Source of the DNA: a virus
Length of the DNA stretch: 47,574 nt
Strand: one strand, 5' to 3'
Virus record (IMG/VR): IMGVR_UViG_3300049002_000009
Location: 1 to 47,574 of that record
Notes under the pieces: model-generated
What the model was told of the DNA's origin: nothing
Databases searched by the model: none
Seen by the model: the letters and a program-made list of their open reading frames with translations, nothing else
Part shown: in pieces, positions 1 through 47,574 of the stretch
How the letters are laid out: each line of letters opens with the position of its first letter
Position numbering within the stretch: position 1 is the first letter of the stretch
Program-made: the position numbers and the translations under genes

Positions 1-127
1 CCGGATGCTCAGGTTCGCCGTGGACACCGGATACAAGCTGATCGTCATGTTCGACAGATACCAGTACGACGCGACCCCAGTCGTCGTGGGATCCATTCCG
101 AGTTGCGTCAAGCTGTTGAAGTCCGAT
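1..127. repeat. Terminal direct repeat, left copy
   Basis: These 127 bases are identical to 47448-47574 at the other end. The repeat lies inside one protein-coding gene that reads through without interruption when the ends are joined. This is what a circular assembly with an uncollapsed overlap looks like. A genuine short terminal repeat is less likely, because 127 is a common assembler k-mer length and the repeat falls within a gene. Confidence 0.97.
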
Positions 128-366
128 TGCTCCAGCCGCACGTCATTGTCGGTGTCGAGCACGACGAGCACTTCGGACAGGTCCGTGATCGTGACCGGTG
201 CGACCGTCGTAAGAGTCGTCTCCAAGAACGGCCAATTGTCCGTCGAGCACACCTCAAGGTACGCCTGATTGATCCACCGCTGCACCCTCAGCAACCCAGT
301 CCCGGCGTCGTTGAGGTACCCGAGACCGGAGTCAAAGACCTCCTGCTGAAGTTGGCTGTAGTTCAT
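1..366 (-). CDS. Head-tail connector-type structural protein, N-terminal part (gene crosses the contig join)
   Basis: The gene starts with ATG at 366 (protein begins MNYSQLQQEV), runs off the left edge and continues at 47447 down to a stop at 47214. Joined, it is 600 bases and 199 residues. The ATG overlaps the stop of the upstream gene (ATGA), so translation is coupled. The N-terminal half resembles short phage adaptor proteins (WINQAYLEV near residue 36, then a beta-rich stretch). Its position between the capsid cluster and the large beta-rich tail protein suggests a head-to-tail connector or tail tubular role. That function is inferred from gene order, not from a diagnostic motif. Confidence 0.8.
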   Translation of the reverse strand, partial: MNYSQLQQEVFDSGLGYLNDAGTGLLRVQRWINQAYLEVCSTDNWPFLETTLTTVAPVTITDLSEVLVVLDTDNDVRLEQSDFNSLTQLGMDPTTTGVASYWYLSNMTISLYPVSTANLSIR

Positions 367-602
367 GACCCAGTGTGTGGCGTCACGACCACACTACGAT
401 TCACGGCCGCGGTGACGACCACATCGAATGCCTCAGGCGCCGACGCGATCTGCATCACCCAGATCGGGAACGTGGACTGCCCATCGCCCTCCATCCCGCG
501 CGCAACGAACTGGCCGGCCTTCTGCGCAGCCGTCGCACTGTCGGGAGCGTTCACGCGCTGATTGGGGTCGAACGGGGCGGACGCAACAATGTAGTTCGGC
601 AC
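363..602 (-). CDS. Small hypothetical virion-module protein (79 aa)
   Basis: It starts with GTG (MPNYIVASAPFDPNQ) and ends with a TGA that overlaps the ATG of the connector gene. It has no transmembrane segment and no recognisable motif. Residues after the N-terminal PNYIVASAPFDP stretch suggest a small alpha/beta fold. It sits between capsid and connector genes in a tightly packed operon, so a structural or assembly role is plausible but unproven. Confidence 0.7.
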   Translation of the reverse strand: MPNYIVASAPFDPNQRVNAPDSATAAQKAGQFVARGMEGDGQSTFPIWVMQIASAPEAFDVVVTAAVNRSVVVTPHTGS

Positions 603-607
603 GAGGG

Positions 608-766
608 CTACCTCACCTTCCTGCGGGCCTTCTTGCGCTTATGCATCGGCAAGTTCTTCGGCGTGCCGTACTTATCAGCCCACTTCTGGGCCACCTTCGG
701 GTCGTTCGCCCACAGGTAGCGCCTCTGCGCCTCACTTTGGAACGGCACGCCGCCCGCGCCTCCCAT
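608..766 (-). CDS. Small basic phage protein of the 'PF-SEAQRR-W' type (52 aa)
   Basis: The ATG start at 766 gives a 52-residue protein with the core VPFQSEAQRRYLWAN followed by PKVAQKWADKYG and a very basic tail (HKRKKARRKVR). Short proteins with a PFKS(E/K)AQRR(F/Y)xW core are common in tailed phages of Gram-positive and other hosts; their function is unknown. It overlaps the 3' end of the preceding gene by 35 bases in another frame. The lysine- and arginine-rich C terminus suggests nucleic-acid contact. Confidence 0.8.
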   Translation of the reverse strand: MGGAGGVPFQSEAQRRYLWANDPKVAQKWADKYGTPKNLPMHKRKKARRKVR

Positions 767-1250
767 CCATCGCCTGCGTCCACGGCACATCCGTCATGCT
801 CACAGAAGCCCGCCACGCCGCGTTCGCACGGTCCCTAAGCTCCTCACGCCTGTCCTCCCGCTCCCGGGCCTTAGCACACTCCCTAGCCTGCTCAGCACGC
901 TTCCGCACAGTGGCACGATCCCGCATCACACGGTCATCCCACATATCCGACGAAGCGAGCAAATCGAACACCCACGACCCCGGCTCCCTGTACGCGCCAT
1001 CCGCATCAACCAACGGCTCCACCGAGCCAGCCGCATCCGGGTTGTGACGCACGATGTGGTAGCAGCCGTTCATGAACCCCTGAACACTGGGGGCACGCAT
1101 CGGCCAATACACCATCTCAAGGTGCACATCGATCTTGCGAAGCTCCCGCGTGAACTCCACGCACACACTGTCCGCCTCAGCCATCGCCAGTTCCTGCGCA
1201 CGCTCAAGACGCAGATTGCGAATCACGGCCTCAGGTAGCAGAAGTCCCAT
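732..1250 (-). CDS. Hypothetical structural-module protein, alpha-helical C terminus (172 aa)
   Basis: It starts with ATG at 1250, coupled by TGATG to the stop of the upstream gene. The N-terminal 120 residues look globular (with MVYWPMRAPSVQG and a C-H pair near residue 63). Residues 120-150 form a highly charged helix (RKRAEQARECAKAREREDRR) typical of a coiled coil. Its position after the capsid gene suggests a connector or neck protein. No family was recognised. Confidence 0.7.
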   Translation of the reverse strand: MGLLLPEAVIRNLRLERAQELAMAEADSVCVEFTRELRKIDVHLEMVYWPMRAPSVQGFMNGCYHIVRHNPDAAGSVEPLVDADGAYREPGSWVFDLLASSDMWDDRVMRDRATVRKRAEQARECAKAREREDRREELRDRANAAWRASVSMTDVPWTQAMDGRRGRRAVPK

Positions 1251-1591
1251 CAGGACGCGATGACCGTGATACGCCCGGAATACGTCGAAAGGTCCGTTGT
1301 GCTCGCGACCTCAGGCATCCCCGACACAGACCCCGCGTTCCCCCAATACGCCACGAGCTTGCTGTTCGTATAGTCGTACGACACGATGATCCCCAACGTC
1401 GCGTCCGTGTTCCGGAACGCGCCATGCGGAATGACCGCGATCAGCGTCTTGCCCGACAACCCGAGATCCGCCTTCGTCAACGGCTCCCCAGCCGTCACAT
1501 ACGACGAGTCGAACGTGATCGTGAACGTCCGCATCTTGCGGTTACCCAGCGTCGAAGCGCCATCCGTCACCTTCGCAATCGTGAGCGCCAT
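1250..1591 (-). CDS. Small beta-rich structural protein, decoration-like (113 aa)
   Basis: The ATG at 1591 is preceded by a strong ribosome binding site (AAAGGAGG with six-base spacing). The protein is beta-rich (TFTITFDSSYVTAGEPL, TLIAVIPHGAF, LGIIVSYDYT) and lacks cysteine or membrane segments. Proteins with this pattern, placed directly after the major capsid gene, are often capsid decoration or head-fibre-base proteins. That role is inferred from position and composition. Confidence 0.75.
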   Translation of the reverse strand: MALTIAKVTDGASTLGNRKMRTFTITFDSSYVTAGEPLTKADLGLSGKTLIAVIPHGAFRNTDATLGIIVSYDYTNSKLVAYWGNAGSVSGMPEVASTTDLSTYSGRITVIAS

Positions 1592-1651
1592 ATCCAGCCT
1601 CCTTTCAAGAGCAAGGGGCGAGCCGAATGGCCCGCCCCACGAGAATGCGCT

Positions 1652-2908
1652 TTACGCTACGAGGTTCGTTAGCGCGCCGCTGCGGTTGCGGCGGTTCATC
1701 CCGACTTGCATCGGGAAGACGATGCCCTCCACAAACGCTGTGGTGCCCTGCGACCAACGGATACCTTGGCCGTTGCCCTCAAGCTCCGAGGTCCACGTCG
1801 GCGCCTTGATGTTGCCGGTGATCCGCTCGAAGTCATCGCGGTTGATGAAGTAGATCTCTTTGTCCGCGATGTCGGGCCATACGTTGATGTTCATGCCGTT
1901 CCACTTCAGCCCATCCATGTTGCCGATCCCGCCGGCTCCCATGTCGCGTTCCCCAGTGAACCGCACCTGGTTCTGCAACAGGCTGTAGAAGTTCGTCATT
2001 TGCTTCGCGCTCATGAGCACGGTGCCTGTGTTCGCCTTCCCGGTCTTCTGGAAGACGGTGCGGTTGATGTTCAGCATCGGATCCAAACCGAACGATGTCG
2101 TCGTGGCATCGAGCGCCGCGGCACTGGGCTGCCAGTACTCGTTGCCCGCGGTCGCGGGGTTGATCCCACCGAACGTCGCCGTCGAGATCATGTTGCGCAA
2201 CCCGTTGATCTCCGGGTTCGCAGCCGTCGCGCTGTTCGGGTTCGCGATGCTCACGTAGTGCGATGAGGTTGTCGTGATCGACGTGCCGACCGTGATCGTT
2301 GGTGCCGTCGCACTCTCAGCCACCGCACTGATCGTGGTGCCAGTCACGAGTGTGTCCGTGTCGGATGTGGTGCCGATGTCCACGAGCATGTCAACGCGCA
2401 ACCACTCACGCACGATCGCGTCGAACCCAAGGCCCCCAGACGCAGCCGGGAGAAGGTTCACCGTCGTGGACGCACCGCCCGTCGTGCACTGAGCGATCAG
2501 GCCATCCCCGTTGTTCGCGAGCATCCTGCTCGCCTCGCGCGCCATGTCGTTGACGGCACCCTCAATCTCGAAGTCCTTAGCGGCAATGATCGACTGGCCG
2601 TTGCCGGTCTGATTGATAGCGGCGGTTTCAATATTGATCTGCCGCCACAGGTACGGCATCGTGTACAGGGCTTGGTCAACGACCTGGTTGCCGGCGGGGT
2701 TCAGGATGCCGCCCGCAGCATTCGTGCTCGTGGACGGACCGGAGCGCCGCTTGTGGATCGGGACCTGGGCTTGCGCACCGATCATCGTCGGGGTTGTGCC
2801 ACGGAACCAGTCCAGTAGCGGGTTCTCATCGTAGAACTGCTTTTTCATCACGTCGCTCGTCCAAGCGTCCTTGAGGATGCTGGAGAGGTTGGTAACGGTA
2901 GAGGCCAT
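1652..2908 (-). CDS. Major capsid protein
   Basis: The 418-residue protein begins MASTVTNLSSILKDAW after a good ribosome binding site (GGAAGGG). The N-terminal pattern (an SSILKD helix, then YDENPLLDWF) and the C-terminal strand with FINRDDFERI match HK97-fold major capsid proteins of tailed phages. It follows a glutamine- and glutamate-rich scaffold gene and a portal gene, the usual order. Residues 170-235 are rich in Thr and Ser and may be an inserted surface domain. Sixty bases separate it from the scaffold gene; the short gap may hold an additional start for high expression, although no clear promoter was seen. Confidence 0.87.
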   Translation of the reverse strand: MASTVTNLSSILKDAWTSDVMKKQFYDENPLLDWFRGTTPTMIGAQAQVPIHKRRSGPSTSTNAAGGILNPAGNQVVDQALYTMPYLWRQINIETAAINQTGNGQSIIAAKDFEIEGAVNDMAREASRMLANNGDGLIAQCTTGGASTTVNLLPAASGGLGFDAIVREWLRVDMLVDIGTTSDTDTLVTGTTISAVAESATAPTITVGTSITTTSSHYVSIANPNSATAANPEINGLRNMISTATFGGINPATAGNEYWQPSAAALDATTTSFGLDPMLNINRTVFQKTGKANTGTVLMSAKQMTNFYSLLQNQVRFTGERDMGAGGIGNMDGLKWNGMNINVWPDIADKEIYFINRDDFERITGNIKAPTWTSELEGNGQGIRWSQGTTAFVEGIVFPMQVGMNRRNRSGALTNLVA

Positions 2909-2968
2909 CGCGAGGCCCTTCCTTTCATGTCGTGTGGTTCGCCCGGTTGGGCCTCGCGACAGCGGACG

Positions 2969-3616
2969 CTACGTCTGGTCTCTGGCTGCGTACTGCTCAG
3001 CCATGTAGGCGCGGCGTTGTTCTCTGTCGTTGAGGTTGGGCGCGGACGTGCCTTCCTGTCCGCCGGACGGAATCTTGGGAGCCCGTGGCTTGCGCCTGTC
3101 GGCCTCCCACTTCTGTTGCTGGCCCTCAACCCACGCGCCATACGCCTCTAGGGCCCCTGCGATGTCGGGCATGCCGTCTTCGCGGGGGTCCATGTTCAGC
3201 GCGCGGGTGGTCACCCACTCACGGGTCGCGGGGTCAAGGTCCGTGTTCGCGGCCTTGAACTGGTCATCGACGCTGGCCGTGATGCGCTGGAGCTGTTCTT
3301 GTTCTTGCTCAGCCTGCGTGCGCTGGTTCTTCCAGTCTTCTAGCTCTTGGAGCTTTTGCAGCACCTCTTGGTTGGGGTCCACCCACTCTTGCTCAGGGGG
3401 GGCGTCCTCAACTTCGTAGCCCCACTGGGCCATGAGCTGCTTGCGGTACTCCTCATCGTTGAGTTGCGCGAGCTGCTGATTCGTCCGGTCGAACTGGGGT
3501 CGCAGATCGTTGTAACGCTTCTGCCAATCGATCTGCTGTTCGGGTGTCCCAACGTCTGGGGCCGATGGTTCAGGCGTGTCCACGAGGGGGGCCTGCGGGT
3601 CCTGCTCAGGCAACAT
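2969..3616 (-). CDS. Scaffolding protein
   Basis: The start is ATG at 3616, preceded by AAGGAAGGG; a longer upstream reading is possible but lacks a binding site. The 215-residue product is acidic and helical, with a glutamine-rich coiled coil at about residues 80-115 (LQKLQELEDWKNQRTQAEQ) and a basic C terminus (DREQRRAYMAEQYAARDQT). Such charged coiled-coil proteins located just before the capsid gene are typical internal scaffolds, with the basic tail binding the capsid subunits. Confidence 0.85.
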   Translation of the reverse strand: MLPEQDPQAPLVDTPEPSAPDVGTPEQQIDWQKRYNDLRPQFDRTNQQLAQLNDEEYRKQLMAQWGYEVEDAPPEQEWVDPNQEVLQKLQELEDWKNQRTQAEQEQEQLQRITASVDDQFKAANTDLDPATREWVTTRALNMDPREDGMPDIAGALEAYGAWVEGQQQKWEADRRKPRAPKIPSGGQEGTSAPNLNDREQRRAYMAEQYAARDQT

Positions 3617-3717
3617 ATGTGCCCTTCCTTGTTGGAATGGTGCGGGGCCAGTTGGCGTGTCCGCAGAACGACGTGCAGGGGCCCCATGGGGCGTGTCCTG
3701 CCGGGAGAAAGAGGGAG

Positions 3718-4008
3718 TTAGGCGCGGCGGGTGCCACGCCCGAAGGCGTGCGCGCGACCCTGCGTCACAAGGATCTGCGGGCCACGACGCGGCGGATCGC
3801 CAACACGCACATTGTGAGCACGCATGAACCGCGCTGTGGCCGGGTTCAACGTCCCCGTAGCGGGGAGCTTCTTGGCTTGCTGGAAACGCTTGATGGCGGA
3901 CGGGTCCGCACCGATGTAACTGTAGTCCGCGAGCCCGGGCATCAACGGACTGCTCGTCAGCTTGCGGCCCTTGCGCGCAACGAACCCCTGGGCTTGACGC
4001 TGATTCAT
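3718..4008 (-). CDS. Small protein with a peptidoglycan-binding-like repeat (96 aa)
   Basis: The ATG at 4008 overlaps the portal stop. Residues about 37-68 (PSAIKRFQQAKKLPATGTLN followed by PATARFMRAH) resemble the helical PG_binding_1 repeat, whose usual core is AxxxFQxxxGLPxTGxxDxxT. The flanks are basic and short, and there is no signal peptide. Its place between portal and scaffold suggests a virion protein, perhaps one that touches the cell wall during entry. The domain call rests on one motif. Confidence 0.6.
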   Translation of the reverse strand: MNQRQAQGFVARKGRKLTSSPLMPGLADYSYIGADPSAIKRFQQAKKLPATGTLNPATARFMRAHNVRVGDPPRRGPQILVTQGRAHAFGRGTRRA

Positions 4009-6065
4009 CCCGGTCCCGCAGGCGTATCCGGCATCGGTGTGTGCCCAGCGGGCTTCGCAGCGTTCCCCATCCCCAACTGAGCGGCCTGCGCGGCCTGAGC
4101 AGCAATCTGCTGTTGCTGCTGCTGCATCTCCAATTGGTTGATCGCGGCAAGGATCTGCTTCGGAACCTCACCCAACCCAGGCTGCTCCCCGGACAAGCGT
4201 TCGTAGTCCGGGGTCTTCATCCAATCCCCGATCATCTTCCGCCAGATCACAATGCTGTCCACGTCCCGCATCGGCATATACGACGGGACCTCGGCGGGCT
4301 GCCCGGTCATCGGGTCGATCATCGGGCCGCCGGTCGCGGGGTCCGTCTCATGCCGCGTCGGCATCTGCATGACGGTGCCGTCACGGATCTGCTGAATGAT
4401 GCGGCCAACACGCGCAACGTCGAGTTCGTAGGAGCGGATCAGGTTCTCAGCAGCGCCACCATCCAACGCCGAGAGCGCCATCTCCGGGGACAGGTAGCCG
4501 GGGAATGTCTGCGCGATCCACTGCACCCGGTTGAACATCTCGACTTTGCTGAGCTGCGTCAGCGAGCCCGGGAGGACCGTCACGTCCACCTGACCGTTCA
4601 ACTGCGACCCAACGAAATCCTTTACGAAGTCCGGGCCGAACCACCCGTTGATCTTCAGCAACCGGGGTTCCGTGTAGAACCGCGCGACGAGCATCAGGCA
4701 ATGCCGCATCAACCGGGAGTCGAACTCCGCGAGATCCCCAATGAAGCTCCCCCACCGCGCCTGCGTCTGCTCAACATCTGCCGCCACCGTCTTCGCCGCA
4801 ACGTTCGGACCCGCCGAGGTGTCCGCGTAACTCGCGAAGTACCGCATCGCGTCCTGCATCAAGTTGTAGATCTGGAAGAGTTCCTGCGGGATCTGCGGGG
4901 TCTGCTGCCACTTCGGCTCAGGCATCCCCAACCTGTAGTAGATGATCTTGCCGGGCTCGTCAGACGTGCGCTCAAGGAGGCTGTTGGCAGCCGCGAGCAA
5001 CTGTGGATTCAGGCAGCGGTTCTTGAACTCCAAGAGCTTGTTGACGCAGTCGTTGATCGTGCGCTGCGCATCAATGAGTTGCCACACAAGGCCGAGATCC
5101 CGATCGGACTCCGGGTCCACCGTGTACGACAACCTGTGCAGGATCGGTTCGTCAATGACCTCCCCGTCATGACCGCGCAATGGGTACGGCTCCCACGGCA
5201 TCACGGTCTCCGGGTCCACGGTCCGCCAGTCCACGATCACCCGGTTGTTCGCCACGACGATCCTGCGGCCCTCCGGCCACTTCGGGCACGGCCGCTCAAA
5301 GTAGTCCGTGACCATCACAAGGTTGTCCGACGCGACCCGCTGCGCATCCGTCGCCGTATCGCTTGTGCTCGCGTCCGCGGTCAGGGTCTGCCCGAAGAAC
5401 CCGGGCATCCGCATGACCTCCGCTACCGGACGGGCCTCCTCCGTCGCGCACCACGACGACAGATCGAAGTCAACCCCCGCCTCCCAATACACCTGGTTGC
5501 CGCCATACGTGCGGACACGGATCTCGCCCTGACCAACCCACTGCCCGCCCTCCAAGGCGTACGGGCCAACGTCAGGCTCGAAGTACGGCAACGCGAACCC
5601 GTCGCCACCATGCGCAATCGCGGACTTGACGACCTTCGTACGAATCTTCCGTAGCCGCCAACGGTCGTAGCCGTACAGCGCGACCTTCTGCGAGAGGCCA
5701 GCCGCGGAACGGTCATCCGGGTCCGACGTGGACGGCACAACCTCATACGACGGAACACGACTTGTCGCGGTCGAAACCTTGTCCTCCACCAGTGGGCGGA
5801 TCTGGTTGTAGCTGTTGCGAATCCGGTGCGCCGGCTTCCCCGTGCCGTCCGGGTTCGTGACCGTGTTCAGCGTGCTCAGGATGCCTTTGCTCGTGATCCA
5901 GTAGTACTGATCCCCACGCTCAAACCGCATGCACAACCGTCGCTTGGACGCATCCTTACGCATCTCCTTGCGGCCACGATCGAGGGCCTGCTTCACGTCT
6001 GGGGGGATGATCGCGAACCTGTCATCCCCCCTGATTGCGGCTGTTGCGCGCTCAAGAATCGCCAT
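4005..6065 (-). CDS. Portal protein
   Basis: The 686-residue protein is of the size of podovirus-type portals. It has an N-terminal basic region (KEMRKDASKRRLCMRF), a membrane-free alpha/beta body, a long helix with FKNRCLNPQLL, and a C terminus rich in Gln and Ala (QLEMQQQQQQIAAQAAQAAQ) followed by Pro/Gly. The segment DADVEQTQ-like (VAADVEQTQARWGSFI) and the closing polyglutamine region are common in phage portals. It forms the dodecameric gate through which DNA is packaged and ejected (family knowledge). Its place upstream of scaffold and capsid supports the call. Confidence 0.87.
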   Translation of the reverse strand: MAILERATAAIRGDDRFAIIPPDVKQALDRGRKEMRKDASKRRLCMRFERGDQYYWITSKGILSTLNTVTNPDGTGKPAHRIRNSYNQIRPLVEDKVSTATSRVPSYEVVPSTSDPDDRSAAGLSQKVALYGYDRWRLRKIRTKVVKSAIAHGGDGFALPYFEPDVGPYALEGGQWVGQGEIRVRTYGGNQVYWEAGVDFDLSSWCATEEARPVAEVMRMPGFFGQTLTADASTSDTATDAQRVASDNLVMVTDYFERPCPKWPEGRRIVVANNRVIVDWRTVDPETVMPWEPYPLRGHDGEVIDEPILHRLSYTVDPESDRDLGLVWQLIDAQRTINDCVNKLLEFKNRCLNPQLLAAANSLLERTSDEPGKIIYYRLGMPEPKWQQTPQIPQELFQIYNLMQDAMRYFASYADTSAGPNVAAKTVAADVEQTQARWGSFIGDLAEFDSRLMRHCLMLVARFYTEPRLLKINGWFGPDFVKDFVGSQLNGQVDVTVLPGSLTQLSKVEMFNRVQWIAQTFPGYLSPEMALSALDGGAAENLIRSYELDVARVGRIIQQIRDGTVMQMPTRHETDPATGGPMIDPMTGQPAEVPSYMPMRDVDSIVIWRKMIGDWMKTPDYERLSGEQPGLGEVPKQILAAINQLEMQQQQQQIAAQAAQAAQLGMGNAAKPAGHTPMPDTPAGPG

Positions 6066-6378
6066 TGGGGCTCACCGCATCCGCAAGCTCTTCCTTCGTC
6101 AACCCCGCCGACGCAGCCCAATGATCCTCATCATCGAACATCGAGACGGCCTGTGGCGGGTCCGCAACGGGCACCATCGCGGCATGCTGCGCGACCGCGA
6201 CCTCAGGGGCCTGCACCCGCTGGCAGAGCCTGTCGATGCACTCCACAAGCTCCCGTAGATCAGGGCTACCAGACCTCGCGACGCTCTCGATGACCTCCAA
6301 GGCATGCCTGTGCTCATGCGCCCACAGCGCGACAAGAGCGGACTGGCAGGCAAGCAAAACCAAGACGATGTAAACCAC
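6052..6378 (-). CDS. Small membrane-anchored protein (108 aa)
   Basis: It starts with GTG at 6378 after GGGGGAG. Residues 2-20 (VYIVLVLLACQSALVALWA) form one transmembrane or signal-anchor segment, followed by a histidine-rich short stretch and an acidic soluble domain ending DAVSPNGDS. The gene overlaps the portal start by 14 bases. Function is not recognised; a membrane-anchored phage protein directly ahead of the portal is unusual. Confidence 0.65.
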   Translation of the reverse strand: MVYIVLVLLACQSALVALWAHEHRHALEVIESVARSGSPDLRELVECIDRLCQRVQAPEVAVAQHAAMVPVADPPQAVSMFDDEDHWAASAGLTKEELADAVSPNGDS

Positions 6379-6389
6379 GACCGCTCCCC

Positions 6390-7310
6390 CTATCTCGCGA
6401 GAATCGTCTCAGCGCCCGGTGACCTAACCCCAACACCCCAACCCACGCGCTGCGACGCACGCGGCGCGGTACCCCCCGTGAACGAGATGCCCACCGCCTC
6501 ATCAGCCTCCGTCGCAGGCACAAGCGTCTTGAGGTACTGCCACACAAGGGCCTGCGCCCCATCCGTCTCCGTCGCAGCAGTCAACGCCGCAACCTTCTGC
6601 GCCGTGAGCGCAACCGCTGTGTCCGTCTCCGTCGCTTCTGTCAACGAGATCGGGGCGCTACCAACCGGCGGGTTGCTCGCGGACTGCGTCGGCGCAGCCG
6701 CACCCGCGCCCCACGCAAGATCGCGCCCCGCGATCGTCTCCTCCTCCGGGCTCGCGACCGCATCCAACACGCTGTAAAACACAAGGGATCCTGACTGCAC
6801 CGCGGACGGCAACGCGCCCCCCGCCAATGATGCGACCTCTCCGGATGTCAGCGCGATACTCCAGATCGCTGCGTACGCAAGATCGCCCTGCGCCGTCGAA
6901 ATCAACGACCCATTGGACCGCAGGGCACCCACCGTCACGCGATCCCTAGCGGCCCCGGACGGCGTTATGACCGTCGTGTTGACGGTCCCCGCGACCCCAT
7001 CCCCATAGAACACGCGGGAACTGTTGCTGTTCGCGACGCCCGCGAGATGATGCCAGTTGCCATCCGAGAAGTTGCTCGCGGAGAACGCGTCAGCGGTCCC
7101 GCCGCCACTGATCTCAAAGAACCCCTGGCCCGTCGCCTGCATCCCAAGGGCCGCGTACTGCGACGTGCCACTTGATCCGAGCCCGAGAGCGGTCCCCGCA
7201 TCCAGTGTCGTCGGGCGATACCAGATCGCGAGCGTGAACGCCGGCCCAACGTTCGGGGCCGACGTGGACTCCGCGTACTGCCCGGCCGCGGTGACATGCA
7301 GGCTTGTCAC
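6390..7310 (-). CDS. LamG/concanavalin A-like lectin-fold fibre protein with ATETD repeats
   Basis: The GTG start at 7310 overlaps the upstream stop (GTGA). Residues 1-190 fit a LamG/concanavalin A-like jelly roll (FTLAIWYRPTTLDAG, NWHHLAGVAN, RVFYGDGV and AYAAIWSIALTSGEV, the usual WHHVA and Y-D-G signatures). Residues 205-285 hold three imperfect repeats of an ATETDxA motif. The domain binds carbohydrate in many secreted and virion proteins, so host-surface recognition is likely. There is no catalytic site and no signal peptide. Confidence 0.75.
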   Translation of the reverse strand: MTSLHVTAAGQYAESTSAPNVGPAFTLAIWYRPTTLDAGTALGLGSSGTSQYAALGMQATGQGFFEISGGGTADAFSASNFSDGNWHHLAGVANSNSSRVFYGDGVAGTVNTTVITPSGAARDRVTVGALRSNGSLISTAQGDLAYAAIWSIALTSGEVASLAGGALPSAVQSGSLVFYSVLDAVASPEEETIAGRDLAWGAGAAAPTQSASNPPVGSAPISLTEATETDTAVALTAQKVAALTAATETDGAQALVWQYLKTLVPATEADEAVGISFTGGTAPRASQRVGWGVGVRSPGAETILAR

Positions 7311-7777
7311 GACGCGCGGAAGAAGTCCCCGGCACTCACGACGACCTGATTGCCGTCCGGAGTCACCGCGAAATCATGGTGCGTGAGGGGGATGATCGCG
7401 GAGTCCGCGCCACCCGTCGTATCCGAGTCATAGCACACCACGAGGGACGCGGACGTGTCCGCCCCACTCGAAGGAGTCCAGTTGAACGTGGGGACCGCAA
7501 CCGCATAACGATCGTTCGTGTCATCCGGTGCAGGGAACGACGCAAGCTCCGTGTCCGTCAGCGTCTTGCGGTTCCACCCGGTACCCGTCACCTCGTTCGT
7601 AGCCCCGGCGACCACTGCCGCGAGATCATCCTTGTCCTGCAACGTGCCCTGCGCCTCAAGTCCTGTCGCCGCAAGCACGACCACGATCAACGCAGACGTG
7701 GACGGATCGTTGTTCTCGACACGGTTGTAGAACTCCGCGACCCTGCCCTTAGCGATGTTGAAAACGAAGTTAGCCAT
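7307..7777 (-). CDS. Hypothetical virion-surface protein (156 aa)
   Basis: It begins MANFVFNIAKGRVAEFYNRV and continues with a beta-rich body (ALIVVVLAATGL, YAVAVPTFNWTPSSGADTSA, VVVSAGDFFRAS). The N-terminal half resembles small phage proteins found beside fibre genes. It is coupled to the LamG gene by a GTGA overlap. No transmembrane signal or catalytic motif is visible. A structural role is inferred from its neighbours. Confidence 0.7.
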   Translation of the reverse strand: MANFVFNIAKGRVAEFYNRVENNDPSTSALIVVVLAATGLEAQGTLQDKDDLAAVVAGATNEVTGTGWNRKTLTDTELASFPAPDDTNDRYAVAVPTFNWTPSSGADTSASLVVCYDSDTTGGADSAIIPLTHHDFAVTPDGNQVVVSAGDFFRAS

Positions 7778-7780
7778 CGC

Positions 7781-8074
7781 CTAGAACTCCATCAGGGAAT
7801 ACGTCGTCCCCGCACCAGAACCAACGATCGCGCACGCGCCCTTCCACTGCGTCGTCGTCCACGAACCCCCAGCCGGCGCCAAATAGATATGCGACGTACC
7901 CGTCACCGCCGTGGGCGCAACACCCTTCGCCGTCGCAAGGTTGATCTCCAGCTTCTGCGTCGCGTGCGTGTTCGTGACCGTCAACTCCCTGCGCCCACTG
8001 TTCTCCCCCACGAGGACCGCTGACGTGGTGCCCACGCTTCCCGTAGGCGCCACTGCTGCCGCGTACGCGCTCAC
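7781..8074 (-). CDS. Small beta-sandwich structural protein (97 aa)
   Basis: It starts with GTG at 8074, overlapping the stop of the upstream gene. It is beta-rich and Thr/Ala-rich (SVGTTSAVLVGENSGRRELT, NTHATQKLEINLATAKGVAP). This composition is typical of small phage proteins that decorate fibres or capsids. No named family was recognised. Three bases separate it from the next gene. Confidence 0.68.
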   Translation of the reverse strand: MSAYAAAVAPTGSVGTTSAVLVGENSGRRELTVTNTHATQKLEINLATAKGVAPTAVTGTSHIYLAPAGGSWTTTQWKGACAIVGSGAGTTYSLMEF

Positions 8075-8430
8075 TGGACCGCCTCCTTCGGGGGCCTACC
8101 GGGCTTCTTGCGTTCCACGAACCCCCTGCTGGCGAGCACGTCGATCGCATCGAAGTGGCGTTGCAGCTCGTCGCGCTCAGCCAACGTCACGGCCAACGCG
8201 TGCTGTGCATCCTCAAGCTCCCGCTGAAGAGCCTTGATGTCGGATGGCGGAACCCATCCAATCATGCGGGCGCACTCCTTCACAGCCGTCCCCGACAGGT
8301 ACACGTGATCGTCGGGGCCCATCATCTCCGAGCCCGTGTCAAACCAAATCTCCCCCACCGCGGACTGGCCGATGTACGGGATCGCGGCGCACCGCATCGG
8401 CCTCGCAAACGGCAACGCCACGATACGCAT
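8071..8430 (-). CDS. Hypothetical protein with C-terminal coiled coil and AT-hook-like tail (119 aa)
   Basis: The ATG at 8430 opens a protein with an N-terminal globular part (GEIWFDTGSEMMGPDDHVYL), a coiled coil at about residues 65-95 (LQRELEDAQHALAVTLAERD) and a basic tail ERKKPGRPPKEAVQ. The tail contains a GRP core flanked by basic residues, as in AT hooks, which contact minor-groove DNA. It lies within the fibre and decoration cluster. Function is unknown. Confidence 0.68.
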   Translation of the reverse strand: MRIVALPFARPMRCAAIPYIGQSAVGEIWFDTGSEMMGPDDHVYLSGTAVKECARMIGWVPPSDIKALQRELEDAQHALAVTLAERDELQRHFDAIDVLASRGFVERKKPGRPPKEAVQ

Positions 8431-8433
8431 AGC

Positions 8434-8766
8434 TCAGCCCACGAGCTTCTGGTAGATAGGCGGGCGAGATGCCATCAGGGCGCACGGCTCCCCGCACCCC
8501 GGGCACACAAGCTCCGAGTCATCGACGGCGCTCAGGTAGTGCGTCTCGTTCAGCACGATCGGCAAATCGATCGCCCACACCCTATTCGTGGATCGAATCA
8601 TCCGAATCGGCCGAAACGACTCATGCTCCGGGCACCCCGGATCCATGCACCGCGCGAACCCCGCCACCTCATTCGGCGCAGGAGCCGCCTCCATCGCAGC
8701 CGCCGCCTGCGAAGCATCGATCACCCCCGCATCAATCAACGCCTGCAACTCTGCGGTCACAGGCAT
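8434..8766 (-). CDS. Zinc-ribbon-like small protein (110 aa)
   Basis: It starts with ATG at 8766 (MPVTAELQALIDAGVIDASQ). Two cysteine clusters are visible: CMDPGCPEH near residues 40-48, and CPGCGEPC near residues 88-95. Together they could bind one or two zinc ions. The N-terminal helix contains alanine-rich repeats. It is adjacent to collagen-like and fibre genes; no specific function is recognised. Confidence 0.68.
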   Translation of the reverse strand: MPVTAELQALIDAGVIDASQAAAAMEAAPAPNEVAGFARCMDPGCPEHESFRPIRMIRSTNRVWAIDLPIVLNETHYLSAVDDSELVCPGCGEPCALMASRPPIYQKLVG

Positions 8767-9260
8767 CAGAGCGTCACCGCCGCATGCGTAGCCGCCCGCT
8801 GCAACGCCAACGCATCCTCCCGATTGAACCTGTACGGCCCCGGCCCCGACGCGGACACGATCAACTGGCCGCCCGCCTGCGTGATCGTGAGACTCGCCGG
8901 ATCCTTATCCGGGTTCTCCGGATCCAACGACGCGTACACCGTTTCCGTCACCACAGGCGGCACATTGATCAGGCCCTCGCGCCGAACATCCCACTGGATC
9001 TCGCGGGTGGCCTCCATCGCCTCATCCGCATCCTCAAGCGCCCGCTTCGTCGCAGGCGTCTGATCGTACGTCCGGGCCTCAGACGCGGCACGCGCCTCCT
9101 CCGCGACCTTCTCATCCGTCGCGGCCTTGATCCCAGGGGCCGCCCCACTATGAACAGGGGAGCCGGCGGGCTCATCCAACGCGTCAACCAGCTCCTCAGT
9201 CGGAGTGGTTCCCTCCAGGCCCTCAACGGTCTCCTTATCGGCCTTCTTAGGCTGCGGCAC
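8766..9260 (-). CDS. Acidic low-complexity protein with C-terminal beta domain (164 aa)
   Basis: The GTG start at 9260 follows AAGGAGG. The first 90 residues are charged and Glu/Ala-rich (VEGLEGTTPTEELVDALDEP), probably disordered or helical. The C-terminal part is beta-rich and includes GPGPYRFNREDALALQRAA. It could be an assembly or virion protein. It is the first gene left of a solitary rightward gene at 9306. Confidence 0.68.
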   Translation of the reverse strand: MPQPKKADKETVEGLEGTTPTEELVDALDEPAGSPVHSGAAPGIKAATDEKVAEEARAASEARTYDQTPATKRALEDADEAMEATREIQWDVRREGLINVPPVVTETVYASLDPENPDKDPASLTITQAGGQLIVSASGPGPYRFNREDALALQRAATHAAVTL

Positions 9261-9270
9261 AATGGCCTCC

Positions 9271-9299
9271 TTCGCATGGGTTGTCTTACACAGTAGGAT
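9271..9299 (+). promoter_or_regulatory. Promoter for the solitary rightward gene at 9306
   Basis: A -35-like box TTCGCA (9271-9276) and a -10 box TAGGAT (9294-9299) are spaced by 17 bases. The ATG of the next gene begins seven bases after the -10 box, which places transcription start at or next to the first codon and predicts a leaderless message. The -35 box is a weak match. Confidence 0.5.
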
Positions 9300-9305
9300 T
9301 CGGGG

Positions 9306-9575
9306 ATGAGCAACCAGAGCAGCAGCACCGCCCAGTCCATTCGCCTAGCCGACGAATCCAACGAATACGAATCCGTCTCCGTCGAAGCTGTCCCACCAAC
9401 ATGGCGAGACATCTGGAAGATTCTGCGCGGCACCTACAAGCCGGTGGTGCGCCGTCGCAAGGTGCTCACCGTCGCAGGTGCCAGCAAGGTTCTCAAGGAA
9501 ACCTGGGCGTCGGGCGAGGTGCGAGACGCACTCAACCAACCCAGTCCACTCATGGACCTACTCAAGCGCGACTAG
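9306..9575 (+). CDS. Small hypothetical protein on the opposite strand inside the late region (89 aa)
   Basis: It begins MSNQSSSTAQSIRLADESNE. The sequence has an acidic Ser-rich N terminus, a central PTWRDIWKILRGTYKPVVRR segment and a helical C terminus ending MDLLKRD. It is the only rightward gene in a 12-kb leftward late block and appears to have its own leaderless promoter. Its stop overlaps the 3' end of the collagen-like fibre gene. A regulatory or moron-like function is possible but nothing in the sequence proves it. Confidence 0.7.
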   Translation: MSNQSSSTAQSIRLADESNEYESVSVEAVPPTWRDIWKILRGTYKPVVRRRKVLTVAGASKVLKETWASGEVRDALNQPSPLMDLLKRD

Positions 9576-10564
9576 AACGCCTGCCAGCGGACAAGCGATC
9601 CAGCCCTTACGACCACCGCTGACGCGGCAACCTCCGAACGAAACCGGGCCACCACAAGGCCCGCCGTGTTGCCGTTGCGCACAACACCCTGAATCGTCGC
9701 AAGACGCGGCACGTTGATCTGCTCAACCGCCGTCCCGACCGTCTCCACGCCATACGTCGAGCCGTACCGCAACGCCGACGACGTAGCACTGATCGGAATC
9801 TCACAACGCCACGACAACAACACCGGGGACACAGGGCCCGCAAGCGCCAGTACGACACCCGTCGTCAACGCCGCCGACTGAAACAACACCTGAAACTCAA
9901 ACTCGTAATCGCTGTTCGCGGCAACCGCAAACCCAAGGCTCGTCACATCCGCCAACGTCACCGTGCTATTGACCACATCCACCGGGAGCTTCGCGCGAAA
10001 CCACCCCGGATCGCCCTGCAACCCCTGCGCACCCTGCGCCCCAACCGGACCGATGGGCCCAACCGCACCCTGCGGCCCCGGAGAACCCGGCATACTCAAC
10101 CCCGTAGCCCCAACAGGGCCCGTGGCACCCGTCGCGCCCGGATCACCCTTCAACCCCTGAACACCCGGGACGCCCTGCGGACCAGCAGGACCCATCGCAC
10201 CCACAAGACCCTGAGCACCCGCCGGACCCGTAGGCCCAGGCAACCCCTGCGGTCCCTGCGCGCCAGCGGGACCCGTCAACCCCGGTGGACCCTGCGGCCC
10301 CGCCACCGAACTATCCGCCCCAGCGGCACCCGCCGCACCCTGCGGCCCAACCGGACCCCGCAAACTCGTCCGATACACCCACGCACGAGCCGACGAAAAC
10401 TCATACACATTCCCGTTACCAGAGATGTACCAATCCCCAACCGCCGCCTCAACAGACGGCACATCAGGACCCCACCACCACGAAGCACCCGCCGCACCCG
10501 CAGGACCCTGCGGACCCTGAATGCCACCACCCACCATCACGATCGAAGGATTCAACACAGCCAT
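9572..10564 (-). CDS. Collagen-like tail fibre or virion fibre protein (330 aa)
   Basis: The ATG at 10564 is coupled by TGATG to the homing endonuclease gene. After a short Gly-rich start and a [12 protein letters not shown] beta segment (about residues 47-58), residues about 70-190 are collagen Gly-X-Y triplets (for example [11 protein letters not shown] and [13 protein letters not shown]), interrupted once. The C-terminal 140 residues form a beta-rich head ([26 protein letters not shown]) like the trimeric tips of phage fibres. Collagen triplets trimerise the shaft; the tip probably binds the host surface. Confidence 0.85.
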
Positions 10565-11094
10565 CAGAACAAGGCCGCATCAAGGTCGGAGGACACAACC
10601 TTAGGAAATACATCTGCTGCATCGGAATAGACCCGCAGAAGACGAAGTTCTTCGCGCAAACGAGCCATCTCCACCCACAACCGCGCATTCTGAGATAGCT
10701 TGAGCGCAGGCGAACGAGGGTTCGCACGTTCGACTCTGCACCACACGCTGACAGCCTGGCGCCAGATGGCGAAGTCGCGGGCCTTCTTTGCTCGCAGCGG
10801 ATGCCCGTCCAAGATGCAGACAAGCCGAGCACAGTCCTGCTTTGTGGCTACGACCCAGCGCAGGGATGGCGAGCCGTTGATCTCGGCTCGCCCATGGTCG
10901 ATGCGAGGACGAGACACGCTCCCAAGCCCAGTTCTTTCGCAGATCTCGCGCAGGATGTCCTCGTCGTCGGCACGAAGCTTGATCGACTGCCAGCATGAGA
11001 AATGTCCCCGCCCGTTGTTTGCTGGCTTGATGGCGAAGCATCCCTCGCCATCAATGAAGCCAGCCAGCCAATGTAGGAATGCGTCGTCAGTCAT
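10564..11094 (-). CDS. LAGLIDADG homing endonuclease, free-standing
   Basis: The 176-residue protein has one copy of the family motif, LAGFIDGEGCF, at residues 10-20. The final acidic residue of that motif lies in the active site. One motif means the enzyme should act as a homodimer. The gene is inserted between the terminase large subunit and the collagen-like fibre, with TGATG junctions on both sides. The start could be the ATG at 11094 or the GTG three bases earlier. Such genes cut intronless or endonuclease-free alleles and spread between phages. Confidence 0.88.
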   Translation of the reverse strand: MTDDAFLHWLAGFIDGEGCFAIKPANNGRGHFSCWQSIKLRADDEDILREICERTGLGSVSRPRIDHGRAEINGSPSLRWVVATKQDCARLVCILDGHPLRAKKARDFAIWRQAVSVWCRVERANPRSPALKLSQNARLWVEMARLREELRLLRVYSDAADVFPKVVSSDLDAALF

Positions 11095-12584
11095 CACGAC
11101 ATAAATCCTAACGGAGGCACCTCCGCAGCAGGCGTCAAAAACCGGCCCGGGATCGCACGATCAGGCTTGAAGCCCAGGTTCCGGTCGGGAGCAGACTGCT
11201 CAACCAGCGGGAACCACGGACGCGCCATACACGCGTAGCGAAGCGCGTCAAGCAAGTGATCGTTCTCCTTGATCGGCTTGAACTCCCCATCCGGCCTGTC
11301 CTCCGCCGCATACTCATCCGCCTCGTCGCGCAGCCGCACACAGCTCCGCGAGATCAACAACCGCCTGTGCTGCAACCGGCCACGAACCTGCTGAATCCCC
11401 GCCTCAACCGCATTCTGACCATCCGCACACCCGATACCCAACACAGCCAACGCGCTCTGCACGCTCTGAGCATTCGTCTGCGACCGCGACCTAGACGCAG
11501 GATCAATCACGAACAACGTCCCGCTCCTAGGGATACGCCACCGATCCAAAACACCCCAAACGGCCTTCGCGTAATCCTCCACGGTAGCGTCTTGCAACAA
11601 CAACTCATCAAAGACCGTGCCGACACCCTCATCATCGAACGCCAAGAACACAAACCCAGCGTTACGAATCCCCGGGTCGATCCCCACAACGATGTCCGTC
11701 GCCAACGACTCCCCACTAGGCGGCTCGATCACGCACCGCTCAAACTCCTCATAAATGATCCCGCCAACCTCAACGAAATCCCCAAACTCACGGGCCCGAC
11801 GCCACAAATCATTGTGGTAGGTAGCCAAGATGCGAGCGACCGCCGTCTTGCTCAACGTCGGATTGTCATGCATGCTGCCCCGCACAACCGTGATATCCGG
11901 CGACTCCCGCTTCTTGAAAATCTCGCGACGCACCCACCCCGTGTTCGTGTTGAGAGGCGTCATCGCGAACAACTCAAACCCGTCATGGTCCGCCAACCGC
12001 GTCAAACACTCCTCACGATGCTCCCGCGGCGGCGGCTCGTCATAGCCAACGAAATGCAGACTCGCACCACCAAGCGTCGAAGGGTCCTGCTTATACGTTT
12101 TGAAACTGATCGTGGACCCATTGCTAAACGTGAGCATCATGCGTTCGCCATTGAACGCCTTCCCCCAACTCCCACCCCTAAAGAACTCCGCACCAGTCCA
12201 ACGCTCAAACGCAGGCTTGAGACTGTCAAAGATCTTGTCCTCGGTGGGAGCTAACAGCCAGCCAGCGACGGGCGCCTCGAAGCGCTTGAACGGCCTCAAA
12301 CGCTCAGGGAGAGCTTCAGGCTTCAAACACTCGATAAGCGCACGCACAACGAGGACCGTGGACTTGCCGAAGCGATTGCCCGCAAACGCCGCCACAACAG
12401 GCGTACGCGCAGCCAAGAAGTCGCGCTGAGCTTGACTATGCCACTCAAACGCCTGAACCGGATTACGCTCCACCAGCTCAAAGAACGCACGCAACTCCTC
12501 GTCAACGATCGCGCGCTCAGCATCGCTGAGACGATCGTAGAAGATCCTCCGTCCGCCCGGCAACGAAATGATGCGATCAGGCAC
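11094..12584 (-). CDS. terL: Terminase large subunit
   Basis: I place the start at the GTG at 12584, which has GGGAGG six bases upstream; an in-frame GTG at 12608 lacks this. The protein has 496 residues. Walker A is GNRFGKST at residues 69-76; a Walker B-like segment is LHFVGYDEP. The C-terminal nuclease shows the acidic cluster DIVVGIDPGIRNAG, LFVIDPASRS and LLDALRYA. The enzyme is the ATP-driven packaging motor and nuclease that cuts concatemers at the portal. The next gene is coupled by TGATG. Confidence 0.93.
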   Translation of the reverse strand: MPDRIISLPGGRRIFYDRLSDAERAIVDEELRAFFELVERNPVQAFEWHSQAQRDFLAARTPVVAAFAGNRFGKSTVLVVRALIECLKPEALPERLRPFKRFEAPVAGWLLAPTEDKIFDSLKPAFERWTGAEFFRGGSWGKAFNGERMMLTFSNGSTISFKTYKQDPSTLGGASLHFVGYDEPPPREHREECLTRLADHDGFELFAMTPLNTNTGWVRREIFKKRESPDITVVRGSMHDNPTLSKTAVARILATYHNDLWRRAREFGDFVEVGGIIYEEFERCVIEPPSGESLATDIVVGIDPGIRNAGFVFLAFDDEGVGTVFDELLLQDATVEDYAKAVWGVLDRWRIPRSGTLFVIDPASRSRSQTNAQSVQSALAVLGIGCADGQNAVEAGIQQVRGRLQHRRLLISRSCVRLRDEADEYAAEDRPDGEFKPIKENDHLLDALRYACMARPWFPLVEQSAPDRNLGFKPDRAIPGRFLTPAAEVPPLGFMS

Positions 12585-13057
12585 GCAAAGCCTCCCAACG
12601 TAAGACACGGCCTAGGGAGAACAAAATCTCAGGGACGGACCGTAAATAAAACTGGGCCCCGGCCTGTTGGGCGCGGTCTCCCCCCCCCCCGTGCGGTGCG
12701 GCAGGGTTTGGGCCTGGGCGTGGGGGGTGGGGTATGGGCTTCAGCACACCCGATGCGTGAGCCTGCTCGCACACGCACACACATGGGCACACGCGGGGAT
12801 GAGCACGCACACAGCCATCCTCTCGATGCCCGATATGCGGGGGTACGAACGCAAGGGGGCACCCAGCGCAGGGCCTTAGCGTCGCCTTACGAGCCCCGGA
12901 AACAGCGCGTCGCGGACCGAACAGGGGCGAAACGGGGCTACAGACCCGAAAGGGCGTGCTCACGGTCGGCAGCACACGGGCTTAGACACGCCCTACGAAG
13001 CCCACACGATAGGTGCGCCGCACATCTACACGGGCGCAAACGGACCGACGAGCAGTG
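12585..13057 (-). other. Gene-free stretch between the terminase subunits, candidate packaging or regulatory site
   Basis: This 473-base stretch contains no convincing gene on either strand. It has a run of 11 C residues (12680-12690), an alternating purine-pyrimidine stretch (CA/CG-rich, about 12768-12808), and an 8-base-pair inverted repeat AGGGCGTG/CACGCCCT (12951-12958 and 12987-12994) with a competing GTGCT/AGCAC stem inside it. A short T-rich segment on the minus strand (12643-12651) follows a GC-rich block. Phage cos or pac sites often lie next to terminase genes; that assignment is inference. Confidence 0.4.
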
Positions 13058-13228
13058 CTAGGGACGGTCTTGTCCCTGCTTGTTCTTCTTGGTTGCTTGG
13101 TCGACTAGCTTGTCTACGCGTTCTCGCTCGCGGGGTGCTCGTGTTTTGAGCACGGCGCTTGCTAGGAGCACGAGTAGTAGTCCGATGATGGCGAGTGCTG
13201 CGATCCAGAGCAGCGGGTCGCCTTTCAT
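13058..13228 (-). CDS. Small membrane protein (56 aa)
   Basis: ATG at 13228 overlaps the terminase small subunit stop (ATGA). Residues 6-27 (LLWIAALAIIGLLLVLLASA) form one transmembrane helix, followed by a basic cytoplasmic tail (RAPRERERVDKLVDQATKK). Its position between the terminase subunits is unusual. Holin-like or membrane-tethering roles are possible but not supported by a motif. Confidence 0.75.
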   Translation of the reverse strand: MKGDPLLWIAALAIIGLLLVLLASAVLKTRAPRERERVDKLVDQATKKNKQGQDRP

Positions 13229-13701
13229 GCTGCTTGGGCTTCTTCGGCTGAGAGTTCTTCTGCGGTGCTGTCGATGAGGTAGCCCTGTTTTTCGAGGCCG
13301 CGGAGGATGTCGTCTGCTGTGCGGTGTTCGGTGATGCTGGTGGGGCGGCCTTCCATGAGCGCGATTTTGTCGATGGCGAGCGCCGCGGTCTTGATGAGGT
13401 TGAGGCCTGATTGTCCGGGTTCGCGTGTTCTGCCGGCGAGCAGGTTTTTTTCTTCTTGCTTGACGGCGATGAGGCTGACGCGTACGGCGGTTTGGGCGAG
13501 GTTGCGGAATTCGTCGATGCAGGCTTGGTCGATGAGTCGTGCGCGGTTGTTGAGGATGTGTTCGTAGCGTTCGGGCTGGTTCTTCGTCCAAGACCGGATG
13601 GTGCTGCTGGGGATGCCTGTGTGTTCTGAGGCTTGTTCGCTGTCTCCGAGTACGGCGAGTGCTGTTAGGCCGCGTTCGATGTCTGCGTCGGCGTAGGCCA
13701 T
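13225..13701 (-). CDS. terS: Terminase small subunit
   Basis: The 158-residue protein starts MAYADADIERGLTALAVLG. Its N-terminal 50 residues form a helix-turn-helix with the phrase SEHTGIPSSTIRSWTK, as in DNA-recognition domains of small terminases. This is followed by a helical oligomerisation region (ACIDEFRNLAQTAVRVSLIA). It lies upstream of the large subunit with only a small membrane gene and a gene-free stretch between. It recognises the packaging site and regulates the large subunit. The start directly abuts the upstream stop. Confidence 0.78.
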   Translation of the reverse strand: MAYADADIERGLTALAVLGDSEQASEHTGIPSSTIRSWTKNQPERYEHILNNRARLIDQACIDEFRNLAQTAVRVSLIAVKQEEKNLLAGRTREPGQSGLNLIKTAALAIDKIALMEGRPTSITEHRTADDILRGLEKQGYLIDSTAEELSAEEAQAA

Positions 13702-13881
13702 CTAGCGGCTCCTGTTGTGTTCGTACTGGGGCCTGTTGTCGATGCTCGCGTAGAACGCTATGAGGCGTTCTGTGGGCGTAGCTTGGGCAGGCGCCGTTGT
13801 GTTCCGCGTGGGCGTGTCGGCCGGTGTTGGGGCCGTTGAGCACGGAGCGTGGTACTTAGGGTACATGGTGCCCTTGCGCAT
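13702..13881 (-). CDS. Small hypothetical protein, Thr/Pro-rich (59 aa)
   Basis: ATG at 13881 follows the ASCH gene by one base, and the stop directly abuts the small terminase start. The N terminus (MRKGTMYPKYHAPC) is basic, the middle (residues 14-37) is rich in Thr, Pro and Ala and probably disordered, and the C terminus has a helix (ERLIAFYASIDNRPQY). No family was recognised. The tight spacing supports expression as part of the operon. Confidence 0.62.
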   Translation of the reverse strand: MRKGTMYPKYHAPCSTAPTPADTPTRNTTAPAQATPTERLIAFYASIDNRPQYEHNRSR

Positions 13882-13882
13882 G

Positions 13883-14578
13883 TCACATCGCTTCGTGTCG
13901 TGGTGTGCGGCGTTCGAGGGCTTTGGCGATCTGTTCGACGCTGCGGGCTGCGCGTCGTGTATCGAGGCCGGCTGCTCTGGCTTGGGCTTCTGCGTGGGCG
14001 AAGCGGACCGCAGCTTCTGCGCGTCGTTGGCTGCTTTGGTCTGTGGTGCGTGCTTCGTAGATGCGTTTGGCTTCGGCGTCCACGAATGCCTGCGGCGCCA
14101 ATGGGAGTTCGTCTATGGCGTTGCGTGGGTTGCTTGTGGCTTGGCGTGCTGTGAGGCGTCCACTACTGCGGGTCATCCATTGGTCGGGTTCTTCGGCTAG
14201 GGCGAGGGTTAGGACGTGGACAATGGTGCCTGTGTGCTTGAGGAAGCGTTGGGCGATCTCTTCGTCTGTGCGGTCGAATTGGTCTTGTCCAGATCGGCTC
14301 ATCCAGCTCTTGTCGTGGTGGATGAGCCATGCTCGTTTGAAGTTGAGGGGGCCGCGTACGCCGGGGTAGCCTTCGCGTTTGGCTTCGTCGCGTGTGAGGT
14401 CGCGTAGCTCGCGTCGTTCGATCCCGATGATTTGGGCGTGGCAGACAGTGCGGGTGCCGTCGTGGTCGCGCACCATGATCGGTAGTCGGGCGCCTACGCG
14501 TAGGGTGTCGTGGGTTGTGTGGTGCGTTGTTTTGCGCTGGCTGGCGATGGCGTCGGCTTGCTGGCGTGGGAGGATCAT
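13883..14578 (-). CDS. ASCH-domain protein (231 aa)
   Basis: I start the gene at ATG 14578, coupled by ATGA to the upstream gene, instead of a longer arginine-rich reading. Residues about 28-95 (VGARLPIMVRDHDG, VCHAQIIGIERRELRDLT, PLNFKRAWLIHHDKSW) fit the ASCH (PUA-like) fold, a small RNA- or nucleotide-binding barrel common in phages. The C-terminal 100 residues are helical and charged (RRAEAAVRFAHAEAQARAAG). A role in RNA binding or translation control is family inference. Confidence 0.65.
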   Translation of the reverse strand: MILPRQQADAIASQRKTTHHTTHDTLRVGARLPIMVRDHDGTRTVCHAQIIGIERRELRDLTRDEAKREGYPGVRGPLNFKRAWLIHHDKSWMSRSGQDQFDRTDEEIAQRFLKHTGTIVHVLTLALAEEPDQWMTRSSGRLTARQATSNPRNAIDELPLAPQAFVDAEAKRIYEARTTDQSSQRRAEAAVRFAHAEAQARAAGLDTRRAARSVEQIAKALERRTPRHEAM

Positions 14579-14775
14579 CGGGCGAACGGTCCCCAGTCTT
14601 GTTGGAGCTTGAGGACGGCGTTGTGGGCTTTCACGGCGTGGTCCGCGAGCTGCGGGGTGTCCAGTAGACCGATGAGTGCGTCGGTGTCGTGGGGCTCGTC
14701 GCCGTTTTGCGCGTAGATGGTGCGGCCAACCTTCCGTCCGGTGCGCCACGGCATCGTGAGCGGGTCGGGACTCAT
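14575..14775 (-). CDS. Hypothetical protein (66 aa)
   Basis: It starts with ATG at 14775 (MSPDPLTMPWRTGRKVGRTI), overlapping the upstream stop by ATGA, and overlaps the ASCH gene in the same way. The N terminus matches a short beta hairpin with GRKVGRTIYAQ; the C terminus is a helix with HAVKAHNAVLKLQQDWGPF. No family was recognised. Confidence 0.68.
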   Translation of the reverse strand: MSPDPLTMPWRTGRKVGRTIYAQNGDEPHDTDALIGLLDTPQLADHAVKAHNAVLKLQQDWGPFAR

Positions 14776-14939
14776 TGGAGTGCTGCTCCGATGCCGCCGC
14801 CGATGAGTGCGCCGAGTAGTCCCCCGAAGATCCATGCTGGGCCTAGGAGTGCCCAGCCGTCTTGCTGTCGTACGGCGATCCTGCCTGCGATCCATACGCC
14901 GAGGATGCAGCCGGCGATCGCTCCTATTGCGATTCTCAA
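14772..14939 (-). CDS. Small glycine-rich membrane protein (55 aa)
   Basis: The predicted start is TTG at 14939, coupled to the upstream stop (TTGA). Two transmembrane segments are visible: residues 2-18 (RIAIGAIAGCILGVWIA) and residues 34-53 (AWIFGGLLGALIGGGIGAA), joined by a short QQDGW-containing loop. The GxxxG patterns suggest helix packing. Such two-helix proteins near terminases may be holins or superinfection-exclusion proteins; neither is shown. Confidence 0.6.
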   Translation of the reverse strand: MRIAIGAIAGCILGVWIAGRIAVRQQDGWALLGPAWIFGGLLGALIGGGIGAALQ

Positions 14940-15040
14940 CAGGCCCCGAGTCCGCAGAGGGCGCGGTGGAGGAGTTCCGTGGCGTATGTGAGCGCTACGC
15001 CTACTTGCACGAGGAGGTCGAGGATGGCTTGTGGGGTCAC
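14936..15040 (-). CDS. Very small amphipathic protein (34 aa)
   Basis: GTG at 15040 overlaps the upstream stop (GTGA), and the stop overlaps the next start. The peptide is one long helix (AILDLLVQVGVALTYATELL) with two cysteines near the C terminus. It belongs to a run of four tiny hydrophobic proteins (14772-15222). Coupling on both sides supports a real gene, but its size limits confidence. Confidence 0.55.
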   Translation of the reverse strand: MTPQAILDLLVQVGVALTYATELLHRALCGLGAC

Positions 15041-15222
15041 GCTGAGCCCGTGAGGATGAATTGGATGGCGTTGACGGCGCCGCGGATGATGAGGACTTGA
15101 ACGCCGTCCACGATGAGGTTCGTTCCGCCTTGGATGGCGTCCAGCGTGATGTTGAGGCCGCCGCTGATGGCGTGGATCAATGTGGGGCCGATGACGGGGA
15201 TCTGTTCGAGGAGCCTTAGCAC
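15037..15222 (-). CDS. Small hydrophobic protein opening the late operon (61 aa)
   Basis: The GTG start at 15222 has a textbook ribosome binding site, AGGAGG six bases upstream. The sequence is hydrophobic throughout (EQIPVIGPTLIHAISGGLN, LIVDGVQVLIIRGAVNAI) and resembles an amphipathic membrane-associated helix pair. It is the first gene of the leftward late transcript, with the divergent promoter region immediately upstream. Confidence 0.7.
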   Translation of the reverse strand: MLRLLEQIPVIGPTLIHAISGGLNITLDAIQGGTNLIVDGVQVLIIRGAVNAIQFILTGSA

Positions 15223-15327
15223 GCGTCGCCTCCTGGGGTCGCTCAGAATCGTAGTGCTTTGCGGACCACGGTACCCTGTGCTGGCATGACATCACGCAAG
15301 ATACCTCAGCGGTAGCCCGGTGCTGGT
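15223..15327. promoter_or_regulatory. Divergent intergenic region with repeated promoter-like elements
   Basis: The region separates the leftward late operon from a rightward membrane-protein unit. On the plus strand two copies of CGGTA-SC followed by GCTGG-Y-ATG occur at 15269-15288 and 15310-15330. A third is at 16299-16318. The second and third copies end in the ATG of real genes. The first copy ends in an ATG that opens a nine-codon reading frame (15286-15315, MTSRKIPQR). TACCCT and TAGCCC are possible -10 boxes. The minus-strand promoter was not identified with confidence. Confidence 0.45.
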
Positions 15328-15558
15328 ATGGCACCGGAGAGCCAGGGATGGTCGCAACGCGCATTGGATCAGTTGTCGAAGCGCGTGGATGCCCTTGAGA
15401 TCGCGTTTGCGCGTCTGATCGGCGTCAAGCCTACGGATGAGCAGTTGGCTGACCCGAAGATGTTTCGGTTGGGCGTGAAGGATTGGATTGGGATTGCGGC
15501 AACGATCGTTGTGCCGCTTGCGATAGCAATCTTGGGCATCAAGTACGGGGTAAAGTGA
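15328..15558 (+). CDS. Coiled-coil plus single transmembrane protein, holin-accessory-like (76 aa)
   Basis: It starts with ATG at 15328 (MAPESQGWSQRALDQLSKRV). Residues 10-32 form a short amphipathic coiled coil; residues 53-70 (WIGIAATIVVPLAIAILG) form one C-terminal transmembrane helix. This layout matches XhlA-like or holin-associated phage proteins. There is no ribosome binding site. The ATG sits at the end of a CGGTAGC...GCTGG promoter-like repeat, so a leaderless or nearly leaderless message is likely. The function call is by layout only. Confidence 0.72.
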   Translation: MAPESQGWSQRALDQLSKRVDALEIAFARLIGVKPTDEQLADPKMFRLGVKDWIGIAATIVVPLAIAILGIKYGVK

Positions 15559-15562
15559 TCTG

Positions 15563-16297
15563 GTGCCTCCTGTGTTCGTTCTCGCAGGCATCGGCGCGTC
15601 GTTGGCTCTCACGGCTTGGGTGTTTCGTCGGCGTTGGCTCGCTTGGTGGCATGAGCCGATCGTTACGAAACGCTGGCATTTGTACGTGGGGGCGTTGGCG
15701 GGGAGCCTCGCGATTGTCGTTGCGCTCGGCTTCAACTTTCAGCAGCGGGAAGCGAACAAGCGTCAGGACGCTGCGGCTAGGACTGCGTTGGCGAACCGGA
15801 TTCTTGATCGGCAGGAAATCGCGGGGATAGCGCAAGCCCAAGCGATCCTTTTGCGCCCGTCGAATGCAGAGCGCAACCGGCGGAACCTCGTGGCGCTCAA
15901 ATCGTGCGTGAAGTCGGGGGAGTGCCGCAAGCTGCTGACGACGATCGTTGTGCGGACGCTTGAGCCGGCGATGGTGCCGATCCCTGGTTCGGCGCGGCCT
16001 GTCAAGACGATCATTGTTCACGGGAAGCCCGGGAAGACCGGCGCTACTGGAGCTACTGGGGCGCCTGGGGCCGCGGCGACCGTTCCGAGTCTCGCTTCGC
16101 TGAGGCGCCAGGTTGATCAGCTCATGGGTGCAGTGAGGGACCTCCAGTCCCGCAAGACCGACAGCAGCATCGGGAACGGGCTCGACAATCGCCTGACGGA
16201 CGCTGAGAGGGTCCTTCAGAGCGTCGTGAGCCATGTTGCGGGGCTCGACAAGGTCGTTGGGTTGCTGTGCCGCGTTTTGACGCCTGGGCGCTGCTAG
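15563..16297 (+). CDS. Membrane protein with collagen-like segment (244 aa)
   Basis: The GTG start at 15563 lies five bases after the upstream stop. Transmembrane segments cover residues 4-20 (VFVLAGIGASLALTAWV) and 44-59 (AGSLAIVVALGFNF). A charged helical stretch follows (QQREANKRQDAAARTALANR). Residues about 154-169 are collagen-like triplets (GKPGKTGATGATGAPGA). The C terminus is a coiled coil (SLASLRRQVDQLMGAVRDLQ), then SSVI-like helices and two cysteines. It is probably a trimeric membrane-tethered extension. A role in lysis or surface modification is possible; no family was recognised. Confidence 0.68.
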   Translation: MPPVFVLAGIGASLALTAWVFRRRWLAWWHEPIVTKRWHLYVGALAGSLAIVVALGFNFQQREANKRQDAAARTALANRILDRQEIAGIAQAQAILLRPSNAERNRRNLVALKSCVKSGECRKLLTTIVVRTLEPAMVPIPGSARPVKTIIVHGKPGKTGATGATGAPGAAATVPSLASLRRQVDQLMGAVRDLQSRKTDSSIGNGLDNRLTDAERVLQSVVSHVAGLDKVVGLLCRVLTPGRC

Positions 16298-16315
16298 ACG
16301 GTAGCGTTCGCTGGT

Positions 16316-16441
16316 ATGTCGCCCTTGGCCCGCATGTGGCGGTGCACCACCGAGGGCTGCCCAATCAGGCTGTACCACCCGGGGCCGTTCTGCCCGCACT
16401 GTCATCGTCGCGGGCTGTTAGCGAAGCTCAAGCCCTTGTAA
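16316..16441 (+). CDS. Zinc-ribbon mini-protein (41 aa)
   Basis: ATG at 16316 ends a copy of the repeated CGGTAGC...GCTGGTATG element. The peptide (MSPLARMWRCTTEGCPIRLY, then a CPHC knuckle) has cysteines in a CX4C...CX2C arrangement, the spacing of a small zinc ribbon, and a basic C terminus (RRGLLAKLKPL). It is too short for routine gene calling. The promoter-like repeat and the cysteine pattern support it. Confidence 0.6.
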   Translation: MSPLARMWRCTTEGCPIRLYHPGPFCPHCHRRGLLAKLKPL

Positions 16442-16474
16442 GGACGTGCAACGTGGGGGTTGCGCGTGATTCGC

Positions 16475-16528
16475 GCGCCATACATGCAGCTTTTGCGGCG
16501 CAGGCTTGCTCGGCTGCATGTATGGCGC
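16475..16528. repeat. Perfect 16-bp inverted repeat with 22-base loop
   Basis: GCGCCATACATGCAGC at 16475-16490 is the exact reverse complement of 16513-16528. The 22-base loop is GC-rich. No T-run follows on either strand, so it is not a standard intrinsic terminator. It could be a protein-binding site, a structured RNA or a recombination site. Confidence 0.8.
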
Positions 16529-16984
16529 ATCTCCGCGAGCGTTGGTCGCAGCCGCAAACGCCGAATTCTGCTTCTCCGTGTCAAGCAGGGTTGCGCACGG
16601 GTGCTCGCGCGCTGTTGAAACCTTCAGCGTTCTTATGCATGCAGACATCAGCGGTGGCGCTTGGCTCCAGTGTGGCTTGCCTCGCATTGCGGCTACCTGC
16701 TTGCTTCGAGGGGTAGACAGCGGCCGTGGGGCGAGGCCGACACGCTGTGGTGCTTGCCTGCTGCGGGTGTCTGCTTGCTTCGGCAAGACGTTTGCGGTAG
16801 ACGATGCCCCTTCGGCCCGACCACCCGAAACTGCGAAGGTTTGCTGCGACGATCCGTCCTCGCGATACACAGCCGTCTCCCGTGGGTCCTTGGGTCGCTT
16901 CGCGCGGGGCGTGAGTTCCACATCCTGATCCGGCTCTGACCCGGTAGTGCGGTGCGAGGAGGCGTTGGGCCTGAGTGCTCGCTG

Positions 16985-17034
16985 CTTCCGCAGTAGCCGC
17001 TAACGCTTTGGTTTGGCGGCTGGTCTTGCGGAGG
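16985..17034. repeat. Nested double stem
   Basis: An outer stem CTTCCGCA/TGCGGAGG (16985-16992 with 17027-17034, one G-T wobble) encloses an inner stem AGCCGC/GCGGCT (16995-17000 with 17016-17021) with a 15-base loop. Two-base and five-base joints separate the stems. This is more elaborate than a terminator and suggests a folded RNA. Confidence 0.55.
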
Positions 17035-17086
17035 AGGCTACGGGTTCGCTAGGCTACCCGGAGCGTCCTCAACAAGCGCCAGCATA

Positions 17087-17126
17087 CATGAAGCCCCGTC
17101 GTGAGGTCAACCGGCGGGGCTTCATG
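17087..17126. terminator. Bidirectional terminator-like hairpin between convergent transcripts
   Basis: CATGAAGCCCCG (17087-17098) is exactly complementary to 17115-17126, giving a 12-base-pair GC-rich stem with a 16-base loop. It lies just beyond the stop of the leftward operon (17130) and downstream of the rightward unit at 15328-16441. There is no T-tract, as is common for terminators in high-GC Gram-positive bacteria. Confidence 0.7.
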
Positions 17127-17129
17127 GTG

Positions 17130-17336
17130 CTAGGGGCAGCGGAGCTGTTCGAGGAAGCGCCATGTGGCGCTGAAGGTATCGGCGTTGCGGATCTTGACGA
17201 CGAAGCCTGCTTGTTCGCCGTGTTGCTTGAGCTTGGCGATCTCGTCGGGGTTGCTTGTGGCGACGGTGTAGTGCGCCGTGTTGTCGTCGGGGCCGTAGCG
17301 GTCGCATAGCTGCACGATCTGGATGCGCTCTCTCAT
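17130..17336 (-). CDS. Small hypothetical protein, last gene of the leftward early operon (68 aa)
   Basis: It starts MRERIQIVQLCDRYGPDDNT after AAAGG. It has an alternating alpha/beta pattern (AKLKQHGEQAGFVVKIRNA) and a Trp-Arg-Phe motif close to the C terminus. No transmembrane segment or zinc motif is seen. It is followed by the 17087-17126 hairpin. Function is unknown. Confidence 0.7.
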   Translation of the reverse strand: MRERIQIVQLCDRYGPDDNTAHYTVATSNPDEIAKLKQHGEQAGFVVKIRNADTFSATWRFLEQLRCP

Positions 17337-17364
17337 CGTGGCGGGCCTTTCGATGCGTTGAGGC

Positions 17365-17448
17365 TCAGGGTCGTGTGGCGCCGTGCATCCATCGGAGGAT
17401 GAGGACGATCAGGACAAGCCAAACGGCTGGGAGGATGAGGAGGGTCAT
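17365..17448 (-). CDS. Miniature membrane protein (27 aa)
   Basis: ATG at 17448 overlaps the upstream stop (ATGA). The peptide is one hydrophobic helix (MTLLILPAVWLVLIVLILRW) with a short polar tail. Coupling and the continuous hydrophobic segment support it, although its size makes the call tentative. Confidence 0.5.
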   Translation of the reverse strand: MTLLILPAVWLVLIVLILRWMHGATRP

Positions 17449-17642
17449 TCGTTGTCGAGTGGGCGCGCTGGTTTGAGCGGCCCGAAGTAGCAGCGGCGTC
17501 CGAAGCCGACGACTCTTGCGGTGGTGTTGCGGCCGGCTGCGTCGATGCGTATACGGGTGCCTTTAGCGACCGGGCGGGTAGCGCGGTAGGTGTAGGTGCG
17601 TCCGTGGTTCGTGAGGCGGACGCGAACGATGCGGCGTTTCAT
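17445..17642 (-). CDS. Small basic beta-barrel-like protein (65 aa)
   Basis: I chose ATG at 17642 because it overlaps the upstream stop (ATGA); a GTG nine bases earlier is also in frame. The sequence alternates basic and aromatic residues (RIVRVRLTNHGRTYTYRATR) and ends PLKPARPLDNE. It is compact and beta-rich, like small nucleic-acid-binding barrels. No family was recognised. Confidence 0.65.
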   Translation of the reverse strand: MKRRIVRVRLTNHGRTYTYRATRPVAKGTRIRIDAAGRNTTARVVGFGRRCYFGPLKPARPLDNE

Positions 17643-17788
17643 CGCGGCCACTTCCAGATGCCGGTCTTGCCGAGTGCGCGGCCGATGAGGATGTTCTTGA
17701 CGCGGTTCGGGATGCGCTTGGGGTGCAGGATGGCGTCCGTGTTGTTCGCCCAGCGTGCCGCGGTGTACAGCTTGCCGTGGAGGCTCAT
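17639..17788 (-). CDS. Short conserved-type phage protein 'MSLHGKLY-AARW' (49 aa)
   Basis: ATG at 17788 overlaps the upstream stop. The sequence MSLHGKLYTAARWANNTDAI, then RVKNILIGRALGKTG and WKW, closely follows a pattern often seen in small proteins of actinobacteria and their phages (amphipathic N terminus, NxxxGRxLGKxG). The function of that family is unknown to me. The basic amphipathic helix could bind nucleic acid or membrane. Confidence 0.72.
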   Translation of the reverse strand: MSLHGKLYTAARWANNTDAILHPKRIPNRVKNILIGRALGKTGIWKWPR

Positions 17789-17913
17789 GGCTTGCCGCGG
17801 AGTTGGCGTTGGAGGCGACGGGTTTGCGTCAGGCTGCGAGCGCGATGTCCGCGTCGGCTGTCGGCGCGTAGCGTCCGCATCTTGCGGACTGCTGCTCGTG
17901 GGTCGAGGTTCAT
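17785..17913 (-). CDS. Arginine-rich small protein (42 aa)
   Basis: ATG at 17913; stop coupled to the next gene (ATGA). Fourteen of 42 residues are Arg or Lys (for example RKMRTLRADSRRGHRARS). Likely a nucleic-acid-binding peptide, or a fortuitous frame retained because of high GC. Coupling supports expression. Confidence 0.5.
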   Translation of the reverse strand: MNLDPRAAVRKMRTLRADSRRGHRARSLTQTRRLQRQLRGKP

Positions 17914-17949
17914 GGTGGTTGGTCTTCCCTTCGATGATTGTTGGTGGCG

Positions 17950-18144
17950 CTAGTTGATCTGGGGCTGGTTGACTTCGTGGTGGGGGTTGTTCCATGGGTC
18001 GTCCCATTGCACGACGACGGCGATGTTTTGCGCGCGCTCCGTGCAGTCCTGGCAGATGCGGCTGTGGGCGTGCATGCCGGTTAGGGCGGTGGCTACGGGC
18101 CATTCGGGGGCTTCGCAAACCTCGCAGATAGCATTGCGGCTCAT
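17950..18144 (-). CDS. Zinc-ribbon protein (64 aa)
   Basis: It begins MSRNAICEVCEAPEWPVATA. Cysteine pairs CEVC (residues 7-10) and CQDC (near residues 31-34) form a CX2C-X20-CX2C zinc knuckle. The acidic C terminus contains WDDPWNNPHHE. Many early phage proteins have such knuckles, which bind host proteins or nucleic acids. No specific partner is visible. Confidence 0.7.
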   Translation of the reverse strand: MSRNAICEVCEAPEWPVATALTGMHAHSRICQDCTERAQNIAVVVQWDDPWNNPHHEVNQPQIN

Positions 18145-18146
18145 GG

Positions 18147-18335
18147 CTAGTTCTCCCGTGCCTTGTCGGTGGGGTACATGCGGCCGTAGAGTCCCTGGAG
18201 GAACATGGGGTAGTGCTGGAGGTCGAGGTCGAAGTCGTAGTGCTTGCGGGGTTCGTCGTGGCCGGGTTCGTCTAGGCCGAGTTCGTATGTGGGTTGGCCC
18301 CAGGCGTATGGGGGATGCAGGCAGGGATGGGGCAT
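18147..18335 (-). CDS. Small acidic aromatic-rich protein (62 aa)
   Basis: The likely start is ATG at 18335 (MPHPCLHPPYAWGQPTYELG); a GTG at 18344 is also in frame and overlaps the upstream stop. The protein is rich in Tyr, His, Pro and Asp (HYDFDLDLQHYPMFLQGLYG). No motif was recognised. Confidence 0.6.
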   Translation of the reverse strand: MPHPCLHPPYAWGQPTYELGLDEPGHDEPRKHYDFDLDLQHYPMFLQGLYGRMYPTDKAREN

Positions 18336-18337
18336 GG

Positions 18338-18538
18338 TCAGCACGACTCTCCGTTGGCGATTGTGTGCATGGCCGCGTTGTCAAGTTCGCGTTGCTCCGA
18401 GTCTGTGAGGCGACCGTGGAGTCCGAAGTCCCGGGCGAACCAATGGGAGTTGCCGTCTGTGATGTACGCCTCGCGTCCGGTGGACGTTGTTCCCGTCCAT
18501 CCGCGCTGTGTCCGTTGCACTGTCGTCTCGCTGTTCAT
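18338..18538 (-). CDS. Small hypothetical protein with a leaderless start (66 aa)
   Basis: ATG at 18538 (MNSETTVQRTQRGWTGTTST) begins seven bases after the -10 box GACAAT, which predicts a leaderless message; the ATG at 18547 lies inside the -10 box and is rejected. The sequence includes TDGNSHWFARDFGLHGRLTD and a C-terminal helix. It is the first gene behind the 18546-18574 promoter and leads a run of leftward genes to 17130. Confidence 0.68.
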   Translation of the reverse strand: MNSETTVQRTQRGWTGTTSTGREAYITDGNSHWFARDFGLHGRLTDSEQRELDNAAMHTIANGESC

Positions 18539-18545
18539 GGTTCCC

Positions 18546-18586
18546 ATTGTCTTACAACAGGAGGCTCGCGTCAAGCGCGCTTGCAC
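18546..18586 (-). promoter_or_regulatory. Leftward promoter with palindromic operator (site C)
   Basis: On the minus strand the -35 box TTGACG (18574-18569) and -10 box GACAAT (18551-18546) are 17 bases apart. The palindrome GTCAAGC-GC-GCTTGCA (plus-strand positions 18570-18584) overlaps the -35. The same palindrome occurs at 21268 and 30673, so a common phage regulator is likely. Confidence 0.75.
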
Positions 18587-18619
18587 AAGTGTGCGAGAAC
18601 CTGCAATACGGGGGTGACC

Positions 18620-19132
18620 CTAAGGGATGCGGCCTGCCCACCCAGCCGGGTCATGCCACGCCCGTGTCTTGCCGGGTGCCGTGATCTTGCCGAACGTGCG
18701 GTCCGCCCAGCCGTCAGCGGGTGCGGGTTCCAACCGGTAGTGGCTGAGGATGCGGCCGTTGCCTAGGGCGATGTCGAAGTCGAGCCCGTGCGTGTGGTGG
18801 AGGCCGGGGTGCGCGTAGTTGGCGTGTTTGCCGAGCGCGACGTAGATGCAGGGCCGGTCGTCTATGAGTCGCATGGTGTGGATGCCAATGGTGCGCGCAC
18901 GCCCGTGCTGGGAGAGGGCGCAGGTGTCGTGCGTGAACTGGACGAGTTCCCAGTCGTAGCGGTGGCCGCGGCGCCACGGCAGCGGGGACAGGTCGCGTGC
19001 GTAGAAGCAGTAGAACTGGAGCCAGCCGTCATGCTCACGCCAGTAGATGCAGTTCGGTTCGCCCGCGATGGATTGCGGTAGCCAGCGTTCCCCGTACGTG
19101 AAGTACCAGATGGGTCCGTTGGGACCGCTCAC
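18620..19132 (-). CDS. Vps62-like protein of unknown function (170 aa)
   Basis: The GTG at 19132 is coupled to the upstream stop (GTGA). Several phrases recall the Vps62-related family: IWYFTYGERWLPQ, WLQFYCFYARDL, DWELVQFTHD, LSQHGRA, and most strikingly IYVALGKHANYAHPG. In that family the D-W-E and G-(S/K)-H-A motifs form a conserved core of unknown chemistry. No signal peptide or membrane segment is present. The similarity is by eye only. Confidence 0.5.
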   Translation of the reverse strand: MSGPNGPIWYFTYGERWLPQSIAGEPNCIYWREHDGWLQFYCFYARDLSPLPWRRGHRYDWELVQFTHDTCALSQHGRARTIGIHTMRLIDDRPCIYVALGKHANYAHPGLHHTHGLDFDIALGNGRILSHYRLEPAPADGWADRTFGKITAPGKTRAWHDPAGWAGRIP

Positions 19133-19221
19133 ATCTTGAGAACTTGTACTAGGCCACGCACGAGGTCTATATGCACGGTGTACGCGTTTCCGCGGGCACT
19201 TGATAGGCGAACGATGCTCAT
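19129..19221 (-). CDS. Very small protein (30 aa)
   Basis: ATG at 19221 overlaps the upstream stop (ATGA), and its TGA overlaps the GTG of the next gene. The peptide MSIVRLSSARGNAYTVHIDL has an amphipathic C terminus (VRGLVQVLKM). Support comes from coupling on both sides. Confidence 0.5.
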   Translation of the reverse strand: MSIVRLSSARGNAYTVHIDLVRGLVQVLKM

Positions 19222-19301
19222 CGGTGGAACAGCTCCATAACGGCGTAGAGGACGGGGATGCACCACAAGGCGCCTATGGCAATCCATTGTCCCGTGCTCA
19301 T
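19218..19301 (-). CDS. Miniature membrane protein (27 aa)
   Basis: ATG at 19301 and the TGA are both in ATGA overlaps. The peptide (MSTGQWIAIGALWCIPVLYA) is one hydrophobic helix with Trp near both ends and a short polar tail (MELFHR). It is one of several mini membrane proteins in this genome. Confidence 0.5.
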   Translation of the reverse strand: MSTGQWIAIGALWCIPVLYAVMELFHR

Positions 19302-19570
19302 CGTTTGGCCTCCAGTTTTAGCCGGCGTGCGAGTTCGTCGTATGCGTTGGCGTACGTGAGGCGCATGAGCAGCGGGTCCATGACAGGCCCTAGGGACTCT
19401 GTGACGCGCATGGCGTGCTCCACGGCGGTTTCCCGGTCGAGGTCGAGGGAGCCCATGCTGTTGAGGACCGCGGGGAGGTCTACGGTGTGGGTTCGTGGCG
19501 TGAGCCAGCCCATGTCGAGCGCGATGCCGATGAGCGCGGTCCCAACGAGCGTTTCGTGCGTGGGCGTCAC
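19298..19570 (-). CDS. Hypothetical helical protein (90 aa)
   Basis: I start it at GTG 19570, which overlaps the upstream TGA. It begins VTPTHETLVGTALIGIALDM and has helical LDLDRETAVEHAMRVTESLG and NAYDELARRLKLEAKR segments. No zinc or membrane motif is present. Function is unknown. Confidence 0.68.
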   Translation of the reverse strand: MTPTHETLVGTALIGIALDMGWLTPRTHTVDLPAVLNSMGSLDLDRETAVEHAMRVTESLGPVMDPLLMRLTYANAYDELARRLKLEAKR

Positions 19571-19758
19571 GACGCTGGTTGCTGTCCAGTACCAGCGCAG
19601 TCGGAGCAGGATTGTTTGGCTGGCCCTGCGAAGTACCCGATGCCAGCGCACCGCGGACAGGTCTGATCCGCCTCCTGCGTTACGCTCTGTTTGCCGGGGT
19701 CTCGGCTGGTTGCGTTGTGGCACCGCGCGTTGCTTCCCTCGCGCCGGGGTACGGTCAT
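19567..19758 (-). CDS. DnaJ-type zinc-finger small protein (63 aa)
   Basis: It has paired CxxCxGxG repeats, CPRCAGIG and CSDCAGTG (about residues 34-41 and 52-59), the zinc-binding pattern of DnaJ cysteine-rich domains. The N terminus is basic. The start overlaps the upstream stop by ATGA. Similar short proteins are frequent in actinophages; none has a known role here. Confidence 0.7.
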   Translation of the reverse strand: MTVPRREGSNARCHNATSRDPGKQSVTQEADQTCPRCAGIGYFAGPAKQSCSDCAGTGQQPAS

Positions 19759-19955
19759 CCCGCATCACCCTCACCGGGCGCCGAGACCCCGGCAGCCCGC
19801 ATGCGGTCCATCGGGCGGACGGTTTCGCAGCGTCCGCACTCGCGAGCCCACCCAACGTTGTTCTGTCCACAGCGACAGAACCATGAGGGCAGGAACGACA
19901 GGTCGGTTCCGGGCGTAACCCACTCGGGCGGTTCCCAGGGCTGGGGATTGCTCAT
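19755..19955 (-). CDS. RanBP2-type zinc-finger small protein (66 aa)
   Basis: Residues about 25-45 (WFCRCGQNNVGWARECGRCE) match the RanBP2-type finger: W-x-C-x2-C-G-x-N-x7-C-x2-C. The N terminus is Pro- and acidic-rich (MSNPQPWEPPEWVTPGTDLS). In cells these fingers bind single-stranded RNA or ubiquitin; in this phage the target is unknown. ATGA overlaps on both sides. Confidence 0.72.
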   Translation of the reverse strand: MSNPQPWEPPEWVTPGTDLSFLPSWFCRCGQNNVGWARECGRCETVRPMDRMRAAGVSAPGEGDAG

Positions 19956-20275
19956 CGGCGTCCTTTCACGATTTGGTCTACGCGCTGACGACTAAGCCCA
20001 CGATCCTGGGGGGACGCGTCCGTGACGAGCTGCGCGATGGTGGAAGCGCGCGGCGGCTTGCCCGTACCAGCGCAGTCCGCGCAAGGCCAGTCGTGGTCGG
20101 TGTCGATGGACGCGAAGCTGCGTCCATCGCCACCGCATTGCGGGCACACCTCTGCTTCGAGTAGCGTTCGGATTGCCGCGTCCCGCTGCTGTTGCGCGAG
20201 CGTCGAGTCGTCTTGGCCGGCGAGCGCGCGTAGGTGATGCGCGATGATCGTTTGAACGGACGGAGGGGTGGTCAT
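19952..20275 (-). CDS. Zinc-finger protein with helix-turn-helix-like C terminus (107 aa)
   Basis: It starts MTTPPSVQTIIAHHLRALAG. Two DnaJ-type knuckles, CPQCGGDG and CADCAGTG, occupy residues 44-72. The C-terminal LSRQRVDQIVKGRR resembles the recognition helix of a sigma-70-like or Rep-type HTH. It may be a DNA-binding regulator. Coupled to its neighbours by ATGA. Confidence 0.7.
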   Translation of the reverse strand: MTTPPSVQTIIAHHLRALAGQDDSTLAQQQRDAAIRTLLEAEVCPQCGGDGRSFASIDTDHDWPCADCAGTGKPPRASTIAQLVTDASPQDRGLSRQRVDQIVKGRR

Positions 20276-20601
20276 GCGCTGGCCTTGAGCTGAATGGCGC
20301 GCCGTTCGCCCGAGTCCGTCAGGGCATACGCGGTTCCGGAGAGACCATCCGGTCGTCCGCGATTCGCGATTAGCTCACGTCCACGCAGCCCCGTGAGTGA
20401 TCCGATAACACGCTGTGCGGGACCCATCGAACCAGACCATGTGGTGCTTGCGCGTCGAGCGCGATTGGCGTTGAGACCGATAGCGCAGGCTATGTCGTTC
20501 GGTGGCATGGGGTAGTGGTAGTGCGCGGTGGGACCGTGCTTGGCGTCGAGTAGGGCCATAAGCACTTGCTCTTGGCGTTCTGTGAGGGGCCGCGTGTTCA
20601 T
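20272..20601 (-). CDS. Winged helix-turn-helix DNA-binding protein (109 aa)
   Basis: The N terminus (LTERQEQVLMALLDAKHGPT) and PPNDIACAIGLNANRARRAS form a winged-helix recognition pattern. They are followed by a wing-like RGRELIANRGRPDGLSGTAYALTDSGERR segment read across two blocks. This is the layout of MarR/IclR-like wHTH regulators in phages. It is a candidate early transcription regulator. Which operator it binds cannot be told from sequence. Confidence 0.7.
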   Translation of the reverse strand: MNTRPLTERQEQVLMALLDAKHGPTAHYHYPMPPNDIACAIGLNANRARRASTTWSGSMGPAQRVIGSLTGLRGRELIANRGRPDGLSGTAYALTDSGERRAIQLKASA

Positions 20602-21023
20602 CGTCCTGCCTCCAGTTCCCGCATGTCCTCTTGCACGGTTTCCAGCGCGATATCCATTCGGGTCGCCCGGTTGGTGCCCGCGAGCGTGCTGTGCCGTACG
20701 CGCTCCAGTGCGTCGCGGACCTCGTTGAGGACGGCGCGTGCCTCATCGTGCCTTGTGATGACGGGGTGCACGCCTCCGCAGAGGTCGGCGCGCAGTGCGG
20801 GGTGCATGTGCAAGGCGGCGAGGGCTTCCGCGCGGGACAGGGCGGCGCTGCGTTCGTCTCCGACGCAGCTGGCATGGAATGCGTTGCGGTAGTGCGTCGC
20901 GGCATCGTGCAGGGCGTCCGCACGTTTGGCCGCTTTGAGTGCGAGCGTGATGTCTGCGTGTTGCGCATCCGTCCACCGGGGCGTCTCGAACGGCTCCGTG
21001 CGGCCAAAGTCACGATTGAGCAT
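20598..21023 (-). CDS. Helical hypothetical protein (141 aa)
   Basis: It starts MLNRDFGRTEPFETPRWTDA. The body is alanine-rich and helical (LALKAAKRADALHDAATHYR, AVLNEVRDALERVRHSTLAG), with one Cys-Gly-Gly-Val-His turn. It resembles coiled-coil accessory proteins; no family was recognised. ATGA overlap with the next gene. Confidence 0.68.
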   Translation of the reverse strand: MLNRDFGRTEPFETPRWTDAQHADITLALKAAKRADALHDAATHYRNAFHASCVGDERSAALSRAEALAALHMHPALRADLCGGVHPVITRHDEARAVLNEVRDALERVRHSTLAGTNRATRMDIALETVQEDMRELEAGR

Positions 21024-21205
21024 CAGGACGCCAGTCGTGTGCGTCGGGTCTCGTAGGCTGTGATGTAGACGGTGTACGCCGCCTCAACGAGCCCCCGTAG
21101 TTCGGAGGTAGTCATGTCGTCAACGATCGCGCGAAGGCGCTCAGCGTCGTTATTCATGGCGGCTAGCAGCGCCTCGGTCTCGGTGTAGGGCGTCTCGGTG
21201 GTCAT
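21023..21205 (-). CDS. Small acidic protein opening the leftward early operon (60 aa)
   Basis: ATG at 21205 follows GAGGGGGAG. The protein (MTTETPYTETEALLAAMNND) is acidic and helical with DDMTTSELRGLVEAAYTVYI. It is the first leftward gene behind the bidirectional promoter at 21244-21307, about 39 bases downstream of the minus-strand -10 box. Function unknown. Confidence 0.72.
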   Translation of the reverse strand: MTTETPYTETEALLAAMNNDAERLRAIVDDMTTSELRGLVEAAYTVYITAYETRRTRLAS

Positions 21206-21243
21206 TTACTCTGTGCTCCCCCTCGGGTTGCTTTCCGCCTCCC

Positions 21244-21307
21244 ATTCTCCCGCCCCACACCTTGTTTGTCAAGCGGGCTTGCATTCCGTGGGGGGACCTG
21301 CGACAAT
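21244..21307. promoter_or_regulatory. Bidirectional early promoter with shared palindromic operator (site A)
   Basis: On the minus strand TTGACA (21272-21267) and GAGAAT (21249-21244) are spaced by 17 bases. On the plus strand TTGCAT (21279-21284) and GACAAT (21302-21307) are also spaced by 17. The two -35 boxes meet in one palindrome, GTCAAGC-GG-GCTTGCA (21268-21282). A single bound regulator would therefore block both promoters. The rightward transcript continues into GTACCCCA (21314-21321). Confidence 0.85.
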
Positions 21308-21348
21308 GACCCGGTACCCCAGAACCACGAAGCAGGGAGAAGACAGAA

Positions 21349-21543
21349 ATGGCAGCGATGGAAAGGGCTGAGACTGGTCGCGATGGCTTCGTGATCCGCT
21401 CACACGAAGACGGCAGCGAGATCGATTTCATCGCCTGCACAAAGGATGGGCGCATGCGCGACAAGGTTGAGATGGGCCTGTTGATGCGCGTCGATCCGGA
21501 GTGCTTCTATTTCGAAGACACCCGGTGGGCTCCTGGTGCTTGA
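21349..21543 (+). CDS. First gene of the rightward early operon (64 aa, unknown)
   Basis: ATG at 21349 has AGGGAGAA upstream. The acidic protein (MAAMERAETGRDGFVIRSHE) has beta-hairpin-like GSEIDFIACTKDGRM and a C-terminal CFYFEDTRW. No domain was recognised. It lies 42 bases after the rightward promoter. Confidence 0.72.
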   Translation: MAAMERAETGRDGFVIRSHEDGSEIDFIACTKDGRMRDKVEMGLLMRVDPECFYFEDTRWAPGA

Positions 21544-21763
21544 TTACGTGTTGTTGGCGCGGGCTCGGAAGATGCTCGCGGACGAAGCAACAGAACTACA
21601 CGCTCAGGCGCGCACGAGGCTGTGCATGAGTGCAATCAGCACACGCATCGTGACCGCTGAGGCGTGCGAGTACGCCGCGCAGAGTTTGCATAACGTGTTG
21701 TCGAAGGCGGACGCGTTCCTTGACGACGAACAGGCACGGGAGGCACTACGCGATGGCGCGTGA
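21536..21763 (+). CDS. Helical hypothetical protein (75 aa)
   Basis: GTG at 21536 overlaps the upstream gene by eight bases. Sequence: MLDYVLLARARKMLADEATE, then a helix with ACEYAAQSLHNVLSKADAFL. It is acidic to neutral and probably all-alpha. No family was recognised. Confidence 0.68.
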   Translation: MLDYVLLARARKMLADEATELHAQARTRLCMSAISTRIVTAEACEYAAQSLHNVLSKADAFLDDEQAREALRDGA

Positions 21764-22439
21764 AGTCACAGAGCCGACGCAGGACCAATACGGCGCTGAG
21801 GTTCACCCGTCGTGGGCGATGATCGGTGCTAGTCGAGTGTCGCACGGAGGATGTGGGGCGTCGCTGTTCGACAGCGACATCCTGCATCAGCACACCGTGA
21901 CCGTGCGCATCAGCACTGCATCACGCAGGCGCGACCTCAACCACGATTGGCTGCACCCGGAACAGGAGTTCATGGAGGTTGAGCTGAGCGAAGCTCAGTG
22001 GGCATCGTTCGTGTCCTCAATGAACGTCGGGTCGGGCGTGCCCTGCACACTCCGTAGTCGTGAGGGCGACTATCTTGTGCCCGAAGCGCCGCATGAGCCA
22101 CGGTTGCAGGAGTCGATGAACGAAGTCCGTGACGCTGCTGAGCGTGCGGCGGAGCAGGTCAGCGAGGCGTTCGCGGTCTACAAGGCACACAAGACTGTGG
22201 GGAATCTACGCTCGCTGGAATACGCCATCGCGAACATGCCGTCCAATATCACGTTCGCTGCTAGCTCGCTGTCCGAGCACGCCGAGAACGTCGTGCAGCG
22301 TGCACGCGCGGACATCGAAGCGATGGTTGTTACGAAGGCGCATCAGCTTGGCTTGGAGCCCGCGGACCTCGGCGTTACGGCGCCGCAGCTGTCGGCTGGA
22401 TCGTCTACGGAAATCTTGGAGGCACTACGCCATGAGTGA
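21753..22439 (+). CDS. Hypothetical protein with C-terminal coiled coil (228 aa)
   Basis: ATG at 21753 with GGGAGG upstream (MAREVTEPTQDQYGAEVHPS). The N-terminal 110 residues are beta-rich with a Trp-rich SEAQWASFVSSMNVGSGVP segment. From residue 120 onward the protein is a long charged helix (EVRDAAERAAEQVSEAFAVY, VVQRARADIEAMVVTKAHQL). Similar proteins with this beta head and helical tail occur in early regions of other phages. Function unknown. Confidence 0.7.
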   Translation: MAREVTEPTQDQYGAEVHPSWAMIGASRVSHGGCGASLFDSDILHQHTVTVRISTASRRRDLNHDWLHPEQEFMEVELSEAQWASFVSSMNVGSGVPCTLRSREGDYLVPEAPHEPRLQESMNEVRDAAERAAEQVSEAFAVYKAHKTVGNLRSLEYAIANMPSNITFAASSLSEHAENVVQRARADIEAMVVTKAHQLGLEPADLGVTAPQLSAGSSTEILEALRHE

Positions 22440-22737
22440 TGTTGCTGCTGTGCTCCGGAAGGCCCGCGACCTGTACGCCGCAAACCCATCACACGTCGCA
22501 GCGGAGATCCCAGTTGCTCACGGCGAGCACTGTCCCTACACCGCCATCATGGAATCAGGCGTGGTGGACCGGGATACGCGCCTGAGTGCTCTGGATGTGC
22601 TTCAGGCAGCGGTGGAGATCCCGCCCAACCGTAGAAGTGGTTTGTGGGGACCGACAGCAAAGTGGAACGCGGAGAACTCTACGGAGACGGTGTTGGCCGC
22701 GTTCGACAAGGCAATCACGGAGGCCGACAATGCCTAG
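22432..22737 (+). CDS. DUF6197-like small protein (101 aa)
   Basis: ATG at 22432 overlaps the upstream stop region. The opening VLRKARDLYAANPSHVAAEI and the closing WNAENSTETVLAAFDKAITE fit DUF6197, an actinobacterial and phage family with an N-terminal helix and a terminal NxxxxTxxxVLAxFDxAI motif. The central HCPYTAIM region has a single Cys. The family function is unknown. Confidence 0.6.
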   Translation: MSDVAAVLRKARDLYAANPSHVAAEIPVAHGEHCPYTAIMESGVVDRDTRLSALDVLQAAVEIPPNRRSGLWGPTAKWNAENSTETVLAAFDKAITEADNA

Positions 22738-22960
22738 ATCCTTTGGTGTGGACCTGTTCACGCACCGCACCCAACCCACGGACACCCCCAGGCGCCCGGG
22801 CTGGGCCACAGTGGAGATCGCGCGGCTCCGGGCGCACATGGAGGACGCGTACACCCTGATCGGTGCCGGCAGGTACCACGACGCCAGGTTGGCGTTGCAG
22901 GCCGGACGGTGGGGCACCCCGCACAACGATGTGGACGACACGGGGAGGGAAGCAGCGTAA
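22730..22960 (+). CDS. Hypothetical protein (76 aa)
   Basis: ATG at 22730 overlaps the upstream gene by eight bases. It begins MPRSFGVDLFTHRTQPTDTP and includes a helical VEIARLRAHMEDAYTLIGAG and YHDARLALQAGRWG, a TPR-like helix pair. No specific family was recognised. Confidence 0.65.
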   Translation: MPRSFGVDLFTHRTQPTDTPRRPGWATVEIARLRAHMEDAYTLIGAGRYHDARLALQAGRWGTPHNDVDDTGREAA

Positions 22961-23205
22961 TGGCTGAGAAGCTGGAGGCGTTTCCAGTTCGTCACAATGG
23001 ATCTAGGCGCCCCGGAAAGTACCCGTGGGATGAGTGGCTTGACGGGTCCGTGTGGCAACTCAAGCGTGGCGAGGACTTTGACATTCTTCCGAAGTCAATG
23101 TTGCAAATGGCGCGCACAAACGCTAGTCATCGGCGCTTGAGCGTTCGTACGCATCACAACGGCGACATAGTTGTCATCCAAGCAAGCCGTAGGACTGACG
23201 CATGA
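22960..23205 (+). CDS. Hypothetical protein, WDEW motif (81 aa)
   Basis: ATG at 22960 overlaps the stop by one base. It contains a KYPWDEWLDGSVWQLKRGED stretch typical of small phage proteins with aromatic-rich cores, followed by a basic helix (MLQMARTNASHRRLSVRTHH). Many actinophages carry short WDEW-type proteins of unknown role; I cannot assign a function. Confidence 0.68.
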   Translation: MAEKLEAFPVRHNGSRRPGKYPWDEWLDGSVWQLKRGEDFDILPKSMLQMARTNASHRRLSVRTHHNGDIVVIQASRRTDA

Positions 23206-23321
23206 CTCGTCTGATCCTTCGCAGCTACTTCACTCGTCAACGCGTCGGCACGCTGTACCTCGTGCGTGTCCTGGGTCGCGAGTACGCGCACATCCGGTTG
23301 AACAGGAAGGCAAAACGATGA
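23202..23321 (+). CDS. Small basic protein (39 aa)
   Basis: ATG at 23202 and TGA overlap both neighbours (ATGA). The sequence MTRLILRSYFTRQRVGTLYL is beta-rich and strongly basic (RKAKR at the end). Likely a compact nucleic-acid-binding peptide. Confidence 0.58.
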   Translation: MTRLILRSYFTRQRVGTLYLVRVLGREYAHIRLNRKAKR

Positions 23322-23632
23322 GCGATGACAACTGGGCGATCTGTCCGAAGTGTCTCGACATTGCGCAGCACGAGGCCGCGAAGGAGCACCGACGCATCAT
23401 GGACCTTTATGGTTCCGTGCCCGTCGAGGAATTCGACAAGCTCCGCGACGCACTCAAGCCTATTGAACCGGAGACATATCGCACGTTCCGCGAGGACTAC
23501 GAATTCTACGGCGCTGTAAGCGGTGAGATAACGGCGTCCTACTCAGGGCACTGCACCGTCTGTGACCTCGGTTTGGACTTCGAGGACAAGCGACCGTTCT
23601 ACCCTGGACTTGAGCGCGAGGTGGAGGCATGA
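23318..23632 (+). CDS. Zinc-ribbon protein (104 aa)
   Basis: ATG at 23318 follows AGGAAGG. Cysteine pairs CPKC (residues 9-12) and CTVC (about residues 79-82) form a split zinc ribbon; the intervening part is acidic and helical (AAKEHRRIMDLYGSVPVEEF). It lies immediately before the RecT-like gene with an ATGA overlap and may assist recombination. Confidence 0.7.
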   Translation: MSDDNWAICPKCLDIAQHEAAKEHRRIMDLYGSVPVEEFDKLRDALKPIEPETYRTFREDYEFYGAVSGEITASYSGHCTVCDLGLDFEDKRPFYPGLEREVEA

Positions 23633-24459
23633 CCGACAGCACGTCTCTCGCTGCCCCCGCCTATGACAGCATCGATAAGCGGCGTCTTGACCTGATCCGC
23701 AAGACGGTCGCGAAGGGCGCCACGGACGCGGAACTAGCATCGTTTCTGGAACTGGCGAAGAAGTACGATCTTGATCCGTTCGCGCATGAGGTGTGGTGCG
23801 CGATCTCGCAGCGGGATGGCGGGAACCGCAACGTCCTGATCATGGTCGGGCGTGCCGGCTTGCGGAAGATCGCGCAGCGCCAGGGCCTACGGATCGACGG
23901 GGATGTGGTGCGCACCAATGACCAGTTCACAGTCACGCGCAAGGCAGACCGAACCCGTGCCATTGAGCATGCGTACAGCGAAGGAACTATCGATGGAAAG
24001 AAGGTTGACCGCGGGCCTATCGTCGGGGCGTGGGCGGAAGTTCGTGAGGCTGCCTACGGCCAGCAGCGCGGCTACTTCTACGCGCCCTTGAGCGAGTACA
24101 AACCCACGAACCCAAAGAAGCTCCAGTACTCGCCGTGGGGGTCGCAGGAATCCACGATGATCCTCGCGGCAGCCGAACGGCAGGCTATCGCGATGGCAAC
24201 CCCGCTGGGTGGGCTGCACGCGGAAGGCGAGACGCCCGCGCTCACGGGCAGCGTTGTGCCCGAGCTGGACGCTGCGCCCGAGCCTGAGCTTCCCGACGCT
24301 GCCCTGCTCGTTGTGCAGCACGCGGTTGAGAACGGGCACGCCCAACTCAGCGATCCCGCGACCGTCGCGATGATGGTCAGCGGCATGACCGACGAGACGC
24401 TGAAGACGTGGGCTGAGGAAACACACGCCGAACTCGACAGGACAAGGGAGCAAGCATGA
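23629..24459 (+). CDS. RecT/Bet-family single-strand annealing protein
   Basis: 276 residues. The family signature is clear: LASFLELAKKYDLDPFAHEV, then WCAISQRDGGNRNVLIMVGR, AGLRKIAQRQGL, and the AWAEVREAAYGQQRGYFYAP block. The C terminus is acidic and variable. RecT-like proteins anneal complementary single strands and load on resected ends; with the nuclease at 26070 it would form a phage recombination pair. ATGA overlaps at both ends. Confidence 0.9.
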   Translation: MTDSTSLAAPAYDSIDKRRLDLIRKTVAKGATDAELASFLELAKKYDLDPFAHEVWCAISQRDGGNRNVLIMVGRAGLRKIAQRQGLRIDGDVVRTNDQFTVTRKADRTRAIEHAYSEGTIDGKKVDRGPIVGAWAEVREAAYGQQRGYFYAPLSEYKPTNPKKLQYSPWGSQESTMILAAAERQAIAMATPLGGLHAEGETPALTGSVVPELDAAPEPELPDAALLVVQHAVENGHAQLSDPATVAMMVSGMTDETLKTWAEETHAELDRTREQA

Positions 24460-24617
24460 GCCTCTACGCACATCGCACATGCCCCGTTTGCGAACGCTCA
24501 TTCACGACGGACTGCGATGAGTACACCTGCTCGTCGGAGTGCGAGGACGCTGCTTACGACGAGCACATGGAACGCCAAGTCGAAGATGCCCAGATCAGTC
24601 GCCAGACCGAAGAGTAA
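24456..24617 (+). CDS. Zinc-knuckle mini-protein (53 aa)
   Basis: ATG overlaps the RecT stop (ATGA). The peptide (MSLYAHRTCPVCERSFTTDC, then YTCSSECED) has cysteines CPVC, C and CSSEC, a compact zinc knuckle. The C terminus is a charged helix (MERQVEDAQISRQTEE). Many phages carry such a protein beside recombination genes. Confidence 0.68.
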   Translation: MSLYAHRTCPVCERSFTTDCDEYTCSSECEDAAYDEHMERQVEDAQISRQTEE

Positions 24618-24625
24618 AAACCTTT

Positions 24626-24683
24626 CATGCTTGTCGCCGCTCATACGAGAAAGGAACTCGATTCCCCTTCTCCCGGCGACATG
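24626..24683 (+). other. Long interrupted stem-loop in a gene-free gap, structured RNA candidate
   Basis: CATG (24626-24629), GTCGCCG (24633-24639), GAGAA (24647-24651) and GGAA (24653-24656) pair with TTCC (24662-24665), TTCTC (24668-24672), CGGCGAC (24674-24680) and CATG (24680-24683). The terminal loop is CTCGA. Bulges interrupt a stem of about 20 pairs. There is no trailing T-run, so an RNA structure or weak terminator is more likely than a strong intrinsic terminator. Confidence 0.6.
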
Positions 24684-24721
24684 AACCGTGCGCTAGCTGG
24701 CTGCCACCACAGCGCACGACC

Positions 24722-24758
24722 GCGAGGGGTGGTTTGCCCTCCCTGCGCCACCCCTCGC
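24722..24758 (+). terminator. GC-rich hairpin before the 24779 gene
   Basis: GCGAGGGGTGG (24722-24732) pairs exactly with CCACCCCTCGC (24748-24758), an 11-base-pair stem with a 15-base loop. It lies 20 bases before the ATG of the next gene and two bases from the start of an A-rich stretch. It may attenuate transcription between the RecT block and the next block. Confidence 0.55.
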
Positions 24759-24778
24759 ACAAACTTCAAGGAGCAACC

Positions 24779-25138
24779 ATGAGGGTCATTGAACCCGGAC
24801 ACATCTACGCGCTACACAGCGTAGATGGCGCGGACGAGCAGACGGTTAGGTTCGTGAAGCGTCGCGACGAACTAGGCGAACTACTCGACGGAACGCGACG
24901 CACTCCGGGCATCCTCACGCAAGAACTACTGCGCGTCGCTATTGACCGCACGCTGTATCTCTACGCGGAAGCACCGTGCGATGAGGACACGGCCATTCTG
25001 GAGCACTTACGGGCCGCGCTAACGCTCTACGAAAGCAGAGCTGCACGACGCACTATCGAGAAGCTCGCGAAGCCTGAGAGCGCAGATACGTGTGGCATCT
25101 GTGGACATATAATTTGCGGACACGGGACACGACCATGA
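24779..25138 (+). CDS. Conserved phage protein with C-terminal zinc knuckle (119 aa)
   Basis: ATG at 24779 follows AAGGAG. Its opening (MRVIEPGHIYALHSVDGADE followed by VRFVKRRDELG) matches a widespread family found in many phages that begins MRVIEPGHxYxLxxxDG and reads (V/L)xFVKR, of unknown function. The C terminus CGICGHIICGHG is a compact zinc knuckle. The protein also has an RVAIDRTLYLYAEAPCDED core like other members. Recognised from memory only. Confidence 0.75.
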   Translation: MRVIEPGHIYALHSVDGADEQTVRFVKRRDELGELLDGTRRTPGILTQELLRVAIDRTLYLYAEAPCDEDTAILEHLRAALTLYESRAARRTIEKLAKPESADTCGICGHIICGHGTRP

Positions 25139-25302
25139 ACGAACTCGACAGGGCGCATGAACTCCTCACCGACGCAGGCATCCCACGCGCAGACGACTAC
25201 GGGCAGCCCATCAGTCTCGCGGCCCGCGTTGGGCTGCTCATTGATGAGAGCAACAGCGTGCACGCAGAACTCGACGGGCTGCTAAAGAGCCTCGCGCCAT
25301 GA
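25135..25302 (+). CDS. Small acidic helical protein (55 aa)
   Basis: ATGA overlaps on both sides. Sequence MNELDRAHELLTDAGIPRAD, then LAARVGLLIDESNSVHAELD. Probably two helices; no known family. Confidence 0.62.
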   Translation: MNELDRAHELLTDAGIPRADDYGQPISLAARVGLLIDESNSVHAELDGLLKSLAP

Positions 25303-25541
25303 GCACCGCCGACGAACGACGGGCTGCCCTGCTGGAGTGGATCTCCAGTTTGCCTGACCATGAAGGCATGACCGCCCCGGAGATCGCGCGACGCGCGGTT
25401 GCGTGGACACCCCCCAACCCACAAGTCATCTACAGTGGCGAGGGGTTCGCCAATCGCTGCTATGACGACCTCTGCGCGCTTGCCCGCGATGGGAAGCTGA
25501 GGCGTGGCGCAGGGCGTCCCGTTACGTGGTGGACCCAATGA
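25299..25541 (+). CDS. Winged-helix-like DNA-binding protein (80 aa)
   Basis: ATG at 25299. The segment MTAPEIARRAVAWTPPNPQV is followed by GFANRCYDDLCALARDGKLR, an HTH and wing arrangement ending in a GRPVTWW wing. Candidate small transcription factor. ATGA coupling. Confidence 0.6.
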   Translation: MSTADERRAALLEWISSLPDHEGMTAPEIARRAVAWTPPNPQVIYSGEGFANRCYDDLCALARDGKLRRGAGRPVTWWTQ

Positions 25542-25633
25542 CGCCGCTTGTGCGTTGGTACTACCTGTACGTGTGGGCGTTCATCCTAGGGCTCCCGCTC
25601 TTTGGACTGCTACACGGACTCGGCATAGCATGA
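25538..25633 (+). CDS. Miniature membrane protein (31 aa)
   Basis: ATGA overlaps at both ends. Peptide MTPLVRWYYLYVWAFILGLP plus LFGLLHGLGIA is one hydrophobic helix with aromatic residues at the membrane edge. Coupling supports translation. Confidence 0.55.
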   Translation: MTPLVRWYYLYVWAFILGLPLFGLLHGLGIA

Positions 25634-26070
25634 TGACCCGCTTTTACCAATGGCTCAGCGAGCCAGAGATTATCGGGCATCCAGATTGCCCGCTGATAAA
25701 GCGCTGGACACTCATCGGAGATCGCAAGCAGGGCATCTACCGCTGGCCGCTCAAGCTCATGGTGCATTATTTCGTGCCAGGTACCGATGATCCGGACCCA
25801 CACGACCACCCACGCTCATTCGTGACGCTTGTCTTGCGTGGCTACTACATCGACCATTCGCGTACCGGCTCCGAGGGCATGCGCCGCGGGATGATTCGTT
25901 ATCGGCACGCTGAACACGCTCATACGACAACCGCAGGTCCCGATGGGTGCTGGACTATCGTGGTGATGGGACCTCAGCGTCGCGAGTGGGGGTTTTGGCG
26001 CGGTGAAACTTGGATGCCTTTTCGTGAGTATGCTGAGCGCTTTGGGCGCGGATCTCAGAGGTGTGGCTAG
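25630..26070 (+). CDS. Cupin-like protein with HDHP motif (146 aa)
   Basis: ATG at 25630. A conserved core DPDPHDHPRSFVTLVLRGYY (about residues 54-73) and HAEHAHTTT supply metal-binding histidines of a cupin beta barrel. Small phage and bacterial cupins share the pattern HDHPWxFxSxVLxGgY. Substrate and role are unknown. The N terminus GHPDCPLIKRWTLIGDRKQG and a C-terminal amphipathic helix are family-like. Confidence 0.68.
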   Translation: MMTRFYQWLSEPEIIGHPDCPLIKRWTLIGDRKQGIYRWPLKLMVHYFVPGTDDPDPHDHPRSFVTLVLRGYYIDHSRTGSEGMRRGMIRYRHAEHAHTTTAGPDGCWTIVVMGPQRREWGFWRGETWMPFREYAERFGRGSQRCG

Positions 26071-27128
26071 TGCCTAAGCCTGAACACGGTGCCCTCATCG
26101 ACGGGGTTGTGCGCGTCAGCACGCTACGTAGCTACTCCCAATGCCCACAGGCCACCGCCTGGATGCTAGAAGACGACGGCGACTGGAGTAGCGAGGAAGC
26201 AGCCCTAGGGACCGTGAGCCACGGTGTTCTGGAAGCCATCCTCAACAAGCTGCGGGTCAGTGGTGACGAGTCTGTGGACTTCGATGATGCGTTGGAGATC
26301 ATGGCGCGCGTCGCAGCAAACCCGCAGATGCCGCACCTGTCCGCTAAGAGCCTGGAGACGTTGCGGATCATCACGTTGCAGATCGCGAAGATGCAATGGA
26401 CCGCGAGCAGGATTGTGCACGTCGAGAAGCGACTGTGGTGTGATGTAGTCTGTCCGGACGGGGAAACGCGCCGGCTCACCGGGCAGCCTGACGTTGTGCA
26501 AGCTCAGGCGCCCGGTGTGGCGGCCATCACGGACCTCAAGACGGCTTGGAACACGCCACCGTCCCCGCGTGATGGGAACTGGGAGCGCGATCAGGGCAAG
26601 CCGTTCATTAGCGACGCGGGCTGGTTCCAGCTCAACAGCTTGAGTCTGCTCGTTCAGCGCACGTTCCCGTCGATCCACACGACGCAGCTCCATGAGTGGT
26701 ACCCGCGTGCTGGGGAGACGCGTGTTGCGTGGATTACGAGGGAGGAACTGCCTGCTGTCGAGTGGCGTATCGGCTTGCTGCTGCAACGACTTGACGCGAT
26801 GCGTGCTGGGAAACTTGCGCCTGAGGCTCGCTCTGGTACGCATTGTGCGCGGATCTGTCCGAATCCTGTCGCTTGTCCGATACCTGCTGCTGAGCGCCGG
26901 AGCATCATCACGGGCAACGGAGCACTCACGGAACCTGAGCGCGCCGTAGAGATGGCCGAGGTCTACGCTGCTGTGTGCGCGCAAAAGGATCGCCTCACGG
27001 ATGAACTCAAGCCGTGGTGTGAGGACCACGCTGTCCCGTTCTCTGACGGGTACGTCGGCTGGCGACTGAACGGCAAGACGCGTAGCTTCGGAGTCCATTC
27101 GATGCCGAGCAAGGAGGAAGACGCATGA
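26070..27128 (+). CDS. RecB/Cas4/AddB-type Fe-S PD-(D/E)XK nuclease (352 aa)
   Basis: I use the GTG at 26070, which overlaps the upstream TAG by one base; GTG 26061 is also in frame. Motifs of the RecB nuclease family: GTVSHGVLEAIL (H51), GQPDVVQ (D141), ITDLKTAWN (D155, K157) and QLNSLSLL (Q187). Cysteines at 25, 259, 263 and 269 form an iron-sulfur staple as in Cas4 and AddB. The enzyme would resect double-strand ends for the RecT-like protein at 23629. Confidence 0.82.
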   Translation: MPKPEHGALIDGVVRVSTLRSYSQCPQATAWMLEDDGDWSSEEAALGTVSHGVLEAILNKLRVSGDESVDFDDALEIMARVAANPQMPHLSAKSLETLRIITLQIAKMQWTASRIVHVEKRLWCDVVCPDGETRRLTGQPDVVQAQAPGVAAITDLKTAWNTPPSPRDGNWERDQGKPFISDAGWFQLNSLSLLVQRTFPSIHTTQLHEWYPRAGETRVAWITREELPAVEWRIGLLLQRLDAMRAGKLAPEARSGTHCARICPNPVACPIPAAERRSIITGNGALTEPERAVEMAEVYAAVCAQKDRLTDELKPWCEDHAVPFSDGYVGWRLNGKTRSFGVHSMPSKEEDA

Positions 27129-27397
27129 ACACGTCTACTATCAATTATGCGGCGCTGGCTGAGAAATGCTTGGCTGACATCGGGCGATATCAGCTCGCTC
27201 TACAGGTTGTTTATGAGCTAGCTGTCTATGGTCCCGGGAATGCGGCGCAGATCGCGGAGCGCATGACCGACCGCGATGAGGAACGAGGACCCATTCTGGA
27301 ACAGTGGGTAGACGATGCTTTGGCCGAGCTAGACCTGTGGTCATTGTTGGACTACTCAGGCTTGGAGAACAAAGACCCTGTATCTCTAGTGTCATGA
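27125..27397 (+). CDS. Helical hypothetical protein (90 aa)
   Basis: ATG at 27125, ATGA overlap. The sequence MNTSTINYAALAEKCLADIG, with ELAVYGPGNAAQIAERMTDR and ALAELDLWSLLDYSGLE, suggests an HTH-like or helical bundle. No family was recognised. Upstream is the RecB-like nuclease. Confidence 0.65.
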   Translation: MNTSTINYAALAEKCLADIGRYQLALQVVYELAVYGPGNAAQIAERMTDRDEERGPILEQWVDDALAELDLWSLLDYSGLENKDPVSLVS

Positions 27398-27762
27398 GTG
27401 TTCTCGCGGTTGCGTTCTCGCTGGCTGTCGGGCATCCGCCCGTGCACGCGCCACGCCCCGCGTGCTGGCGCCGTTCCTGCCGTGAGCGCGTGGAGATGCG
27501 CTCCTACCGGCGCCGTCCGATGCCGTGGTGTACGTGGGGCCCGGAGTCCGGTGCGTGGCGTCCTGAGTGGTCTCTGGCGCGCTACAGGCAGCCGAACGTG
27601 TCCGGTGGCACCGGGGGCGGCAAGTTTCAGATGCTCGTCTCGACGTTCTGGGCGCACGGCGGTTGGGGGTTGCCGCAGTTCGCGCGCCCCGTTGTGCAGG
27701 AACGCATAGCGCGCAGGGTCAAGCGAAACGAGGGATTGGGCGCATGGGTCAACTGCCCGTGA
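27394..27762 (+). CDS. Rpf/lysozyme-like muralytic protein (122 aa)
   Basis: ATG at 27394 (ATGA overlap). A short hydrophobic N terminus (MSVLAVAFSLAVGHPPVHA) could be a signal peptide. After a Cys/Arg-rich linker comes the transglycosylase-type core: WGPESGAWRPEWSLARYRQ (Glu51 as candidate catalytic acid), then SGGTGGGKFQMLVSTFWAHG. This matches the ESGG...G-GKYQ...S-TW...GG pattern of Rpf and soluble lytic enzymes. It lies in the early region, away from the lysis genes, which is odd. Confidence 0.7.
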   Translation: MSVLAVAFSLAVGHPPVHAPRPACWRRSCRERVEMRSYRRRPMPWCTWGPESGAWRPEWSLARYRQPNVSGGTGGGKFQMLVSTFWAHGGWGLPQFARPVVQERIARRVKRNEGLGAWVNCP

Positions 27763-27941
27763 TCACGACACGAGAGATCACGCTAACGCTGCCGCACCAC
27801 GAGATGTGCCAGATTCTAGGCGCCGTCAACTGGTGCAGGCGCGCGCTGGCCGGGATGCCCGCTGGACTGCATCCGCCGCTTAAGACGCTGGACTCGCTGG
27901 AGCAGCGCGCGGACGACATTCGCAAGGCGCTGGACGCATGA
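27744..27941 (+). CDS. Small helical protein (65 aa)
   Basis: ATG at 27744, inside the end of the upstream gene. It begins MGQLPVITTREITLTLPHHE and has an amphipathic helix (LDSLEQRADDIRKALDA). Small proteins of this layout, an N-terminal strand and C-terminal helix, are frequent in actinophage early regions. Function unknown. Confidence 0.65.
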   Translation: MGQLPVITTREITLTLPHHEMCQILGAVNWCRRALAGMPAGLHPPLKTLDSLEQRADDIRKALDA

Positions 27942-28078
27942 TCGTCGTCGCGAGCTACCGTCGCTGGGCGCGTGCCGCCAAGGTCGCGTCGGATCTGAAC
28001 GGGATTGTTGAGTGCGCGTACAGCCTGCGCCGTCGTAACCGCCGCTGGGAAGTCGTGAGGCTGCGCAAAGCAGCGTAG
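27938..28078 (+). CDS. Basic mini-protein (46 aa)
   Basis: ATGA overlap at 27938. The peptide (MIVVASYRRWARAAKVASDL) ends RRRNRRWEVVRLRKAA and is strongly basic, predicted to bind nucleic acid. It closes the block before a GC-rich hairpin and a 150-base gap. Confidence 0.6.
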   Translation: MIVVASYRRWARAAKVASDLNGIVECAYSLRRRNRRWEVVRLRKAA

Positions 28079-28234
28079 AAGCGCCCTGCGCCCGACGCAG
28101 GGGGACAGGAAGGGGTCGGGCACAGGGACTTGGGCAACGGCGCCTGGACATGAGGAGGCGCAGAGAGGAGACTATCGCAGTGCTGAGGCGACGCATACCG
28201 GAAGCAGGGGCAATGGACAGCAGGGCCAGCACGG
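28079..28234 (+). other. Gene-free gap with hairpin
   Basis: This 156-base gap between two translationally coupled blocks includes the stem CCCTGCG/CGCAGGG at 28084-28102 (loop CCCGA). A 30-codon reading frame (28151-28243) lacks a ribosome binding site. The gap may hold a terminator-like or attenuator element. No promoter with good -35 and -10 boxes was seen. Confidence 0.45.
28084..28102 (+). terminator. GC-rich hairpin
   Basis: CCCTGCG (28084-28090) and CGCAGGG (28096-28102) form a seven-base-pair stem with a five-base loop, starting six bases after the stop at 28078. No T-run follows, so partial termination or RNA stabilisation is plausible. Confidence 0.45.
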
Positions 28235-28612
28235 ATGGCTGACACGGCGCAGGAACGAGTAGTCGCGCTATTCACGGGCTCCCGCGGCTGGAAGGACTGG
28301 GAAGCCATCAAGCACGACGTGTACGCGCTTCCGATGCACGCCCTCGTGGTGCACGGCGCGTGTCCCAGTGGAGCCGACAGGATGGTTCAGAGAGCCGCAG
28401 AGGGCCGCGGCCTTCATGTCGCCGCCATCGGAGCAAGATGGGATTGCTACGGCAAAGCCGCGGGCTACAAGCGCAACGCCGTGATGCTGCTCACGCAGCC
28501 CACGATCGTGTACGCCTACCCGTTGGGTGCATCCCCAGGGACCCGCATGATGATACGACTCGCGCAGGACGCCGGGATTCCCGTGCTGGACCGCTCGCCC
28601 GTTATCGCATGA
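28235..28612 (+). CDS. SLOG-family protein (DUF2493-like, 125 aa)
   Basis: The N terminus (MADTAQERVVALFTGSRGWK) carries the FTGSRxW nucleotide-binding turn, followed by ALVVHGACPSGADRMVQRAA, the HGxCxxGAD signature of the DUF2493/YspA SLOG family. The C terminus is alpha/beta (VMLLTQPTIVYAYPLGASPG). SLOG proteins bind small nucleotide-derived ligands. It overlaps the MT-A70 gene by ATGA. Confidence 0.82.
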   Translation: MADTAQERVVALFTGSRGWKDWEAIKHDVYALPMHALVVHGACPSGADRMVQRAAEGRGLHVAAIGARWDCYGKAAGYKRNAVMLLTQPTIVYAYPLGASPGTRMMIRLAQDAGIPVLDRSPVIA

Positions 28613-29175
28613 GCGAGCGCTACAAAACGATCGTGGCGGACCCGCCGTGGAGCGTCAAGGCAGGACCACGCAGCTTGCATGCCGCAGACGACGGCTATCG
28701 CAGACAGGCTGCGAGCGGGCTTTCAACGCGCGTGTTGAAATACGACGTTCTGAGCGTCTCTCAGTTGATGACGCTCCCCGTTTCGGAACTCGCGGAGCCT
28801 TCCGCGCACCTCTACATCTGGACGATCAACGCCTACGTCGAGCAAACATACGCCATCGCTCGCGCATGGGGCTTCAAACCATCCACACTGCTCGTATGGT
28901 GCAAGAAGCCAAAAGGACGCGGACTAGGAGGACGCTACTCAACGGCGACCGAGTACGTGCTGTTCTGCCAGCGCGGCAACCATCCAAGCGATGCGCGTTG
29001 CGAACGCAACTGGTGGGAATGGCCGAGGTCCGCACACAGCGCAAAGCCCGACGCGTTCCTAGACATCGTTGAGCAAGTCAGCCCCGGCCCGTACGTCGAG
29101 TTGTTCTCTCGTCGCTGCCGTTTCGGCTGGGACTACCGCTGGCATGACGGTGACCCCGCACCCGTGGCTGCATGA
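28609..29175 (+). CDS. MT-A70-family adenine-N6 DNA methyltransferase (188 aa)
   Basis: The DPPW catalytic motif sits at residues 11-14 (IVADPPWSVK). The rest of the Rossmann-like methyltransferase follows: LYIWTINAYVEQTYAIARAW, WCKKPKGRGLGGRYSTATEY and VLFCQRGNH, with the C-terminal PYVELFSRRCRFGWDYRWHD block. Phage members methylate adenine in DNA, often to resist restriction. It is coupled by ATGA to its upstream and downstream neighbours. Confidence 0.85.
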   Translation: MSERYKTIVADPPWSVKAGPRSLHAADDGYRRQAASGLSTRVLKYDVLSVSQLMTLPVSELAEPSAHLYIWTINAYVEQTYAIARAWGFKPSTLLVWCKKPKGRGLGGRYSTATEYVLFCQRGNHPSDARCERNWWEWPRSAHSAKPDAFLDIVEQVSPGPYVELFSRRCRFGWDYRWHDGDPAPVAA

Positions 29176-29807
29176 GCGACGGTCCGCAACGCAATCTGCG
29201 TGTCGTCCAGTTCGTCAACCCAGGCACAGGCGAAGTCGTCGGGCAACACGCCGAAGATCCCCTAGCCGCAGAGCTTGAAGCATGCAAAGCGCAGTTGACG
29301 GACGCGAACCGCACCATCGTAGGGCTCGAAACGGACCTCAACGCGTGGCGCATCCGGTATCGCAAGCTCGCGGAAGACAAGGCAGCGGAGGCACGTGAGC
29401 ACTACTTGTTTCCGATCGTGGTCTTGTTGTTCAAGGGCTGGCAGGCGCACTGTAACCATCCGCGCGCACGGTTCTCAGCGGACCGCTTCTGGGCGATCGA
29501 GCCGTTCCTGACGACGAAACGGTACGGCGACACCCTGGAGGCCCGTGTAGCGCTCTGCTGCCGTGCCATAGCGGGCGCTGGCTACAACCCCGGGCGCCGG
29601 CAACGCAAGAACGGGACGTGGCAACGCTTCGATGACTGGGGCGATTCGATCTTCTACGGCGCGGGACGGTTCGAGGAGTACTGCAACAAGGCTCCGCGTG
29701 GTTGGCAGCCCGCCATGTCGCCCAAGCTACTGGACGCGATCCGGGTTGCTGAGGGCAGGGCGCGGCAGCAGACGCAACGCAAAGCAAGCGAGAGGGCAAC
29801 AGGGTGA
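29172..29807 (+). CDS. Conserved-type actinophage protein with coiled coil (211 aa)
   Basis: N-terminal SDGPQRNLRVVQFVNPGTGE leads into a coiled coil (LEACKAQLTDANRTIVGLET, about residues 37-72), then a compact C-terminal domain with RFWAIEPFLTTKRYGDTLEA and DDWGDSIFYGAGRFEEYCNK. Proteins with this tripartite layout are frequent beside replication or methyltransferase genes of actinophages. The C-terminal part has a DNA-binding-like basic tail. No function is known to me. Confidence 0.7.
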   Translation: MSDGPQRNLRVVQFVNPGTGEVVGQHAEDPLAAELEACKAQLTDANRTIVGLETDLNAWRIRYRKLAEDKAAEAREHYLFPIVVLLFKGWQAHCNHPRARFSADRFWAIEPFLTTKRYGDTLEARVALCCRAIAGAGYNPGRRQRKNGTWQRFDDWGDSIFYGAGRFEEYCNKAPRGWQPAMSPKLLDAIRVAEGRARQQTQRKASERATG

Positions 29808-30109
29808 GCGATCCAGCATGGATGCCGCCGGGGGGATGCGTTGAGGTTGAGTCTGGGGTGTTCGAGGACCCGTCCGGCAGGGTGTTTGTGGCTCCGGGGA
29901 CGTGGGCTGAGTGGTCGTTCAGGTGCCCCGTGGAGGCGAAGCGGGAGCGGGAGCTTCATAAGCGCTGGTTGCAGCACAACGGGTGGTATCAGCCAACGCT
30001 GGAGGAGTGGCGCATGTACTGCCACCGGCAGCGCGAAGTGATTGCTGAGCTGGAGGCCGCGTTGTCCTACCAGCGGTTGGAGACGATCCGGGCACGAGCA
30101 GGACTATGA
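29804..30109 (+). CDS. Hypothetical protein (101 aa)
   Basis: GTG at 29804, overlapping the upstream TGA. N-terminal beta-rich segment (VEVESGVFEDPSGRVFVAPG) and C-terminal helix (WRMYCHRQREVIAELEAALS). No transmembrane segment or catalytic motif. Function unknown. Confidence 0.68.
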   Translation: MSDPAWMPPGGCVEVESGVFEDPSGRVFVAPGTWAEWSFRCPVEAKRERELHKRWLQHNGWYQPTLEEWRMYCHRQREVIAELEAALSYQRLETIRARAGL

Positions 30110-30273
30110 ACGAGGGAGTTGAGCGCATGACGATCGGGCTTGGACAGCAGGCAACAGACGGGTTGTGGTATCGCGGTGCTCGTGTGTATGGCGGTCGTGG
30201 ATCACCGATCTTGGTACATCTGTACTGGCCTATGAACGATCCAAGGCCAGCGGTTGGTTGGTGGTTCCTATGA
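30106..30273 (+). CDS. Aromatic-rich small protein (55 aa)
   Basis: ATGA overlaps on both sides. The peptide (MNEGVERMTIGLGQQATDGL) is beta-rich with several Trp and Tyr (GLWYRGARVYGGRGSPILVH). A compact beta fold is likely. No family was recognised. Confidence 0.6.
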   Translation: MNEGVERMTIGLGQQATDGLWYRGARVYGGRGSPILVHLYWPMNDPRPAVGWWFL

Positions 30274-30482
30274 CTGCTCAGGTGATATGCCGCGAGCTTG
30301 CACGATGCAACGGTGGACCGGGGCTCACAGCTGATGAGCTAGCGGACCGCCTAGGGCATCCGCGCGCGGTGATCCGGCAGGAGATGGCGGGCCTCGTGCT
30401 CCGCAAGAAGGTATGCACGATCGACAGGGCAGGCAGGTACAAGATGGGGCCGCCACCTAGGTCGCTGTTTGAGGTGTCGTGA
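30270..30482 (+). CDS. Winged-helix DNA-binding protein (70 aa)
   Basis: Residues 18-44 (LTADELADRLGHPRAVIRQE and following) form an HTH, and VLRKKVCTIDRAGRYKM is a wing. This is the layout of small MarR- or LexA-like winged-helix proteins. It lies just upstream of the operator-containing promoter at 30673, so autoregulation is possible. Confidence 0.65.
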   Translation: MTAQVICRELARCNGGPGLTADELADRLGHPRAVIRQEMAGLVLRKKVCTIDRAGRYKMGPPPRSLFEVS

Positions 30483-30673
30483 TGGTCTGCGACCGGTGCG
30501 ACGGGGAGGGCAGCTACATGCGTCTCGCGGACTGCACGACGACGGGCCCGGACTGTGCTTGCAACGGGCCTCGCGTGGACGTGGATCCGTGCGAGGTGTG
30601 CGGTGGGTCGGGGGAGTTGACGCCCGAGCGTGCTGTGTCGCGTGAGGCGTTGCCGTGGTACGAACGCAGCTAG
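30479..30673 (+). CDS. DnaJ-type zinc-ribbon protein (64 aa)
   Basis: GTG at 30479 or ATG at 30482. Cysteine motifs CDRCDGEGSYM and CEVCGGSGEL (near residues 4-10 and 39-44), with an additional CACNGP, make a DnaJ-like zinc ribbon. It is the last gene before the site B promoter. Confidence 0.7.
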   Translation: MMVCDRCDGEGSYMRLADCTTTGPDCACNGPRVDVDPCEVCGGSGELTPERAVSREALPWYERS

Positions 30674-30712
30674 TCAAGCCTGCTTGCATTCTGGGTTGAG
30701 GGAGCGTAGGCT
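30673..30712 (+). promoter_or_regulatory. Rightward promoter with palindromic operator (site B)
   Basis: TTGCAT (30684-30689) and TAGGCT (30707-30712) are 17 bases apart. The palindrome GTCAAGC-CT-GCTTGCA (30673-30687) overlaps the -35, matching sites A and C. GTACCCCA follows at 30722-30729, and then a GAAGGGAG binding site precedes the ATG at 30748. The upstream operon appears to read through into this point. Confidence 0.72.
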
Positions 30713-30747
30713 GTAAGACACGTACCCCAGTTGAAGGGAGCAACACA

Positions 30748-31017
30748 ATGGAGATCGACAAGCAGCCGACTGGGCTTGAGCCCGGTGCACCATGGCGACA
30801 CGTCAACCGTCACGGAGTGGCACGGCGCTACACCGTGGATCGCACGGCGCTGGGACCTCCTGGTAGGGCTGTCTTTCTGACGTGCCTTGAGCCGCGCCAC
30901 GCGCCCGTTGAGGGTTACGTCGGTGGTTTGGCCCATGAGGCACGAGTACTTGCCACGAGTCTTCATCAGCGCCCGAGCGAAGGACGGGACGGCTGGCTTC
31001 CGGGACATACGTCATGA
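30748..31017 (+). CDS. Hypothetical protein, first gene of the site B unit (89 aa)
   Basis: ATG at 30748 after GAAGGGAG. The protein (MEIDKQPTGLEPGAPWRHVN) is rich in His, Arg and Pro with a beta-rich centre (VARRYTVDRTALGPPGRAVF). No family was recognised. Confidence 0.68.
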   Translation: MEIDKQPTGLEPGAPWRHVNRHGVARRYTVDRTALGPPGRAVFLTCLEPRHAPVEGYVGGLAHEARVLATSLHQRPSEGRDGWLPGHTS

Positions 31018-31142
31018 CTCGCTCACACAACCTCCTTAGCCAAGTCGCGCCGCGCATAGCGCGGGCCCGCAAACAACTCACGGTGCGCCCCGTCCCGCGC
31101 GCGGACAGGCTCGCACGCGAACTCAAGGACAGGCGCGGATGA
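31014..31142 (+). CDS. Basic helical mini-protein (42 aa)
   Basis: ATGA overlaps at both ends. The peptide (MTRSHNLLSQVAPRIARARK) ends RADRLARELKDRRG. Predicted nucleic-acid-binding or RNA-polymerase-binding peptide; inferred only. Confidence 0.55.
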   Translation: MTRSHNLLSQVAPRIARARKQLTVRPVPRADRLARELKDRRG

Positions 31143-31348
31143 ACGACGTTTATCAGAACGTCAGCACGCTTGGCTACGGAGAGTTAACCGCTGAGGTTTG
31201 GGAGATCGGCACTCCACGTTCCCGTGTAAAGCAGGCCGTTGATACGGCCCATGCGCAGAACATGAGTGGTGCGCATCGCAGCGGGTTTTGCGAGGCGTGC
31301 GCGGATCGATACGTGGCCGCCTGCCACGAGTTTTACACCGATGCCTGA
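31139..31348 (+). CDS. Hypothetical protein with C-x2-C and H-rich C terminus (69 aa)
   Basis: Sequence MNDVYQNVSTLGYGELTAEV, then HRSGFCEACADRYVAACHEF. The CEAC...C-H set could bind zinc. It overlaps the endonuclease VII-like gene by eight bases. Confidence 0.62.
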   Translation: MNDVYQNVSTLGYGELTAEVWEIGTPRSRVKQAVDTAHAQNMSGAHRSGFCEACADRYVAACHEFYTDA

Positions 31349-31757
31349 GCGTATGTGGACATGCAAGCGTGTCCAGTCAGGCGTGCAGTGCGCTGCGAGC
31401 AACCCCGCACGCAAACGCAACTGCACACGCTGCGGGAAACCCAGGCAGCGGCGGGAAACCAGCAAAACCCGGCACATGCAGGTCTTACGCGACCTTAGCT
31501 ATGAGGAGTGCGTGCGGATCAACGGGGGGGAGCACTGCGGCATCTGCGGCGCTGGCCCGGTGAGCAAGCGGCTGCAACGCGACCACGAACACAAGGGCAA
31601 GGGGGCGCTGCGTGGACTGCTCTGCTACCGCTGCAACATCGCCCTGCCGGACTACGTGACGCTGGAATGGATGTACACCGCTGTCAAGTACCTAGAACGT
31701 TTTGAGCAACGAAGGGAAGCGGATGCAAACGGTGGAGATCATGGTCGCGGGACGTAA
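31341..31757 (+). CDS. Endonuclease VII-type HNH nuclease with N-terminal zinc knuckle (138 aa)
   Basis: ATG at 31341. The recombination endonuclease VII core is clear: CGIC (residues 66-69), LQRDHEHKGKGALRGLLCYR (DH at 81-82) and CYRCN (95-99). An extra N-terminal finger WTCKRVQSGVQC...CTRCGKPR (C8, C17, C28, C31) is RanBP2-like. Such nucleases resolve branched DNA before packaging or act as homing nucleases. Confidence 0.85.
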   Translation: MPERMWTCKRVQSGVQCAASNPARKRNCTRCGKPRQRRETSKTRHMQVLRDLSYEECVRINGGEHCGICGAGPVSKRLQRDHEHKGKGALRGLLCYRCNIALPDYVTLEWMYTAVKYLERFEQRREADANGGDHGRGT

Positions 31758-32391
31758 CGTGCGACGCGTCACGGAAGACGAAAAGGCCGTGATGCGCCGC
31801 CTACGCGACGAAGACAACGAATCGTATGAGGAGATCGCGAATAAGACCGGGCGCACCATCTCCTGCGTGTACAGGTACCTCAACGGCCGCAAACCAAAGC
31901 GCAAACGACCACAGAAACCGAAGCTGAAAATCGTGCGCACCGAACCGCCACCCATAAGGATCCCGTCCCGCCGCACGTTTGCGGCCCCGGACAGCCGGGC
32001 CGGCGACATTGAGGCCGCGCCGCTCCTCAGAGCGTCGTTGATGGAAGCCCTACGGTTGACGGGTACCCTTGCGCATGGTCGCGGGATCGTGGCGCAGCGC
32101 GCGGGGGTGAGCGTCCGGTCGTTCTTCGCGTGGCAGACGGGGGAGCGGACACACACGACACTCGATACGGCGGACAGGTTGCTCCTCGCGATCGAGCGTA
32201 ACTGGTGGGAGGTGTATGACCCGCAGACCAACCCGCCCGGGTTGTTCAAGCCACGCCGCTGCGATGACGTGCTCGCGTGGCTTGATGTGGTGGACCGTGC
32301 GTCCCGGTTGTGGGATGGGGAGGTTCTCTTGGGCCCGGATGACCCGGTGCTGGAGGCTGAGCGCGTCGCGGCACTGGAATGGGCAGCATGA
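31723..32391 (+). CDS. HTH protein with two putative DNA-binding modules (222 aa)
   Basis: I start at ATG 31723 because GAAGGGAA precedes it; an in-frame TTG at 31702 has none. N-terminal HTH: SYEEIANKTGRTISCVYRYL (resolvase-like). A basic linker KPKRKRPQKPKLKIVR follows. A second HTH lies near residues 110-155 (GIVAQRAGVSVRSFFAWQTG). The C terminus is acidic. Candidate regulator, perhaps the one that binds the GTCAAGC palindrome; not testable from sequence. Confidence 0.72.
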   Translation: MQTVEIMVAGRNVRRVTEDEKAVMRRLRDEDNESYEEIANKTGRTISCVYRYLNGRKPKRKRPQKPKLKIVRTEPPPIRIPSRRTFAAPDSRAGDIEAAPLLRASLMEALRLTGTLAHGRGIVAQRAGVSVRSFFAWQTGERTHTTLDTADRLLLAIERNWWEVYDPQTNPPGLFKPRRCDDVLAWLDVVDRASRLWDGEVLLGPDDPVLEAERVAALEWAA

Positions 32392-32576
32392 CCCTGCTTA
32401 GGCGCGGCTACGTCCAAATCGAGGACGGCGATGGTGCTCGTGGCGAGGCCATCGCCATTCGTGACGGCGATGCAACGGTGCTGCTCTCCCCCGACGATTT
32501 GCGTTGGCTGTGCCTTGTTGCTGGGCCCGCCCTCCTGAACGAGCTAGGCAAGGAGGCCACCCGTGGCAACGATTGA
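32388..32576 (+). CDS. Small beta-strand protein (62 aa)
   Basis: ATG at 32388 overlaps the upstream stop (ATGA). MTLLRRGYVQIEDGDGARGE and VLLSPDDLRWLCLVAGPALL suggest a beta-hairpin plus helix. Overlaps the next gene by 14 bases. Function unknown. Confidence 0.62.
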   Translation: MTLLRRGYVQIEDGDGARGEAIAIRDGDATVLLSPDDLRWLCLVAGPALLNELGKEATRGND

Positions 32577-33027
32577 CAGGACCCCCCAGGCAGCAAACCA
32601 CCGACGCCAACGAGCAGCACACCTACGCCGCGGCGGGTACAGCAACACGCGGATCGCTGAGGAGATCGGGGTTGACCGCAGCGTCGTGTACCGCTGGCTA
32701 GGCCCCACACCCGCGGAGCTACGTGTTCGCTGGCACTCCAAGGAAACGCGGGACAAGGCTGCACGATTGCGCAAGGAGGGGTTGAACAACGCACGGATCG
32801 CGAAGAAGCTGGGTGTTGGGGAGCGCACAGTCTGGGACTGGATCGGCTCGACCCCAACCGCGCTGCGGTCCAACCGCGACTACTCGCGGACGAACCTGCC
32901 GGATCGCGCCCTGCACCTCAGGCAGTGTGGTTACAGCGTTCGTGAGGCCGCGGCGCACATGGGGATCCCGGTGTCCACGGTCGGGCAGTGGGTGAAGGGG
33001 TACGGGCGCTATGGACTCCTCGACTGA
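32563..33027 (+). CDS. Triple helix-turn-helix protein (154 aa)
   Basis: GTG at 32563 preceded by AAGGAGG. Three tandem HTH units are visible: GGYSNTRIAEEIGVDRSVVY (about residues 24-43), EGLNNARIAKKLGVGERTVW (about 72-91), and CGYSVREAAAHMGIPVSTVG (about 126-145). Each is homeodomain- or transposase-like. The protein is basic and probably binds DNA at repeated half-sites. Confidence 0.82.
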   Translation: MATIDRTPQAANHRRQRAAHLRRGGYSNTRIAEEIGVDRSVVYRWLGPTPAELRVRWHSKETRDKAARLRKEGLNNARIAKKLGVGERTVWDWIGSTPTALRSNRDYSRTNLPDRALHLRQCGYSVREAAAHMGIPVSTVGQWVKGYGRYGLLD

Positions 33028-33403
33028 GCTGGCTCTCGTGCGCGAACTCCGCTACGTGGACGGCCTGACGTGCGGTGCCGTCGCTGCACGCATCGGACGA
33101 TCCGACAGGTACGTGCAACGTCTCGCCCCTGGACGCCCCGGCAAGATCGACAACACACTGATACGCGAAGCGTTCCTACGATCCGGGTGCAGCGCTCACG
33201 AGGTAGCACGCGATCTCGATTGGTACGGGGGTGGCAAGCTCGATGGTACGCGCGTGAAGCAAACTCTGGGGCTCGTTGAGACTGTAGGTGGTCACGGCCA
33301 ACGGTACCGTCAGTACCGTCGCCTGATCGACGCAGAGACGGCCAGTCTGATCGCGGAAGCCATCGGCGTAGCACCCTGGGAAGTCGGCTGCCGAGATGAC
33401 TAG
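33011..33403 (+). CDS. Helix-turn-helix protein (130 aa)
   Basis: Overlaps the upstream gene by 17 bases. GLTCGAVAARIGRSDRYVQR forms an HTH near residues 18-37; a second weak one is SGCSAHEVARDLDWYG near residues 58-73. The protein is basic with a C-terminal helix. Part of a three-gene cluster of likely regulators. Confidence 0.7.
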   Translation: MDSSTELALVRELRYVDGLTCGAVAARIGRSDRYVQRLAPGRPGKIDNTLIREAFLRSGCSAHEVARDLDWYGGGKLDGTRVKQTLGLVETVGGHGQRYRQYRRLIDAETASLIAEAIGVAPWEVGCRDD

Positions 33404-33409
33404 GCCGGC

Positions 33410-33943
33410 GTGAATACGCCCGCGCATCTCTCCATTGGTGCGGCGGCAACTCTGGGGCTGTGCGCGGCGGTGTCCGTGAGCCCGGTGTTTGCTGCGGGCG
33501 CTGGGTTGGCGTCGCTTGTGGGGTCGCGTGCCCCGGACTGGGACATCAAGCTAGAGAAGCTACGTCGCGGACTCGCGAAGCTGTGGATCATTGGGCGTCC
33601 GCTCAGGGGCCTGCACCTACGGCACAGGGGCCCGACGCACTATCTGGTGTCCTGGGCCTTGGTGACCGCGCTGTGTGGCTTAGGAGCGTTCCTAGCGTGG
33701 TCTGCCACGGCGCTGCCGGTACTCACTGGCGTTGGCTGCGGCTACCTCGCGCACTTGCTCGCGGATGGGTGCACGATCAGGGGTGTCCCGTACTTCGGGC
33801 CGTGGAACAAGCGCTGCGTCAACCTGTTCGGGCCACGCGTGAGCCGATATATGAGCCACGGTGGCGAGGACCTCTGCGGACTGGTCGCGGTGTTGCTCGC
33901 CGTCGTGTTCGTTGCATTGATCCTCCCCATGTCTTACACTTGA
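33410..33943 (+). CDS. YdjM-like membrane-bound metal-dependent hydrolase (177 aa)
   Basis: GTG start (MNTPAHLSIGAAATLGLCAA). Pattern of the YdjM/DUF457 family: HLSIGAA at the start, GLHLRHRGPTHYLVSWALV, and GYLAHLLADGCTIRGVPYFG. Several transmembrane segments are evident (VLTGVGCGYLAHLLADG; VAVLLAVVFVALILPM). The conserved His and Asp residues bind metal. E. coli YdjM is LexA-regulated. Its role in a phage is unknown. Confidence 0.78.
   Translation: MNTPAHLSIGAAATLGLCAAVSVSPVFAAGAGLASLVGSRAPDWDIKLEKLRRGLAKLWIIGRPLRGLHLRHRGPTHYLVSWALVTALCGLGAFLAWSATALPVLTGVGCGYLAHLLADGCTIRGVPYFGPWNKRCVNLFGPRVSRYMSHGGEDLCGLVAVLLAVVFVALILPMSYT
33912..33940 (+). promoter_or_regulatory. Promoter within the end of the YdjM-like gene
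   Basis: TTGCAT (33912-33917) and TACACT (33935-33940) are 17 bases apart; the ATG of the next gene starts seven bases after the -10 box, predicting a leaderless message. It would give the 33947 unit separate expression from the long upstream operon. Confidence 0.65.
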
Positions 33944-33946
33944 GGG

Positions 33947-34195
33947 ATGTGCACAATGTCCTCATATCTTGACGGACCTTGGAGCTGCGGATCGTACGCG
34001 TGCCCCAAGGATAAAACCTGTACTGCGGTCCAACGGAACATCGCTGAACGTGTGTGGCTAGCGCAGCGCACAGCCGAAAACGCTTGGCTTGAGCACTACG
34101 GCTTGCCAACGCTTACCATTGGTAACGCCCGCGACGGGACGTGGGGCTGTGGACACGTTCGTCAGCACATCCCAGCATGGGAACCAACTGCGTGA
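33947..34195 (+). CDS. Cysteine-containing protein with leaderless start (82 aa)
   Basis: ATG at 33947 follows the 33912 promoter by six bases. Sequence MCTMSSYLDGPWSCGSYACP, then RVWLAQRTAENAWLEHYGLP and a C-G-H-V turn (WGCGHVRQHIP). A small zinc or redox site is possible. Leads a four-gene set to 34842. Confidence 0.68.
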   Translation: MCTMSSYLDGPWSCGSYACPKDKTCTAVQRNIAERVWLAQRTAENAWLEHYGLPTLTIGNARDGTWGCGHVRQHIPAWEPTA

Positions 34196-34380
34196 CTTCT
34201 TCGCGTACCACGTCCCTGTCCGTCCGGCTGCCCAACGACCTACACGCATGGCTCAAGGCCGAAGCGAAACGCAGGGGCATCCCCATGTCCTGGGTCGTCA
34301 CGCAGGCAGTAACAACACAACGCAGGCATGACGCCGAACACAACGAAACAACCCGAGAGGCAGATGATGGCGATACTTGA
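34192..34380 (+). CDS. Ribbon-helix-helix (CopG-like) DNA-binding protein (62 aa)
   Basis: GTG at 34192 overlaps the upstream TGA. TTSLSVRLPNDLHAWLKAEA is the beta-strand and helix of an RHH fold, and KRRGIPMSWVVTQAVTTQRR the second helix. RHH proteins bind as dimers through the strand. Candidate autoregulator. Confidence 0.78.
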   Translation: MTSSRTTSLSVRLPNDLHAWLKAEAKRRGIPMSWVVTQAVTTQRRHDAEHNETTREADDGDT

Positions 34381-34687
34381 GGATGAGCACACGGACGCGG
34401 CCACACACGACATCCCGGACGCACTCACACCACCGACGCGGCAATCCCCCGGACCCATGCTCCACGACGTATACCAAGAACTGGAGGGTGGCACACTGGA
34501 GCCGATCGCGTCTGCCGTGGAAGTCAAGGCGCGCGGCCTTGCTGGTCGCCAAGAGGCCATCACGAAGGGGACCGCGGACCTAGACGAGCATGCGCGGTAC
34601 GGCACGTTTCGGGTTGTGAAGCACGGCGAAATGAGCGACCCGATCACAAGAGCGCAGAAAACCGAACCCGTGGACGTATGGTCATGA
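34364..34687 (+). CDS. Hypothetical protein (107 aa)
   Basis: ATG at 34364 or 34367 after GAGAGG. The N terminus is acidic and disorder-prone (EDEHTDAATHDIPDALTPPT), followed by a helical domain (MLHDVYQELEGGTLEPIASA, KARGLAGRQEAITKGTADLD). Similar chaperone-like proteins occur in phage early regions; no family was recognised. Confidence 0.66.
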   Translation: MMAILEDEHTDAATHDIPDALTPPTRQSPGPMLHDVYQELEGGTLEPIASAVEVKARGLAGRQEAITKGTADLDEHARYGTFRVVKHGEMSDPITRAQKTEPVDVWS

Positions 34688-34842
34688 GCGAGCCTGTCAA
34701 GGATTGCCCGTTGGATCACATGGAGGCAAACGTTGATCCGCTCGACCGCACACCCGACCTGTATGCCCGTCTCATGGCTAAATGTCCCCACGGATGCGAA
34801 TCCGACTCGGACTGTCTTGGACACGGAAGGTATCGGTCCTAG
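34684..34842 (+). CDS. Small Cys-rich protein ending the rightward operon (52 aa)
   Basis: ATGA overlap at 34684. Peptide MSEPVKDCPLDHMEANVDPL includes CPLDH, CPHGC and DCLGHG (four Cys plus His), a possible zinc site. The GC-rich terminator hairpin at 34848 follows directly. Confidence 0.66.
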   Translation: MSEPVKDCPLDHMEANVDPLDRTPDLYARLMAKCPHGCESDSDCLGHGRYRS

Positions 34843-34847
34843 AACGA

Positions 34848-34875
34848 CGGAGCCCCGCGCGATGGCGGGGCTCCG
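34848..34875. terminator. Bidirectional terminator hairpin
   Basis: CGGAGCCCCGC (34848-34858) pairs exactly with GCGGGGCTCCG (34865-34875), an 11-base-pair stem with a six-base loop. It sits between the last rightward early gene (stop at 34842) and the end of the leftward HNH gene (stop at 34904), so it can terminate both. No T-run is present. Confidence 0.78.
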
Positions 34876-34903
34876 AGGCACTGATCCAGCGCAGGCACGT
34901 ACC

Positions 34904-35395
34904 TTAGCGATCCTCGTTCGTGAAGGGCATATGCCGAAGCCTGAAGGTCCGTGTGGCAGCCGCACATTCCTCCTCGTCATCGAACAGGCCGAGGTAATGC
35001 AAAGCTCCATTGAGGCGCACCTGTGCCTTCCACTTCCCGACCTTGGCTTGGAACGACACTCCCCGATGCTGGGATGATGTGTTCGGCTGGGCACTCGTGT
35101 TCTGGCAGTTCTGGGATGCCGTGACTGGACGGAGATTTGCTCGCCTGTTGTCCATCGTGTTCCCGTTGATGTGGTCTCCCTGTAGGTCTTCGGGAAGATC
35201 CATCAGAAGGCGATGCAGGTATTGTGTTCTACCGTCGATCCGAGTCGCTGGGTAACCGCGTCCCTTGCCAGCGAGGCACCATCTGTGGCGACGTACCAGA
35301 TCGCGGTCGCGGGCGTCTACGAACGCGTACGTTCGTACGTTCCCATTGCGGGTGCGTAGGGGGATCAACTCATGTCCAATGAGGCCTGTGTACAT
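34904..35395 (-). CDS. HNH homing endonuclease with AP2-like domain (163 aa)
   Basis: ATG at 35395 shares a TGATG with the amidase stop. N-terminal strand region (NVRTYAFVDARDRDLVRRHR), then the HNH core TQYLHRLLMDL (H61), GDHINGNTMDNRRANLRPVT (D74-H75 and N residues). The C-terminal domain (QHRGVSFQAKVGKWKAQVRL and HYLGLFDDEEECAAA, residues 110-147) is the AP2 DNA-binding repeat. This fusion is a common free-standing homing nuclease, here inserted behind the endolysin. Confidence 0.9.
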   Translation of the reverse strand: MYTGLIGHELIPLRTRNGNVRTYAFVDARDRDLVRRHRWCLAGKGRGYPATRIDGRTQYLHRLLMDLPEDLQGDHINGNTMDNRRANLRPVTASQNCQNTSAQPNTSSQHRGVSFQAKVGKWKAQVRLNGALHYLGLFDDEEECAAATRTFRLRHMPFTNEDR

Positions 35396-35937
35396 CAGCG
35401 TATTCTACTGCGGTAGAACCGTGCGAGCCGCAAACAAGCCTCAATGGGGTAGGCACTGCCGGGATCCACGTGGCCGCCCCCCAGGACCCCGAGCATCTTG
35501 TGCGTCACGACACCCGGCTTCGTCACAAACCCACCATTCACGGCGCCGACACGGATCGGGATGTTGTACTTCTTCGACCATCGGGCGATCCAACGAGCGG
35601 TCTCGCGGATCTCATCGCGCGTCCAGTGCTCCGACGCGGCACGCCCGATCTGCTCAATCGACAGAGCGAACGGGTTGTACCGAGCCTGCGCCCACGCCTT
35701 CGCCTCATCCGCCACCAACCTGGCGCTGTGCCCGTCACCGTCCACCATCACATGCGACGACGCCTCCACCGCGGGGCGACACAGGAACGAGCAGACGTTC
35801 CGCAGATCGTTGCTGGACCCGGGAACGTTCGTGGATTCCGTGCTGTGCAGAACAATGAGGTTCGGCTTGACCCCACCGCGCGAAGACTGGTTCGGGGACC
35901 GCATACGCACGACAACATGCGGGACGTAGCGGCTCAC
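35395..35937 (-). CDS. N-acetylmuramoyl-L-alanine amidase endolysin (180 aa)
   Basis: GTG at 35937 overlaps the upstream TGA. Amidase_2 fold: zinc ligands H31 (VLHSTES), H146 (VVTHKMLG) and D158 (GHVDPG), with SIEQIG near residue 93 as the structural Glu motif. No separate cell-wall-binding domain is present, so the protein is catalytic-domain only. It cleaves the amide bond between sugar and peptide. The holin-like gene lies upstream and the HNH gene downstream. Confidence 0.9.
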   Translation of the reverse strand: MSRYVPHVVVRMRSPNQSSRGGVKPNLIVLHSTESTNVPGSSNDLRNVCSFLCRPAVEASSHVMVDGDGHSARLVADEAKAWAQARYNPFALSIEQIGRAASEHWTRDEIRETARWIARWSKKYNIPIRVGAVNGGFVTKPGVVTHKMLGVLGGGHVDPGSAYPIEACLRLARFYRSRIR

Positions 35938-36119
35938 GACTCATCGCCCAAGTGCTCGTGCTGCTCGATCGGCGTTGCTTCGCTCAAGCGGCCGGCGAGA
36001 TCGTCGTCCGTTAGCTCTGGTTCTTGGTCGTCGTGGTCGGGGTCGTCAAGTTCTGGCTCCAGTGGCGCGACGGGCGCACCGAGCTTTTTGAGCATGTCGA
36101 GTACGGCGCGGGGGTTCAC
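35934..36119 (-). CDS. Small acidic lysis-cassette protein (61 aa)
   Basis: GTG at 36119 overlaps the holin stop (GTGA), and its TGA overlaps the amidase GTG. The peptide (VNPRAVLDMLKKLGAPVAPL) is followed by a very acidic stretch (DDPDHDDQEPELTDDDL). Coupling to both lysis genes suggests a lysis accessory; no motif was recognised. Confidence 0.62.
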   Translation of the reverse strand: MNPRAVLDMLKKLGAPVAPLEPELDDPDHDDQEPELTDDDLAGRLSEATPIEQHEHLGDES

Positions 36120-36394
36120 GGCCGCTGCTTCAGTTTTTCGTCTAGGAGCCGGTCCACGATCTTCGCAATACCGAGTGGGGTGCCGTGCAGGGCGATGGCT
36201 TGTCCGTACCTGCCGACAAGCATCGTCACGAGCGTCACGACCCCAACGGACGCAGCAGTGATCGTCTCGGACACGGGCCCGCCCGCGAGAGCGTTGATGA
36301 CCGCTGACGCGAACGCCGTGGCTACGGTCGCGAGCGCGCTTTTCGTGGCGAGTCCTACGGGGACTTTTGCGGCGGGTGGTGCGGTTGCTGGCAC
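36116..36394 (-). CDS. Holin-like protein (92 aa)
   Basis: GTG at 36394 with AAAGGATGC upstream. Hydrophobic segments cover residues 20-37 (ALATVATAFASAVINALA) and 45-60 (TITAASVGVVTLVTMLVG). The N terminus is Ala/Pro-rich and the C terminus basic (DRLLDEKLKQRP). The size, topology and adjacency to an amidase fit a class II-type holin. No sequence family was recognised. Confidence 0.72.
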   Translation of the reverse strand: MPATAPPAAKVPVGLATKSALATVATAFASAVINALAGGPVSETITAASVGVVTLVTMLVGRYGQAIALHGTPLGIAKIVDRLLDEKLKQRP

Positions 36395-36489
36395 GATGCA
36401 TCCTTTCGTGGTGCGTTGAGAAAGATGGTAGCGGTCCGCGTCGTGTATTACACTAGGGTCCTGTACCCCACGAAGCGAGGAGCAGCACA
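36395..36489. promoter_or_regulatory. Divergent promoter region between lysis cassette and FtsK unit
   Basis: On the plus strand TACACT (36449-36454) or TAGGGT (36454-36459) is a -10 candidate, followed by GTACCCCA (36463-36470), as in the other two rightward promoters, and by GCGAGGAG before the GTG at 36490. On the minus strand TACCAT (36430-36425) may be a -10 for the holin unit. No good -35 box or GTCAAGC palindrome is present. Confidence 0.5.
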
Positions 36490-36711
36490 GTGAGCACAGA
36501 CACGCAGGACACCGACGAGCCGATCGTTGGCGGACACACAGACCTTATGGACCTGGAGCAGCGCTTCTCCACGGAGCAGCGTCTAGAGGCGATCATTGCG
36601 GAGGCTGACGCTGAGGCCGCGTACCACGCCACGGAAGCGAAGCGCCGCAAGGGCGTCGCGAAAGCCGCACGACAGGCACTCAACATCCTGCGCGAAGGCG
36701 ACGACAGCTAG
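36490..36711 (+). CDS. Small acidic helical protein (73 aa)
   Basis: GTG at 36490 after GAGGAG. N-terminal TDTQDTDEPIVGGHTDLMDL is acidic; the rest is a charged helix (QRLEAIIAEADAEAAYHATE) and a basic KRRKGVAKAARQ. Possible coiled-coil partner of the following translocase. Function unknown. Confidence 0.7.
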   Translation: MSTDTQDTDEPIVGGHTDLMDLEQRFSTEQRLEAIIAEADAEAAYHATEAKRRKGVAKAARQALNILREGDDS

Positions 36712-36727
36712 ACGCTAGGCGTCACGG

Positions 36728-38164
36728 ATGACGACCCGCAAACCTGTCAAGATCGGGAACCACCCAGGCGTAGAAGCGGGCCTACAAGGCACCGTTGTGC
36801 CGCTCGCCCGCTTCAGCTGGGGAGGCATCCGCACAAGCATGCAGCACCCGTTGATAATCGCTGCGGGTGCACTCACGGCGGGAGACGTGCTCATCCTAGG
36901 AGAGCAGGGAACCCGCATCAGCCTAGGCGCCCTCGCAGCCTCCCCGCTCGTATGGGCGGCCGTACACCGCGAATCCTTCAAAGCGGTGTGCTGGCCCACG
37001 CTAACCGGAAGCATGCGACACGTGTTCGCGTACAGGATGCTATGGCGTAAGACAATGGTGCGCTGCGGACTCGTCAAGGATGAGGAGGTCGCGAAACTCA
37101 AGCGGTTCATCCCCGGTGAGCACACGGACCGGCTGCTCGTGAAGCTCGCGAAAGGACAGAGCACCGAAGAATTTGAGAAGGCCGCACCGAAGCTCGCGCA
37201 CGGCTTCGGAGCGAAAAGCTGCCGAGTCTACGAAGACAAACCCGGCCGGCTCTGGCTGCACTTCGGGACAGGCGAAGCGCTACAAGAGACCATCCCCGCA
37301 CTACCGATCCCCACGGAACCCGACCTTGAGCAAGTCACGATCGGGCGTCAAGAGGACGGGCAGCCGTGGCGCGTATGGCTCCACGGTGCGCACCTCCTCA
37401 TCGTCGGTGCGACGTACGCCGGCAAGGGCTCCGTCATCTGGTCACTCATCCGTGGCATCGTCCCAGCGATCCAAGACGGCCGCGTAGACATGCGCGTCGC
37501 GGACGGGAAGGGCGGCATGGAGCTGCAATCCTTCAAGAGCCTGTGCACCGCCTATGAGGACGACACGGTAGAGGCAATGGCAGCACTCATCCACCAAACG
37601 CGCCTAGATATGGACGCGCGAACAAAGGTGCTCGCGTCACGCGGGATTCGCAAGCACGAGCCGAGCACTGAGTTCCCGCTCGTCGTGCTCCTCATCGATG
37701 AGGTCGCGGACATCACGCAGTACCAGGACAAGAAGATCCGAGATCAAGCCAACAGCGACATCACGCAGATCCTTCGCAAGGGTCGCGCGTGTGGCTTCAG
37801 CGTCATCGTCGCGTTGCAGGACGGTCGTATCGAGGCGATCCCGTTCCGCCGGTTGTTTCCGACGACTGTGCTCTTGCGCGTCAAGTCCGCCGATGAGGTA
37901 GACCGCGTGATGGGCCAAGGCGCCCGTGAGCGCGGCGCGAAATGCGATCAGTTGCGATTCAAGATGGATGCGGGCAAGGGCCACATCCAGCTTGAGGGAC
38001 GCCGGGAGACAATGCTCGTGCGCGCAGCGTTCCCAACGGATGAGGACAACGCCGCGATGGTCGCTGAGTACGCGCCGCGTGAGATCCCAGCCGCGGAACT
38101 TGATCGTGTCGCGTTGGAGCAAGAGTTTGCGGAGGACGGGGAGCGTCCCGCGAGCACACCATGA
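36728..38164 (+). CDS. FtsK/SpoIIIE-family DNA translocase (478 aa)
   Basis: Residues about 40-82 contain two weak hydrophobic segments (PLIIAAGALTAGDVLIL; ALAASPLVWAAV), which may be membrane-associated. Walker A GATYAGKGS at residues 227-235, Walker B VVLLIDEVAD at 319-328, and arginine-finger-like FRRLFPTTVLLRVKSADEVD downstream. The family includes chromosome translocases and actinobacterial conjugation proteins. In phage the role is unclear; genome segregation, plasmid-like transfer or DNA processing are options. Confidence 0.85.
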   Translation: MTTRKPVKIGNHPGVEAGLQGTVVPLARFSWGGIRTSMQHPLIIAAGALTAGDVLILGEQGTRISLGALAASPLVWAAVHRESFKAVCWPTLTGSMRHVFAYRMLWRKTMVRCGLVKDEEVAKLKRFIPGEHTDRLLVKLAKGQSTEEFEKAAPKLAHGFGAKSCRVYEDKPGRLWLHFGTGEALQETIPALPIPTEPDLEQVTIGRQEDGQPWRVWLHGAHLLIVGATYAGKGSVIWSLIRGIVPAIQDGRVDMRVADGKGGMELQSFKSLCTAYEDDTVEAMAALIHQTRLDMDARTKVLASRGIRKHEPSTEFPLVVLLIDEVADITQYQDKKIRDQANSDITQILRKGRACGFSVIVALQDGRIEAIPFRRLFPTTVLLRVKSADEVDRVMGQGARERGAKCDQLRFKMDAGKGHIQLEGRRETMLVRAAFPTDEDNAAMVAEYAPREIPAAELDRVALEQEFAEDGERPASTP

Positions 38165-38271
38165 CCGATGAGCAACCCAGCGGTAGCATGTTCGCATGGG
38201 CCTTCAGCATGTGGCGGATCGGGACAGGCGGAAGCATGAGCGTGAGGTTGCGGGTGGCCGCTCATGCCTGA
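38161..38271 (+). CDS. Alternative small ORF coupled to the translocase stop (36 aa)
   Basis: ATG at 38161 overlaps the FtsK-like stop (ATGA) and the frame runs to TGA at 38271. The peptide MTDEQPSGSMFAWAFSMWRI contains a short aromatic-hydrophobic stretch. It overlaps the more convincing 38196 gene in another frame, so at most one may be used strongly. Confidence 0.3.
   Translation: MTDEQPSGSMFAWAFSMWRIGTGGSMSVRLRVAAHA
38184..38189 (+). promoter_or_regulatory. -10 box for the 38196 gene
   Basis: TAGCAT at 38184-38189 lies six bases before the ATG at 38196, the same spacing as the leaderless starts at 9306 and 33947. The -35 position (38161-38166, ATGACC) is a poor match, so the promoter is weak or dependent on an activator. 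Confidence 0.4.
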
Positions 38272-38354
38272 TGGGCCTCATCAAGTTCTTCGTGTGGATG
38301 TTCGTGCTGTTGTACGTGTTCGTGAGCGTCGTCGGGATCCTGTACCCAAGCTAG
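38196..38354 (+). CDS. Small membrane protein (52 aa)
   Basis: ATG at 38196. A basic N-terminal half (MGLQHVADRDRRKHEREVAG) is followed by a transmembrane helix at about residues 26-49 (MGLIKFFVWMFVLLYVFVSV). Single-pass topology with the basic end inside the cytoplasm is predicted. It lies between the translocase and the 38365 gene. Confidence 0.62.
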   Translation: MGLQHVADRDRRKHEREVAGGRSCLMGLIKFFVWMFVLLYVFVSVVGILYPS

Positions 38355-38364
38355 GTGTGATGAG

Positions 38365-38529
38365 ATGATTGATAACCCGACGCGCCCCGCATGGCTCGAC
38401 AATCGCACCGTCGAGGACTGGGAGGCTGACCCCTTGCAAGACACCGCGCTAGACGCAGCGCTCGCACACGACGACGGGCCCGCCACGCCACACATCCTCG
38501 CAGCGATCCGAGCAGGCACGTACCGATGA
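38365..38529 (+). CDS. Small acidic protein ending the FtsK unit (54 aa)
   Basis: ATG at 38365. Peptide MIDNPTRPAWLDNRTVEDWE is Asp-rich with HILAAIRAGTYR at the C terminus. It converges on the virion lysin gene, with only five bases between the stops. Function unknown. Confidence 0.65.
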   Translation: MIDNPTRPAWLDNRTVEDWEADPLQDTALDAALAHDDGPATPHILAAIRAGTYR

Positions 38530-38534
38530 GCGGT

Positions 38535-39482
38535 CTACTCGCCCGGTGGGTGCCGCGCCGTGAAGCCCTTGAGGTACCCGGGGCTAATCTGATCGCGCTT
38601 GATCCAACCGGCGCCACCGCCCGGATTCGACTTGCTCGTGCCGAAGAAGTGCCCGTCAATCTCAAGGAACGTGTGCGTTCCGTTCGCGTACACCGTGACG
38701 TGCTTCCCGCGACCGGCGCTTCCCCACTTCGCGAGATCACCGCTCACGCGCGGGTTGATCCCAAGCACCGCCGACACGGCACCCGAGCAATCCAACGGCT
38801 GAGCCTTCCCTGGCGTGACCTTCCCGCCATGTCCGCCACCCCACTGGTAGGGGAGGCGTTGCGCGTCGATGGCGCTCGCTTTAGCTGCGTACCTCGACGC
38901 GCCGCCCCCAGCAACAACCGCAGGGCTGTTGACCGTTTGTGTGCGTGTGACCGGCGCGACATCCTGTGCGCCCCTGATCCCCAACGCGAAGTCCAGTACA
39001 TCCCCGCCCTTCTGCCCAAGAAATTGCTGCACAAGCTGCCCGCGCAGCGCACTATTGTCCACCCCGGGCGTGACCGTCCGCGTGATCTGACGCGCGGACT
39101 GCGGAGCGACACCGCCACCACCCAACAGGGCTTGTGCCTGCCCGCTCACGCCCTGATAGCGGCCACGAAACTGCGCGGCAGGACGTTGGACCGCAGCGGC
39201 AAGGTCCCCCGCGCGACTGTGCTGGCCCCTGACGCTACGGGTCTCGCGGTAGAACCGGCGGATACTCGCGTCAAGGTTCGTCGGGTTCTTGTAGAGCGAT
39301 GCGCGTTCCTGCCGCCAGCCCGCCGAGTCCGCGTCCCCACCCAGCAGGTTTCTCAGGTTGCTCTCAACGAGCCCCGTTTCGATCGCGGCCTTGCGTTCCT
39401 TTGGGGACGCACCAACCTCATCCCCGATCGCCTTGATGCGATCGAGCACATGACGTTGCCCAACCGTCAGCTTCGTAGCCAT
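38535..39482 (-). CDS. Virion lysin: lysozyme-like domain plus NlpC/P60-like domain (315 aa)
   Basis: Start ATG 39482 with GGGAGGGGAGGG. N-terminal ETGLVESNLRNLLGGDADSA (E40) and RASLYKNPTNLDASIRRFYR fit a lysozyme-like or Rpf-type hydrolase common in actinophage tail lysins. The C-terminal part has a catalytic Cys232 in PLDCSGAVSAVLGI and His270 in NGTHTFLEIDG, the NlpC/P60 pair. The linker is Gly/Ala-rich. Located at the end of the ejection-protein block, it is likely a virion-borne wall hydrolase. Confidence 0.82.
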   Translation of the reverse strand: MATKLTVGQRHVLDRIKAIGDEVGASPKERKAAIETGLVESNLRNLLGGDADSAGWRQERASLYKNPTNLDASIRRFYRETRSVRGQHSRAGDLAAAVQRPAAQFRGRYQGVSGQAQALLGGGGVAPQSARQITRTVTPGVDNSALRGQLVQQFLGQKGGDVLDFALGIRGAQDVAPVTRTQTVNSPAVVAGGGASRYAAKASAIDAQRLPYQWGGGHGGKVTPGKAQPLDCSGAVSAVLGINPRVSGDLAKWGSAGRGKHVTVYANGTHTFLEIDGHFFGTSKSNPGGGAGWIKRDQISPGYLKGFTARHPPGE

Positions 39483-39497
39483 GTACCCTCCCCTCCC

Positions 39498-39578
39498 ATG
39501 AACCTCGCACGTCTACGCGACGACTGGCCCTTATACGTCGGTGTGCTGTGGGTCATCGCGTACCTACTGTTGCGCTAA
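39498..39578 (+). CDS. Possible miniature membrane peptide (26 aa)
   Basis: ATG at 39498 to TAA 39578 gives MNLARLRDDWPLYVGVLWVI then AYLLLR. The hydrophobic half is a plausible membrane helix, but there is no ribosome binding site or promoter on this strand, and it overlaps the ends of two minus-strand genes. I regard it as doubtful. Confidence 0.25.
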   Translation: MNLARLRDDWPLYVGVLWVIAYLLLR

Positions 39579-42500
39579 GGCACGGCGTCTAGCAACTGGT
39601 CGATCTGGCGTTGCGTCGGATCGGCCATCAGCTCATCAATCTGCTGATCCACGGTGCGGGCACTCCCCGCGCCCTTACGTACCTTCGGTTTCGCCGGCTC
39701 CACCGGGGCAACAGGGTTCAACGCCGCGATGCTCTTCTTCTTGATGCGGCCGGCTTGCGCGACGATCGGGACGGTGGCGTCCACGAACGATGCTGCCGCG
39801 GCACGAGCCTTGTCCAACGTATCGGCGGGTTCCCCGTTGGGTTTGCGGAGCTTCGCGCCCTTCCAGTCCTCCCCGTTGAACGCCGCAAGGATCCCTGAGA
39901 ACTGGGGGAGCACCGCGCCCCCCAGTGTGTCCAACGGATCCCCAAACGCCCCGAACGGCGTGTACCGGAACGGAGCGCGCTGATGCCGACCACCCGACAG
40001 AGGAATGCTGCCCTGAAGGAACCCGGGGAGCGCCCCCTTGATGAACAGGTCCAAGCCCTCATCTTTGCGCCACTCCTCCGTTGCCTGCTCCGACGCGACG
40101 ATCAACGTTGTGGCGGCTGGGTGGTCACGGGGCAGCACGTCCGCGATGAACTTCACGGCGTTTAGCCACCACGCAATGAACGGCGTGTACGTGCTGATAG
40201 CCCACCGCGTGTCCGGTGAGAATGCTTGGTACTTGCCGTACATGCGCTCAACCTCACGAGCGAACGCAGCCTGCTCATTCGTGCCCTTCAGCCCTCGCGC
40301 GGCCTGCTCAACCGCGGCGTGACTCATCTTGAGGGTGTGCCCATCCATGAGCGGCGAGTCTCGCAACGCTTTGCCGAGCATCGCGGTTTGGAACTGGGAC
40401 TCAAGGCGGCCGTTGAGTTGCCTAAACACGAGGTCCGTCCAGCCCTTCCAGGCAGCCGCGGCGTGTCGTGGACCGGGGGCTCGCCAGAAGGCTCCTAGGC
40501 CGCGCGCAACGGGCTCCAGCACAGCCGAGCCCTTGAACTGCGTGCTGTCACGGCGGATGTGCGTACGGTCCGCCATCGAATAGTGCCCACCGCTCAGAGC
40601 GCGAGCCGCAAGCTCCCGTGCGGCCTGAGGATCCTGCGCCTCCAGGGCCTTGACGACACGTCGCCCCGTTACATAGGAACGCGGGCCCGCGCGAGCAAGC
40701 CCACTTCGCAGTGTGGCTTCCGCGACGTTCCCCGTCATCCACGTAGGACTAGTGGCGAGCACGGTGCGACGGAACCCAGACCCAACGGCCTGCAACGCCC
40801 GACCCTTCGGACCCGTCCCAAGCTGATGCAGATGCGCAGCGAACTGCGCAGCCGCCGGCTCAGGCATCAGCGCCCACGGCCCCGGACCATCATGCCCACG
40901 AATCGCAGCATCCAACGCCTCCCTGACGGGTTGCGTGGCCCCCACACTGTCGTCAAGCGCGCCCTCCCCACCCGCCTTGTCGAGCAACGCCTTCAACTGC
41001 GCGGACCGTCCCGCGAACGGCTGAATCCTGACGGCACGCCACTCCGTACCCGACCGTGCGGTTAGGTCCCGTGCGGCGTTGTCCGCGTCACGCTTCGTCG
41101 CGAGCTTCCCGAGCGTGGGCTTGTGCGCGAACTCGCGGACCGTCGCACCGAATCCCTCCGCTGCATCAATCAGGCCCTGCGCCTTCGCGACACCCTCAAC
41201 CAGCACGTCCGGGTGCGCCTCATGCGTACCCCGCACCGTCGCGGCTCCTGTGCGAGTGCCACCCGTGATGCGCGGCGGCTGTCCACTCGACACGAAGTAG
41301 TTGCGGGCGCCGCGCTGCCCGGGTTGCTGCGTTACGTACGACGGCTCCGTGACACTGCGGGCTTTCATGTGCGCCTTGATCTCCGCAGCGGACACCGGGG
41401 AACCGTCCGCGTGAACAGGGCCCTTCTCCCCAGGCACAACACCCTCCATGTGCCGGACCGCGTACGGCACCAACGGGGCCTTCTGCGCCTGCCCCGCACT
41501 CAACAAGCCGTGCTCCACGAGCTTCGCCTGACGGGGCTCCATAACACGCTGCCACGCCTCCGCGGTCTCCCTCAACCGCACAGGGTCCGGGTTCTTATCG
41601 ATCGCTTTGCCGATCTCGCGCCTGAGCGCCCTGTTCGCCTGTTGCTGCGCGGGCGGCAACTCACCATGCCGAGCCGCAAGCTCATCCCGGTAGGTGCGCA
41701 AATCATTCACCGACGCGCGCGTGATCGCCTGCGCCCGCAACGTCGTGGCGGCCGTGGGCTTCACACGCACCCGCTCGTTGCGCAACGTTGTCCGGGCGCG
41801 TTGCCTCACATTCCCCGTGGGCGTCACGGTCCCCGTGATCGCCTGCCGCGCCTCTGTCGTCGCCTTAGCACGGTTCTGTCGGCGGATCGTTTCGTTGACC
41901 GCGACACGCTCATCGACGCGCTTACGAATCTCGTTATCGCTCATCCGCACAGGATCCTTCCGCACAGCCTCCACAAGCCTGTCCGGATCCCGACGCAACT
42001 CCGCGGCCTTCCGGGCACGACGGCGCTCCGTTGCCTTCTGCACCGCCCTAGTGCCTGCATCACGACTGTAGGACTGCACCTGAGCCAACCCAGTGCCCTC
42101 AGGGCCCTGCCGCGGGGCACGAGCCGTAGGACGCTTACCCGCAACCTCCTGCACCCGCGTGACCCCACGTCCCGCGGTGCCCTTCAACCCAACCGCCTCG
42201 ATTGCCGCGAACCCCGGATGCTCCTCCGCGAGCTTCAACGCACGCTTCGGATGCCCTGTCACCAACGCCGCAACCGGATCCGTACGCGGCAAATCGTGCA
42301 GTAGCTTCTTGCCGCGCGCAGGCTTCCCACGCACAGCCTCAACCGCCGCAGCCGCAGGCACATACACAGACGGCACAGCCTGTGCCGGAAAGTTGAGAGC
42401 ATCCTCAAGTGTGCGGCGCACAGCCTTCGGGGCCTTCACAGGACGCGGCGCCAACACCGCCGCAACCCCAGCACCCCCACGTGGACGGGCACGCACCCCG

Positions 42501-42919
42501 CGGCCGCTACCAAGGTTCGTAGCGATCGTAGGACCGCCACCCGTGGAAACGATCACCGCGTGCTTACCAACCGCTTCAGCGGCCTTCTTAGCGCCCTCAG
42601 CCAGCAGGCCCTTCCCCTCAAGTTCATCGCGCAACGCGCGCCCAAACGACGGACGCTTCGCACGCACAGGCTTCGGCTGCTTCGGCGGGTTACGCTTCAA
42701 CTCGCGGCGAGCAGCCGGCGTCGCGGACTTCAGGATGTCCCCCGTGTCCACCTTCACACCCTTCGCCTTCCGCAACACCACGGGCGGGGTCTTCGAGATC
42801 GACGCTGGGCCGCGCGCCACATCCAGCAACGTGCGCTTCCGTGCCTTCGGACGACGAACGGGCCCCTTAGCCTGCCCCGCGCCTCGTCGTGCCGGTCCCT
42901 GTGACCCCGGAGCGGGCAT
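39575..42919 (-). CDS. Large internal virion/ejection protein (1114 aa)
   Basis: ATG at 42919 shares TGATG with the upstream stop. The N-terminal 330 residues are basic and Arg/Ala-rich (KARKRTLLDVARGPASISKT) and probably disordered. A helical centre (TYRDELAARHGELPPAQQQA) and a C-terminal domain with HAAAAWKGWTDLVFRQLNGR and DTRWAISTYTPFIAWWLNAV follow, ending with amphipathic and weakly hydrophobic stretches. Such giant helical proteins in podoviruses form the DNA-ejection channel. Function is inferred from size, composition and position. Confidence 0.72.
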   Translation of the reverse strand: MPAPGSQGPARRGAGQAKGPVRRPKARKRTLLDVARGPASISKTPPVVLRKAKGVKVDTGDILKSATPAARRELKRNPPKQPKPVRAKRPSFGRALRDELEGKGLLAEGAKKAAEAVGKHAVIVSTGGGPTIATNLGSGRGVRARPRGGAGVAAVLAPRPVKAPKAVRRTLEDALNFPAQAVPSVYVPAAAAVEAVRGKPARGKKLLHDLPRTDPVAALVTGHPKRALKLAEEHPGFAAIEAVGLKGTAGRGVTRVQEVAGKRPTARAPRQGPEGTGLAQVQSYSRDAGTRAVQKATERRRARKAAELRRDPDRLVEAVRKDPVRMSDNEIRKRVDERVAVNETIRRQNRAKATTEARQAITGTVTPTGNVRQRARTTLRNERVRVKPTAATTLRAQAITRASVNDLRTYRDELAARHGELPPAQQQANRALRREIGKAIDKNPDPVRLRETAEAWQRVMEPRQAKLVEHGLLSAGQAQKAPLVPYAVRHMEGVVPGEKGPVHADGSPVSAAEIKAHMKARSVTEPSYVTQQPGQRGARNYFVSSGQPPRITGGTRTGAATVRGTHEAHPDVLVEGVAKAQGLIDAAEGFGATVREFAHKPTLGKLATKRDADNAARDLTARSGTEWRAVRIQPFAGRSAQLKALLDKAGGEGALDDSVGATQPVREALDAAIRGHDGPGPWALMPEPAAAQFAAHLHQLGTGPKGRALQAVGSGFRRTVLATSPTWMTGNVAEATLRSGLARAGPRSYVTGRRVVKALEAQDPQAARELAARALSGGHYSMADRTHIRRDSTQFKGSAVLEPVARGLGAFWRAPGPRHAAAAWKGWTDLVFRQLNGRLESQFQTAMLGKALRDSPLMDGHTLKMSHAAVEQAARGLKGTNEQAAFAREVERMYGKYQAFSPDTRWAISTYTPFIAWWLNAVKFIADVLPRDHPAATTLIVASEQATEEWRKDEGLDLFIKGALPGFLQGSIPLSGGRHQRAPFRYTPFGAFGDPLDTLGGAVLPQFSGILAAFNGEDWKGAKLRKPNGEPADTLDKARAAAASFVDATVPIVAQAGRIKKKSIAALNPVAPVEPAKPKVRKGAGSARTVDQQIDELMADPTQRQIDQLLDAVP

Positions 42920-44316
42920 CAGCGCAACGGCACCGGAGGCTTCTTAGACAACGACACACCCCCACGCGCAAGCTCCCCAACCGTGCCACCCGTAGGCTTC
43001 GCTGTCTTCGGCAGCCACGCCTTCGGAACACCGATCCCCCGCTTACGCAGCTTGTCCCGCGTGCGTGACTGCACATGCCCCAGTTCCGCAAGCTCAATCG
43101 CGGCATCCGCGACATCAGCATCCTTGTAGCGTTTGCGCAGGTTCGCGCGGATCTCCTCCCGCGTCAAAGCACGCTTACGCCCAGTGGGCTTCCCGTCTTT
43201 CCCAGTCTCAGGCTTACCGTCCGGGCCAAGAATCGCGATCTTCTGGCCGCGCAGGTACTTCGCATCGGAGGTGGCCGTGTTGATCTGCGAACGCGTCTTC
43301 GTGTTCGCAACCACCTTACGATCATGCGCAGCCGACGACACGCCACGAGCGGGCGCATACGGCCCCGTCTTGTTCTGGCGCTGCACCGCATCCTTTTCCG
43401 CAGCCAACTGTGCCCGGGACTTTGAAACGCTGAGGTTGCCTTGCGCGACAGTCTCGGATGCCTTGTGCGCCCGCCGGGTCTCCGCACGGTTCGCGGCAGC
43501 CGTCTGCACAGTCGCCGCGGCCTTCTGCGCATCCAACCCCAAGGTCTGCTGCGCAAGCACGTTCTTGAACTCATCCGCAACACGCTGAGACTTGTACTGC
43601 TCCCCGTAGGCGCCCTTCTCCCGCGCAAGGCCCTGCCCCTGCTTCAACACGCCCTGGAAGTCACGGCCCGCCTGCTGCAACGCCTGCAACTTCTGCGTCG
43701 GCGCGACCACGCCCGCCATCGTGTCCGCATATCGGGACTGTGCGGCCCCAGTAGCGACCTGCTGAGCACCAAGACCCTGCGCCATCTGCTGCCTGACGCC
43801 GAGCGCAGCGTTCGCTTCCGGGCCAAGATTCGCAGCGGTTGTGCCACGCGAGGCTGCGTCCACGTTTGCGCCCTGCTGGATCCCCGCGACCTGGGATTGC
43901 CCGATGCCCGTGATGCCCTGCTGCAACGCAAGGTTCGCCGCGTTCGCCTGCGCATTGATCGCCTGCGTATTCGCCGCATGCTGCGCCAATTCACGCTGAT
44001 ACCCGCCGTACCAATCCTGCTCATTACGCGCGAGCTGCATCGTCCCAAGGCCCTGCTCCTTCAAGGCGGTCTCAGCCTGCCCATACTTCACGGTCTGCGC
44101 ATTCGCGGTCTCACGCGCAAGCATCGCGTTCGTAACACCGGACCCCGGCGTGATCGGCGTCTTCGCGTACGCGTTCGCGGTCCGCTGCTTACGGAGCGCA
44201 GGCGTCAACGCACTATCCGGTAGCTTCGACCGGAGCCCAGGGTTGTTGAGGTACTTCGCCTTGAGCTTCGGGTCCGCGGCGATGCGCTGCGCCAATGTCT
44301 TCTTCTTCGTTGCCAT
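42919..44316 (-). CDS. Alanine/glutamine-rich internal virion protein (465 aa)
   Basis: Starts MATKKKTLAQRIAADPKLKA, next to the preceding stop. Highly helical and Ala/Gln-rich (ANAANLALQQGITGIGQSQV, QKLQALQQAGRDFQGVLKQG), like internal core or ejection proteins of podoviruses. The C terminus is basic and Pro-rich (LSKKPPVPLR). It is the middle of three alanine-rich proteins. Confidence 0.7.
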   Translation of the reverse strand: MATKKKTLAQRIAADPKLKAKYLNNPGLRSKLPDSALTPALRKQRTANAYAKTPITPGSGVTNAMLARETANAQTVKYGQAETALKEQGLGTMQLARNEQDWYGGYQRELAQHAANTQAINAQANAANLALQQGITGIGQSQVAGIQQGANVDAASRGTTAANLGPEANAALGVRQQMAQGLGAQQVATGAAQSRYADTMAGVVAPTQKLQALQQAGRDFQGVLKQGQGLAREKGAYGEQYKSQRVADEFKNVLAQQTLGLDAQKAAATVQTAAANRAETRRAHKASETVAQGNLSVSKSRAQLAAEKDAVQRQNKTGPYAPARGVSSAAHDRKVVANTKTRSQINTATSDAKYLRGQKIAILGPDGKPETGKDGKPTGRKRALTREEIRANLRKRYKDADVADAAIELAELGHVQSRTRDKLRKRGIGVPKAWLPKTAKPTGGTVGELARGGVSLSKKPPVPLR

Positions 44317-44940
44317 CTAGGCACCCCCCGCCGCAATCATCGCCCTGTACGCCTCAATGGCACGAGACAACCTATCCGACCCCGCAGCACCAACACCCGT
44401 CTCATACGCCGAACCAGCCTGCGCAGCCGACGCGGTGTTGCGCCCAAGGAACGCCAGGAGCTGCTTCTGCAACTGGTCGGATGCCTGCAACTCCTGCTGG
44501 TTACCGTAGTCCCGCGCCGTCTGATACGCCCCCGAATACAACTGGCCCTGCGCAGCGAGACTCGTCCCACTCCCACGACGCGACTCGTCATAGTGGCGCT
44601 TCAACACGGCGGCCCGGGAGTACGGGTTGTTCGGATCGAACGCGAGGCCGCCACCCGCGTCCTGCGTGTACCCATACCCCAGCAATCCGCCCTGCCGCTC
44701 CGTAGCGAGCCCCGCAAGCGTCGTGTCACGCTGCGCCCCAAGCGCACCGATCTGCTGCTCATACGCCGCATCCGGAGGCAACACATTCGGATTGAACGGC
44801 GTGGGGGACGGCGCTGCCGGGGCAACCGGGGGCCTAGGGATCGGCGTCAACGGCTGCACGTTCGGCACGGGCTTCGGCCTGCTCGTTGTCACCTTCAACG
44901 CCGGGACCTTTCGCGACATTGTGAGCCGAGCGGTAGCCAT
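44317..44940 (-). CDS. Proline-rich virion protein, first of the ejection set (207 aa)
   Basis: ATG at 44940 abuts the upstream TAG. The first 60 residues are Pro-rich (KPVPNVQPLTPIPRPPVAPA). Then comes a helical region with DESRRGSGTSLAAQGQLYSG, which is characteristic of actinophage virion proteins, and a Leu-rich helix (LQKQLLAFLGRNTASAA). It may seed the ejection complex. Confidence 0.7.
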   Translation of the reverse strand: MATARLTMSRKVPALKVTTSRPKPVPNVQPLTPIPRPPVAPAAPSPTPFNPNVLPPDAAYEQQIGALGAQRDTTLAGLATERQGGLLGYGYTQDAGGGLAFDPNNPYSRAAVLKRHYDESRRGSGTSLAAQGQLYSGAYQTARDYGNQQELQASDQLQKQLLAFLGRNTASAAQAGSAYETGVGAAGSDRLSRAIEAYRAMIAAGGA

Positions 44941-45660
44941 CTAACCGAATCCCTGCGTCCAGACCCAAAGCTTACGGTTCTTGACCGTCACCGAACCAGA
45001 GGACGCCTTGAACTGCACGCTGACCGTGTACGTCCCCGCAGCCGCGAAGATCGCGCACGGGCCACCCTCCGCGACCGCGAGATGCGTCGTACCGTAGATC
45101 CCAACGATCTGTCCCGTCGTCACATCCCCCGAGTAGCTTGTCGAGTTAGACGAGATCAACCCCAACGGAAACGAACTAAGCGAAGCGTCTGACCCGGTAC
45201 CAGTAGGCCCAACACCCGTGTTGATAAGCGTCTGAGGGGCCGCAAACCCCGTCGTGGACGCCTTGACCTCGTTCGCCCCAAGAAAGATCGCGGCCCCCGC
45301 GGCGCTCGCAACACTGTTCTGCCACGTCCCCTGAAACGCAATGAAGATCAGACCATCCGTGGGGAGGACGATCCCCGTGACCTGATCCGGTGTCGTCATA
45401 GTCCCGTACGCAACGTTCGTGCGGCTCTCCGTCGCTGCGATGATGCTCTTGCCCCGCCCGGTGTTCGCTACGTTCGTGACGCCAAGTTGCTGCGCCACGG
45501 CCGTGCTCAGGTTGTTAGCGGATACACCCGCGTTCGCGATGTTCGATGAGTCGATCGCCCCGTTGACAACCGCCGTGATCGCATTCAGGTTGCTGTTGAG
45601 GTCGTTGACGTTCTCGTTGGCGCCGGCAACGAGAGTGGTCGGGTAAACGAGAGTGGTCAA
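44941..45660 (-). CDS. Short tail fibre or tail appendage protein (239 aa)
   Basis: TTG start at 45660 with AGGAGG upstream. The opening VAGANENVNDLNSNLNAITA and SSNIANAGVSANNLSTAVAQ fits the repetitive helix-turn motif of phage short tail fibres. The remaining 180 residues are beta-rich (AFQGTWQNSVASAAGAAIFL). Likely attached to the tail hub; host-binding function is inferred. Confidence 0.72.
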   Translation of the reverse strand: MTTLVYPTTLVAGANENVNDLNSNLNAITAVVNGAIDSSNIANAGVSANNLSTAVAQQLGVTNVANTGRGKSIIAATESRTNVAYGTMTTPDQVTGIVLPTDGLIFIAFQGTWQNSVASAAGAAIFLGANEVKASTTGFAAPQTLINTGVGPTGTGSDASLSSFPLGLISSNSTSYSGDVTTGQIVGIYGTTHLAVAEGGPCAIFAAAGTYTVSVQFKASSGSVTVKNRKLWVWTQGFG

Positions 45661-45668
45661 GTGGCCTC

Positions 45669-47213
45669 CTAGTAGGGCAGGGCGCCCGCGTTCTCACGCA
45701 GCCGCAACGTCGTCCTGTACACACTCCACGCCGTAGCATCCACGTTCTGCAACGACAAACTCAACATCGTTCCCCGGGCGGCCGTACGATTCAACTTCGG
45801 CGTGAGCTTCAACCCGCCACCCCACACATCCCCAGCGGCCCCAGAACCCCACTTGTCCGCCGAGGACGTGCCGTCCCCCCACGTATCCGTCGCCGCCCCA
45901 AAGTTGATCTGCGAAATGTTCTGCGCCGACGAGAAGTCCACGCCGATCCCGTAACGCACCTTGCCCTTCCCCCACAACACACTCTCACGGATCGTCTTGC
46001 GTTGCGGTGCCTGCATGTCCGTCCACCCACTAGTCCACCGGGACGCGATCGTGGCACTAGCATCAGTCGTAAGCCCGGTGGTGTGCTTCCCCACGTCGTT
46101 CGTCCCAGCCGCATACGCAAACATCAAGTCCTGAGTCGTGGACGGCCTGAACGGCGCCAGCGCACCCGCGGGAATGTCATACAGCGTCCAGTAGTTGTAA
46201 CGCGGATCGAACACGAACACACGGTTGTTCGTGGTGCTCGTGCCCGTGGGGACCGCTAGGTACACCTGCTCACGATGGAATGCCATCGCGCACGCTGTGA
46301 GCGACCCAAGGTTGATCGCGCTCGACACGAAGAAATCAGGCTGGATCCCAGCGAAGAACGGATCGAGGACCCCGGACACAAGCTCCGCGCGACTACCCGT
46401 AGTCCTATAGACACCGTTGCGTCCAAGGAAATACACGCCATCCCGACCTGCACACAACGCCCGGGACGACACCATGCCAATGCCGTCATCAATGCCCTCA
46501 TAGTTGAAGATCGGTGTCCCAGCGACCCCCGTACTCGTGCCGTAGAACCTGAAGAACTTGGTCTCCTTGAACACGAACACGTAGCGTTCCCACGCGATCA
46601 CGCCCATGATCGCCTCCCCATCCCCGGGAACAAGATCAACGAAGTTCGCGGCCGTAAACGTCGTCGGGACACCCTGATCTGAGAACAGGACCGTCGCAGG
46701 GTTGTTCCCCGCCGAGGTCCCAGGCCGACGCGCGGACACAAGGCGGTTGTCCCACGGTGTGACCGCGACAAACCGGCCGTTCGGAGTCGTCCCCGTATAC
46801 GCAGGCGTGCTGAACGCCGTGCCGTTCCACTGCCGTACCGTGTCCGTGCCGTTGCCTATGAACATGAGTTCCGCCGTAGGCCCACCGAACCGCGCGAAGA
46901 AATGCGGACTCGCGGTCGGCGCAGCATTCGCCGTCGAGGCACCTGACGTGTTCAACGCGTCCAGACGTAACCCGTTGCCGACGATGAGCTGCGCGGTCCC
47001 AGCGGCGGTGTAGAACGCCGCCATGCTGTCCGGACGGTTCGTCAACGCGCTACTCGTGAACTTGCTGTACCCATCACGCGAGCGCAACCCCTCACGCTCA
47101 ATGAGCGTCACGTTCAACAGGTCCACGGCCTGCGTCGGGTCCACCTGGTTCGGCTGGTCGCGAAGGTTGAGACCCCCAGCGAATCCGGGGAACGCGAGGG
47201 GCTTCAAGGCCAT
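45669..47213 (-). CDS. Large beta-propeller-like tail protein (514 aa)
   Basis: ATG at 47213 abuts the upstream TAG. The opening (MALKPLAFPGFAGGLNLRDQ followed by PNQVDPTQAVDLLNVTLIER) and repeated beta blades (GRFVAVTPWDNRLVSARRPG, FVFKETKFFRFYGTSTGV, YLAVPTGTSTTNNRVFVFDP) resemble podovirus tail nozzle or head-to-tail stabilisation proteins. The C terminus has WGDGTSSADKWGSG repeats, a DxWG motif. It would lie just beyond the connector. Confidence 0.8.
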   Translation of the reverse strand: MALKPLAFPGFAGGLNLRDQPNQVDPTQAVDLLNVTLIEREGLRSRDGYSKFTSSALTNRPDSMAAFYTAAGTAQLIVGNGLRLDALNTSGASTANAAPTASPHFFARFGGPTAELMFIGNGTDTVRQWNGTAFSTPAYTGTTPNGRFVAVTPWDNRLVSARRPGTSAGNNPATVLFSDQGVPTTFTAANFVDLVPGDGEAIMGVIAWERYVFVFKETKFFRFYGTSTGVAGTPIFNYEGIDDGIGMVSSRALCAGRDGVYFLGRNGVYRTTGSRAELVSGVLDPFFAGIQPDFFVSSAINLGSLTACAMAFHREQVYLAVPTGTSTTNNRVFVFDPRYNYWTLYDIPAGALAPFRPSTTQDLMFAYAAGTNDVGKHTTGLTTDASATIASRWTSGWTDMQAPQRKTIRESVLWGKGKVRYGIGVDFSSAQNISQINFGAATDTWGDGTSSADKWGSGAAGDVWGGGLKLTPKLNRTAARGTMLSLSLQNVDATAWSVYRTTLRLRENAGALPY

Positions 47214-47574
47214 CTACCAGTCTCCCGCCGCGTACGTGATGAGCTGCGACCCAAACCTAGGGAGGTACTTCTCGCGCATCATCTGCACCCGCTCATTCCA
47301 CTCTCCTTTGACGAGCGCCATGTCGCCCGCATCCTGATCATCCAACAGGCCGCGACGCCACGCCCCGAGCACGATCAGGTCATGGAACTCCGTAGGGATG
47401 ATCGGGGTGTCCCCGGGGCTCGCGAGTTCCGCAGGGGTCTTGATGTACCGGATGCTCAGGTTCGCCGTGGACACCGGATACAAGCTGATCGTCATGTTCG
47501 ACAGATACCAGTACGACGCGACCCCAGTCGTCGTGGGATCCATTCCGAGTTGCGTCAAGCTGTTGAAGTCCGAT
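47214..47574 (-). CDS. Head-tail connector-type protein, C-terminal part (continues at 366 after circularisation)
   Basis: This is the downstream half of the gene described at 1-366. It ends with TAG directly before the tail propeller ATG. The C-terminal helices (WRRGLLDDQDAGDMALVKGE, RVQMMREKYL) and an aromatic-rich N-terminal region are typical of small connectors. The last 127 bases duplicate 1-127. In the closed circle the protein is 199 residues. Confidence 0.82.
   Translation of the reverse strand, partial: SDFNSLTQLGMDPTTTGVASYWYLSNMTISLYPVSTANLSIRYIKTPAELASPGDTPIIPTEFHDLIVLGAWRRGLLDDQDAGDMALVKGEWNERVQMMREKYLPRFGSQLITYAAGDW
47448..47574. repeat. Terminal direct repeat, right copy
   Basis: Identical to 1-127; see the left copy. 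One of the two copies is redundant in the closed genome. Confidence 0.97.

Follow-up and report, generated by a model that had tools for sequence, protein, structure and literature searches.

Three phage operator systems stand closest to the arrangement considered here. In the mycobacteriophage BPs the repressor is known, gp33, and its 12-bp palindrome, CGACATATGTCG, is present at a handful of phage loci, such that several promoters are controlled; the OR operator lies between the -10 and -35 boxes and the full sites are made up of two half-sites (PMC4557955). The CI-MOR switch of TP901-1 and phi13 has three operators, OR, OL and OD, which in phi13 are palindromic (PMC4892519, PMC8516035). The L5-type (Cluster A) operators and stoperators are 13-bp, asymmetric sequences, of which there are more than twenty per genome (PMC9283540).

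The DNA analysed here is a viral sequence of 47,574 bases, and this whole stretch is referred to as the window. Within it a 16-base near-palindrome recurs at three sites, which appear to work like the operators of BPs and of the three-operator switches, yet miss the defining features tested of each as well as those of the L5 stoperators. The likeness to BPs is that of a short palindrome recurring at phage promoters, a divergent early pair included, but the word here is built around CAAGCNNGCTTG and lies on the -35 box, a different sequence in a different position from that of BPs at each of the three sites, and with candidate regulators only. With TP901-1 and phi13 the locus shares three operator sites and divergent promoters; their switch, however, is compact and organised around adjacent cI and mor genes, whereas the sites described here are spread over 12 kb. 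In a CI-type switch, such as that of lambda or TP901-1, a recognisable CI-like gene adjoins the divergent promoters, but none is recognised beside the middle site (site 2) here. In the case of L5, the likeness is that of repressor sites at early promoters. The L5 stoperator consensus is GGTGGMTGTCAAG, with which site 2 presumably has the letters TGTCAAG in common. An L5-type stoperator was nevertheless rejected as an identity for the sites, which are near-palindromic and only three in number, and GGTGGMTGTCAAG has no copy in the window, either exact or with one mismatch.

The same dyad at several promoters, and its absence elsewhere, is the pattern that marks a set of operators, and it is the pattern found here. 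The site looks like a previously undescribed operator in a kind of arrangement that is already known and ordinary. A literature search with the half-site letters returned unrelated papers only.

The repeated word and its copies

A search of the whole window finds GTCAAGCNNGCTTGCA, the 16-base near-palindrome, as an exact match at three places:

Site 1, 18570-18585: GTCAAGC-GC-GCTTGCA, inside the intergenic gap 18539-18619.
Site 2, 21268-21283: GTCAAGC-GG-GCTTGCA, between back-to-back divergent promoters.
Site 3, 30673-30688: GTCAAGC-CT-GCTTGCA, which starts on the final base of the preceding stop codon, TAG.

The original prediction had described these three exact copies correctly, save that its end coordinates fell one base short, and its claim of an invariant CAAGC-NN-GCTTG core around variable central bases also holds, the latter being GC, GG and CT. 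The core itself, CAAGCNNGCTTG, is matched exactly in the 47,574 bases at 18572, 21270 and 30675, a count of three against 0.05 in dinucleotide shuffles. All three copies (3/3) lie in gaps between genes, which make up approximately 6.2% of the window according to a gene list drawn up by eye from scored ORFs, the ORF list and homology. Gaps other than those of sites 1-3 score 12/14 or less, and the next best site, at 16580, has two mismatches (12/14) and falls within an 824-bp noncoding stretch.

The two ends of the window, 1-127 and 47448-47574, are identical and form a 127-bp terminal repeat. This makes it probable that the record is a whole genome, some 47.4 kb long and either terminally redundant or circularly closed, and that three is the full number of sites. 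Random copies of the motif elsewhere, which would speak against a regulon, were searched for in this probably complete genome and none is present, such that the regulon idea is not refuted on this count.

The 824-bp stretch, 16298-17121, is without a confident gene. It contains a perfect 16-bp inverted repeat (16475-16490 / 16513-16528) and, at 17087-17126, a second inverted repeat that is terminator-like, and the stretch is possibly an origin or a noncoding RNA. Rfam gives no match on it, and the tRNA and Rfam scans are empty.

Predicted promoters and genes at the sites

All three sites overlap a -35 box that is followed by a 17-base spacer, as had been foreseen in the original prediction, and a start codon lies downstream of each; at site 2 the overlap takes in a pair of divergent -35 boxes. 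The predicted promoters, and the elements that follow them, are these:

Leftward promoter at site 1, 18546-18574, minus strand: TTGACG-17-GACAAT, with its predicted start at the ATG at 18538.
66-aa ORF, 18338-18538, minus strand: downstream of site 1, with no family match.
Leftward promoter at site 2, 21244-21272, minus strand: TTGACA-17-GAGAAT, start codon at 21205.
Rightward promoter at site 2, 21279-21307, plus strand: TTGCAT-17-GACAAT, start codon at 21349.
GTACCCCAG, 21314-21322, plus strand: within the leader predicted after site 2; its sole other copy in the window, 30722-30730, follows site 3.
Rightward promoter at site 3, 30684-30712, plus strand: TTGCAT-17-TAGGCT, start codon at 30748.

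To judge from its spacing, the leftward transcript at site 1 would be leaderless. A general scan of the region with a promoter consensus gives four promoter-like sites against 3.3 in shuffles, which is no excess, and the promoter calls consequently rest on their placement upstream of genes. A promoter-like site at 33912 carries no dyad. A role for the dyad as an RNA hairpin or terminator was considered and rejected, since the promoters that it overlaps have their predicted starts downstream of it, and its loop would be of 2 bases.

Downstream of the leftward promoter at site 2 lie the ORFs between 21205 and about 18620, and downstream of the rightward one those between 21349 and 30673, which include a RecT-like gene, an exonuclease and a methyltransferase. 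The rightward promoter at site 3 leads to ORFs from 30748 to about 34690, among which are HTH proteins, endonuclease VII and a YdjM-like protein, the last two being assigned to their ORFs from the sequence. The three sites look as if they sit on the start signals of the non-structural genes of the phage.

Two genes elsewhere in the window may be mentioned. An FtsK/SpoIIIE-like protein is encoded at 36728-38164, where similarity to TraB (plasmid transfer) is well below the curated cut-off, and a LAGLIDADG endonuclease-like ORF, placed at 10564-11094 by a similar assignment, adjoins the terminase gene.

Candidate regulators and relatives

What protein might recognise such a dyad? The phage encodes four proteins that may be considered as candidates:

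20272-20601, minus strand: 109-aa ORF in the leftward operon of site 2, winged-helix-like by eye only, a weak candidate regulator.
30165-30482: candidate ORF that lies shortly before site 3 and matches HTH_20 weakly.
31723-32391, plus strand: 222-aa HTH protein encoded within the site 3 operon, a candidate regulator with an HTH_31 match (E=2e-4) below the curated cut-off.
32563-33027, plus strand: 154-aa protein of the site 3 operon that carries three HTH_23-like repeats, a candidate regulator (PF13384, E=8e-23; phrog_3855).

The 109-aa ORF is without a match in Pfam, PHROGs and NCBIfam, and its single-sequence fold is not confident (pLDDT 40). The N-terminal HTH region of the 222-aa protein folds with a pLDDT of about 70-90, and the single-sequence folds of two of the candidate regulators are too poor for a fold search. 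Among the tested ORFs flanking site 2 there is no CI-type or CI/XRE repressor match in Pfam, PHROGs or NCBIfam, and neither an integrase nor a recognised repressor is evident among the best 25 families listed for the pooled ORFs.

The relatives that can be compared include a 7.9-kb contig (L155) with a portal that is 71% identical, which holds structural genes only and is without the site region, and further relatives from an alignment search, whose portals are 48-60% identical. Exact CAAGCNNGCTTG is absent from the records of relatives with about 50-60% portal identity, most of which are partial contigs, and likewise from 1.24 Mb of loci retrieved with head protein, portal and terminase as queries, a figure in which overlaps are counted repeatedly. 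The ten ORFs tested around the sites have no relative within these fetched loci. Scans of viral contigs by RecT, exonuclease and terminase gave no close relatives, although such scans depend on exact short peptides, and a relative with as much as 70% identity can escape them, as happened with the major head protein; terminase and portal scans of genome contigs also gave none, and a blastn search of the site 2 region against phages returned chance-level hits only. The 16-base word does occur in other viruses, where, among the matches listed (at least 119 copies), a -10 box stands at the right distance in 7.6% as opposed to 7.7% at control offsets, and these copies are probably mostly chance. 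As far as the relatives compared reach, the motif looks private to this lineage.

Some of the relatives have features of their own. In G016 (L175) two XRE-like genes, recognised by eye, lie divergently at 44-794 with overlapping promoters, whose -35 boxes fall within an inverted repeat, CTTGACTAG/CTAGTCAAG, and the arrangement looks like a lysogeny switch. An inverted repeat on divergent -35 boxes in this relative makes such an operator, with another sequence, plausible in this group. In G019 (L172/L173) the portal match is broken by about 950 bp at 20907-21862, which suggests an intron, an intein or some other insertion. A further relative, G018 (L179), has a major head protein that is 53% identical and a GC content of 48%, compared with 63% here.

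Proposed operator function and its alternatives

It is reasonably probable that the 16-bp near-palindrome is a transcription operator for a dimeric, most likely phage-encoded, regulator through which the non-structural operons would be controlled jointly. In a putative dimer each subunit would contact one CAAGC/GCTTG half-site, and the bound protein would cover the -35 hexamer, such that the housekeeping RNA polymerase is kept off; repression rather than activation is suggested because the site overlaps the -35 box. Occupancy of site 2 would silence the leftward and rightward non-structural operons together, and sites 3 and 1 would bring in one further operon each, rightward and leftward respectively. 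The regulator could be a repressor either for immunity or for early shut-off. The original prediction had spoken of a phage regulon with an uncharacterised DNA-binding protein. A common operator on the -35 boxes is indeed the best reading of the sites, while the protein is a part of the scheme that we infer.

Could the word have recurred simply by chance? Three matches so placed had been held very unlikely on this basis, a claim that fails for the bare palindrome and survives for the longer word. When arms of 5 bases are searched exhaustively with gaps from 0 to 8, six 5-N(0-8)-5 palindromes have at least three copies in the real window, and the mean in 150 simulated third-order Markov windows is 5.66, so the recurrence of a bare 5-N-5 palindrome is at chance level and not remarkable. 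Another 7-NN-7 word, CTCAGGGNNCTGCACC, likewise occurs three times (at 6202, 23542 and 33602), inside genes and without being a dyad, perhaps by chance. Three copies that agree also at two flanking bases on each side are found once in the real window, however, and in just 1 of the 150 simulated windows, and all three are intergenic, in some 6% of the sequence, and at -35 positions. Chance recurrence of the word at the three sites is on these grounds highly improbable.

A different explanation, and an unlikely one, is that the sites are copies of one divergent promoter (TTGAC / TTGCA) spread by duplication, in which the dyad is just two back-to-back -35 hexamers and there is no dedicated regulator. 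Three related sites may be compatible with copies of one such promoter cassette: the left arm always reads CTTGAC leftward and the right arm CTTGCA rightward, at site 2 both arms have a -10 box at 17 bases, and sites 2 and 3 have in common CTTGCATTC as well as GTACCCCAG, with two copies of each in the window. Given the shared leader sequence, part of the similarity between these two sites may indeed reflect cassette duplication. The flanks beyond the 16 bp are otherwise largely diverged among the sites, however, and the 16 bp therefore look selectively retained. Furthermore, the 7-base arm that a useful promoter does not need is kept identical at both sites that have one, namely the right arm of site 1, which has no rightward gene ahead, and the left arm of site 3, which is directed at the gene upstream, its -10 being poor (GGCAAC). 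Since these non-promoter arms are intact, shared -35 boxes alone do not explain the dyad, and the intact distal arms, together with the dyad-free promoter-like site at 33912, favour an operator over mere promoters. It might also be that a host regulator binds the site and is exploited by the phage to sense the state of its host. The promoters resemble those of the housekeeping sigma factor, and no repressor of a recognised family is seen adjoining the sites, but neither is a widespread operator seen, the word standing without -10 association at 119 or more sites in other viruses, and a host regulator appears distinctly improbable.

The operator reading can also be put in a more elaborate form, which as a whole is rather unlikely. 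Here two back-to-back -35 boxes would have merged into a single dyad, on which one dimer from outside the recognised repressor families would shut both divergent non-structural operons, with the two further copies coordinating the remaining operons, all in a lineage without an evident integrase.

If the operator reading is true, it would reveal how the non-structural half of this phage is controlled; the phage belongs to a group for which the phage collection searched contains no close relative. Outside the lineage the arrangement is an ordinary one; within it, the site would provide a defined probe for fishing out its regulator.

Follow-up and report, generated by a model that had tools for sequence, protein, structure and literature searches.

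A 16-base near-palindrome as the probable common off-switch for several transcription units in an uncultivated phage

A 16-base near-palindrome that recurs in the genome of an uncultivated phage probably serves as its shared off-switch. The window analyzed here is the whole 47,574-nucleotide stretch of virus record IMGVR_UViG_3300049002_000009. It begins and ends with the same 127 bases (an exact direct terminal repeat, 1-127 = 47448-47574). The simplest reading is therefore a complete genome of 47,447 bp that was assembled as a circle; the genome search classed the record among linear records or fragments. Across the whole window, the pattern GTCAAGCNNGCTTGCA, with 14 fixed bases, occurred exactly at 18570, 21268, and 30673, each time on the plus strand. 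We consider it rather probable that a sequence-specific regulator uses this pattern as its operator and governs these three sites and four promoters through it. Judged from the sequence, the repeat is operator-like and real, with good statistical support, and the regulon it would define is larger than the original prediction stated.

The copy at 21268-21283 (GTCAAGCGGGCTTGCA) is an imperfect palindrome that lies over the -35 boxes of two back-to-back, sigma70-like promoters. The leftward promoter (21244-21272, minus strand) consists of the -35 hexamer TTGACA (21272-21267) and the -10 hexamer GAGAAT (21249-21244), and the rightward promoter (21279-21307, plus strand) of TTGCAT (21279-21284) and GACAAT (21302-21307), both with a 17-bp spacer. 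These two divergent promoters had been predicted at 21244-21307, and their sequence, spacers, and coordinates were confirmed. The original prediction had also described a palindrome, with the arms GTCAAGC and GCTTGCA around GG, and placed it between the -35 boxes. CAAGC and GCTTG indeed pair exactly, but the outer GT and CA are unpaired, so the palindrome is imperfect; moreover, the 16-mer GTCAAGCGGGCTTGCA does not lie between the boxes but overlaps both, covering five of the six bases of each hexamer. The leftward promoter matches 10 of the 12 sigma70 consensus positions, the highest score among the four sites in the whole window that reach at least 9/12, and the motif is present at two of these four sites. 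With +1 taken as seven bases after the -10 hexamer, the dyad position computed from the sequence is -38.5 relative to both predicted starts, which lie near 21237 (minus strand) and 21314 (plus strand); for the promoters at the other two copies described below, the predicted starts are near 18538 (minus strand) and at about 30719 (plus strand).

The second copy (GTCAAGCGCGCTTGCA, 18570-18585) is located between two leftward genes and lies over a leftward promoter (18546-18574, minus strand, TTGACG-17-GACAAT). The ATG of the downstream gene (18538-18536) begins at the expected +1 of this promoter, and the mRNA may thus be leaderless. The third copy (GTCAAGCCTGCTTGCA, 30673-30688) occupies the gap between two rightward genes and lies over a rightward promoter (30684-30712, plus strand, TTGCAT-17-TAGGCT). 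All three copies are found in gene gaps, outside called genes, except that the third copy shares its first base with the end of the preceding stop codon. Each copy covers the -35 box of a predicted promoter with a -10-like hexamer at 17-bp spacing. The element GTACCCCAG is found at the predicted +1 of the rightward promoter of the first copy (21314-21322, plus strand) and again downstream of the promoter at 30673 (30722-30730, plus strand), and the leaders of these two copies resemble each other (local score p = 0.017). Since the leader sequence is shared, the identity of the 21268 and 30673 sites could in part stem from duplication of a promoter cassette. A candidate fourth copy at 16580 (two mismatches) was rejected: its minus side has no -10 hexamer and its plus side reaches 3/6 at best.

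Against the three observed occurrences, the background models gave an expected count of 0.0004-0.0017 for GTCAAGCNNGCTTGCA in the window. When all words of the near-palindromic form 7-k-7 (k = 0-10) were scanned, GTCAAGCNNGCTTGCA was the only one present three times in this genome, and the same scan found no three-copy word of this kind in 11 related contigs. In third-order Markov simulations, a comparable three-copy word appeared in 1 of 20. Taken alone, such a repeat count has a probability of about 5% when all words are considered; in addition, the words coincide with predicted promoters. The outer GT/CA asymmetry is retained in all three copies, in one orientation. A simple symmetric homodimer does not require such an asymmetry, which counts against the regulon reading. 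It would be compatible with a reader that binds as a two-domain monomer, or with descent of the sites from duplicated promoters.

Next to the first copy, the leftward operon begins with a 60-aa gene (21023-21205, minus strand) that has an SD-like GGGGGAG and no family match above cutoff, and the rightward operon begins with a 64-aa gene without a family match (21349-21543, plus strand). Farther along, the rightward operon encodes a RecT-family annealing protein (23629-24459, plus strand), a phage-exonuclease-like protein at 26061, and a YspA-like SLOG-family protein (28235-28612). Its early timing is inferred only from the RecT and exonuclease genes. The protein encoded at 21720-22439 belongs to phrog_6452 (E 2.5e-40) and is about 40% identical to Microbacterium phage proteins, which is a weak hint of an actinobacterial host. 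Behind the 18570 promoter is a 66-aa gene without a match (18338-18538, minus strand). Between the terminase and this unit, about 5.7 kb (12609-18338) have a low and strand-ambiguous coding signal. The first gene behind the 30673 promoter (30748-31017, plus strand, 89 aa) had no match either, and the unit downstream of this site contains endonuclease VII and three HTH genes. An FtsK/SpoIIIE-like protein with weak resemblance to plasmid TraB transfer proteins is encoded at 36728-38164.

In the proposed mechanism, a DNA-binding protein, most likely encoded by the phage in an HTH gene downstream of the controlled promoters, would occupy the site and keep sigma region 4 off the -35 box. One protein bound at 21268 would close both divergent promoters simultaneously and thereby shut two operons, one running leftward from 21205 to about 19298 and one running rightward from 21349 onward. 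The copy at 18570 would close the leftward promoter of the unit that starts with the 66-aa gene. Binding at 30673 would silence the promoter that precedes the HTH gene cluster 31702-33403 and so create negative feedback. The idea of one operator shared by two divergent promoters, as originally proposed, is well supported by the sequence; since two more exact copies lie over predicted promoters elsewhere, the system looks like a small regulon and not just a switch for two promoters.

A special case of this mechanism is Aca-like autorepression, in which strong early promoters are active as soon as the phage enters and are then shut by a small HTH protein from the same operon, without any part in lysogeny. 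In anti-CRISPR operons, Aca proteins bind inverted repeats within the core promoters (PMC9410906), and the arrangement here is similar in that an inverted repeat lies inside a core promoter, where occlusion of RNA polymerase is presumed. It also fits that no integrase was recognized in this complete genome, among the part of the ORFs whose proteins were scanned (a diverged one is possible). However, several transcription units share the site here, and one site common to three units exceeds the one or two repeats per Aca promoter. No Aca or Acr homolog was identified; searches with Pfam, PHROGs, and NCBIfam, libraries other than dedicated Aca models, placed none of the HTH proteins that are present in the Aca family. 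Because no lysogeny gene was found, Aca-type autorepression stays a serious variant of the repression model, although we regard it as unlikely.

The repeat could also be a by-product of -35 elements preceded by GC (GCTTGAC or GCTTGCA) that are read by a host or phage sigma factor, with the palindrome itself unbound. The arms do act as predicted -35 elements wherever a -10 hexamer is present, and the leader shared by the 21268 and 30673 copies, with cassette duplication, can explain part of their identity. To weigh this, all GCTTGAC/GCTTGCA half-sites in the genome were collected. The list held 23 entries, one of them counted twice through the terminal repeat, leaving 22 distinct half-sites, 6 within palindromes and 16 isolated. 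A -10-like hexamer at a spacing of 17 was found for four of the six palindromic half-sites (three hexamers at 4/6, plus TAGGCT) whereas the 16 isolated half-sites had none (Fisher p = 0.002; p = 0.013 when TAGGCT is left uncounted). The absence of -10 hexamers at isolated half-sites speaks against a by-product. So do the two arms that serve no convincing promoter: the left arm at 30673 has a best -10 of only 2/6 at 15-19 bp, and the right arm at 18570 has only TGCAAT at 15 bp, yet these arms are identical in sequence to their counterparts in the other copies and the 2-bp gap is also kept. Such unused arms are more readily explained by protein binding than by two -35 boxes alone, and they argue for recognition of the whole 16-mer as one site. 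We therefore regard a by-product as quite unlikely.

Alternatively, the site might bind an activator that recruits RNA polymerase to promoters with weak -10 hexamers. The hexamers GACAAT, GAGAAT, and TAGGCT are indeed poor, and the leftward unit from 18538 could feed toward the virion genes. However, the -35 boxes are close to consensus and lie inside the site, so that a bound protein would cover them, which favors repression over activation. In addition, class II activators are usually centered near -41.5, compared with the dyad at -38.5 here. Activation thus appears improbable.

Repression by a regulator of the phage itself calls for a gene, and several candidates are encoded in the window. 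The tentative leading candidate, on the basis of position and domain content, is the product of 31702-32391 (plus strand), a protein of 229 aa that carries an HTH near its N-terminus (about residues 24-63) and may have a second, helical HTH. Its predicted model is of low confidence (pLDDT 51) with a better block over about residues 21-60 (pLDDT 78-90), and the second HTH is doubtful. Next come the candidates at 32563-33027 (plus strand, 154 aa, three HTH_23 repeats) and 20272-20601 (minus strand, 109 aa, in the leftward operon, picked as a candidate regulator by eye), or a host protein. The model of the 20272 product is poor (pLDDT 41). Foldseek searches with the predicted models of the 31702 and 20272 products returned only generic XRE/HTH folds, with E values at or above 0.2, and no homologs of these two proteins were found among phage records. 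No solved structure matched the 32563 product by sequence. Four HTH proteins had originally been listed: the one at 32563 was strongly confirmed by its three HTH_23 repeats, support for those at 31702 and 30270 was weak (for the latter, a weak winged-helix match), and the 20272 product had no HTH match in three libraries. The accompanying remark, that the site cannot be assigned to any known phage repressor gene, still holds, as Pfam, PHROGs, and NCBIfam named no CI/Cro-type repressor among the scanned proteins. The first gene on either side of the 21268 operator had no HTH match in the profile libraries, and no regulator gene adjoining the operator in the usual lysogeny-switch layout was found, which counts against the regulon reading.

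These negative results would fit a repressor that is a host transcription factor, with the phage copying a host operator to sense the host state and needing no repressor of its own. Nevertheless, several phage HTH proteins are encoded downstream of the controlled promoters, and the motif matches no SOS box known to us. We hold a host factor to be as improbable as an activator. An RNA hairpin or terminator was rejected, as no site folds clearly better than shuffled sequences (one strand at 30673 reaches z -1.85, through flanking bases) and the window had no Rfam matches.

The style of control proposed here is known, whereas the operator sequence is new. In lambda OL/OR, divergent promoters are closed by a protein on shared DNA. 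The divergent region here likewise has promoters that share a site, but it contains one operator copy instead of three and no recognized flanking CI/Cro pair. The closest system in layout appears to be mycobacteriophage BPs, whose gp33 repressor uses 12-bp palindromic operators (PMC4557955). In both phages, an identical short palindrome is found at several intergenic sites and serves, by prediction here, several promoters, including one of a divergent pair. However, the BPs core is CGACATATGTCG, compared with CAAGCNNGCTTG here; the BPs OR sits between the -10 and -35 boxes, whereas the site here covers the -35 box; and the full BPs site consists of two half-sites, unlike here. The BPs repressor gene also adjoins its operator, and none was seen beside 21268, where the first genes had no HTH match. 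Since the core sequence and the neighboring repressor gene differ, the phage may work like BPs but is not a member of this system.

The stoperators of Cluster A phages (L5, Bxb1, and TipsytheTRex) are asymmetric 13-mers oriented with transcription, and L5 and Bxb1 have 24-34 of them per genome (PMC3029335, PMC9283540). They resemble the present sites in being scattered through the intergenic gaps of one genome. Furthermore, the 3' part of their consensus (TCAAG) is similar to the left arm, and the fixed asymmetry recalls their asymmetric site; the L5-type repressor of TipsytheTRex is a monomeric two-domain reader (PMC9283540). In contrast to stoperators, only three near-palindromes are present here, in one orientation regardless of transcription. 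A search with the L5 consensus only (GGTGGMTGTCAAG) gave 33 window matches at up to three mismatches, compared with 25.5 expected, and none with fewer than two mismatches. L5-type stoperators were therefore excluded by number, symmetry, and sequence.

Searches with the portal protein yielded 22 related IMG/VR viral contigs (39-71% identical). The contigs examined have capsid, terminase, and tail genes in common with the phage, but almost no early genes. The motif was absent from 11 relatives sharing virion genes, and matches with three mismatches were not in excess over a reversed-pattern control. Searches with the terminase, RecT, exonuclease, and 21720 proteins returned one close relative or none. 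In viral contigs, the 14-base pattern matched at a rate judged to be chance, with no locus from a close relative, and the 17-base version GTCAAGCNNGCTTGCATTC had no match. As the examined portal relatives lack the motif, the operator appears to be unique to this phage within the set of sequences compared. This lack of conservation, in relatives whose early genes are mostly not homologous, counts against the regulon reading.

A more specific picture, which we put forward as speculative, is that of a phage that lacks a recognizable lysogeny module and would shut down several units through one pseudo-palindrome of fixed orientation, with arms that double as -35 elements. Its reader would be a two-domain or repeat HTH protein belonging to none of the known phage repressor families. 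The phage adds a case in which operator sequences diverge while virion genes stay related, with portal proteins 39-71% identical and no trace of the motif. The analysis replaces a guess about two promoters with a defined regulon that can be tested, in a group of phages known solely from sequence, and the 16-bp site can be used as a probe to pick out the regulator from a small set of HTH genes.
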